From positions 1 to 36,121 of the IMG/VR virus record IMGVR_UViG_3300037294_000665: DNA of 36,121 nt; one strand, 5' to 3'. The DNA comes from a virus. The translations under genes were made by a program, and so were the position numbers. This document shows, in pieces, positions 1 to 36,121 of this stretch (position 1 is its first letter; every line of letters starts with the position of its first letter). The notes below the pieces were generated by a model. It had not been told where the DNA came from and searched no databases. It saw nothing but the letters and a program-made list of their open reading frames with translations.

Positions 1-630
1 ATGGTATTTTTCAAAAAACAGAGCAAAGATATCGGCCGAAAAGTACAACTAGGCATTCGTGGAGTCGTCGGAGTCGTTGGTGTTATAGTATTGCTTGGTC
101 AACCCGTATTTAGCGCCAGTAAGGATAAGATGATATTTGACTGCGGTTTATTCCACTTTAGCGATCCAAGCCACTTTACAAGATGGAACATCAATAATGA
201 CACTGTGATGGGCGGCATTTCTCAAAGCAACATCGAGTCTAAGCAACAAGTATTGCTATTTACTGGCACTGTTTCATTGGACAACAATGGCGGTTTTGCG
301 TCGACAGAATCAACATTTACCCATCAAATTACCGATGTATCATTACTCACCTTAGTGGTTAAAGGTGATGGTAAAACCTATCAAATCCGCCTAAAAACAC
401 CCTATCTATCTCAAGGTGAAGCCTATGTGGCTAACTTTACCACTGAGGCTGACAAACTTACTCGACACGAATTTGCCGCTGAAGATTTTATTGTCAGTTT
501 TAGAGGGCGAACCGTTGCAAATGCACCTTCACTCAATTTTGATGACACAGTTCGGGTTGGCTTTTTAGTCGCACAAAAACAGCAGGGTCCATTTTCAATT
601 GAGTTGCACACTATTGAGTTTGGCCGTTGA
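1..630 (+). CDS. Exported CIA30-domain protein (host gene)
   Basis: This 209-residue protein has a basic N-terminus and a hydrophobic stretch at about residues 20-37 ending near FSAS, consistent with a signal peptide or membrane anchor. Residues 45-209 look like the CIA30 fold (complex I intermediate-associated protein 30 family): the segments FTRWNINNDTVMGGISQS, NNGGFAST and TYQIRLKT follow the usual order of that domain. In bacteria these are small uncharacterised exported proteins, so the complex I role should not be transferred. It lies outside the prophage and appears intact, so the phage inserted downstream of it. The ATG is the first base of the window, so a start further upstream cannot be excluded. 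Confidence 0.75.
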   Translation: MVFFKKQSKDIGRKVQLGIRGVVGVVGVIVLLGQPVFSASKDKMIFDCGLFHFSDPSHFTRWNINNDTVMGGISQSNIESKQQVLLFTGTVSLDNNGGFASTESTFTHQITDVSLLTLVVKGDGKTYQIRLKTPYLSQGEAYVANFTTEADKLTRHEFAAEDFIVSFRGRTVANAPSLNFDDTVRVGFLVAQKQQGPFSIELHTIEFGR

Positions 631-639
631 GCTAAATTT

Positions 640-904
640 AAATGCTGACTTTATCTGAGCTTGCTTTTCCTGCGCAGTGATGCTGGACACTTTTACCTAA
701 TGTAACCCTTCACATGGTTTGATAAATACGGGAATAGATGAGATTAGCTAAGATCAGCTGGGTAAGGTTTGATATTTAACAGGAATTTAAATAAATGAGG
801 AAGTCGGATCTAAGTCGGCAGAACTGAGTAAAACAAAGCTGGCAGCTTGAAAGGCCACCAGCAATGAGAAAAGTGCATAAGTCAGTCAAAATGATAAAAG
901 GGCG
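640..904. other. Probable prophage left-end region (attL side)
   Basis: No gene is visible between the host gene stop and the repressor stop. In Mu-like phages the left end, with the transposase-binding sites, sits just outside the repressor gene, so the host-phage junction should lie here. The region holds a 9-bp direct repeat GGTTTGATA (716-724 and 766-774), each copy followed by GGGAAT or AGGAAT, and two AAGTCGG copies 11 bp apart (801-807 and 812-818). The exact terminal TG dinucleotide and the 5-bp target duplication cannot be fixed, because the right end is not in the window. Confidence 0.45.
716..786 (+). repeat. Direct repeat GGTTTGATA, candidate transposase-binding sites
   Basis: GGTTTGATA occurs at 716-724 and again at 766-774, 50 bp apart. 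Each copy is followed a few bases later by GGGAAT (730-735) or AGGAAT (781-786). Position near the presumed left end suggests MuA-type binding sites. That is inference from location only. Confidence 0.35.
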
Positions 905-1645
905 TTAAACGATGTTTTTGCCTACCCAAACGACACGGCCAATGATCTGCAGCATGTTAAGCTCATTAGCAGGAACAATCTGAGACTTATATTCCTTGTT
1001 GTCACTAATGATTTCTACACCACCATCAAACCTTTGTTGTAAGCGTTTGGCATATAAATCATCACCTAAGCGTAAAACAAAGATACTGCCATCTTCCAGA
1101 ACGGTTTTGCTGATATCAACCAATAAGCCATCACCACTGTTTATGGTTGGCTCCATTGAATCCCCTTTAGCGTAGACAACCTTCAGCTTATTTGGTTTTA
1201 AGCCTCGATAATCTATCCAATTCTTCCTAAAAGACAGTCTGCGTTTGACTAGGGAGTCTTCGGCTACAGCGCCGTGTCCCGTGCTAACCGTAATATCAAA
1301 CCCATCAATCAAATAATACTCTTCATGAAAACTGTCACGATGAACAACCACTTCAGAACCATTTGGGCTTTCTTCCATCAGTGTTGAAAACTTAGGCCCA
1401 CGTCCCGATGCTAACCACAGTAAATTTACTCCAGCCGCATCTGCAATGCGTAATGCAGTATCTAACTTAGGCTCACCGCCCTTTATTAGATTGCGCAATG
1501 TACCTTCTGAAACCCCGATATTCATAGCAAACTCTCGAATGCTTATAGATCCGATGGCTTCGGCGATACGGTCTGAGCGACCGCCGACTTCAGCACCGGA
1601 AGTCGGATCAAAAGACGGATCTTCACAAACTAATTCCGACTTCAT
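905..1645 (-). CDS. Mu-like CI-type repressor, HTH plus S24 (LexA-like) domain
   Basis: This 246-residue protein has an N-terminal XRE-type helix-turn-helix at about residues 35-82 (SIREFAMNIGVSEGTLRN, then ALRIADAAGVNLLWLASGRG). Its C-terminal S24 peptidase-like domain has the catalytic serine in GDSMEPT (S163) and the lysine in YAKRL (K200). This is the LexA/CI layout, so the lysogenic repressor may be inactivated by RecA-stimulated self-cleavage; classical Mu repressor lacks this domain, whereas D3112- and MuSo-type phages often have it. A strong ribosome-binding site (GGAAGAGGAA) sits just upstream of the ATG on the minus strand. It is divergent from ner, and the shared control region lies between them. 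Confidence 0.9.
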   Translation of the reverse strand: MKSELVCEDPSFDPTSGAEVGGRSDRIAEAIGSISIREFAMNIGVSEGTLRNLIKGGEPKLDTALRIADAAGVNLLWLASGRGPKFSTLMEESPNGSEVVVHRDSFHEEYYLIDGFDITVSTGHGAVAEDSLVKRRLSFRKNWIDYRGLKPNKLKVVYAKGDSMEPTINSGDGLLVDISKTVLEDGSIFVLRLGDDLYAKRLQQRFDGGVEIISDNKEYKSQIVPANELNMLQIIGRVVWVGKNIV

Positions 1646-1668
1646 TTAATTCCTCTTCCTATCAATCA

Positions 1669-1674
1669 CTTATA
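1669..1674 (-). promoter_or_regulatory. Candidate repressor promoter -10 box
   Basis: Read on the minus strand, TATAAG sits about 25 bases upstream of the repressor ATG. Seventeen bases further upstream is only a weak -35 match (TACGCA), which overlaps the first operator. Such a weak, operator-overlapped promoter would suit autoregulation. The assignment is tentative. Confidence 0.3.
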
Positions 1675-1690
1675 AGGTTACCACTGAGGT

Positions 1691-1710
1691 GTGCGTAATG
1701 CGGTGCGCAA
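1691..1710. promoter_or_regulatory. Operator O1 (TGCGNAA repeats)
   Basis: The stretch contains TGCGTAA (1692-1698) and TGCGCAA (1704-1710), with the inner hairpin-like pair TGCG-GTG-CGCA. The same half-site recurs at the two sites nearer ner. It lies between the repressor promoter and the early promoter, where a phage repressor or Ner would bind. Confidence 0.55.
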
Positions 1711-1726
1711 AAAAGAGTAAAAACTG

Positions 1727-1755
1727 TTGATAACAGCTAAAGATGGATCTATAGT
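1727..1755 (+). promoter_or_regulatory. Early promoter (near-consensus sigma-70)
   Basis: TTGATA (1727-1732) and TATAGT (1750-1755) are separated by exactly 17 bases, each matching the sigma-70 consensus in five of six positions. Transcription would start near 1762, inside or just before operator O2, and run into ner and the transposase genes. Operators on both sides explain repression by the lysogenic repressor. Confidence 0.7.
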
Positions 1756-1781
1756 TCGCATTACGTTACGCGGTGCGTAAC
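1754..1781. promoter_or_regulatory. Operator O2
   Basis: The site contains a perfect inverted repeat, GTTACGC (1765-1771), spacer GGT, GCGTAAC (1775-1781), preceded by a TTCGCA half-site (1755-1760). It overlaps the -10 box and start of the early transcript, so occupancy should block early transcription. Confidence 0.6.
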
Positions 1782-1803
1782 CGGTTATTGTTTTTTAATG
1801 TCT

Positions 1804-1818
1804 GTTCGCAATGCGAAC
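1804..1818. promoter_or_regulatory. Operator O3, 15-bp perfect palindrome
   Basis: GTTCGCA and TGCGAAC flank a central A, forming a perfect palindrome 30 bp upstream of the ner ATG. It matches the half-sites in O1 and O2, so it is probably read by the same dimeric protein (repressor or Ner). Confidence 0.6.
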
Positions 1819-1847
1819 GTAATCAAAATTCTAGCACGGTATTCCTA

Positions 1848-2075
1848 ATGAAGATAGAAAGCGCTCGTCACATACATGCAGCCTTGCTGGCAAACGGTCA
1901 AAGCTGCCGTGCGTGGGCGATTACGCATGGATACAACCCTAGAACAGTTCAAAAGTGCGTTCAATGGTTCGCGCCCAATACCGGCCGTAAACCTAAACGA
2001 GCCAAATCGATTGAAATCATGGTGGGTCTTTCAGGTTACTTAGGCGTAGACCTACTGGGAGATAATCATGACTAA
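1848..2075 (+). CDS. Ner-like small DNA-binding early regulator
   Basis: The ATG at 1848 gives a 75-residue basic protein; a longer reading from 1773 would run back over the operator region and early promoter and is rejected. Residues 15-45 (NGQSCRAWAITHGYNPRTVQKCVQ) look like a helix-turn-helix, and RKPKRAKS is a basic segment. Size and position directly after the early promoter and before the transposase match Mu Ner, the Cro-like protein that shuts down early and repressor transcription. The reading frame overlaps the transposase start by 8 bases, implying translational coupling. The ribosome-binding site is poor, so expression may be low or the start may differ. Confidence 0.7.
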   Translation: MKIESARHIHAALLANGQSCRAWAITHGYNPRTVQKCVQWFAPNTGRKPKRAKSIEIMVGLSGYLGVDLLGDNHD

Positions 2076-4284
2076 GGAATGGTTTAGCACAGGAGAAATT
2101 GCGCAATTACTTACTGTTGGCGACAGGCGTGTACGTGAAAGAGCAAAGCAAGAAGGCTGGAATAAGCAAAAGCGCAGCGGGCTAGGTGGTGGTTTTGAAT
2201 ACCACATCGACAGCTTGCCAGAAGCTGCAAAATTAGCCATAGCAAAACAGGCTGCACATTTATCACTTTATCAGCCAGCAGGCATGGTTAAAGTGGGGCA
2301 TGCCGTCGCCAACGTCAATTTGCCTTCAAAGTCTGCTGTAGATAAAGCCACAAGCATGCAGCAATACATTAATCTTCCTGAAAAATCACGCACCAGAGCA
2401 GAAGCTAAAAGCTTAATTATTAAAGCTAAAGACAGTTTTTGCGAACCATACCTTCAATTAAGAAAGTTAGTTGAAGGTGAAAAAGCATTCTGCAAAAACT
2501 ACACAACCAAATCATTACCACTACCGGCTTGGGTCTACGAAACAATAGCCAGCATTTCCATGGCCACGATCAGGCGCTGGGAAAAGTTGATTAAAGAGCA
2601 AGGCGAACATGCGCTAGGTGGGCGTTACCAAAGACAGCAAGCATCCTTGATTGATACACAGCAAGATCTTGCTGATTTTCTAAAAGGGTTAATCACGGCC
2701 AAGCCACACTTAAAAGATAAAGCTAACCAGCTTAAAAAATTAACTGAGATATATGTTTATAAATCAGGCGTGCCTTGGCAGGTGCCAAGTGTAAGCAGCA
2801 TTAGGCGCTGGGTGAACAAATGGGAAAATGCCAATCAAGCGGCCTATGCGTTTACCACCAATCCTAAAAAATTTAACGATAAATACCGCTCAGCAGTCGA
2901 GAGAATGTATCCCTGGATGACAGCCCCCAACGATGTGTGGGAATTCGACTCAACACCAGTCGACGCCATGCTAAAAGAGGGCCGCCATAGCATAATTGCA
3001 GTGATTGACTGCTTCACCCGTCGAGTAAAACTGCTGGTTTCACCCACATCATCAAGTGAAGGGATCTGCCTGTTATTACGTAAAACCTTGTTGTCCTGGG
3101 GCATACCCAATGTGGGCGGTTTAATGCGCACAGATAACGGCTCAGATTACGTCAGTATTCGCACCACCAGTATTTATCACTTACTGGATCTAGAACAAAG
3201 CCGAGCTAATCCTTACTCAGGCTGGGAAAAACCTTTCATCGAGCGCTTCTTTAAAACCTTAAGTCATGATCTTATCGAATTACTACCAGGCTATATCGGC
3301 CATAACGTCGCCGACAGAGAAACCATAGAAGCCAGAAAAGAATTTGCCGTAAGGCTTAAAGAGCGCAGTCAAAAAGAGAATCAAAAAGCCGACTTCAACT
3401 TGCGAATGACTCAGCCCGAGTTGCAACAACTGCTAGATAACTGGGTCGATGCCTATTACCACCAACAACCTCATGCGGGTCTTAATAAACAGACTCCGAG
3501 CCAAGCATATAACGCCTCGAACTATGTCGTTAAACCTATCCTAGCGCCGGAAGCGCTCGATCTCTTGCTCAATTTTGCTGGCGAAGCTGTCGTGCTTAAA
3601 GGTTTTATTAAAATCAATAGTTTGCGTTATACCGCACCAGAATTGCTTGAACATCATTGGAAGGGCAAAAAGGTCAGAGTATTTCTCGATCCTAGCGACG
3701 TCGGCCGCGCATTTATTTATGGCACTAACAACTGGGAAACCCGAGTTGAAGCTGTTGACCAGCGTTTGCTTGGCCGTGAAATAAGCCCAGACCAATATCG
3801 CATAACCAAGCGTGAAGATGCCAAAGCACTGCGAAGCTTCAGAAAGGAAATGAACAATTTAGCTAAAACATTTGGCATAGATAGTCTGCATCAAACCGTC
3901 ATAGATCATTACGCCGCTAAAGCCAAACGACTGGTTGATTTTCCTAAGCAAGAAAGCCAGCACGACAACGCCGCCATAGGCGCACTTTCAAGTGTCGCCG
4001 ATCAGCTCATTAATCCATTAAAGCCCGACTACAGCGATAGCCAAATTGAACATTTAAAGCAAAAACGCCAAGCCCTAGAAGCAAGAAAACTGGCCATTTC
4101 TCATCAAACCGCATCACTGGTGCGTAACGAGCATGACAAAGCCCGTTTATTGGCCACAGATTCTCTAAGGCGCAGTTTAACGGAAAAAGAACAGAGCTTT
4201 CTCAAGAGTTATATGAAGCACAACAAATTAGGGGCAAAGAGGATAGAGGAAATCATGGGCCATAAACGCCGAGCGTCCAACTAG
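2068..4284 (+). CDS. MuA-like DDE transposase
   Basis: This 738-residue protein, somewhat longer than MuA (663), carries out strand transfer during integration and replicative transposition. The N-terminus has a winged-helix-like DNA-binding domain (residues 1-65, FSTGEIAQLLTVGDRRVRER). The catalytic core has D294 in WEFDSTP, D356 in RTDNGSD and E392 in KPFIERFF, the DDE triad with the spacing expected of the MuA family. Residues 500-600 form the beta-barrel-like part, and the C-terminal basic coiled region should contact MuB. GGGAGATAATC precedes the ATG. The MuB-type gene follows after a short gap, so the two form the transposition module. Confidence 0.95.
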   Translation: MTKEWFSTGEIAQLLTVGDRRVRERAKQEGWNKQKRSGLGGGFEYHIDSLPEAAKLAIAKQAAHLSLYQPAGMVKVGHAVANVNLPSKSAVDKATSMQQYINLPEKSRTRAEAKSLIIKAKDSFCEPYLQLRKLVEGEKAFCKNYTTKSLPLPAWVYETIASISMATIRRWEKLIKEQGEHALGGRYQRQQASLIDTQQDLADFLKGLITAKPHLKDKANQLKKLTEIYVYKSGVPWQVPSVSSIRRWVNKWENANQAAYAFTTNPKKFNDKYRSAVERMYPWMTAPNDVWEFDSTPVDAMLKEGRHSIIAVIDCFTRRVKLLVSPTSSSEGICLLLRKTLLSWGIPNVGGLMRTDNGSDYVSIRTTSIYHLLDLEQSRANPYSGWEKPFIERFFKTLSHDLIELLPGYIGHNVADRETIEARKEFAVRLKERSQKENQKADFNLRMTQPELQQLLDNWVDAYYHQQPHAGLNKQTPSQAYNASNYVVKPILAPEALDLLLNFAGEAVVLKGFIKINSLRYTAPELLEHHWKGKKVRVFLDPSDVGRAFIYGTNNWETRVEAVDQRLLGREISPDQYRITKREDAKALRSFRKEMNNLAKTFGIDSLHQTVIDHYAAKAKRLVDFPKQESQHDNAAIGALSSVADQLINPLKPDYSDSQIEHLKQKRQALEARKLAISHQTASLVRNEHDKARLLATDSLRRSLTEKEQSFLKSYMKHNKLGAKRIEEIMGHKRRASN

Positions 4285-4345
4285 ACGTTTATAGCCCACA
4301 GTGGCCATGAAGGCCGAACAACAACAGCAACATGGAGTATACGAA

Positions 4346-5068
4346 ATGAAAGCGAATATCGCACCTGTTAAAAATGTGCTCGCGGCGCAAGATGCCTTTG
4401 ACAACCTATGTACTAGAGGGATCGGGGTACCAGGATTGGGTTTATATCATGGGCCAAGTGGCTTTGGTAAAACTACAGCGACCACCTATTTATTCAACCA
4501 AGTTAATGGGATTTATGTGCGTGCCATGGCAACCGACAGTGCCAGTTCATTAATGGGCCGTATTGTTGGCGAACTCGGCTCAAGCGGTATGTGGCGTATC
4601 AATAAAATGGTCGATTTCACCATAGAACAGATGAGCATGTACGAAAGGCCGCTGTTTATCGATGAAGCCGATTACCTCATGTCTGATGTTCGCATGCTTG
4701 AAACCGTTCGTGATCTTTATGACAACACAGAAGTGCCAGTGATCCTCGTTGGCATGGACCAAATTGCCAGGCGCATCAGTAGCCGTAAGCAATTTTTTAA
4801 CCGTATATCCGAATGGGTCGAGTTCCGCCCAGCGGATCTAGACGATGTTATGACCATGGCAGATTCATTACTTGATGACGGCATCAATGTAGAACCAGAA
4901 CTACTGGATGAACTGCGTAAATCAAGTGGCGGTGAAGCGCGGCGTATTGTCATAGGGCTAAATCAAATCGAGCGATTAGCCAAGATGAATGAACTCGACT
5001 ACGTCACCGAGGCTCACTGGGGCAATCAGCCTTTCCATGGTGCAAAACGCACCTTAGCCATGGGGTAA
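4346..5068 (+). CDS. MuB-like AAA+ ATPase, transposition target selector
   Basis: The protein of about 240 residues has a Walker A motif GPSGFGKTT near residues 36-44 and a Walker B motif PLFIDEADYL near 102-111, typical of MuB/IstB-like AAA+ ATPases that bind target DNA and activate the transposase. I chose ATG 4346 because GGAG lies about nine bases upstream; an in-frame ATG at 4304 and an earlier start at 4301 would add about 15 residues but have poorer ribosome-binding sites. It follows the transposase directly on the same strand. MuB also protects the phage from self-integration (target immunity), which is expected here but cannot be seen. Confidence 0.92.
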   Translation: MKANIAPVKNVLAAQDAFDNLCTRGIGVPGLGLYHGPSGFGKTTATTYLFNQVNGIYVRAMATDSASSLMGRIVGELGSSGMWRINKMVDFTIEQMSMYERPLFIDEADYLMSDVRMLETVRDLYDNTEVPVILVGMDQIARRISSRKQFFNRISEWVEFRPADLDDVMTMADSLLDDGINVEPELLDELRKSSGGEARRIVIGLNQIERLAKMNELDYVTEAHWGNQPFHGAKRTLAMG

Positions 5069-5076
5069 AAAGCATC

Positions 5077-5616
5077 ATGGCTGAAACAACCAGTTCAAAT
5101 AATGGCAGACGGCTCGCTTGGCGTTTTATGTGTTGTTGTCGAGGCAGTAACTCAGACTTTAGCGCCCAGCAAATTGCCGATGCCACCGAAATGAGTCGCC
5201 ACAGAGCTGCTGCCTTTTTGAGGCAGTTATTTAAAGAAGGGCGCTTAGAAGTCACTTGGCACGGACGTTCTAGTGCAACCAATCGCTATCGATTGATAGA
5301 TGCAAGCCCATTGGCAGAAAAAACCCATAAACCTAAGCGAGCAAAAGCGAGGCAAAGGGTTTGGAACAGCTGCCGGATTATGCGGGCATTTACCTTAGAC
5401 GACGTGATAGCTACAGCACAGGTAGCGCACTCAACCGCTAAGCGATACATCAAAGCACTACAACGCGCAGGACTCATCAGAGTCAGAGGGACAGAGCACG
5501 GCATCACCATCTATCGCTTAAATGTAGATTGTGGCCAGGCTGCGCCTGAACTGACTCCTGATGGCATATTTGCACCCACACGTAGGACATTTTATCCCTA
5601 CAGGGAGGATGTATGA
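5077..5616 (+). CDS. Putative DNA-binding protein with two winged-helix domains
   Basis: This 179-residue basic protein has two helix-turn-helix-like segments: residues 28-75 (SAQQIADATEMSRHRAAAFL, followed by a wing ending TNRYRL) and residues 108-150 (DDVIATAQVAHSTAKRYIKA, then GITIYRL). The repeat of helix-turn-helix plus wing suggests an internal duplication. It lies eight bases after the MuB gene and overlaps the next gene by four bases (ATGA), so it belongs to the early operon. Genes at this position in Mu-like phages are usually of unknown function; a role in controlling early or replication functions is inference. Confidence 0.7.
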   Translation: MAETTSSNNGRRLAWRFMCCCRGSNSDFSAQQIADATEMSRHRAAAFLRQLFKEGRLEVTWHGRSSATNRYRLIDASPLAEKTHKPKRAKARQRVWNSCRIMRAFTLDDVIATAQVAHSTAKRYIKALQRAGLIRVRGTEHGITIYRLNVDCGQAAPELTPDGIFAPTRRTFYPYREDV

Positions 5617-6131
5617 ATAAGGAAGAATGGTTCTTGGCCCTTGAAGCTAAGGTTTATGCCAGTTCTCAGGCACAGGTGGCCAGAGACTTGGGTGTCAGCA
5701 CCACAATGATCAACATGGTGCTACACAATAAATATAAAGGCTCATTAGAAACCATTCGTAACCGCGTTGAAGGCCGCTACCTCAAGCAAACCGTCAGCTG
5801 CCCAGTATCAGGTGAAATCTCTATTGATACCTGCAGAGACAATCAAAACAGACCTTTTAGTTCAACTAATCCACTGAGAGTGCGCCTCTATCGTGCCTGT
5901 CGTGGTGGCTGTCCGCACTCAAGCCTAGCGCAGACGGCAGTCACTCAGCGGATTGACGTTCAAAACGCAGTGGATACTCGCTACAAGGTCGAAGAACAGT
6001 TGGCTTTTTGCAGTCGTTTAGCGCAAGGAGATAGCCGTTTACACATAGAGCTATTAGAGCGGGAGCTGCAAAAGGTAGCTAATCGTCTCAATAGCGCGCT
6101 TTGGGACAACAAATGGAAGGACAAAAAATGA
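5613..6131 (+). CDS. HTH protein with possible four-cysteine metal site
   Basis: The 172-residue protein has a helix-turn-helix at residues 17-45 (QAQVARDLGVSTTMINMVLHNKYKG), like small phage regulators. Then come four cysteines (63, 74, 96, 100) in the pattern C-x10-C-x21-C-x3-C, which could bind zinc. The last 60 residues look helical. Start and stop overlap the neighbouring genes through ATGA at both ends, which shows tight translational coupling. It is probably an early DNA-binding regulator; its target is unknown. Confidence 0.7.
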   Translation: MNKEEWFLALEAKVYASSQAQVARDLGVSTTMINMVLHNKYKGSLETIRNRVEGRYLKQTVSCPVSGEISIDTCRDNQNRPFSSTNPLRVRLYRACRGGCPHSSLAQTAVTQRIDVQNAVDTRYKVEEQLAFCSRLAQGDSRLHIELLERELQKVANRLNSALWDNKWKDKK

Positions 6132-6346
6132 AACCAGCACACCCGCTTAAACCCTGTGTAATAGCAACCTTGAGGCTCAGAGGCATGCGCGTCATCAAGG
6201 TATCAGACAAGGTGATCCACATAGACAAACCCAGCGCCGACTTCAAGCGCTTGGCCGTCGACATTATTGAGAACATAAACGGCATGCGCAGACGCTGTGC
6301 AGCGGTGCAATTCTCAGGTTTTTGTATTCGTTGGAATGAGGAATAA
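6128..6346 (+). CDS. Small conserved early protein, unknown function
   Basis: The ATG at 6128 overlaps the upstream stop by four bases and has GGAAGGA about ten bases before it, so it is preferred over an in-frame ATG at 6101. The 72-residue product is basic (HPLKPCVIATLRLRGMRVIK near the N-terminus, RRRCAAVQFSGFCIRWNEE at the end) with no motif I recognise. It sits between the HTH gene and the DUF3164 gene in the early operon. Confidence 0.6.
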   Translation: MKPAHPLKPCVIATLRLRGMRVIKVSDKVIHIDKPSADFKRLAVDIIENINGMRRRCAAVQFSGFCIRWNEE

Positions 6347-6351
6347 TCCAG

Positions 6352-6972
6352 ATGAACAATCAAGCTCAAACAATCCCTGCGGGATACCGCAAAAATGCGC
6401 AGGATCACCTAGTGCATGAAGACCAAATAAAAGCCGTGGATAAAGTGCGCGATGACGTAGTGCAAGAGATAGTTGCTGCCGCCAAGGGCCTGAGGCAAGC
6501 CATGCTGGTCTTTAAGCTTAGTGCCATGGGGCAAATAACTGACTTTATAGACCTTTCCGCAGCAGAGTACGGCGTGAGTTATGGCGGCAGTAAAGGCAAT
6601 GTGCTGCTCACCTCATTTGATGGTCAATATCAAGTACGCCGCGCAGTGGGCGAGCACAGGGTATTCGATGAACGCATTCAAACAGCAAAGACTTTAATCG
6701 ATGACTGCATTAAAAGTTGGAGCGGCGGTGCAGACACACGCCTTATGGCCATGGTCGAACACGCCTTTAGGGTCAATCAGCAAGGGCGTATCGATGTTAA
6801 TCAAGTACTCAGTTTACGCCAGCTCGATATCGACGACAGCAATTGGAAAAAAGCCATGGATGCCATCGCCGATGCCATACAAATCACAGGTACCAACCAG
6901 TACCTCAGGTTGTATGAACGCCAGCCCAATGGCAAATACCAGCAATTGCCGCTGGATATCAGCGCGCTTTAA
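6352..6972 (+). CDS. DUF3164 family early phage protein
   Basis: The 206-residue protein has features of the DUF3164 family common in Mu-like phages: IPAGYRKNAQ near the start, then SKGNVLLTSFDGQYQVRRAV (about residues 80-100) and FDERIQTAKTLIDDCIKSW. Family members are sometimes wrongly called sulfate transporters; there is no membrane segment here. It may act in replication or recombination, but the function is not established. It begins six bases after the previous stop, within the early operon. Confidence 0.85.
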   Translation: MNNQAQTIPAGYRKNAQDHLVHEDQIKAVDKVRDDVVQEIVAAAKGLRQAMLVFKLSAMGQITDFIDLSAAEYGVSYGGSKGNVLLTSFDGQYQVRRAVGEHRVFDERIQTAKTLIDDCIKSWSGGADTRLMAMVEHAFRVNQQGRIDVNQVLSLRQLDIDDSNWKKAMDAIADAIQITGTNQYLRLYERQPNGKYQQLPLDISAL

Positions 6973-7010
6973 CTTAGCAACTAACTCAACAACTTTGCAG
7001 GGAGCAGCAC

Positions 7011-7346
7011 ATGGATAACATCATCAGTCAATTAATCGAACCACTCGCTAAGAATGACATAAACCATCTACTTAATGATAACCAAGCCGCATTAGACAGG
7101 GTGGCCTTCAAGTTACGGCTCGCCGCACTGCTTGAAGCAGGTTTTGAACCCTTAAGAAGCGAGCTAAGTGCCATGGCACAAGACAATCCACATCTATGCC
7201 TGCAGCTCTGCTCAGCCATCTTGTATGAACTCCAAGGCTTAAGCCCTGAATTTGCCGGTGAAAAACGCCAATTAGCGACCTTCTTTACCCGCAAAGCCCT
7301 AACTCATATAGAAGGCAAAATAGAAGCCAGCAAGGAGCAGTCATGA
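7011..7346 (+). CDS. Conserved hypothetical early protein
   Basis: The 111-residue acidic, mainly helical protein (DNIISQLIEPLAKNDI at the start, FTRKALTHIEGKIEASKEQS at the end) matches no family I can name. GCAGGGAGC precedes the ATG with good spacing. The stop overlaps the GemA-like start as ATGA, so it is in the same operon. Nothing indicates membrane location. Confidence 0.65.
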   Translation: MDNIISQLIEPLAKNDINHLLNDNQAALDRVAFKLRLAALLEAGFEPLRSELSAMAQDNPHLCLQLCSAILYELQGLSPEFAGEKRQLATFFTRKALTHIEGKIEASKEQS

Positions 7347-7999
7347 AAACTCAAACCCAGTCAGCTCCTAAGCTGCGTTTAATCAAGCTTATTCATGTGG
7401 CTAAACGCCAGTTAAATCTAGATGAACACACCTACCGCCTGATGTTAACCCAGGCAACGGCCAAAGAGTCCCTGCGGGCCATGAACCTCATAGAGCTTGA
7501 ACAAGTACTCAGCCTATTTAAGCAAAAAGGCTTTGTTATACAGGTAAAGCCCCGCACCAATAAACGTTTACAACTGCCTGTGATGAGCCCAGAAGTAACG
7601 CCCAAAAGACGCAGCCCAGCATCGGGCACTAGTCCTAATGCGCTTATCGATAAAATTCGCGCCATTTGGATAACCATGGGCCATCACTTCATTATCGAAG
7701 ATAACAGTGAAACCGCCCTAGATGCCTTCGTCCGCCGCATGACAGGCACCAAAAAAGGTCAGGGTGTTGATAGTACCCAATGGCTAAGTGATGCCCAGGC
7801 GGTAAAAGTGCTAGAAAGCCTTAAAAATTGGCACAGGCGCGAGCTCATTGAGCGCATCAAGGTAAGGGGGCAAACCTTACCACCAAGGGATAACAACAGA
7901 CTGCCCAGTTACAATGCCGTGCTCGAAATCTATTTAAACACCGCAACGCTCTGTAAGCCGCACGATAAGAAGATCGTTAAGGAAGCACGCGATGACTGA
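7343..7999 (+). CDS. GemA/gp16 family regulator (DUF1018)
   Basis: The 218-residue protein carries the DUF1018/gp16 pattern of Mu GemA: LIKLIHVAKRQLNLDEHTYR at residues 13-32, and near the C-terminus LIDKIRAIWITMGH, LDAFVRRMTG and an AQAVKVLESLKNWHRR helix. In Mu, GemA affects host gene expression and DNA supercoiling. The middle segment (about residues 75-100) is basic and probably a linker. It overlaps the upstream gene by four bases and the mor gene by eight, so GemA and Mor are made together, as in Mu (gemA-mor). Confidence 0.85.
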   Translation: MKTQTQSAPKLRLIKLIHVAKRQLNLDEHTYRLMLTQATAKESLRAMNLIELEQVLSLFKQKGFVIQVKPRTNKRLQLPVMSPEVTPKRRSPASGTSPNALIDKIRAIWITMGHHFIIEDNSETALDAFVRRMTGTKKGQGVDSTQWLSDAQAVKVLESLKNWHRRELIERIKVRGQTLPPRDNNRLPSYNAVLEIYLNTATLCKPHDKKIVKEARDD

Positions 8000-8462
8000 A
8001 TCAAAGCATGAGCATGAATTGGCACAACTGGATTTACTCAGTACCAGTGCAGCATCGTTAGAACAATCGTTAGAGAAATCGTTGGAGCAAGCGTTAGAGA
8101 CCTTAGCCACCCTAAAGCCCGATGAGCGCAGCGACTTTATTCGCCGCTGGCCCTCAACCTTGCAAAGCCTGTGTGACGTAATGCGTCAAACCTTAATCCA
8201 GCACAATATTGCCAATGTCGATCACATCAGCGAAGCCCTGGCCACAAGCCTCAGCGCCTACTTGGGCGGGCGAGATATTTACATACCCAATGGCGAACGG
8301 CTCAAAGATGCCCTGCGGGATATCCGCATCTGGCGCGAGTTTAAGGGCAATAACCTAGAACAGCTATCGAGGGACTACGGCCTAACTGAGCGCCGTATCA
8401 GCCAAATCGTCGCCGAACAAAGGGCTGCGTTTGTGGCGAGGAAACAGAGGAGATTGTTTTGA
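7992..8462 (+). CDS. mor: Mor/C-family transcription activator
   Basis: The 156-residue protein has a C-terminal Mor domain: YLGGRDIYIPNG (about residue 92 on), LRDIRIWREFKGNNLEQLSR and the helix-turn-helix YGLTERRISQIVAEQRA. In Mu, Mor and C activate middle and late promoters by binding next to RNA polymerase. Only one such gene is seen here, so it may activate all later genes. The N-terminus contains the near-repeat SLEQSLEKSLEQALET, encoded by four 12-bp units. It is the last early gene before the inverted cargo cassette. Confidence 0.9.
   Translation: MTESKHEHELAQLDLLSTSAASLEQSLEKSLEQALETLATLKPDERSDFIRRWPSTLQSLCDVMRQTLIQHNIANVDHISEALATSLSAYLGGRDIYIPNGERLKDALRDIRIWREFKGNNLEQLSRDYGLTERRISQIVAEQRAAFVARKQRRLF
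8055..8102 (+). repeat. Four 12-bp tandem repeats within mor
   Basis: Units resembling TCGTTAGANNAA follow each other at 8055, 8067, 8079 and 8091, encoding SLEQ, SLEK, SLEQ and ALET. Because 12 is a multiple of three, copy-number changes would lengthen or shorten the N-terminal helix without breaking the frame. Confidence 0.6.
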
Positions 8463-8542
8463 ATAAAAAATAATTTGAGAGAGATAATTGTCACTCTCCC
8501 GATTACCTAATATAAGTATTGTGTTGGCTATTTAGCTTTTGG

Positions 8543-8561
8543 GCTTATTCTTTAAGCTTTT
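8543..8561 (+). terminator. Weak terminator after mor
   Basis: GCTTA (8543-8547) pairs with TAAGC (8553-8557) across a five-base loop and is followed by TTTT (8558-8561). The short stem makes this a weak candidate for ending the early transcript before the oppositely oriented cargo genes. Confidence 0.3.
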
Positions 8562-9093
8562 ATTTAAAGAAAAAGCTCATTATTTCAATGTATAAGTATA
8601 CAATCCCTAACCCAGAAACAACCCCGAATACTGAATAACGAGCGGACCACATTAAATATGTTTTTGAAGAAACTATTTTATTAAAGTGGTTATTTTCGAT
8701 GGTATCGATTATGTCTTGGCAGGATTCTTGAAGTTCAAATCTCATTTGCCTTCTGACATCATTCTTTGTTTTAGTTGATATTTTTGCGTACTTTTCTATA
8801 TTAAACTGATACAAAGGAGCGAGTTCTTTTTCGTCCATAAAATTGCAAACGGCCAATTGATTTAGTTGCTTAAGCTTCCAATCAATTCTAGATATTTTTG
8901 CATTGTATCTATCTTCTAGATGAGAGCTGTTATTTTTGTTATCAAACCACTTGAATTCAGATAGTGAAGTCAGTAAGTCTATTAAAGCGTCTTTTTGAGC
9001 CGATATTGCAGCTCGTTTTGTACTGTGAAGATAAATCACCAAACTGATAATCCAGCTAATGAATACCCATTCAAATTTTATCCAGCTAGTCAT
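8560..9093 (-). CDS. Two-TM membrane protein of the cargo cassette
   Basis: The 177-residue protein has one hydrophobic segment near the N-terminus (FEWVFISWIISLVIYLH, about residues 7-23) and one at the C-terminus (YSVFGVVSGLGIVYLYIEIMSFFF, about 153-176). Between them is a charged helical domain. It is the last gene of a three-gene minus-strand operon; its start is one base after the STAS-like stop, with AAGG just upstream. No family is recognised. Two membrane spans around a charged domain suggest a membrane effector or sensor for the ATPase and STAS-like partners, which is inference. Confidence 0.75.
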   Translation of the reverse strand: MTSWIKFEWVFISWIISLVIYLHSTKRAAISAQKDALIDLLTSLSEFKWFDNKNNSSHLEDRYNAKISRIDWKLKQLNQLAVCNFMDEKELAPLYQFNIEKYAKISTKTKNDVRRQMRFELQESCQDIIDTIENNHFNKIVSSKTYLMWSARYSVFGVVSGLGIVYLYIEIMSFFFK

Positions 9094-9094
9094 C

Positions 9095-9436
9095 TTACCT
9101 TCTACTTTCAGCGGCTTGAATGCGTTCTAAGGCAGTTGTTACAAAGTTTTCTACAGAATCGTGCTTGATAACTAATTTGTCTTCTAATTGCTTTTTTGTG
9201 AATCCACTACGAGAAATTAATCCGCCAAAAGCTTCGTCCAAAAAAGATCTTCCGTATCTATTGTAGCCAGTCAAATCTACAATAACTCTGTCATAAGTGT
9301 TGAGCGCATTTACGAGAATTTTTTCACGAAAGACTTCACCAGCAGTAAGTTCACAACCAGGTGCATCACCCTTATATCGACCCTTAGGTTTAGGGTGGAA
9401 ATCACTAGTTACCAATATGGTTTTAATTGAGGTCAT
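9095..9436 (-). CDS. DUF4325 STAS-like domain protein
   Basis: The 113-residue protein fits the DUF4325 (STAS-like) family: VIVDLTGYNRYGRSFLDEAFGGLI at about residues 50-73 is its hallmark, with the GRSFLDEAFGGL helix after the central strand. These small domains resemble anti-anti-sigma factors and are usually encoded beside GHKL ATPases, as here. The start overlaps the ATPase stop by 14 bases, so the two are probably translationally coupled and make a complex. No usual phosphorylatable serine is obvious apart from S63 in GRSF. Confidence 0.85.
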   Translation of the reverse strand: MTSIKTILVTSDFHPKPKGRYKGDAPGCELTAGEVFREKILVNALNTYDRVIVDLTGYNRYGRSFLDEAFGGLISRSGFTKKQLEDKLVIKHDSVENFVTTALERIQAAESRR

Positions 9437-10610
9437 CTAATCTAATACTCCATTGTAGCAATGTGCCAGATAGTTCGTTTTGCAGTTCCATCCTATTGTG
9501 TTCTTCTTCATAACTTTCAGTATCTACTTTTTTAACTTTATTGTATTGGTAACACCCTCGATTACTGAATATGAAGAGCTTGCTATGAACGTCATCTGTC
9601 ACAACATCCTTGATTGACTTACTGCCTTGACCATGATTTTCGTCATCTAATCTCGTCATATCATGCATCATCGAAGCATAAATTAAACCTGAATCACCTA
9701 TTGTACTCCTTAACGGAGTGATCATAGCTTTCGCAGTTCGTAAAAACCTCACTATTTGACTTTGTTTTGAGCTTTCACTTTGTTCTCCATGAAGTAATTC
9801 GGAAAACTCTTTAGGGTAATTCTTTTTAACTCTCGCTTGGAAGACTGCACTGTCACCGAATGACAGTGGTATGCCTCTTCCTGCGTCAAAAATCGCTAAA
9901 TACATATACTCATCATTAGTGTTCCCGTTTGTACCAATAGAGCAAATTAGCCACCATTTTTTGTCTTTGTCTAAAGGGCTTTCAGGGTATGCATGACGTC
10001 CAACATTTTCAAGAGTTTCTATAACTGCTTGAGAAATACGAGCTTCAATATTATCAGGCATATCACCATGATAGTATTTATCTTTAATTGCATCGACAAG
10101 GGCATCAGGAAAAGTTTGAAATTCTTGGTTGCTGCCACTTATCACTGGGATGTGCTTTTGACCAGTATCATACATTGCGTGATTTCGTTCACTTGCGCAT
10201 TTAAATTTGCCTGATTTTCTAATCATTTTATTTACAAAACCAGACTTTTTAGACCAGATAATCGAAATTTTGCAGCTGTACTTATCGTGAATAGCATAGA
10301 GCAATAAAAACATGGGTAACTTAGCTTCTATCGTCTCTGAAAAGGATAGGTAGATGTGTACTTTTTCGCTAAGTAAAGCTTCGAAATCCTGTAAAAAACC
10401 AACAAATTCATCGCCGTAATGTGTTGAGAGTATATCGAAATTTACTGGTACGGGCAGTACAGGGCTTTTGAATATAGTCTTTAGCATTTTGCCATTAAAT
10501 GAAATGAAATCATTACCTGTGAAAATGGTACGACTATTTCCACGCAAATCAGGCGCAGAGTTTATTCTTTTGGATAACTCACGATCCTTGTCTTGAAGTT
10601 TCTTTTTCAT
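9423..10610 (-). CDS. GHKL ATPase partner of the STAS-like protein
   Basis: This 395-residue protein has a C-terminal histidine-kinase-like ATPase domain: N box ETLENVGRHAYPE (198-210), G1 box FDAGRGIP (241-248) and a G2-like HGQGSKSI (326-333). Residues 50-135 form a mixed alpha/beta region (VHIYLSFSETIEAKLPMFLL) that may be a second STAS-like fold. There is no histidine phosphorylation domain and no membrane segment. It leads the AT-rich minus-strand operon, and the STAS-like and two-TM genes follow. Known pairs of this kind resemble SpoIIAB/SpoIIAA switches, but the biological role here is unknown; anti-phage signalling is inferred from being prophage cargo. GGAG lies a rather long 14 bases before the ATG. 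Confidence 0.8.
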   Translation of the reverse strand: MKKKLQDKDRELSKRINSAPDLRGNSRTIFTGNDFISFNGKMLKTIFKSPVLPVPVNFDILSTHYGDEFVGFLQDFEALLSEKVHIYLSFSETIEAKLPMFLLLYAIHDKYSCKISIIWSKKSGFVNKMIRKSGKFKCASERNHAMYDTGQKHIPVISGSNQEFQTFPDALVDAIKDKYYHGDMPDNIEARISQAVIETLENVGRHAYPESPLDKDKKWWLICSIGTNGNTNDEYMYLAIFDAGRGIPLSFGDSAVFQARVKKNYPKEFSELLHGEQSESSKQSQIVRFLRTAKAMITPLRSTIGDSGLIYASMMHDMTRLDDENHGQGSKSIKDVVTDDVHSKLFIFSNRGCYQYNKVKKVDTESYEEEHNRMELQNELSGTLLQWSIRLDDLN

Positions 10611-10898
10611 TTCTTTAGAAACTACTCCAAATAATTAGCTTATAGATTGATTTCGTTATAAATAACATGTAACAACGATTTATTGTGATTACACTTGTAG
10701 TTTCATTAGTCACGAAACCCTCATGCTATACTTTTTCATTATAAAACACCATATTATCTCGTATTATCGTACGGAGATTGATGCAGTTTGCCTTAAACTT
10801 GTTCTAGTAATTTATAACCCATATAGATTTTTCTTTGAGAATGCTAATATTTTTTCAATTATGACCATAACACGTATCTACATGTTTTTATTGCCGTT
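10611..10898. other. AT-rich intergenic region upstream of cargo cassette
   Basis: I see no convincing gene here. A 70-codon plus-strand reading frame (10723-10935) runs through low-complexity AT-rich sequence and into the terminator stem, and lacks a ribosome-binding site. The minus-strand promoter of the cargo operon must lie in this region, but no clear -35/-10 pair can be chosen. Confidence 0.5.
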
Positions 10899-10924
10899 AA
10901 TCCCGAAACCTTTCCAATCCGCTA
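10899..10924 (+). promoter_or_regulatory. Shared 26-bp element upstream of lysozyme (copy 1)
   Basis: This 26-base element begins AATCCCGAAA and ends ATCCGCTA, and matches the element at 21617-21642 in 24 of 26 positions. It ends 51 bases before the lysozyme ATG. The two copies occupy the positions of Mu late promoters Plys and PI, so it may be an activator-binding site; its function is unproven. Confidence 0.6.
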
Positions 10925-10936
10925 AAACGCCTTAAG

Positions 10937-10975
10937 CCGAGACAATGAACCTATGTTCACTGTCTCGGTTTTTTT
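10937..10975 (+). terminator. Intrinsic terminator hairpin abutting lysozyme start
   Basis: CCGAGACAATGAAC (10937-10950) pairs with GTTCACTGTCTCGG (10955-10968) across a CTAT loop with one mismatch, followed by seven T (10969-10975). The T-tract ends directly at the lysozyme ATG. This is a classic rho-independent terminator shape, yet it lies between a putative late regulatory element and the gene it should serve. Confidence 0.8.
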
Positions 10976-11503
10976 ATGGCCCCTCATACCCGTTCAAAGC
11001 TTTCACCTGTTAAGCCTGCATCAGCACAGCAAGAAGTAGCACTGCCTGGGCTGCTTGCCAGCGCAGTCAAGCTGCTATTAGCGGAAGAAGACTTCAAAGC
11101 CAAGCCCTATTTGTGCAGCCAAGGCTATCCCACTGTGGGTGTTGGCCAGCGCATTGGCCCCAAGGGCGCGGCGCTTGAACTCTATCAATTCACTTTGCCT
11201 AAAGCCGTTGCCATTGCTTGGCTTGAGGCGAATGTCAGCAGCATTATTGAGCAGCTTTCACAACACCCTGAGATAACAGCGGCCTTTGCTAACTGCAATC
11301 TAGCCCGCCAAACCGTACTGGTGAGCATGGCTTATCAAATGGGTGTTTCAGGGTTGACAGGATTTGAGCAAACCTTAGCAGCCCTTGCTGGTGGCCGATG
11401 GATTGATGCCAGATTGCATGCCTTAGATAGTTACTGGGCAAGAAAGCAAAGCCGTAATCGGGCCTTACGCCATGCAATGACATTAGCCACAGGTGAAAGT
11501 TAA
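10976..11503 (+). CDS. Phage endolysin, T4-type lysozyme (GH24)
   Basis: The 175-residue muramidase would cleave the glycan strands of peptidoglycan at lysis. The catalytic start EEDFKAKPY (about residues 37-45) and the GYPTVGVGQRIGP segment match glycoside hydrolase family 24, with the glutamate in LLLAEEDF as the general acid. ATG 10976 is the only start available before the conserved core: no ATG, GTG or TTG occurs in the next 35 codons, and an in-frame stop lies ten codons upstream. There is no Shine-Dalgarno sequence because the terminator T-tract occupies its place. No holin gene is obvious beside it. The stop overlaps the next start (TAATG). Confidence 0.85.
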   Translation: MAPHTRSKLSPVKPASAQQEVALPGLLASAVKLLLAEEDFKAKPYLCSQGYPTVGVGQRIGPKGAALELYQFTLPKAVAIAWLEANVSSIIEQLSQHPEITAAFANCNLARQTVLVSMAYQMGVSGLTGFEQTLAALAGGRWIDARLHALDSYWARKQSRNRALRHAMTLATGES

Positions 11504-11850
11504 TGACGCGCGGTCATCAAAGAGGTCAATACCAGTACCATGGCCATGAATGCAGCGCGGTTAATCATGCTCCCATGGAAAATATAACCCCAAAGCGCAT
11601 TCAAAACCGCGTCTATCGCCAGTGCGCTAAAGATGGCTTTAACGCCCGTTTAAAGGCAGAACTAAAACAAGAGCAGAACAGAGGCACTGCCAATAACCTG
11701 AGCCTAGCAAACAATATCCCCCTCTATAGCCACCACTCTACTCGCCAAAGCTACTTTAACTTGGGCTGGCAAGCTGTAACCACAGCGCACCTTATACGGG
11801 CGAAAGCCCGTGCCCAGAACCAAGTTAGCGTAAATAAGGCGGTTAAATGA
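11503..11850 (+). CDS. Hypothetical phage protein after lysozyme
   Basis: The 115-residue basic, histidine-rich protein (CSAVNHAPMENITPKRIQNR; STRQSYFNLGWQAV) has no family I can name with confidence. The C-terminal FNLGWQAV faintly recalls ribosome modulation factor-like segments in other phages, which is weak. Its start overlaps the lysozyme stop and its end overlaps the zinc-finger gene by four bases, so it is real by operon logic. Confidence 0.6.
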   Translation: MTRGHQRGQYQYHGHECSAVNHAPMENITPKRIQNRVYRQCAKDGFNARLKAELKQEQNRGTANNLSLANNIPLYSHHSTRQSYFNLGWQAVTTAHLIRAKARAQNQVSVNKAVK

Positions 11851-12080
11851 AACCAGAGGATTGGGCATCAGAGATGGAGCAGCGTGAGCGGGCAGCCTGC
11901 ATTGAACGGGCGCGCACTAAACACAAGCCGTGCCCCCAAGCCAAACAGGGGATCTGTTGTGATTGTTTAGATCCAGTAGAAGCCCATCGACCTAACGCAC
12001 TGCGCTGCCTTAGCTGCCAACGGGATGAAGACCACAGGCTGCGCTGTTTATACGGAGGCCACCATGCTGGATTTGATTAA
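11847..12080 (+). CDS. TraR/DksA-type C4 zinc-finger protein
   Basis: The 77-residue protein ends in a four-cysteine finger, CCDC (37-40) and CLSC (54-57), of the TraR/DksA type. An acidic coiled N-terminus (EMEQRERAACIERAR) precedes it. Members of this family bind in the secondary channel of RNA polymerase and alter transcription; small versions are common in Mu-like phages. It overlaps both neighbours, and the DUF2730 start lies within its last codons. Confidence 0.8.
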   Translation: MKPEDWASEMEQRERAACIERARTKHKPCPQAKQGICCDCLDPVEAHRPNALRCLSCQRDEDHRLRCLYGGHHAGFD

Positions 12081-12366
12081 AGAGTTCTGGGTGCAAATTT
12101 ATGCCGCTATTTCGCTCGCCTTGCTCATTGCCAACTGGTTTTTAGCTAAAACCTACGCCAAAACAGCCACAGTGGGCCAGCTTGAAAGCCGCGTCACCCG
12201 TATTGAAAACACCTTAGAACACATGCCCACCAAGGAAGAACTCAACCGCCTAGACAAAACCATTAGTGGTTTAACCGAGTCAATGAGCGCGACCAAAGAC
12301 GGCATAGTGCGCCTAGAGCGTAAAACAGACATTTTGCTTGAAAACGAGCTAAGAGGGGATCGCTAA
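12064..12366 (+). CDS. DUF2730 membrane protein
   Basis: Starting at ATG 12064, which has GGAGG seven bases upstream, the protein of about 100 residues has one transmembrane helix (about 10-28) and then a long coiled coil (VGQLESRVTRIENTLE, LNRLDKTISGLTE). This fits DUF2730, found next to the packaging genes of Mu-like phages. An upstream in-frame start at 12025 is rejected because it lacks a ribosome-binding site. The role is unknown; its place in the lysis block suggests the host membrane. Confidence 0.75.
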   Translation: MLDLIKEFWVQIYAAISLALLIANWFLAKTYAKTATVGQLESRVTRIENTLEHMPTKEELNRLDKTISGLTESMSATKDGIVRLERKTDILLENELRGDR

Positions 12367-12662
12367 TGGCGATGCAGAATATTATCAATGAACACCAGCG
12401 TTTAGTGGTGCTTAGATTACTCACCGAAGCCGGTGCGTTCGCGCTCAATGAGTCCATCTTGCAAGATGGTCTCATTGCCTATGGCCTCGACATTAGCCGC
12501 GATACCTTGCTTACACAATTAGCTTGGCTTAATGAGCAAGGGCTGATTAACACTGACCTAGTTGGCAAAGTGACAACCGCAACCTTAACCGGTCGCGGCC
12601 AGGATGTGGCCACGGGACGCGCCTTGGTACCAGGCGTTAAGCGACCACGGGCAGGGGAATAG
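12366..12662 (+). CDS. VpaChn25_0724 family (gp26-like) winged-helix protein
   Basis: The 98-residue protein reads NEHQRLVVLRLLTEAGAFAL, then SILQDGLIAYGLDISRDTLLTQLAWLNEQGLI, a winged-helix DNA-binding layout typical of the VpaChn25_0724 phage family found between DUF2730 and DUF3486 genes. It overlaps the DUF2730 stop by one base. A role with the terminase is guessed from position only. Confidence 0.75.
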   Translation: MAMQNIINEHQRLVVLRLLTEAGAFALNESILQDGLIAYGLDISRDTLLTQLAWLNEQGLINTDLVGKVTTATLTGRGQDVATGRALVPGVKRPRAGE

Positions 12663-12664
12663 CC

Positions 12665-13228
12665 ATGGCAAATGAAACCCGAGGCCGTCGCTCTAAGGTG
12701 GACTTGTTACCTGAATCTATCCGCAGGCACTTAAATGCGGGCTTAAGGGATGGCTCTATCACCCAAGCCGAGCTGTTAGAGGAAATCAATGGCCTGATTA
12801 ACACCGCAGGCTTACCCCATGATTTACAGCTATCAAGGGCGGGGCTAAACCGCTATGCCACTAAGATGGAGGCCGTAGGTAAAAGTTTACGAGAAATGCG
12901 CGAAATCACCCAAGTGTGGACCGCCGAGCTTGGCGATAAACCCACGGGTGAAGTCACCAAATTGATCTTAGAAATGGCCCGTTCACAGTTGTTTAAAGCC
13001 CTATTAAATGAAGACGGTGAAACCGCAGACGTTGGCATGATAAAAGATGCCATGTTAGCGGTGCAGCGCCTTGAGTCTGCCGCCATGGCAAGCCATAAGC
13101 GCGAGAAAGAAATTCGCACCGCCTTTGCTGCAGAGGCCGCTAACGCCGCCGAAAAGGTCGCTAAAACGGCGGGGCTGACCAAAGATGCGGTGGCCTTGCT
13201 GAAACGTGAAATCTTGGGGATAGCTTAA
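12665..13228 (+). CDS. DUF3486 protein, probable small terminase subunit (gp27-like)
   Basis: The 187-residue protein starts RGRRSKVDLLPESIRRHLNA, the conserved DUF3486 opening, with a helix-turn-helix around residues 12-60. The rest is helical and alanine-rich. In Mu, gp27 lies just before the large terminase gp28, and this order is kept here. It probably recognises the packaging site and passes DNA to the large subunit. GGGGAATAGCC precedes the ATG. Confidence 0.8.
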   Translation: MANETRGRRSKVDLLPESIRRHLNAGLRDGSITQAELLEEINGLINTAGLPHDLQLSRAGLNRYATKMEAVGKSLREMREITQVWTAELGDKPTGEVTKLILEMARSQLFKALLNEDGETADVGMIKDAMLAVQRLESAAMASHKREKEIRTAFAAEAANAAEKVAKTAGLTKDAVALLKREILGIA

Positions 13229-13291
13229 CAGCAGGACGGCCTTCGGCCTGCGAGGACGCTGCGCTGCGAGATCCTAGAACCTAGGACCTAG
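13227..13291. repeat. Short intergenic repeat element, copy A
   Basis: The sequence begins AACAGCAGG and contains GGCC-TTC-GGCC, GCTGCGCTGCG and the near-palindrome CTAGAACCTAGGACCTAG. The intergenic site at 32821-32866 begins with the same nine bases and contains the same CTAGAACC and CTAGGACCT words. It separates the small and large terminase genes and is not followed by a T-tract, so it is probably not a terminator. Confidence 0.5.
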
Positions 13292-13308
13292 TATTAATTG
13301 GAATTGCC

Positions 13309-14895
13309 ATGAATCAAACCACATTCGATCCCGCCCTTGAGGCAAGCTATCTCAGCATCTTTGACCCCAAAGAGGTGTTGCTAGGTTATCAAAAACGCTG
13401 GATAGCCGATGAGTCACCGCTGAAAATTGCCGAAAAGTCTCGCCGTACCGGTTTAACCTGGGCTGAAGCAGCCGATGCCGCCCTTAGCGCTGGGGCTGCC
13501 CGTGGCCAAGGCGGTAGCAATCATTTTTACGTTGGCTCAAACAAAGAAATGGCGCGGGAATTTATTGATGCCGCCGCCATGTGGGCCAAGGTATTTGATA
13601 AAGCCGCCGGAGAAATCCAAGAAGAAATCTTCATTGATGACGGCCAAGATGGCAAAGAAATCCTCACCTTTGCCATTTACTTTGCCTCAGGCTTTAAAAT
13701 TCAGGCCCTTAGCTCTAACCCTTCAAACCTGCGCGGTATGCAGGGCAATGTCACCATAGATGAAGCGGCCTTCCATGAACGCTTAGCAGAGGTACTAAAA
13801 GCCGCCTTAGCACTGACCATGTGGGGCGCCAAAGTGCGCTTAATTTCTACCCATAACGGCATTGAAAACCTGTTCAATGAACTAATTAACGATTCTCGCG
13901 CCGGTAAAAAGGATTACTCAGTTCACCGCGTCACCTTAGATGATGCCTGTAACGAGGGGCTGTATAAGCGTATCTGCCAGGTGCGCGGCATAGATTGGAG
14001 CCAAGTGGGCGAGGATGACTGGAAAGCCAAGCTGCTTAAAGCCACCGCCACCGAAGAAGATGCCCTAGAAGAGTACTTCTGTGTGCCCAAATCGGGCGGC
14101 GGCGCCTACCTTAACCGCGCCTTAATTGAAGCGCGCATGGCAAACCTTGAGCGCAGCGGCCCTGTTATTCGCCTTAAAAAAGATGACAGCTTTGGTCAAT
14201 GGCCAGAGGGCTTGCGGGCAGCGGAGATCTTGCAGTGGTGTGAAGACGAGCTAAAGCCAGTGCTGGATAGCTTAGATCCCACTCGGCCCCACTGTTTTGG
14301 GGAAGACTTTGCCCGAAGTGGCGACTTAACTGTGATTGACGTGGGCGAAATAGCCCAGGACTTACACATCACCACCAAGTTGCAAGTGGAGCTTAAAAAC
14401 ATTCCTTTTCGCCAGCAAGAGCAAATCTTGTTTTACATTGTGGACCACCTGCCTCGACTGCGGGGCGGCGCTATGGACGCGCGCGGTAACGGCCAAGCAT
14501 TAGCAGAATACGCCCAAGACAAATACGGCAGCGAAGTGATCGCCTGCGTGATGTTGTCTGAGCCGTTTTACCGTGAGCAGATGCCGCGCTTTAAAAGCCA
14601 CTTTGAAGATGGGCTAATCACCATCCCCCGCGATGATGACACCAGCACAGATCTGCGAGCCCTAAGCATTAACCGCCGTGGCACCCCTTGTTTAGGTGAC
14701 GTTCGCACCGGCCAAGAGAAAGAACGCCATGGGGATGCGGCTATTAGCCTGTTCTTGATGGTGTACGCCTCAACCTTAGACGGCGCCCCCATAGAATTTA
14801 CCCCCATTCCTAAAAGCGAACATCGTAACCCCAATGCCAAAGCCTGTGATGACGATGCTCAAGACCTAATGCAAAACGTGCGAGGTTGCTGGTAA
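13309..14895 (+). CDS. Large terminase subunit (Mu gp28-like)
   Basis: The 528-residue protein is the packaging motor. A deviant Walker A (EKSRRTGLTW, about residues 42-51), Walker B VTIDEA (148-153) and a STHNG coupling motif form the ATPase. The nuclease part shows GEDFARSGDLTVID, GGAMDARGNG and RHGDAAISLFLM, with aspartates that should hold metal. In Mu-like phages this enzyme fills heads by a headful mechanism that takes some flanking host DNA. TTGGAATTGCC precedes the ATG, only a moderate ribosome-binding site. The stop shares its last base with the portal start. Confidence 0.9.
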   Translation: MNQTTFDPALEASYLSIFDPKEVLLGYQKRWIADESPLKIAEKSRRTGLTWAEAADAALSAGAARGQGGSNHFYVGSNKEMAREFIDAAAMWAKVFDKAAGEIQEEIFIDDGQDGKEILTFAIYFASGFKIQALSSNPSNLRGMQGNVTIDEAAFHERLAEVLKAALALTMWGAKVRLISTHNGIENLFNELINDSRAGKKDYSVHRVTLDDACNEGLYKRICQVRGIDWSQVGEDDWKAKLLKATATEEDALEEYFCVPKSGGGAYLNRALIEARMANLERSGPVIRLKKDDSFGQWPEGLRAAEILQWCEDELKPVLDSLDPTRPHCFGEDFARSGDLTVIDVGEIAQDLHITTKLQVELKNIPFRQQEQILFYIVDHLPRLRGGAMDARGNGQALAEYAQDKYGSEVIACVMLSEPFYREQMPRFKSHFEDGLITIPRDDDTSTDLRALSINRRGTPCLGDVRTGQEKERHGDAAISLFLMVYASTLDGAPIEFTPIPKSEHRNPNAKACDDDAQDLMQNVRGCW

Positions 14896-16550
14896 TGCAA
14901 GAGAAAAAATCCACTCAAGATACATCCACCATCTTAGATGCCAGCGGCCGCCCATTTAAGCTCGATAAAGCCAAGTCCCTACAAACCGATGATGTGCGTT
15001 TAATGGGCCTAAAACGCACTTATAGCCAGCACCCCAGCAGTGGCCTTACTCCAGCCTCTGCCGCCAGTATTTTACAGGCGGCGGAGCAGGGCGATCTAAT
15101 CGCCCAATGTGAACTGGCAGAAGATATTGAAGAAAAAGACGGCCATCTCTATGCCGAGTTAGATAAACGCAAACGCGCCTTAATCGGGGTGGATTACCAC
15201 TTAGTGCCGCCCCGTAATCCCAGCACCCAAGAAAAAGCGGATACTGAATATCTGCAAGAAATGCTCGAGGAAGGCAACTGGATAAAGACCTTAATTAAAT
15301 CCATCAGTGATGCCATTCTAAAAGGCTTTAGCATGCATGAATTAGCCTGGACCCGAGAGCTAGGGGAATGGTTTGTGGAAGTACCTGAGTATCGCGATCC
15401 CTCCTGGTTTATGACTCACCCAGAGCGGCGTAATGAGCTGCGACTGCGAGATACCACAGATGAGGGCGCCGAGCTGTGGCCCTTCGGTTGGATAAAGCAT
15501 TTGCACTTAGCTAAATCAGGTTACATCAGCCGTGGTGGCCTAGTACGCCAGTTGATTTGGCCGTTTATTTTTAAAAATTACAGTGTGCGTGACTTAGCCG
15601 AGTTTCTTGAAATTTACGGTTTGCCTCTGCGCATAGGACAATACCCAGCAGGGGCCAACGATGATGAAAAGCGCGCCCTATTGCAAGCGGTCATGAGCAT
15701 AGGCCATAACGCCGGCGGCATTATGCCCAAAGGCATGGTGATGGACTTTCACAGCGCCGCCACAGGCCAAGCCGATCCCTTCGACTTGATGATGACCTGG
15801 GCCGAAAAAACCATGAGCAAGGTGATTTTGGGCGGCACACTTACCAGCCAAGCCGATGGTAAAAGCTCCACCAATGCCTTAGGCAATGTCCATAACGAAG
15901 TGCGCCAAGAGCTGCGTGATTCAGATCTTGCCCAAATCGCCGAAACCTTAACCCGCGACTTAGTGGCGCCCTTGTATGCGCTAAATTGTAAGAGTTACCA
16001 GAGCCATCGCCGTCACCCACGTTTGGTTTTTGATACCACAGAATCTGAAGATTTACGCGCCTTAGCCTATCCGCTGCGGGCGTTCGTCAGCATGGGCATG
16101 CAAATACCCCAGCAGTGGCTACATGAAAAGACCCGTATACCAAAGCCCGCCAATGGTGAAGCGGTATTGGCGATTCAAGAAGAGCAGCCAGGCCAAAGTG
16201 TGGAAACCGCCTTAGCCGCACTTGCTGCCAAAGATGCCGCTAAAAGTGCAGTCGAAACTAGAGCTGAAGCTAGAGCCGAAGTGATAGCCACGCAAACCGA
16301 TGCCATAGCCGCCAGAGATAACACGGATAAGCTTATCGACCAACTCGCCACCAATGCCGCGCCCCTCATGGCCCAGTTGATGAGTCCTGTGGCTGATGCG
16401 GTATTAAGTGCCACTAGCCTAGTCGAGCTTAGGCAGCAAATCCAAGGGTTGGAAACCGAGCTAGACAGTAAGGCATTAGAGAAACAAATGCAGTTAGCCA
16501 TAGCTGCTGCCTATTTGCTCGGCCAAGTAGAGTTGGAAGAGGGCGACTAA
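14895..16550 (+). CDS. Portal protein, DUF935 (Mu gp29-like)
   Basis: About 551 residues starting at ATG 14895. The core has the DUF935 features YAELDKRKRALIGVDYHLVP, SMHELAWTREL and the region around FLEIYGLPLRIGQYP and LGGTLTSQADGKSSTNALG. The portal forms the dodecameric ring at one head vertex through which DNA passes. The C-terminal 100 residues are alanine-rich coiled coil. An upstream TTG at 14886 is in frame but unnecessary. Confidence 0.9.
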   Translation: MQEKKSTQDTSTILDASGRPFKLDKAKSLQTDDVRLMGLKRTYSQHPSSGLTPASAASILQAAEQGDLIAQCELAEDIEEKDGHLYAELDKRKRALIGVDYHLVPPRNPSTQEKADTEYLQEMLEEGNWIKTLIKSISDAILKGFSMHELAWTRELGEWFVEVPEYRDPSWFMTHPERRNELRLRDTTDEGAELWPFGWIKHLHLAKSGYISRGGLVRQLIWPFIFKNYSVRDLAEFLEIYGLPLRIGQYPAGANDDEKRALLQAVMSIGHNAGGIMPKGMVMDFHSAATGQADPFDLMMTWAEKTMSKVILGGTLTSQADGKSSTNALGNVHNEVRQELRDSDLAQIAETLTRDLVAPLYALNCKSYQSHRRHPRLVFDTTESEDLRALAYPLRAFVSMGMQIPQQWLHEKTRIPKPANGEAVLAIQEEQPGQSVETALAALAAKDAAKSAVETRAEARAEVIATQTDAIAARDNTDKLIDQLATNAAPLMAQLMSPVADAVLSATSLVELRQQIQGLETELDSKALEKQMQLAIAAAYLLGQVELEEGD

Positions 16551-18029
16551 GTGGCCATCCCTAAGACTCAATACGGTAATGTGCCTTTTGCACAGGCCAT
16601 TGCCCATTTCAGATCTAAAATAACCCAGCCCACTGAGCGCTGGGCAGATGTCTGGGGCGAGGCCCATAATCGCGCTTTTATGGTCGCAGGCGCCATGAAA
16701 AAGGCGTTACTCAAAGACTTATATACCTTGGTTGATGATGCTATTGCCCGTGGCGTTAGTCTAAATCGTTTTCAGCAAGAGTTTGCCAGCACGGCAGCTA
16801 AACACGGCTGGGACTATACAGGCCCTGAGCCGTGGCGGGCGCGGGTGATTTACGACACCAATTTACGCCAAAGTTACAATGCGGGGCGCGAGGCACAAAT
16901 GCAGGCCGCCATAGCCCGCCGCCCCTATGGCCTATACCAGCACGGTGACTCCTTGCACCCAAGGGAAATGCACCTCAAATGGCATGACATGGTATTGCCC
17001 TTAGATGATCCTTGGTGGCAAACCCACAGCCCTTCAAACGGCTACGGCTGCAAGTGTAAGAAGTACAGTTTGAGTGAAGCAGAGCTTACCCGCCGTGGCC
17101 TGTCTGTATCGACAGCGCCTAAGATAGAGTATCGCGATTATATTGATAAACTCACAGGGGAAATCATACCTGTGCCTAAAGGCATAGACCCAGGCTTTGA
17201 TTACCGCCCAAGCTCACTAAAGCAGGCCAATACTAAGCTGCGCTCCCAAACTAAAAAGGCGGAAAAACAAAAAACAGCTAAGCAGCCGGTTAGCAATCAA
17301 CCCAGCCCGAGGATCATAGATAGCGTCTTTAGCACCCTAAAAGGCGTGGATGCTAAAAGCTTATCTATGCTCTTAAATCAGCTGGAAGCAGAGCCACAGC
17401 AATTATTAACCCAGTACATGGCGGCCAAAAATACTAAGACCTTATTTGTTAAACAAACCGAAATGGGCAAGAGTCAACGCGCCGATGCCATAAAGCATGA
17501 GGTGGCCGAATACTTAGCCATAGACCCCCAGCAAGCCAGGTTCATGTATTACAGTTCTCGCGCTAGCCGTGTTAACGGTTTTACCGCTAAAAGGTGGCAG
17601 CACATAGTGATAAAAGGCAGCACCAAGACGCAATTTTCACGCATTAATATGGCTAAAATTAAGCAAGCCGCCACTGAGGTCATCACCACGGCCCGCACTA
17701 ATATCGGCGGCGACAGCTTCTATGGCCGTGGCAATAACGCCTTATTGAATCGCCATTGGAGTGTGTCCCACAGGGTAAATCAATTGGAAGGGGATAGCGG
17801 CCGCGTACTGGCAACCTGGGCCCATGAGCTGGGCCATCAAATACATTTTAACGGCGGCGAAATAGACTTAAGCCCCTTTGGCTTTGTATCTCGATATGGT
17901 ATGACTAATCATTATGAAGTCTTTGCAGAATGGTTTGCCGCTTGGCTATTCGCCCCCAATGAGGTTAAACGCTATAACCCCGCACTGGCAGCGGCCATAG
18001 TCAGCACCATTAAACAGGCCATTAACTAG
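16551..18029 (+). CDS. Mu F-like head morphogenesis protein with C-terminal HEXXH domain
   Basis: The 492-residue protein starts at GTG immediately after the portal stop. Residues 1-215 are a Phage_Mu_F (SPP1 gp7) head morphogenesis domain: ARVIYDTNLRQSYNAGREAQ, then HPREMHLKWHDMVLPLDDPWW and SPSNGYGCKCK. After a linker (about 220-260), the C-terminal part has a zinc-metallopeptidase signature HELGH (425-429), with glutamates at 456 and 460 (HYEVFAEWF) as possible third ligand. Such fusions place an enzyme on or in the virion, so this domain might be ejected with DNA into the host. The substrate is unknown; gpF-family fusions to ADP-ribosyltransferases are known, but the metallopeptidase type is less described. 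Confidence 0.85.
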   Translation: MAIPKTQYGNVPFAQAIAHFRSKITQPTERWADVWGEAHNRAFMVAGAMKKALLKDLYTLVDDAIARGVSLNRFQQEFASTAAKHGWDYTGPEPWRARVIYDTNLRQSYNAGREAQMQAAIARRPYGLYQHGDSLHPREMHLKWHDMVLPLDDPWWQTHSPSNGYGCKCKKYSLSEAELTRRGLSVSTAPKIEYRDYIDKLTGEIIPVPKGIDPGFDYRPSSLKQANTKLRSQTKKAEKQKTAKQPVSNQPSPRIIDSVFSTLKGVDAKSLSMLLNQLEAEPQQLLTQYMAAKNTKTLFVKQTEMGKSQRADAIKHEVAEYLAIDPQQARFMYYSSRASRVNGFTAKRWQHIVIKGSTKTQFSRINMAKIKQAATEVITTARTNIGGDSFYGRGNNALLNRHWSVSHRVNQLEGDSGRVLATWAHELGHQIHFNGGEIDLSPFGFVSRYGMTNHYEVFAEWFAAWLFAPNEVKRYNPALAAAIVSTIKQAIN

Positions 18030-18078
18030 GCTTTTAAACAAGCCGCCACTCGTTAAACGCCCGTTAACTGCCGTTTAC
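18010..18078. repeat. Phased TTAAAC-type motifs between gpF and next gene
   Basis: TTAAAC or close variants occur near 18010, 18022, 18033, 18053, 18063 and 18073, at spacings of 10-12 bp or twice that. The first copies are in the end of the gpF gene and the rest are intergenic. Similar phased arrays occur at 20350-20387 and 26257-26286. Confidence 0.4.
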
Positions 18079-18095
18079 AAAATTAGGATTTTGTT

Positions 18096-18299
18096 ATGAC
18101 CCAGAGTCGATTAGCCCAAGCTGAAGCCCTGCTAGCCGCGCCGCTAACTTTAGCTGCGCTGCGCCAATACCAAGAGCTAGCATCCCACACTGACGATGCC
18201 GAGATTGAGCAGATACTCGATCTTGCCTCGGCCTTTTTCGTAGCCGCCTCAGCCGATGACGCCTTATTTGCCGAGGCCATAGCACAGGACCTTATCTAA
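18096..18299 (+). CDS. Small alanine-rich hypothetical protein
   Basis: The 67-residue acidic helical protein (TQSRLAQAEALLAAPLTLAA; DAEIEQILDLASAFFVAAS) lies between gpF and gpG and shares its last base with the gpG start (TAATG). AGGATTTTGTT precedes the ATG. The function is unknown; a small head-assembly role is possible from position. Confidence 0.65.
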   Translation: MTQSRLAQAEALLAAPLTLAALRQYQELASHTDDAEIEQILDLASAFFVAASADDALFAEAIAQDLI

Positions 18300-18751
18300 T
18301 GACGGCCCGCATTAGCATTGAGTCAAGCCAACTGCATAGCATGATAGAGCTATTGCAAGGCTTGCAGGATAAAACCACGCAGCTTGAGCCGGTAATGGAG
18401 GACATAGGCGAATACCTACTATTGGCACATCAAGAACGTAACGCTAAAGCCATAGCACCGGACGGAACCCCTTGGGCTCCACTGTCCAGCACTACTCAGA
18501 CCTTAAAGCCGCGCCATCAAACAGCGCCACTGCGCTTAAACGATATTCTGCTTAATCAACTCATCTACCAAGCGGATGATAGCGGTCTAGAATTTGGTTC
18601 AAACATGATCTACGCCGCCATGCAGCACTTTGGCGGCACCACATCGCCAAAAAGCATGATCCCCAACAAAGCTATACCCGCAAGGGAGTTTATTGGGGTA
18701 TCAGGGGAAGATGAAGAATCTATCTTGGAGATCTTGAAAGGTTATTTTTAA
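18299..18751 (+). CDS. Phage virion morphogenesis protein gpG (first copy)
   Basis: The 150-residue protein has the gpG/virion morphogenesis pattern: APDGTPWAPLSSTTQ, the repeated-strand region, YAAMQHFGGT and the end REFIGVSGEDEESILEILKGY. Mu gpG is a tail-head completion or virion-assembly factor. A second related gene follows. Confidence 0.85.
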   Translation: MTARISIESSQLHSMIELLQGLQDKTTQLEPVMEDIGEYLLLAHQERNAKAIAPDGTPWAPLSSTTQTLKPRHQTAPLRLNDILLNQLIYQADDSGLEFGSNMIYAAMQHFGGTTSPKSMIPNKAIPAREFIGVSGEDEESILEILKGYF

Positions 18752-18897
18752 GGGGTTGGCTCAGGTTCTGGTTTAAATTTAAAACCTAAATCTAGTATGC
18801 CCTTTACTAGAGCCTCGCTCCTTAATGTTTCGCAAAGAGTGGCTACGTTACAGAAAGCGCAATACCAAGTGTTTGAAGGCAAGTTAAGAGGGCAGGT

Positions 18898-19332
18898 ATG
18901 CGCAAGATTGATATCACCTTTAGCAGTGGCACTGTAATGCAGGTGCTGACTAGCTTGATCGAATGGCTCGATGATTTAAGCGAGCCGATGAACGATATCG
19001 CCGCTGTGCTCGAATCGGCCACCGAATCAGCATTTGAAGCAGAGGCCGATCCCGCCACAGGTCAAGCATGGGCATCGCTCAGTGATGCCTACCTTAAGGC
19101 CAAGCTTCAACGTCAGGGCGGTAAGATATTACAGATGAGTGCTGGCGGGTTAGCCGCCAGCGTGACTGCCGAAAGTGACGACTTCTGGGCCGCCATCCAC
19201 CAGTCCGGTGGCACAGATGATATGCCCACAGGCCCAGCGGATATTCCTGCGCGTCCATATCTTGGTGTAAGCACTGATGATGAGCAATCTATGCTAAGTC
19301 TATTATCTGGTTGCTTAGTTCTGGTATCTTAA
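18898..19332 (+). CDS. Second gpG-like virion morphogenesis protein
   Basis: The 144-residue protein repeats the gpG architecture: DPATGQAWASLSDAYLKAK, LQMSAGGLAASVTAES, IHQSGGTDD and IPARPYLGVSTDDEQSMLSLL. The first gpG gene is only distantly similar, so this is an old duplication or an acquired paralogue. The C-terminus (GCLVLVS) looks foreign: it runs 18 bases into the 3' end of the inverted AbiC-like gene, which suggests the original 3' end was replaced when the cargo arrived. AGAGGGCAGGT precedes the ATG. Confidence 0.75.
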   Translation: MRKIDITFSSGTVMQVLTSLIEWLDDLSEPMNDIAAVLESATESAFEAEADPATGQAWASLSDAYLKAKLQRQGGKILQMSAGGLAASVTAESDDFWAAIHQSGGTDDMPTGPADIPARPYLGVSTDDEQSMLSLLSGCLVLVS

Positions 19333-20226
19333 ATTGACTACTAAGGAGTTTATCTTCCCTAGTTCGTTTGCAATCGCTTCTGTCCAAAATATGTCTTGGA
19401 ATGGTTTCAGCATTTTTCTTGCTTCATCTAAATATATTGGAGCTAAATCAGGGCTATTTGAAAGTTCATGATACTTAATAACGATATTAGAGAATTGCTT
19501 TAAAATGTTTTCAAGTTCTTGCCATTGTGCTGCAGCACTGATGTCTGTTGAATCGTCATAATTATTTTTAAGGAATATTTTGAGGTCCTCAGATCTTTGT
19601 GCATTCCAAGCAGAAGACTCATATATGATATTGTAAACACTAACTTGCCTTATCGAATCCCCTTTTTTAAATCCTGAAGGGGCAATACGCATCAAAATGT
19701 TGTATAGGTCATTAGTGATAAATAAAGGTATATGTATTAGAGATTGATATTGTGCTCTTAAGTCAACCATTAATCGCATTATCTCATTGAGTTGTGCCTC
19801 ATTTTTGAGATGTGTCACTTGATCTTGCATTGCCCGCCGACTAAGTGCCGTTTCATCTTTGGTCTCAGCTAGTTCTTGGCGGGTAAGGGCGAGTTCTTGT
19901 CTCGATAATGCTAGTTCATTCATTTGAAGTTTCAGTGACCAAATCAGTAGCGCTACAGTTGCAAAGCCTAAGATTGGATTCAGTACGCCACCCAGAAAGT
20001 CGCCAAATGCACCGAAGTCTGCTTGATTGCCAAAGCCCAGCTCTAGACGATAGCCAAAATTAAAATAGTAAAATGCGAGAAGTGACAATGAAATGCTGCC
20101 CAGTACGGCAAACAGCCACTTGAATGAAATGGCCTTGTCGCCTTGGTCGCTCTTAGCTGTATCAGAGCCAGCATTAACAGGATCTGTTGCCGTTGAGTTG
20201 GCTATCGAGGGGGGATTGGTTGTCAT
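19315..20226 (-). CDS. AbiC-like abortive infection membrane protein (putative)
   Basis: Starting at ATG 20226 the protein is 303 residues. It has two transmembrane helices (36-55 and about 78-98) with the phrase FGDFLGGVLNPILGF (74-88), then a coiled coil with heptad-like repeats ELALSRQELALTRQELAET (104-122). This TM-TM-coiled-coil layout is typical of the putative phage abortive infection proteins related to lactococcal AbiC. A longer start at 20286 adds 20 residues without a ribosome-binding site. It is AT-rich, points against the phage operons and sits with a nuclease-like gene, fitting a defence cargo. The trigger and mechanism are unknown. Confidence 0.6.
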   Translation of the reverse strand: MTTNPPSIANSTATDPVNAGSDTAKSDQGDKAISFKWLFAVLGSISLSLLAFYYFNFGYRLELGFGNQADFGAFGDFLGGVLNPILGFATVALLIWSLKLQMNELALSRQELALTRQELAETKDETALSRRAMQDQVTHLKNEAQLNEIMRLMVDLRAQYQSLIHIPLFITNDLYNILMRIAPSGFKKGDSIRQVSVYNIIYESSAWNAQRSEDLKIFLKNNYDDSTDISAAAQWQELENILKQFSNIVIKYHELSNSPDLAPIYLDEARKMLKPFQDIFWTEAIANELGKINSLVVNLRYQN

Positions 20227-20286
20227 CTGCCGTCCATGGTTTAAAAATAAAGACGCTATTCTAAGGCGATAAGCTGCGAAGCACAA

Positions 20287-20442
20287 AGCCCTAAAACACG
20301 ATTTAAGCGCTTTAGCTTTTAATTGGGTAAACGACTTACCCTAAACTCGTTTAAACGCTTTAACAAGTATTTAAACAGGTTTTAAACTGGGTTATGCTCG
20401 ATAGATCTATCTAAAAAGACAAATAACTAAGCGAGAAGTAAT
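20287..20442. promoter_or_regulatory. Divergent control region of second cargo block
   Basis: This spacer separates the AbiC-like and nuclease-like genes. It holds a 6-bp inverted repeat GGGTAA/TTACCC (20325-20330, 20336-20341), the palindrome CGTTTAAACG (20348-20357) and TTTAAAC words at 20350, 20370 and 20381. A candidate plus-strand promoter is TTAAAC (20371-20376), 16 bases, TATGCT (20393-20398), which is weak. Divergent promoters and a shared regulator are likely but unproven. Confidence 0.4.
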
Positions 20443-21564
20443 ATGAATCGGGACGAAGTCATTCAACGCTATCTTGAGCTAAATGAGTTAATTGTTGATT
20501 ACGAATACCACCCCTGTCCTTGCGAAGCGCACAAAGAAATTAGGTTGCGTAGTTTTGGTGGTGGTAAACATTATGTTTATCAATGCACTTTGTGCGGAGA
20601 GCAAAGGGGGGGCTCATTAAAAAAGAGCGATGCCTTAAATATATTGGATGGAAGTGAGCCGAAAAATTTTGATCCAAAGCTTGAAGAAATAATACGTGAT
20701 CGTATTTCATTAAGAATTAAGGATGGAGTTAATATTCGTAATGAAATTCGCGAATTAGAACGTAAATTATCAGGAGAGGATGAAAGTGACCATGGTAATT
20801 CAAGTTTTGTAGAGGAATATACAAAGAACAAAAAGAAATTTGAGAAATCACTTGCTGCGATAAAAGATGAATTGATTGAAAATGTTGGAGAAGAAGTTGC
20901 AGTTAGATTTTTAACAGATGCAATAGTCTCTATTAGGAAAAAACAATACTTAGTAAATGTTCAATCAGCAGACCGCTTTACTTGTGAAGAGGAGCTTAAA
21001 CGATGGCTTGTTAAATATCTTTCGGAAGATTTTGATATTTTCCCTGAAGTCTGGGGGCATCATCAATTTGAGAATGTTAACGTTCGAATTGATTATGTTG
21101 CTTTTCCCAAGCAACACCTTATAGATAAAGGTTTTTGTGCGGAGCCATTTGGAATTGAGGTCAAATATTTCAGCCAAGAAAATGGTTTTACTAGAAAAAC
21201 AAGCAGGGGCTTTTGGCAAACTATTTCATATAATGACTGTTGGTTTGAACTAAATCAGCATAAAAAAAAGTTAAAGTTTAGTTTGCTTTTCTCTAATTTA
21301 GCTTTTGAATCTGAGATGAGATTAGTTAGGAATTACGGATATAACACTGAAAATGATCTTATGGAATGGAAAGGAATGCTTCACTTAGCTAATCATGCAA
21401 ATGTTGGTTTACTAGGTGTTTATGGTGATAAAAATAGCTGTTTGTCTTGGACTATAAAATTTGCAGGTGGCGTTTATTTCGGTGCCAGTAAAAGGCCTGG
21501 CCAGATTGACTTTAGACTTTCTAATCCAAATGTAATTAATAACGTAAGGATCGGTAATTTTTAA
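20443..21564 (+). CDS. Zinc-ribbon, PD-(D/E)XK nuclease-like protein
   Basis: The 373-residue protein starts with a four-cysteine zinc ribbon, CPC (25-27) and CTLC (48-51). Residues 75-150 are charged and probably coiled. The C-terminal half shows a PD-(D/E)XK arrangement: E183 in EEELKRWL, D217 in RIDYVAF, E239 and K241 in GIEVKYF, and Q259 with Y263 in FWQTISY. This fits nucleases of restriction or repair type. It is AT-rich, divergent from the AbiC-like gene and immediately upstream of the protease operon's element. A DNA-cleaving defence role is likely but the assignment rests on motifs only. GCGAGAAGTAAT precedes the ATG. Confidence 0.6.
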   Translation: MNRDEVIQRYLELNELIVDYEYHPCPCEAHKEIRLRSFGGGKHYVYQCTLCGEQRGGSLKKSDALNILDGSEPKNFDPKLEEIIRDRISLRIKDGVNIRNEIRELERKLSGEDESDHGNSSFVEEYTKNKKKFEKSLAAIKDELIENVGEEVAVRFLTDAIVSIRKKQYLVNVQSADRFTCEEELKRWLVKYLSEDFDIFPEVWGHHQFENVNVRIDYVAFPKQHLIDKGFCAEPFGIEVKYFSQENGFTRKTSRGFWQTISYNDCWFELNQHKKKLKFSLLFSNLAFESEMRLVRNYGYNTENDLMEWKGMLHLANHANVGLLGVYGDKNSCLSWTIKFAGGVYFGASKRPGQIDFRLSNPNVINNVRIGNF

Positions 21565-21584
21565 TTAAAATTATACTAGCTTAA

Positions 21585-21599
21585 TGAAGCTATGCTTCA
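21585..21599. other. Short perfect hairpin after nuclease-like gene
   Basis: TGAAGC and GCTTCA pair across TAT. No T-tract follows, so it is not an obvious intrinsic terminator; it could be a 3' stabilising hairpin. Confidence 0.35.
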
Positions 21600-21616
21600 C
21601 GGGCTACTTATCGACC

Positions 21617-21642
21617 AATCCCGAAATCTTTCCTATCCGCTA
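21617..21642 (+). promoter_or_regulatory. Shared 26-bp element upstream of protease I (copy 2)
   Basis: The element begins AATCCCGAAA, ends ATCCGCTA and differs from the copy at 10899-10924 at two positions. It ends 55 bases before the protease ATG, nearly the same spacing as copy 1. Location corresponds to Mu PI. The flanking bases are unrelated, so it is a discrete conserved element. Confidence 0.6.
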
Positions 21643-21665
21643 GCGAGTCGAGCGAGATCATTATA

Positions 21666-21697
21666 GGCACTCCAATGTTATTGAGAGTGCCTTTTTT
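21666..21697 (+). terminator. Intrinsic terminator hairpin abutting protease I start
   Basis: GGCACTC (21666-21672) pairs with GAGTGCC (21685-21691), and CAAT/ATTG extend the stem with one bulged A and a GTT loop. Six T (21692-21697) follow and end exactly at the ATG. The stem sequence is unrelated to that at 10937-10968, but the arrangement is the same. Confidence 0.75.
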
Positions 21698-22921
21698 ATG
21701 TCTGCTACTTCCAGTGCTTTGGGCTTTGCCGCCCTTAGTCGTCAACTCAACAGTGATAGCCAAACAAGTTTAGTACTTGGCGAGGACGGTTACATTCAGG
21801 CCCTGCCTGATGGGGCCTTTGCTGCTGTGGATGGCAGGCCACTGGATGTAAAAGGCGGTAAGTGGTTAATGGACAGGGAAGCGTTCGCGGCCCTGCAAGC
21901 AAATACCCCCCATCAAGCCGGTGATCTGGTCATAGACTACGAACACCAAACCTTAAACAAGGACAGCAACGGCCAGCCTGCGCCTGCTGCTGGCTGGTTT
22001 AACATCACTGACGTGCAATATCGTGAGGGTAAAGGCTTATTCATTAAGCCGCGCTTTACCGATAACGCCACCGCGTTTTTATCGGCCAAAGAATATAAGT
22101 ATTTCAGCTTAGTCTTTGGTTACGACACCCAAAGCGGGCGCCCCCAGTACATACATTCAGCCGCGTTAACCAATCGGCCAGCCCTGGATGGCCTGCTACC
22201 TCTAGCGCAGCTAACCGCTGCAATGGGCGCAAGGCTGCCTGCGGAAGCAAACACCCTAAAAACCACTCTCACTCAATTGTCTGCAACGCCGTTAAACAAC
22301 GCGGTTAATCCCACCCAACTGGAGGAATTCCATGTGAACCCATTACTTAAAAAGCTTATGGCAGCCCTTGGTATCGAGGTGGCAGAAGATGCCACTGTGC
22401 TGAGCGCTGACCAAGAAACGGCGGCATTGTCGGCCCTGGATGAGTTAACCACTGCGGCGGCCAGTGTCGATGGTTTAAACCAAAAATTAGCCGTGCTCAC
22501 GGCTAAAGATACCCAGCAGGGCAATATTCCTGCTGGGCAAGTGGATTTAAGCCAGTTTGTCCCTGTTGCCACAGTCGATGCCATGCGTGAGCAACTTGCC
22601 AGCTTAAGTGCGCAAAATGGTCAGCTGACCATAGAGCAATCAGTTAAGCAGGCACTGGATGAAGGGCGGGTGCTGGCCTGTGAGCAAGACTACCTAATAC
22701 TGCTAGGAAAACAGCAAGGCTTTGCGGCGCTAACGGCGCACTTAGCCAGCCGTAATCCCATTAATGCACTAACCCGAGTGCAGACCAATACAGTGGTAAA
22801 GCCCACGGATAAATCAGCTCTGGCGGTATTAAGCGCCGAGGAAAAACACATGGCCGATGCTTGGGGAATGTCCTATGACGACTTCGCCAAGGCAAAAGCT
22901 GACGATGCCAACGCCAACTAG
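21698..22921 (+). CDS. Mu I-like head maturation protease, with scaffold region
   Basis: The 407-residue protein has an N-terminal Mu I-like protease domain (about residues 1-175): LVIDYEHQTLNKDSNGQPAPAAGWF, GLFIKPRFTDNA, YKYFSLVFGYD and HSAALTNRPALDGL. The C-terminal half is helical and acidic, the scaffold. In Mu, protease I processes the scaffold and capsid, and the shorter protein Z is made from an in-frame internal start; the same arrangement is visible here at 22334. The ATG follows the terminator T-tract, so the ribosome-binding site is poor (GAGAG about 15 bases upstream). Confidence 0.88.
   Translation: MSATSSALGFAALSRQLNSDSQTSLVLGEDGYIQALPDGAFAAVDGRPLDVKGGKWLMDREAFAALQANTPHQAGDLVIDYEHQTLNKDSNGQPAPAAGWFNITDVQYREGKGLFIKPRFTDNATAFLSAKEYKYFSLVFGYDTQSGRPQYIHSAALTNRPALDGLLPLAQLTAAMGARLPAEANTLKTTLTQLSATPLNNAVNPTQLEEFHVNPLLKKLMAALGIEVAEDATVLSADQETAALSALDELTTAAASVDGLNQKLAVLTAKDTQQGNIPAGQVDLSQFVPVATVDAMREQLASLSAQNGQLTIEQSVKQALDEGRVLACEQDYLILLGKQQGFAALTAHLASRNPINALTRVQTNTVVKPTDKSALAVLSAEEKHMADAWGMSYDDFAKAKADDANAN
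22334..22921 (+). CDS. Internal in-frame scaffold protein Z
   Basis: A GTG at 22334 is in frame with the protease gene and has GGAGGA (22321-22326) eight bases before it. Translation from it gives about 195 residues beginning MNPLLKKLMAALG, containing the coiled, acidic scaffold region. This mirrors Mu, where gpZ is the C-terminal part of gpI made from an internal start. The strong ribosome-binding site inside the coding sequence is direct evidence; expression is inferred. Confidence 0.7.
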   Translation: MNPLLKKLMAALGIEVAEDATVLSADQETAALSALDELTTAAASVDGLNQKLAVLTAKDTQQGNIPAGQVDLSQFVPVATVDAMREQLASLSAQNGQLTIEQSVKQALDEGRVLACEQDYLILLGKQQGFAALTAHLASRNPINALTRVQTNTVVKPTDKSALAVLSAEEKHMADAWGMSYDDFAKAKADDANAN

Positions 22922-22932
22922 GAGCAGACCCC

Positions 22933-23853
22933 ATGGCCATTATTAACGCTGCAATTTTGCAATCCCTGCGCACTATGGTGCGAACCGAGTTTCAAAACGC
23001 TTTAGCTAAGACAGAGCCCAACTACATGAAGGTGGCAAGTCTAGTGCCCAGCAACACTAAGTCGAACACCTATGGCTGGTTAGGCGCTATGCCAACCATG
23101 CGTGAGTGGGTAGGCGCCAGGGTGATTAACTCCATCAAGGAGCACGGCTATTCCATCGTTAACCGTACCTTTGAAACCACCATAGGCATCAGCCGTGATG
23201 ATGTAGAGGACGACAGCCTAGGGATCTACAAGCCCATGGTGCAAGCCCTAGCACAAGAAGGGGAAGAGTTTCCCGATGATCTGGTGTTTGAGCTACTGGC
23301 CGCCGGTTTCACCACAGCTTGCTATGACGGACAGTACTTCTTTGACACTGACCATCCGGTTAACAGCAAAAACGATGGCACAGGTACCGATGCCTCAATA
23401 GCAAATATGGCGGTCGATGGCGCCTACAGTGGCGAACCTTGGTTCCTACTCGATACCACCAGGCCATTGAAACCACTGATTTTTCAAGAGCGGCGCAAGC
23501 TGGATTTAAACACTTTGTTTAACCCAACAGATCCCGCCGTTTGGACTAATAACGAGTTTCAGTTTGGCACTGACATGCGCTGTGAGGCAGGTTTTGGCTT
23601 CTGGCAGATGGCGTTTGCTAATAAACGTGCCCTTAACGCCACTAATTTGTGGGCCAGTTACAAAGCCATGCAAGCCTTTACCCGTGATGGCGGCAAGAAA
23701 CTAAAAATACGTCCCAGCATCTTAGTGGTGCCATCCTCCCTTGAAGATGTGGCGCTGAAATTGATGACCCGTGAACGTATCGATGAGGGCGGCGTCACTG
23801 TTGATAACGAGTTAAAGGGCAAGTTTGAGATCTTAGTGGTCCCCAATCTTTAA
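22933..23853 (+). CDS. Major head subunit gpT
   Basis: The 306-residue protein matches the Mu-like major capsid family (gpT): ILQSLRTMVRTEFQNALAK at the start, YGWLGAMPTMREWVGARVIN, FETTIGISRDDVEDDSLGIY and YDGQYFFDTDHPV. It builds the icosahedral shell after scaffold removal by protease I. TAGGAGCAGACCCC precedes the ATG. It directly follows protease and scaffold, as in Mu. Confidence 0.93.
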   Translation: MAIINAAILQSLRTMVRTEFQNALAKTEPNYMKVASLVPSNTKSNTYGWLGAMPTMREWVGARVINSIKEHGYSIVNRTFETTIGISRDDVEDDSLGIYKPMVQALAQEGEEFPDDLVFELLAAGFTTACYDGQYFFDTDHPVNSKNDGTGTDASIANMAVDGAYSGEPWFLLDTTRPLKPLIFQERRKLDLNTLFNPTDPAVWTNNEFQFGTDMRCEAGFGFWQMAFANKRALNATNLWASYKAMQAFTRDGGKKLKIRPSILVVPSSLEDVALKLMTRERIDEGGVTVDNELKGKFEILVVPNL

Positions 23854-23861
23854 GCGCTGCC

Positions 23862-23911
23862 CATTCATTCATTCATTAAGTATGAGTAAAACGCTGAGTA
23901 AAACGCTGAGA
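23862..23911 (+). repeat. Simple tandem repeats after major head gene
   Basis: Four CATT units (23862-23877) are followed by 2.4 copies of a 12-bp unit TGAGTAAAACGC (23883-23911). This noncoding spacer lies between the capsid gene and the HI1506-like gene and may vary by slippage. No T-tract terminator follows. Confidence 0.6.
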
Positions 23912-23969
23912 AAAAAATTCCAGGCACAGGGATGTGCTACCCCTAAAAATTGAGTGAGGTAACAATGAA

Positions 23970-24518
23970 ATGGCTAATTCTTCTAACAATTCAACTGAGA
24001 AAAATCACCCAGAGCAGTTACTGGTTATCTGTTTGGCAAACACTGGTTATCGCCGTGCAGGGTTGGCGTTTGCTAAAGGTGAAAACAATTTACCTCTGGC
24101 CGAGTTGTCCCGTGAACAAATCGCGGCAATTAAAGCCGATAAACGCCTTAAGGTATCCGAGCCTAATATGGTTCCAGCGTCGCGGAGTCTGGACTCGCCA
24201 GGTATTGCTACGCCACTAATATCAGCCGCAGCGCCACTAACATTAGCCGCAGCGCCAGCAATCACAGCCGAAACGCCGCCTCAAACACAGCTGCAAACCA
24301 ACGAGGCCATGAGCTTTAGTGAAGCTATTAGCTTGCTGGACAAAGACGATCCCGAACACTTCACCCAAGGCGGTAAACCCCAATGCACAGCCCTTGAAGG
24401 ACTGATGGCTAAGCCTTTTAGTGCAAGCGATCGGGATGCCGCATGGAATGAATACCTGTCCCACAGCTCTGCAAGCCACAGCACTGCTGCCATTGTTGAT
24501 GATCAGGCAGAGGTATAG
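23970..24518 (+). CDS. HI1506-related (FluMu N-domain) phage protein
   Basis: The 182-residue protein has an N-terminal segment CLANTGYRRAGLAFAKGENN followed by LSREQIAAIKADKRLKVSE (residues 18-62), resembling the FluMu/HI1506 N-terminal domain. The middle is an alanine-proline linker with repeats of about seven residues (APLTLAA, APAITAE). The C-terminus resembles small head-tail accessory segments (AISLLDKDDPEHFTQGGKPQ). It is probably a head completion protein. GAGG lies 11 bases upstream; another frame begins ATG at 23965 and is rejected. Confidence 0.7.
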   Translation: MANSSNNSTEKNHPEQLLVICLANTGYRRAGLAFAKGENNLPLAELSREQIAAIKADKRLKVSEPNMVPASRSLDSPGIATPLISAAAPLTLAAAPAITAETPPQTQLQTNEAMSFSEAISLLDKDDPEHFTQGGKPQCTALEGLMAKPFSASDRDAAWNEYLSHSSASHSTAAIVDDQAEV

Positions 24519-24521
24519 CTC

Positions 24522-24962
24522 ATGGCCCAAGTGATGTACGCCACCACAGATAACATGCTCAGCCGTTTTGGTGAGCAGGACTTAATGCTGCTTACCGAAC
24601 GTGAGGGCAGCGTGCCAGGGGAAATCAATTATCCAGCCCTTGAGCAAGCCCTGCGTGATGCATCGGCCGAGATTGATGGCTACATAGTGGGCCGCTACAC
24701 CTTGCCGTTAACCTTGGTACCAGCAGTGCTTGAGCGTAATTGCTGCGACATTGCCCGTTATTTTCTCTATGGCGATAAGGCCCCCGAGCAGGTCGAGAAA
24801 CGCTATGCCGCCGTAATTAAATTTTTATCCTCAGTCAGTAAAGGGGATATCAGTTTAGGCTTGGCGACAACAGGCGAAAAACCAGGCCAAAGCGAGCTTG
24901 TGGTTAGCATAGAAAGTGCAGGCAGTGTGTTTGACCGCAGCAAGGCTAAGGGGTTTATCTGA
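24522..24962 (+). CDS. Head-tail connector gp36 family (DUF1320)
   Basis: The 146-residue protein reads YATTDNMLSRFGEQDLMLLT and then SAEIDGYIVGRYTLPL and NCCDIARYFLYGD, typical of DUF1320 (Mu gp36), a head-tail connector protein. It starts three bases after the previous stop and shares one base with the gp37 start. Confidence 0.85.
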   Translation: MAQVMYATTDNMLSRFGEQDLMLLTEREGSVPGEINYPALEQALRDASAEIDGYIVGRYTLPLTLVPAVLERNCCDIARYFLYGDKAPEQVEKRYAAVIKFLSSVSKGDISLGLATTGEKPGQSELVVSIESAGSVFDRSKAKGFI

Positions 24963-25420
24963 TGTTTGATATTAACGATAACTACTTAGTTGCGGGGGAT
25001 GGCTTACTGAGCTTGCTTGCCCCCTTAATTGCTAATCACACCCTTAAAAAAGTCTATCAAGCCAACGAGCTTGGTGAGGTCGATGAGCGTAGCCAAATTA
25101 CGCCAGCGGCCCATGTTTTGTACCTTGGGGATAGCTTCCCAGATACCGCTCAAGGCGGCAACACCAGCCAGCTAAAGCAGACCTGGATTGTGGTGTTAGC
25201 TTGCCGCTTATCTATGCATGAACGCCAAGCCGGTGAGTTATTAGTTAGCCTGCTTAACGCCATTGTGGGTAAGTCCGTTAAGGTTGGCGATCACATGCTT
25301 GGCCCCTTTGTACGGGTAAACAGCCCAATCAAACCACGCTTCACCCAAAGCCATGGCTATTACCCTGTGGCCTTAAGTGTGCAGCTGCGTTTTAACCCTA
25401 AATCAACCCTTTCAACCTGA
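24962..25420 (+). CDS. Tail terminator-like protein gp37 family
   Basis: The 152-residue protein has the Mu gp37 features: LLAPLIANHTLKKVYQA, HVLYLGDSFPDT, LKQTWIVVLACRL and SHGYYPVALSVQLRF. Proteins at this place cap the tail tube or join it to the head. It overlaps the gp36 stop and is followed by the tail tube gene. Confidence 0.8.
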   Translation: MFDINDNYLVAGDGLLSLLAPLIANHTLKKVYQANELGEVDERSQITPAAHVLYLGDSFPDTAQGGNTSQLKQTWIVVLACRLSMHERQAGELLVSLLNAIVGKSVKVGDHMLGPFVRVNSPIKPRFTQSHGYYPVALSVQLRFNPKSTLST

Positions 25421-25433
25421 TGAGGATACACCT

Positions 25434-26180
25434 ATGAGTGGATTATTAGTTGCTGGCAACTTTTTTGTTGACCGCCTCAACGCCCAAGGGCAATCGACGG
25501 GCATTGTTGGCCCAATCAACACCACTAAGTTGGCTGTTAAAGCTGAGGCCGATGAGAAAGTGCGCGCCAGTAAGAAAAAAGAAAGCTACGGCCAAGCCTT
25601 AAGCGTGGTGAAAATTGCCAAACCTGTGCAAGTGGAATGGATGTTTGATGACCAACCCGCAGAGCTTATTGCCATGGCGTTACTGGGCGACACCCAAGTG
25701 CTAAACGAGGGCAGTGGCACCTTAACCGATGAAGCCTTGACCTTGCCTGATAACCAACGCTGGGCACAGCTACCTAAAACCAACTTTGCCAAATTGGGCT
25801 TTGCGGTAAAAAAAGACACCACCACCTTAGTACTGGGTACCGACTATGCGGTGAATTATGCCCTGGGCTTAGTGCGGGCAGTTAAAGGCGGCGCAGTAGA
25901 AGCGGGCGGGGCCATAACGGTTAGCGGCCAGCATAATGCCATTAGTGGCACCTTGATTAAAGGCGGGATAAACGCCCAGGTACGAGCACGGATCTTTGGT
26001 GAAGGTACCAACCTTGAAACCGGTAAACCTATCACCTTAGATATTTTTGATGCCAGCCTAGCGCCGACCAGCGCGGTGGACTTTGCTGCCAGTGAATTTG
26101 TCAGCGCCACCTTATCGGGTAAAGCCCAATTGGTTGCAGGTAAAGACTACCCATTTGAGTATGCGGAGTTAGATGCCTAA
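25434..26180 (+). CDS. Major tail tube protein (siphovirus type)
   Basis: About 248 residues from ATG 25434, which has TGAGGA upstream. The sequence is rich in beta strands and small residues (VKIAKPVQVEWMFDDQPAEL, YAVNYALGLVRAVKGGAV, IFGEGTNLETGKPITLDIFD), consistent with a tail tube subunit of a non-contractile tail. No sheath gene is present. Its position before the tape measure supports this. Confidence 0.75.
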   Translation: MSGLLVAGNFFVDRLNAQGQSTGIVGPINTTKLAVKAEADEKVRASKKKESYGQALSVVKIAKPVQVEWMFDDQPAELIAMALLGDTQVLNEGSGTLTDEALTLPDNQRWAQLPKTNFAKLGFAVKKDTTTLVLGTDYAVNYALGLVRAVKGGAVEAGGAITVSGQHNAISGTLIKGGINAQVRARIFGEGTNLETGKPITLDIFDASLAPTSAVDFAASEFVSATLSGKAQLVAGKDYPFEYAELDA

Positions 26181-26230
26181 ATGCGGCCATCGTTAGGGCA
26201 TGGACTCAAGCCAGCAGTTCATGCCCTTAG

Positions 26231-26249
26231 CCCCCCTTTAAATGGGGGG
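26231..26249. other. GC hairpin after tail tube gene
   Basis: Six C (26231-26236) can pair with six G (26244-26249) across TTTAAAT. TTAAAG follows rather than a T-tract, so it is at most a poor terminator or an attenuator between tail tube and tape measure. Confidence 0.45.
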
Positions 26250-26286
26250 TTAAAGCCCATTTAATCCCCATTTAACCGCCATTTAA
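26238..26286. repeat. CCATTTAA array with 11-bp period
   Basis: CCATTTAA occurs at 26257, 26268 and 26279, exactly 11 bp apart, with an inverted copy TTAAATGG at 26238-26245. The helical phasing suggests a protein-binding array or a structural element rather than chance. It lies in the 136-bp spacer before the tape measure gene. Confidence 0.5.
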
Positions 26287-26316
26287 ATAATCATCTAGAA
26301 AATAGCCGAGCCAGCA

Positions 26317-29300
26317 ATGACAGATAAAACCTTAGCATTAGCCCTTCGTATCGTTGCCGAGGCCACAGGCAAGCAAGAGATTGCTGCTTTAGTGGATGAG
26401 TTAGCACGTATTGGTACAGAGTCCGACGAGGCTAACCCTAAGGCTCAAGCACTGGCACATGAGCTTGATAAGCTCACAAATCAGCAAGAATTAATCAACA
26501 GCTTTAAGCAGTCTCGCAATGCATTAGAGCAGCAAGAACTGGCTGTTACCGCAACAGCATTAGCCCTAGAAGATTTAAAGCAGCGCGCCAGTCAAACTGA
26601 TGCGCCGTTTGTACAGCTTGCCCGCTCCATAGATGGGGCTGAAAAAGAGCTGGAGCAAATGCAGCGCGAATTAGCGCAGCAAGCAGCCAGCCACACTAAA
26701 TTGCAATCTGCTTTGTCTAAGTCAGGGGTTGATTACAATAACTTAACTGTGGCCCAACGTAAGCTTGGCGCCGAACTCGATGGTGCAGGGCGTAAGGTTG
26801 ATAAGTTTGCCAATGAGCTAGACAAAGGCGATAACAAAGCACGAGATAATGCGGCAAGTTTACGGGGTTTGATAGGGCAAGTGACCGCGCTCGCCACGGC
26901 TTACTTAGGTTTTGATCGCGTGGCCCAGGCGGTTAAAGATATCTTTGCCACAGGCGATCAATTCGAGCGCCTAGGCGTGCAGATGAATGCCGTAATGGGC
27001 AGTTTCGCGTCGGGTAAACAAGCCACGGCTTGGGTGAAACAATTTGCCATCGATGTGCCGCTTCAGCTCAGTGAAGTAAACCAAGCGTTTGTTAAGGCCA
27101 AAGCCTTCGGCCTAGATCCTATGAACGGCACTATGAAAGCCATTGTCGACCAAGCCTTTAAACTGGGCGGCGGCTTTCAGGAAGTCGAAGGCATCACCTT
27201 GGCACTCGGCCAAGCCTGGGCAAAACAGAAGCTGCAAGGGGAAGAGATCTTACAGCTCATCGAGCGCGGCGTGCCCGTATGGGACATGCTTGCCAAAGTC
27301 ACAGGCAAGAATACCCAAGAGCTGCAAAAACTGAGCGAACAAGGCAAGCTTGGCCGCGATGTAATGAAAGACTTAATTGAAGAAATGGGCCGCGCAGCCA
27401 ATGGCAGCGCGGCGGCGCAAATGGCTTTACTCAGTGGCCAAGTCTCAAACCTTAAAGATAACTTAGCCTCTTTCTATGATCTTATTGCCCAGTCTGGTGC
27501 CCTTGACTGGCTTAAAGGGCAAATCGGTGAACTTAATCTTGAATTTACAGCCATGGCAAGCGACGGCCGCTTAAAGGAGTGGGCCCAGCAAGTTAGCGAT
27601 ACCATAGTGACCATAGGCTCAGCGGTACAAGATGGCGCCGCCATGCTGTACCACTTTAAGGATGAAATAGGCTTTGTGGCTAAAGCTTGGTTGGCACTGA
27701 AAATCGGCGGTTATTTTAGCGATGTGATCACCGGCGCTAATGCGGCAATAGGGGCCATGCGTCTCTACACTGGGGCTATTGTTGGCACGAGTGCTGCCAG
27801 TAATTCGGCCGCACTCGCCGCAGGAAAACTTAAAATTGCCTTGGCTGCAGCGGCCAAAGCAGGGTTATATCTGGCCTTGATCAATGAACTCATTCAGCTT
27901 GCTGGTGTGTATCAAGACCTACTCTTGGCCGAGCAAGCACTCGCCGCCTCTAAGCGGGCGGCAAGCGTGAGTGCCAAGCAGCTTGAACATTCCCTTAAAG
28001 ACTTAAGTGAGCAGACTGGCGTAGCCTTCACCACAATGGCTGAGTTCAATAAGGCCGTCGATGATGGCAAGCTTATCTATGATGATGCCAGCGGCAAATG
28101 GAAGAACGCCGCTATAGCCATTGAAGCCGTGACACAAGCCGCCTTTGAGGTGGTGGAGCCCATAAAGCTCACCATAAATGAAGCCTTGCGGCTAACCTTT
28201 ACTTTAAGCGAACAGACCAAAACCTTAGAGAATGTAAAAGGCGGCATGGGCGGCTTTATTCGTCAAATAGATGCGGCGCTAATTCCATTACAAGCCGCGG
28301 GCGCTGAATATGCTGGCCACGTTAAATTACTCAGCGAACTTAAAGAAAAGTTTGCAGAGCAGCAAACGTATCTAGATGCCACAGCACAGGGCACAGCAGC
28401 ATTAGAGCAAGCCTACAAAAGCCTAGGGCTAACCAGTAGCCAGGCCCTTGAAATGGCGAGCAACAAAGCCGAGGCGGCCTTTAATTTAATTAAAGATAAC
28501 CGTGAGCCTATTGAGCAGCAAAAAGATGCCTTCTTATCCTGGGCCAAGTCTGCGTTAACGGCGGCAGAAGCTACCGGCGCCACCATTCCGCAAACCTTAA
28601 AGGCCCAAGCTGCCAGCCTTGGGTTAACTAAAGATCTCAGTGAGTTAACCGCTAAGCAATATGGCTACACGGACAGCGTTAAAGACTTATCCCCTGAACA
28701 AGCCAAATTAACTAGAGCCGTTACTGATACCCAAGCCCGCTTAAAGCAATGCCGTGATGTGATGAATAGCTCCACGGTATCGAGCAAAGATAAAGCCAAG
28801 GCTCAGAAAGATCTCATTAGCTTGCAGGGAAAACTTAGCGACCAAACCAAACAGCTTAGTGAAGTACAAGCATTAGAAGCCGCTAATTATGAGCAGATAA
28901 AAAGTAAATATGCTGCAGTATCCGATGAGATGCTACGCCTAGAGCAAGCCTATAAAGATGGCGGCATAACCGCAGCTGAATATTTGCAGCAAAAAGAGCG
29001 TTTAGTGGAAGTGCTGCGGGTATTACAGCGCTTGATGGGGGGCTTGCAAGATGGGGAAGAAGAAACCGATGAGCAAGTAAAAAAGACCACAAAAACCTTA
29101 ATTGAGCAGCGTGAAGAACTCGAAGAGTTAGAGAAAACCACTGGCCGCGCTACTGAGTATGTGAACCTGTTTGCCGGTGCCTATGCTCACTTAAATAAGC
29201 AATTCAATTTTAACGAAGATAGCACAGAAAAGCTCAATGCCCGTCTAGATGAGCTGACAGGCAGCATAATGCGTAACATGCAGGTTAATACGGGCTTCTG

Positions 29301-30003
29301 GAGCGTGCTAGCCCAACTCACTAACCAAGCCTTTATCCGTGAAAGGCAGTTCATTACCGAAACCTTGGCCATTAGAGATTGGACTGCTGAGCTTGAGAGC
29401 TCCAGAATTACCCTTGCCCGTGTTAACGCCATCAGCCGTGATGCTAAATGGAATATCCGTGAGCTTGGCGATGAAGAACTACAGCCTCTTCAAGCGGCAA
29501 TAGATTCAACCCGTGATCGAATTCTTGGCTTACGTGGGGATATTAACGCCACTTTAGCAAGCCTTAGAGATGAAATGGATCAGCTTAACGACAATCAAGG
29601 CGCCATAGAAAAACGTCGTTATCAAGCGCTGCAAACCGAACTTAATGCCCAGCTTGATGCTGCCCGCACGGCGCAGGATGAAGCATCAATTGCCAGTGCC
29701 CAAGAAGCACTTAAGCTTAGCCAGCAAATCTACAGCACTAAGCTTAAACAGATAGAAGCAGAAGCCTTGGAGCGTCAAGTGCGCCCCCAAGAAAAGCCCC
29801 CCAGTGATACACCCGTTACCGCGAATAGAAGCCCTGCAACGCCAGTCGTAATGGTTAACCCACAGGCAAGCCAAAACGCGGCTGTACAAGTGTTTCGCCT
29901 AGAACTTGCCATGCCATCGGGAAGTCTCATTAAAGCAGATGTGTTAGATGAGTTTAAGCAGATGTTCTTGCGAGAACTTGAGCAGATAAAGGCCACCTCA
30001 TGA
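26317..30003 (+). CDS. Tail tape measure protein
   Basis: The 1228-residue protein sets tail length. The N-terminus is coiled coil (about 20-185), followed by a tape-measure domain around residues 188-400 (LGFDRVAQAVKDIFATGDQFE, ERGVPVWDMLAKVTGKNTQE, LLSGQVSNLKDNLASFYDLI). Hydrophobic segments near 445-530 could act in DNA passage through the membrane. The rest is long coiled coil ending in a proline-rich linker. No cell-wall hydrolase motif is obvious. The stop overlaps the next start as ATGA. Confidence 0.88.
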   Translation: MTDKTLALALRIVAEATGKQEIAALVDELARIGTESDEANPKAQALAHELDKLTNQQELINSFKQSRNALEQQELAVTATALALEDLKQRASQTDAPFVQLARSIDGAEKELEQMQRELAQQAASHTKLQSALSKSGVDYNNLTVAQRKLGAELDGAGRKVDKFANELDKGDNKARDNAASLRGLIGQVTALATAYLGFDRVAQAVKDIFATGDQFERLGVQMNAVMGSFASGKQATAWVKQFAIDVPLQLSEVNQAFVKAKAFGLDPMNGTMKAIVDQAFKLGGGFQEVEGITLALGQAWAKQKLQGEEILQLIERGVPVWDMLAKVTGKNTQELQKLSEQGKLGRDVMKDLIEEMGRAANGSAAAQMALLSGQVSNLKDNLASFYDLIAQSGALDWLKGQIGELNLEFTAMASDGRLKEWAQQVSDTIVTIGSAVQDGAAMLYHFKDEIGFVAKAWLALKIGGYFSDVITGANAAIGAMRLYTGAIVGTSAASNSAALAAGKLKIALAAAAKAGLYLALINELIQLAGVYQDLLLAEQALAASKRAASVSAKQLEHSLKDLSEQTGVAFTTMAEFNKAVDDGKLIYDDASGKWKNAAIAIEAVTQAAFEVVEPIKLTINEALRLTFTLSEQTKTLENVKGGMGGFIRQIDAALIPLQAAGAEYAGHVKLLSELKEKFAEQQTYLDATAQGTAALEQAYKSLGLTSSQALEMASNKAEAAFNLIKDNREPIEQQKDAFLSWAKSALTAAEATGATIPQTLKAQAASLGLTKDLSELTAKQYGYTDSVKDLSPEQAKLTRAVTDTQARLKQCRDVMNSSTVSSKDKAKAQKDLISLQGKLSDQTKQLSEVQALEAANYEQIKSKYAAVSDEMLRLEQAYKDGGITAAEYLQQKERLVEVLRVLQRLMGGLQDGEEETDEQVKKTTKTLIEQREELEELEKTTGRATEYVNLFAGAYAHLNKQFNFNEDSTEKLNARLDELTGSIMRNMQVNTGFWSVLAQLTNQAFIRERQFITETLAIRDWTAELESSRITLARVNAISRDAKWNIRELGDEELQPLQAAIDSTRDRILGLRGDINATLASLRDEMDQLNDNQGAIEKRRYQALQTELNAQLDAARTAQDEASIASAQEALKLSQQIYSTKLKQIEAEALERQVRPQEKPPSDTPVTANRSPATPVVMVNPQASQNAAVQVFRLELAMPSGSLIKADVLDEFKQMFLRELEQIKATS

Positions 30004-30365
30004 TCACCTTAGACACCATTGAGCTAGCACATTTTATCTGGCTTAACCGCTTTGGTTACACCCCCTTTATCAGTAATGCTGAATTTTCTCTTAATGGTGC
30101 CCAGCACATTGAAGTCGCCAGCAAACAAGCGGGCAGGCCTATAACTTTATACAGCGATGGCGAAGCCTTAGCCGTGTTTGTTGAGCTTGAAAACCATGCC
30201 AGCACCAAAGGGTCAGCCAGCTTCGAAGTCAATATTAACGGCAGGGTATTCATGGTGGTTTGGGACTACCGAGATCAAGCCATCAGTGGCTCACCTGCAA
30301 TTAACTATAGCGATGAAAACCCAGAGCAGATAGATGCCATCACATTGAAATTAATCACAGTTTAA
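30000..30365 (+). CDS. Tail-tip protein after tape measure
   Basis: The 121-residue protein (LDTIELAHFIWLNRFGYTPF; ASKQAGRPITLYSDGEALAV; NGRVFMVVWDYRDQAI) belongs to the small proteins that follow the tape measure in long-tailed transposable phages, with a conserved AGRPITL turn. It is likely a distal tail or tail-tip adaptor. It overlaps the tape measure stop by four bases. Confidence 0.6.
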   Translation: MITLDTIELAHFIWLNRFGYTPFISNAEFSLNGAQHIEVASKQAGRPITLYSDGEALAVFVELENHASTKGSASFEVNINGRVFMVVWDYRDQAISGSPAINYSDENPEQIDAITLKLITV

Positions 30366-30377
30366 AGGCCGTTTACT

Positions 30378-32819
30378 ATGACAATTACCCGAGCAAATTT
30401 AGCCGTATTTAAGCCCGAGCTTTTGGGATCAAGTGATGATGCTGGCGGCCAGCGAACTAAAAAGGCGGTTGAGTCTGGGGCGCTTAATGAGCTATTTCGT
30501 GCCATTTCAGACATAGATCATTCCCAGTCAGCGGTCGATATTGTTAAGTGCTATCCAGCGCTTAATACCCCAGGCACTGAGATTTTACTCAATGGTCATA
30601 TCTTTATTAGCCAAAAACCCACAGATCCCTTAGTGGGTATGCTGATTGCTGAAGCAGATGAACTCAGTGATGCAGACCGCATGACTGAAATGGTGGGGAT
30701 TTTAGAGTCATCAGTAAAAGCAGGGCAGTTAATTCGCAATCGATTAATAGGGTTACTTGCAGGGCAAGACAGCTTTCCTCGCTCATACCTGCAGTCTATT
30801 TATCAATTCAATGGTAGAGACTATTACGAAACGATTTCACTGCAACAAGGGCAAACCATAGTGATCTCTGTCGAGTATGCAGGTAATGAGAACACCGCTT
30901 GGCCGCGCTTTGAACATTTCTGTGAGATACAAGAAACGGTATGGGGCGGGCAAGGTGGCATAGTCAAATTCAAACCAGCGATCCCATTTAAGACGCCTAA
31001 CTATGATGTGAACATTAACGGCGAAGCAGGCTGCACTAAGCTGCGCTATGTCAGTGAGAACGAGGGCGTTAAATTCCACGGCGTTACAGCGCTGACGGCC
31101 GAATCTTCATCGGAAGTGCTTAGCGTTGCCGCCACAAAAACGGAGTTATTACCTAAGGTGAAAACCGTTGCAATCCGCGCGGGCAATATTATTACCGCCC
31201 CTGATGGTGATGGTGATGTGGCATCAGGGCTAATTTATAAATCAGTGACTCAGCCCGTTGAAAGCGGTAAGAGTACCTACCTGTATACGCTTCCCGATTT
31301 GATTGACGATCCTTATTTTGAAAATAACGGCATTCAAAAAATAAAAGTGATAGGTAGTTCTAGTTACCTTGGGGCATTAAGCATCACAGGTAATAGCGCT
31401 TCAGTGGTCTATAGCAGTAATCTATCTAACCTTTTAACTGTCGGCGTAAGCTGGGTGTCATCCTTGCGTTATGCTGTTTATAACAGCACCGGCGCATTTC
31501 CGGCCGCTAAAAAACTCACCCTAGGCAGCGTGTTTGCCACCGCGACGTTTACTGATGCTAACTATGGCACCTCTAAGCTGACCGAGTTTACCGGCGGCGA
31601 GCTGCGCGAGAGCAATGGCTATGCACTGGCGAGCATAGATTACTTGACGGGCGCTATCACTAAAAGCCTCGATAATCGCGGCAACTTTACTGTCAGTTAC
31701 TCGGCCCTGGTAGAAGCATCGGCCGCCAGCGATAACTCAGTCTCATTCCCGCTGGCGGTGAACACGCCCATACTCGATACCTTCTACGTGATGGTTTCAA
31801 GCACAAATAACACCTTATTAAGCGCTAGCGCTAATAATAACGGCGAGATTAACGGTACCGGCGTCACGGGCACCATTGCCGATGGCATAGTTAATTTAAG
31901 CTTCAATCAGACGGTAGACCTATCGACCCTGAGCTATGACATAGCCGAAACAGTGACCTTATCACCCCCGCCTGAACTGTATGGTTTAAATCCGCTTCGG
32001 ATTAAAAACAGCGGGGTAGTCAATATGTTTACCGCCTGGACAAATATCAGTGTGCAGCACACCCAAACCCAAGTAGTGAGCAACCCTGCAGCCGCGCAAA
32101 CCTTTACCGTGAGAGTCAATGCCAGATTTGTGGACATTACCGACAGCAATGGCGCCAGCCTATGGACGCTAGATAACGCCAATTACAGCGTTAATAAGGC
32201 CACAGGGGTTGTCACCATTAACAGTGATTTCAGTGGTTTTACGGCGCCATTTTTGCTAACCGATACCCTAGGCGAACTGGCTTTAGTGGTTGACGTGCAG
32301 GAACATAAATTGGTGCTGGCATCCCCACTGAGTCAAACCTACCCAGTTGGCGCCAATGTCTCTAGCGTACAGGATTTGGGCGACTTACAAGCCCGGGTTA
32401 GCGCGGTGCGCGACATGACAGCCTGGGCAAATAACTGGACCCAAGACGGCACCCCCGCAACAGCAAGTGTCAACGTGGTGGATCATCCATTTGAGGTACG
32501 TAACGACACGGCGATTAATGAAGATTGGGTGCTGATTTTTACCTCAATAACCGCTTTTCGCTGTGTGGGTAAGCGCATTGGCCAAGTAGCGGCCGGTGAC
32601 GTGCTTAATGATTTCGCCCCCATCAACCCCTTGACCTTAGCCCCTTATTTTATTATCCGCTCAGGGGCGTTTGGGGGAGGCTGGCAGCAAGGCGAGGCCA
32701 TTCGGTTTACAACCTATGCCAGCAGCAAACCTGCCATGCTTTTACGCACAGTGCAAAGTGGTCACAGTCAAATCACCACAGACCGCGCCGTACTGGCGTT
32801 TCGTGGTAACGAGTCTTAA
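30378..32819 (+). CDS. Large tail-tip structural protein
   Basis: The 813-residue protein is rich in beta strands and threonine/serine. The first 250 residues (MTITRANLAVFKPELLGSSD, FNGRDYYETISLQQGQTIVI) look like a phage tail-assembly domain, followed by repeated immunoglobulin-like segments (NYSVNKATGVVTINSDFSG; SIDYLTGAITKSLDNRGNFT). I do not recognise a named family. The position points to a tail hub or tail-tip component. It ends at a hairpin terminator. Confidence 0.55.
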   Translation: MTITRANLAVFKPELLGSSDDAGGQRTKKAVESGALNELFRAISDIDHSQSAVDIVKCYPALNTPGTEILLNGHIFISQKPTDPLVGMLIAEADELSDADRMTEMVGILESSVKAGQLIRNRLIGLLAGQDSFPRSYLQSIYQFNGRDYYETISLQQGQTIVISVEYAGNENTAWPRFEHFCEIQETVWGGQGGIVKFKPAIPFKTPNYDVNINGEAGCTKLRYVSENEGVKFHGVTALTAESSSEVLSVAATKTELLPKVKTVAIRAGNIITAPDGDGDVASGLIYKSVTQPVESGKSTYLYTLPDLIDDPYFENNGIQKIKVIGSSSYLGALSITGNSASVVYSSNLSNLLTVGVSWVSSLRYAVYNSTGAFPAAKKLTLGSVFATATFTDANYGTSKLTEFTGGELRESNGYALASIDYLTGAITKSLDNRGNFTVSYSALVEASAASDNSVSFPLAVNTPILDTFYVMVSSTNNTLLSASANNNGEINGTGVTGTIADGIVNLSFNQTVDLSTLSYDIAETVTLSPPPELYGLNPLRIKNSGVVNMFTAWTNISVQHTQTQVVSNPAAAQTFTVRVNARFVDITDSNGASLWTLDNANYSVNKATGVVTINSDFSGFTAPFLLTDTLGELALVVDVQEHKLVLASPLSQTYPVGANVSSVQDLGDLQARVSAVRDMTAWANNWTQDGTPATASVNVVDHPFEVRNDTAINEDWVLIFTSITAFRCVGKRIGQVAAGDVLNDFAPINPLTLAPYFIIRSGAFGGGWQQGEAIRFTTYASSKPAMLLRTVQSGHSQITTDRAVLAFRGNES

Positions 32820-32827
32820 TAACAGCA

Positions 32828-32866
32828 GGTTCTAGGCCCTAGGACCTGCAACCTAGAACCTTTTTT
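32828..32866 (+). terminator. Terminator within repeat element, copy B
   Basis: GGTTCTAGG (32828-32836) pairs perfectly with CCTAGAACC (32852-32860), and six T follow (32861-32866). The element begins AACAGCAGG at 32821 and shares CTAGAACC and CTAGGACCT with 13227-13291. It separates the 813-residue gene from the downstream tail genes. Confidence 0.7.
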
Positions 32867-32878
32867 GGGAGAGAACAC

Positions 32879-33844
32879 ATGGGTTTACCAGTAACAGTGT
32901 ATCGCTCGGATGATGTAGGTGCGCCGAATATTTCCACAGGTTATAGATCAGCCGTATTAAACGTTCTTAAAAAATGCTTGGTTGAGGGTTATGGCAGTAA
33001 AGCATCACTTGGGTGGTCTATTGTTATCGAAACTGCGGGCGAGTTTGTAGCGTTTAGAAACTCAAGAACAGATGGGGGTGGTCATGTATTTAGGGCGTAC
33101 TCTAGCGCTACGTCGGGGGGTGCGCCGATGTCGTTTGTCTGTAGTAGTGATTATATACCTTCCGCGAGCCTTCTCGTCCGAACTGGTCAGCTTAGAACTT
33201 TTCAAACAGGTGCGGGTGAGACGGCTTGGATTTTAATCGGTACTGCGCGCGGTTTTTACTTTCAAACGTGGAACCCATCAGCCAATAACAATTCAACTCA
33301 AATCAATGTCACTATGGGTATTTGTATATTTGCTGGTGAGATTGATTCATTCTTTGACACTGACGCAAACCCAATGGCCTGTATTAGTGCTAATTCTACA
33401 TCACACGATTACTCTGCATCACAAGCAAAAACAATCGCTGATATTGATGATGGCTGGGGTGCTAGCGTGTTTTATGATTTAGATAATACTAACCAATCTG
33501 GTCTTTATAAAATAGCTATCGGTTTAGACAAAGCTGGCGGTACAGATTGGACTAAAAACGGAGGCACACATACATCGACGGGTATACCACTCATTATACA
33601 AGACGTAATCATCAAGGGAGCGGGCAACCCATGGGACGTAGATTATTACGGTGTACCTCAATCTAATAGTTTAACTAGACCTTATACCAGGGGTAAATTG
33701 CCGGGTTTATACCGTATGAATTGTTGCCTGTACGCAGACCAACCTTGGCCTACCATATTGACCGTAGACGGTGTTGATTATTACGCTATGCCTTATAAAT
33801 ACGGGGTTAATACCCTTATTAAATTGGACACATGGTATGACTAA
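32879..33844 (+). CDS. Tail-tip protein, possible receptor or host-range factor
   Basis: The 321-residue protein starts GLPVTVYRSDDVGAPNIS, then VLKKCLVEGYGSKASLGWSI, a pattern I associate with phage tail proteins of uncertain role. The rest is strand-rich, with codon use and AT content higher than the head genes, suggesting exchange. GGGAGAGAACAC precedes the ATG. It follows a terminator, so it may be in a separately controlled tail-tip unit. Confidence 0.6.
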   Translation: MGLPVTVYRSDDVGAPNISTGYRSAVLNVLKKCLVEGYGSKASLGWSIVIETAGEFVAFRNSRTDGGGHVFRAYSSATSGGAPMSFVCSSDYIPSASLLVRTGQLRTFQTGAGETAWILIGTARGFYFQTWNPSANNNSTQINVTMGICIFAGEIDSFFDTDANPMACISANSTSHDYSASQAKTIADIDDGWGASVFYDLDNTNQSGLYKIAIGLDKAGGTDWTKNGGTHTSTGIPLIIQDVIIKGAGNPWDVDYYGVPQSNSLTRPYTRGKLPGLYRMNCCLYADQPWPTILTVDGVDYYAMPYKYGVNTLIKLDTWYD

Positions 33845-34130
33845 TAAAATACTTAACACAAGAGTGTTGGTTGAACCTATTAGGTTTGTTGCGATGCTTG
33901 AGGTGGATATTGACCCTGATGCCAATCGTTTAGTGGCTTACGAACGTGACGACCCAACCGTTAATATTATCAATCAATATGTTGTCGGTGGTGAAATTGT
34001 CAAGATAGTAATGCCCTCTAAGTACGCCACCACTAATAAAATGTTCATTGGTATTTTAGACGACGATGGTGAATATGATTGTAAATTCGTGGATGGTGTA
34101 TTGGCCGAGCTAGTAAACCCAAGGTTGTAA
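33837..34130 (+). CDS. Small hypothetical tail-tip protein
   Basis: About 97 residues from ATG 33837, which overlaps the previous stop by eight bases; an upstream in-frame start at 33771 would run through the coding sequence of the gene before and is rejected. The product reads TNKILNTRVLVEPIRFVAML, with an even mix of strands and no motif I know. It precedes the hub gene by six bases. Confidence 0.6.
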   Translation: MTNKILNTRVLVEPIRFVAMLEVDIDPDANRLVAYERDDPTVNIINQYVVGGEIVKIVMPSKYATTNKMFIGILDDDGEYDCKFVDGVLAELVNPRL

Positions 34131-34136
34131 CAAATA

Positions 34137-35903
34137 ATGATACAGCTACGCTTTTATAAATCATGGTTGGATAAAATATCGCCCATTATTATTCGATTTG
34201 TTGATGCAGCCCCACCTATTCACATCGACAACAGTATTGGCATTGAGTGTGGTATTTATTGGGATAAACCAGTTGAAGTAGAAAACCGCTTAGTGCTAGT
34301 GGAGAGCTCCATCAAAGTGGGCGTTAACCTCGATTGTATTTGGTCGATACTCGATAGTTACGAAAAAAAAACGGCATTATATTGGACGTCAAACCAAGCT
34401 GTTGAGGTCAGTCATGCCGCGCCTTGGCAACTGCATGATGCAACTCGCACCGATTGCTCGGTTCGTTGGGCGTTGCCACAAATTCATCAAACTAATGTAG
34501 ACATTATTTGGCAATCGCCCAAAAATCATGGCATAAGTGACGTTTTGCGCTGGCTTAATATTGCCGCTGAGGAAATCCATACCGTAACTGATTGGCAAGA
34601 TGGGGCTAACCACCAAATTAACCAGGTGCTGCGCTATCACGGCAGCGCCTGTGATAATGAGCAATCAATCAAGTGGGGGCCACACGCGCCGCGCTGGATA
34701 TGCTCGACTCGTTATCTACCGCCGGTGGGTAATATAATAATGCGCTTTGGCGAGCCTTGGGCCAGCTCAGAGAGCCCTTTAGCGCTGCGCTTTACCATTG
34801 AGCCCAAAGTGTGCCGTTTTGATGATGGCGGCGGCCTAATAGACGCGCACCCAAGCTTGCCCACCATAGACTATAAAATTCCTATTGAACCGCAGATAAG
34901 AAGGAGCTACCTCATGGAACCTCAAGTGAGTTGTATTCGAGTGCGAGACAGTTTGGCAGTGGTTTTAAAGTCTGTTTCAATCACTAAATCTAGAGGTCAA
35001 TGGACCAGTACCTGCAATCTTTCTTTCTCATCTAGGTTAGATGCTATGCATGCAAATAATGAGCTGCTAAAGGTGACAATTAACGGTTACGACTTCTTTT
35101 CGCTATGTGAATCACCTTCATCATCAAAAATATTCAATGCAGAAACCTACAGTGCAACAGGAAGAGGGCGGTTAGCCGAACTTGCAACGCCTTATAAGAA
35201 GGCAACTAACTTCGTAAACCTTGAGTCAAGGAGTTTTATGGGCTTAATGGCCGATATCATTGCTAACTCTGGTTGGACAGTAACGGGCGCAATAACAGAC
35301 TACCCAATACCTGCTAATGGCTTTAGTTATGCGAACAAAACCCCCGCTGAAGCAATTAATTTGATGGCAAATGCTATTGGGGGAATGCTCGATATTAATG
35401 ATGAGACTCAGACCATAAATGTCATTCCACAATGGCCAGTGGTGCCCTGGGAGGCGAGCACAGCTATCCCTGATGTGATCTTACATGACAGCGTGATTTT
35501 AGAATTTAATGAGCACCTAGATATTCGCTCTGAAGCAAATGCAGTGTTTGTTCGTGGCGAACAGCAAGGCGTAGCAGTGAAAGTGAAACGCTTCGGGACC
35601 GCTGGCGATAACTTTTCTGTTGATATAGTGGATAAGTTAATCACTGATAATCAAGCCGCTAGAATGCGTGGAACGACTGAGCTTGCTAATGCGGGTAACA
35701 AAATACAAAACAGCATTCGCACTAAAGTCCTGAATGACTTGCCACCAATTCGGCCAGGCATGTTAATCGGTGTTAGGAAGGGCACTGAGGTGTTTAAATC
35801 CGTCTGTGATGCTTCAACCATCACTGCCAGTGTAAATAGCTCCAATGGACAAATAACGGTTAATCAGACGATCAGTTTATTACGAAATCAGAGCACGTTA
35901 TGA
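34137..35903 (+). CDS. Tail hub protein with 14-residue tryptophan repeats
   Basis: The 588-residue protein has two parts. Residues 42-187 contain an unusual series: tryptophan at 69, 83, 97, 111, 125, 139 and 153, and tyrosine at 167, exactly 14 residues apart, each after short hydrophobic stretches such as VDIIW and DVLRW. Residues 250-588 look like a phage baseplate or hub domain (NSGWTVTGAITDYPIP, LHDSVILEFNEHLDIRSEAN, LNDLPPIRPGMLIGV). The repeat could form stacked beta hairpins that contact a receptor. Function is inferred from position and architecture. It overlaps the next gene as ATGA. Confidence 0.65.
   Translation: MIQLRFYKSWLDKISPIIIRFVDAAPPIHIDNSIGIECGIYWDKPVEVENRLVLVESSIKVGVNLDCIWSILDSYEKKTALYWTSNQAVEVSHAAPWQLHDATRTDCSVRWALPQIHQTNVDIIWQSPKNHGISDVLRWLNIAAEEIHTVTDWQDGANHQINQVLRYHGSACDNEQSIKWGPHAPRWICSTRYLPPVGNIIMRFGEPWASSESPLALRFTIEPKVCRFDDGGGLIDAHPSLPTIDYKIPIEPQIRRSYLMEPQVSCIRVRDSLAVVLKSVSITKSRGQWTSTCNLSFSSRLDAMHANNELLKVTINGYDFFSLCESPSSSKIFNAETYSATGRGRLAELATPYKKATNFVNLESRSFMGLMADIIANSGWTVTGAITDYPIPANGFSYANKTPAEAINLMANAIGGMLDINDETQTINVIPQWPVVPWEASTAIPDVILHDSVILEFNEHLDIRSEANAVFVRGEQQGVAVKVKRFGTAGDNFSVDIVDKLITDNQAARMRGTTELANAGNKIQNSIRTKVLNDLPPIRPGMLIGVRKGTEVFKSVCDASTITASVNSSNGQITVNQTISLLRNQSTL
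34341..34637 (+). repeat. 42-bp-period protein repeat in hub gene
   Basis: TGG codons at 34341, 34383, 34425, 34467, 34509, 34551 and 34593, and TAT at 34635, are spaced exactly 42 bases apart. The DNA between them is diverged, so the repeat is maintained at protein level. Confidence 0.75.
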
Positions 35904-36121
35904 GTAATATTTATCAGCGATTAGCAAACCTAAACCCTAAGTCTCAAAGAGCTGTAGCTACTGTGGTTTCAGTGAATAATGGCACCACTAGTGTCTTACA
36001 TGCTGATGGCAGTCACCAAGTGGTGTTAGGGGATAATATCGCCAGTGGAAAGGTGTACATTTTAGATGGCCAAATACAAGGGCAAGCAGCTGATTTACCC
36101 TTTTCCGAAATAGAAGTTTAG
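35900..36121 (+). CDS. Small conserved tail-tip protein
   Basis: The 73-residue protein (SNIYQRLANLNPKSQRAVAT; NNGTTSVLHADGSHQVVLGD) has a strand-rich, OB-like composition and ends in a stop at the last base of the window. It overlaps the hub gene by four bases. It may be a small chaperone or tail-tip component; the family is not named here. Confidence 0.6.
   Translation: MSNIYQRLANLNPKSQRAVATVVSVNNGTTSVLHADGSHQVVLGDNIASGKVYILDGQIQGQAADLPFSEIEV

Follow-up and report, generated by a model that had tools for sequence, protein, structure and literature searches.

The window, a 36,121-nt viral record from IMG/VR analyzed in full, belongs to a Mu-like siphophage that is kin of Shewanella phage vB_SspS_MuM16-1 (Table 1). 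It carries a single Mor/C-family gene, the sole Mor-family match in the whole record, whose product is 88% identical to MuM16-1 protein C. The relatives likewise have one Mor-family gene per phage, in line with the single Mor-type activator proposed by the first-pass annotation. Two late operons lie further downstream: lys is gene 1 of the lysis/packaging operon and I is gene 1 of the head/tail operon. A 26-bp element precedes each of them, and unrelated cargo sits directly upstream of both elements.

Table 1. Genes and predicted regulatory features of the window
Feature	Position	Strand	Remarks
Mor/C-family late activator gene	7992..8462	+	Pfam PF08765, E 8e-33
Cargo genes, between activator gene and Plys	8560..10610	-	
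Putative activator box, predicted Plys	10899..10924	+	Inner dyad GAAA-N2-TTTC; same place in relatives
lys leader hairpin	10934..10971	+	Stem AAGCCGAGACA/TGTCTCGGTTT plus TGAAC/GTTCA
Predicted Plys -10 hexamer GACAAT	10941..10946	+	Within hairpin 5' arm; fixed offset, A41/T45 invariant
Predicted Plys transcription start (A)	10953	+	In hairpin loop; leader 23 nt; inferred as hexamer + 7
lys, endolysin	10976..11503	+	Pfam Phage_lysozyme; PHROG endolysin
Cargo upstream of PI, minus-strand part	19315..20286	-	
Cargo directly upstream of PI, plus-strand part	20443..21564	+	Transcribed toward I
Putative activator box, predicted PI	21617..21642	+	Same place in relatives
Predicted PI -10 hexamer CATTAT	21659..21664	+	Just 5' of hairpin 5' arm
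I leader hairpin	21665..21692	+	AGGCACTCCAAT/ATTG-A-GAGTGCCT
Predicted PI transcription start (position 52)	21671	+	In hairpin 5' arm; leader 27 nt
I, capsid maturation protease	21698..22921	+	Pfam Mu-like_Pro, E 2e-91

The two copies of the element (AATCCCGAAACCTTTCCAATCCGCTA before lys and AATCCCGAAATCTTTCCTATCCGCTA before I) are identical at 24 of 26 positions and end 51 and 55 bases before the respective ATG, as first annotated. When up to three mismatches were allowed, the window contained just these two copies and 100 shuffles contained none. An exact scan of IMG/VR recovered the element in 11 further contigs, upstream of I in 10 and upstream of lys in 1. Seven of these 11 records were scanned entire: six hold both copies or more, and the seventh (25.7 kb, perhaps incomplete) holds one. 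Both copies are also present in MuM16-1, at 10412 and 21972. When 84,980 genomes of bacterial and archaeal species were scanned, the hits were in Shewanella, apart from three lone ones in unrelated taxa (L021, L022 and L030), which we took as chance. The 129 Shewanella genomes contain 26 sites in 16 genomes, among them ten pairs of sites that share one strand and lie 8-19 kb apart, and a reversed control pattern gave 0 sites in the same 129 genomes. The first-pass annotation had made its reading depend on related prophages carrying the element at these two places, upstream of lys and I, and they do.

The DNA upstream of the element varies between phages up to a few bases before it, so the element forms a fixed edge beside exchangeable cargo. 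This would also be the picture if the element served chiefly as a site where cargo recombines or inserts, and lay before lys and I only because cargo goes there. G012 has four copies, two of them before lys and I. Its third copy precedes a tail gene and has a cargo-like gene in front. The fourth, at the left end, lends the insertion reading some weight, since the start codon that it precedes runs into a stop shortly afterward and opens no real gene. However, the spacing to a downstream hexamer (see below) is fixed, other clades have different boxes with the same geometry, and Mu has the same layout without cargo between C and lys. We regard an insertion site as the main role of the element as very improbable, although promoter and insertion-site roles could coexist. 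The element is best read as the putative C/Mor activator site of two late promoters, Plys and PI, and the promoter geometry supports this reading.

Between the two window sites, the distance from element to hairpin differs by ~12 nt, whereas the distance from element to a candidate -10 hexamer is identical. Numbering spacer positions from the first C of CCCG, we found A at position 41 and T at position 45 in 31 of 31 unique spacers from Shewanella and Pseudoalteromonas HS6-type phages, and no other invariant position between 24 and 60. These two bases match positions 2 and 6 of the sigma-70 -10 hexamer, its most conserved bases. In a reduced set of 18 spacers that mutually differ at >8 of 28 positions, an nAnnnT motif with A41/T45 is kept in 17, and any other offset yields at most 6. 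Sites fetched later have A41/T45 in 15 of 16, the exception having an altered box; these 16 include several close relatives and are not 16 independent tests. A -10 sought at the Mu Plys distance from CCCG (19 nt) gave no conserved hexamer at the Shewanella sites, and position 40-45 gave one. The hexamers seen (GACAAT, CATTAT, CATGAT, CATACT, CACAAT and CAGAAT) are poor matches to TATAAT, as expected under activator dependence.

Setting the hexamer at -12 to -7 centers the GAAA-N2-TTTC inner dyad at -43.5. In phage Mu, Mor binds a dyad centered at -43.5 in Pm, where it replaces the -35 (PMC4390567, PMC4287176), and the four late promoters that depend on C each contain a related dyad, to which C binds (PMC4287176). 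The distance from dyad to hexamer is 31.5 bp in the window type and about 30.5 bp in Mu Pm, where the likely dyad is TAA-N6-TTA, an agreement within 1 bp. A group of sites with an unrelated box (TTAGCAAAACCCTTTAATC) has the same dyad-to-hexamer distance in 5 of 6 cases, the sixth being a weak box match. Both window sites have a predicted -10 without a -35 and a dyad near -43.5 from the predicted start; by sequence, they would be new members of the Mor/C-activated promoter class, at positions that correspond to Mu Plys and PI as the first-pass annotation suggested. A simple promoter/terminator scan reported neither site because it demands a -35 and an unbroken stem.

At both window sites the element is followed by a strong hairpin that runs into a T-tract (reaching 10975 and 21697, respectively), and the ATG comes next without a gap. 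The lys hairpin (-21.8 kcal/mol, z -6.5) and the I hairpin (-15.3 kcal/mol, z -4.2) are each more stable than all 200 shuffles, which bears out the strength first ascribed to them. Ranking gene starts by folding energy alone was confounded by base composition, with F, J and TerS scoring too, so we adopted a strict test in which a perfect stem of at least 7 bp, with one G-U allowed, must end between -9 and +3 of the start. For this sample, start codons of IMG/VR loci were assigned by rule, and relatives beyond the two found by I protein search alone required alignment. Strict stems occur at 14 of 19 lys and 20 of 38 I starts and at none of the 151 control starts (TerS 0/29, TerL 0/26, portal 0/24, T 0/32 and J 0/40), a pattern specific to lys and I relative to these five genes; shifted control positions gave 6-9%. 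G (3/36) and F (6/27) also have some, F again above background. The comparison of lys and I with the five clean controls gives a Fisher p of 4e-24, which is optimistic given that the sampled phages are akin and the counts not independent. In the wider set, a strict hairpin is lacking at about half of the I genes.

Relative to the hairpin, the hexamer takes different places: 5' of the 5' arm at window I, within that arm at window lys and, in the GCCGCC clade, in the loop. The 3' arm, by contrast, reaches the start codon or stops just short of it, so it is the start codon and not the promoter that fixes the place of the hairpin. Stem sequences differ between the two window sites, and from clade to clade they bear no relation to one another. 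Double substitutions among related phages preserve the pairing: CTGAGCACAG/CTGTGCTCAG versus CTGAACACAG/CTGTGTTCAG, CATGCCGCC/GGCGGCATG versus CATACCGCC/GGCGGTATG, and CATGCTGTCA/TGGCAGCATG versus CATACTGTCA/TGGCAGTATG. The first-pass annotation, which had remarked on the different stems, took the arrangement for convergent or selected structure and not a simple duplication, and the sequences argue for selected structure. Such dyads might instead be DNA operators for a repressor that overlap the late promoters, since inverted repeats over the -10 and +1 are at typical operator places. But lys and I of the same phage have different arms, which a single repressor could not both read; the dyads are fixed to the start codon while their position relative to the -10 varies; and the stems tolerate G-U pairs on one side (e.g., GCACAATCAGTTCA/TGAACTGGTTGTGC). 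Operators are the least probable of the explanations we weighed.

T-tracts follow the hairpin at both window sites and in many relatives. A hairpin at the start without a T-tract is found in L003, L004, L007, L011, L150 and L153 (GTG start 3 nt past the stem), HS6 and L054. Because several relatives have no T-tract, the shared feature is the hairpin and not a terminator.

We predicted +1 at base 7 past the hexamer, which gives late leaders of 20-27 nt. Such a start is internal to the hairpin, and late RNA would therefore be made without most of the 5' arm. Full-length leaders fold with -12 to -31 kcal/mol and predicted late leaders with -2 to -11. By folding, the long RNA covers the start region and the predicted late RNA does not, as in the T4 gene e type of control (see below). 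From full-length to late RNA, the computed accessibility of the start region rises modestly at lys (0.36 to 0.46) and from 0.36 to 0.62 at I.

Mu itself offers a view of where such starts lie. Its promoter oligonucleotides extend by design 20 nt past the S1-mapped start (PMC4461284), which places the Plys +1 near the last A of GCCATCA and the PI +1 near the CA of CTGCTCA. The implied leaders are 24 nt each, within the range predicted for the window type. At Mu Plys, the 5' arm CTGCCATCA lies essentially upstream of +1 and its partner TGATGGCGG contains the lys start codon; at PI, the 5' arm CTGCTCA is essentially upstream of +1 and its partner TGAGCAG lies just before the I Shine-Dalgarno. Across the Mu gene starts that we inspected, such stems occur at only five: gene 18, lys, I, mom and one tail gene. 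Gene 18 comes first after Pm, lys after Plys and I after PI, and in all three the 5' arm of the stem is at or upstream of +1. The mom start region is known to be held in an inhibitory structure that is relieved by Com.

Given these Mu stems, hairpins at the start codon appear to be characteristic of Mor/C-activated promoters in this family, Mu included. The window type resembles Mu Plys, PI and Pm in gene positions, a Mor-family activator, a dyad near -43.5 in place of the -35, a weak -10, a leader of about 24 nt and a start-codon stem whose 5' arm is at or upstream of +1. It differs in the box sequence, in having one Mor-family gene where Mu has two, in the T-tracts of the window hairpins and in the cargo directly upstream.

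There are two further possibilities for the hairpin, both of which place it within the late transcript. Since both window hairpins resemble strong intrinsic terminators with T-tracts, an activator promoter could be followed by a true terminator that is controlled by antitermination or attenuation, as the first-pass annotation had also entertained. This seems unlikely: the conserved hexamer sets the predicted +1 inside the hairpin, so that no terminator falls within the late transcript as predicted; in Mu, RNA begun at the position that S1 mapping implies would not have the 5' arm; and the relatives listed above have the hairpin without a T-tract. Alternatively, transcription could start upstream of the hairpin, which would then stabilize late mRNA or enhance its translation from the 5' end. 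Hairpins in this position can protect mRNAs, and neither the window lys nor I ATG has a convincing Shine-Dalgarno. However, a stem that ends at or over the AUG should block initiation, other offsets yield no conserved -10 candidate, and the implied Mu starts are at the end of, or past, the 5' arm, which makes this role quite improbable.

The reading that we consider probable is that the element is a C/Mor-type activator site at Plys and PI, that the promoter is nested in the start-codon hairpin and that the choice of start site gates lys and I. Points that weigh against it are the poor fit of the hexamers to TATAAT, the modest gain in start-region accessibility at the window lys, the Shewanella leaders with no clear Shine-Dalgarno, the I genes that do not have a strict hairpin and the F starts that do. 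In this mechanism, (i) the activator box would stand in for a -35, with its center about 43.5 bp 5' of the start, and would cooperate with a weak nAnnnT -10 at constant spacing, and (ii) this promoter would be nested in a hairpin anchored at the start codon of the first gene of the operon. Read-through RNA from middle genes or inserted cargo would contain both arms and fold, so that it would be terminated where a T-tract follows or would go untranslated with its start region sequestered. RNA from the late promoter would begin within the hairpin, without most of the 5' arm, and could be freely transcribed and translated. The gate would thereby silence lysozyme and capsid protease until the activator is made, whatever cargo lies upstream. 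Because the hairpin would be absent from activator-started RNA, the gate would need no antitermination factor. The block to read-through that the first-pass annotation had suggested for the hairpin is in this form supported by the sequence. The plus-strand cargo gene that reads toward I is an arrangement that such a gate would fit.

A leaderless variant of the same architecture may exist. In a number of loci, among them L069-L072, L079, L080, L084, L090, L099, L104, L108, L111, L112, L114, L128 and L136, nAnnnT lies in the hairpin loop exactly 6 nt before the ATG, and the predicted +1 is therefore the A of the AUG. In L070, a CCCG box independently yields the same predicted +1. The Shewanella locus L154 has the standard box and spacing followed by the hexamer CAATAT, GGGGTC and the ATG, with the stem GTGACCCC..GGGGTCAT; as judged by these features, it would bridge the leadered and leaderless architectures. 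A wider proposal is that Mor/C promoters across the Mu-like family, Mu included, are generally nested in a start-codon hairpin, and that in the GCCGCC clade and L154 transcription begins at the A of the AUG, late lys and I mRNA being leaderless and the -10 lying in the loop of the very hairpin that silences read-through. For this proposal of an undescribed start-site-dependent gate, we see the chances as evenly balanced.

The closest known parallel is T4 gene e: the lysozyme start is masked in early read-through transcripts, and the 5' arm contains the late promoters (PMC3014915). In e, as in soc, 49 and I-TevI, read-through RNA folds over the start and late RNA is made without the 5' arm (PMC3014915), and e is a lysis gene too. 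T4 is nevertheless unrelated in phage, promoter class and sequences; the promoters here are predicted to be of an activator-dependent sigma-70 type, often with a terminator, and a capsid protease gene is involved as well. By analogy, the nested hairpin gate would work like T4 gene e without being homologous to it. With intrinsic (Rho-independent) terminators both window sites share a stable GC stem and T-tract, but the window hairpin touches the start codon of the next gene and contains or adjoins its promoter, and in relatives it is kept without a T-tract.

Among the open-access papers that we searched, a set without most of the older Mu papers, none describes a start-codon hairpin gate for Mu-like phages, and neither the paper on the Mu promoters nor that on the Mu endolysin contains the word "hairpin". 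Searches on leaderless Mu-like late promoters and phage read-through hairpins led to T4 alone. This silence is weak evidence that the hairpin gate is new for Mu-like phages. If the gate operates as proposed, it would provide a rule by which Mu-like phages carry arbitrary cargo beside lysis and head genes without premature expression. It would make late start sites predictable to the base in many unstudied phages and would predict a testable layer of control at Mu gene 18, lys and I. It would also represent a natural design for keeping a gene off in the face of read-through.

The proposed gate, in which a hairpin at the start codon terminates or mutes read-through RNA and is bypassed by late RNA that starts inside the hairpin, may also be located at the late activator gene, since in the Pasteurella phage Pmp9 a strong hairpin lies just before the start codon of this gene (L056 2528; top rank in that record). 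The middle operon of Mu likewise has a stem (GTGATGA/TCATCAT) that spans the start codon of gene 18; the 5' arm of this stem is located downstream of the -10 and upstream of the predicted +1.

Phage G012 carries further elements of the late type, each with a hairpin (see table). The third looks like the late promoter of the tail operon, and a 165-aa cargo-like gene is inserted just upstream of it. The fourth is followed by an ATG with a stop four codons further on, and a 354-aa cargo-like gene lies beside it.

The cargo slot before the protease gene I differs in gene content in each relative. The cargo of both slots in the window possibly consists of defence genes; the PADLOC matches there are marginal only (Cas12f, 0.002; LmuB, 0.004).

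Coordinates of the cargo slots, additional elements and associated genes
Feature	Location	Strand	Description
Cargo slot before lys	window 8560-10610	minus	operon including STAS-like DUF4325 protein
Cargo slot before I	window 19315-21564		two genes, none with Pfam match
MuM16-1 cargo before I	L015 20281-21523		includes reverse transcriptase gene
Mu gene 18	L019 749-967		first gene after the Mor-dependent middle promoter Pm
G012 third element	L054 about 1400-2030	minus	late-type, own hairpin, before tail gene
G012 fourth element	L055 / L012:2155	minus	lys-type hairpin, left end
Mor-family remnant	G012:C1:41086-41223		truncated, near fourth element

No start hairpin at I was found in six loci of related phages, namely L017 (Vibrio phage ZX4290), L086, L098, L100, L120 and L135. 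Among these, L017, L086 and L120 have the start hairpin of the endolysin gene lys, and L098, L100 and L135 may keep it as well. These six provide a natural comparison for the role of the I hairpin.
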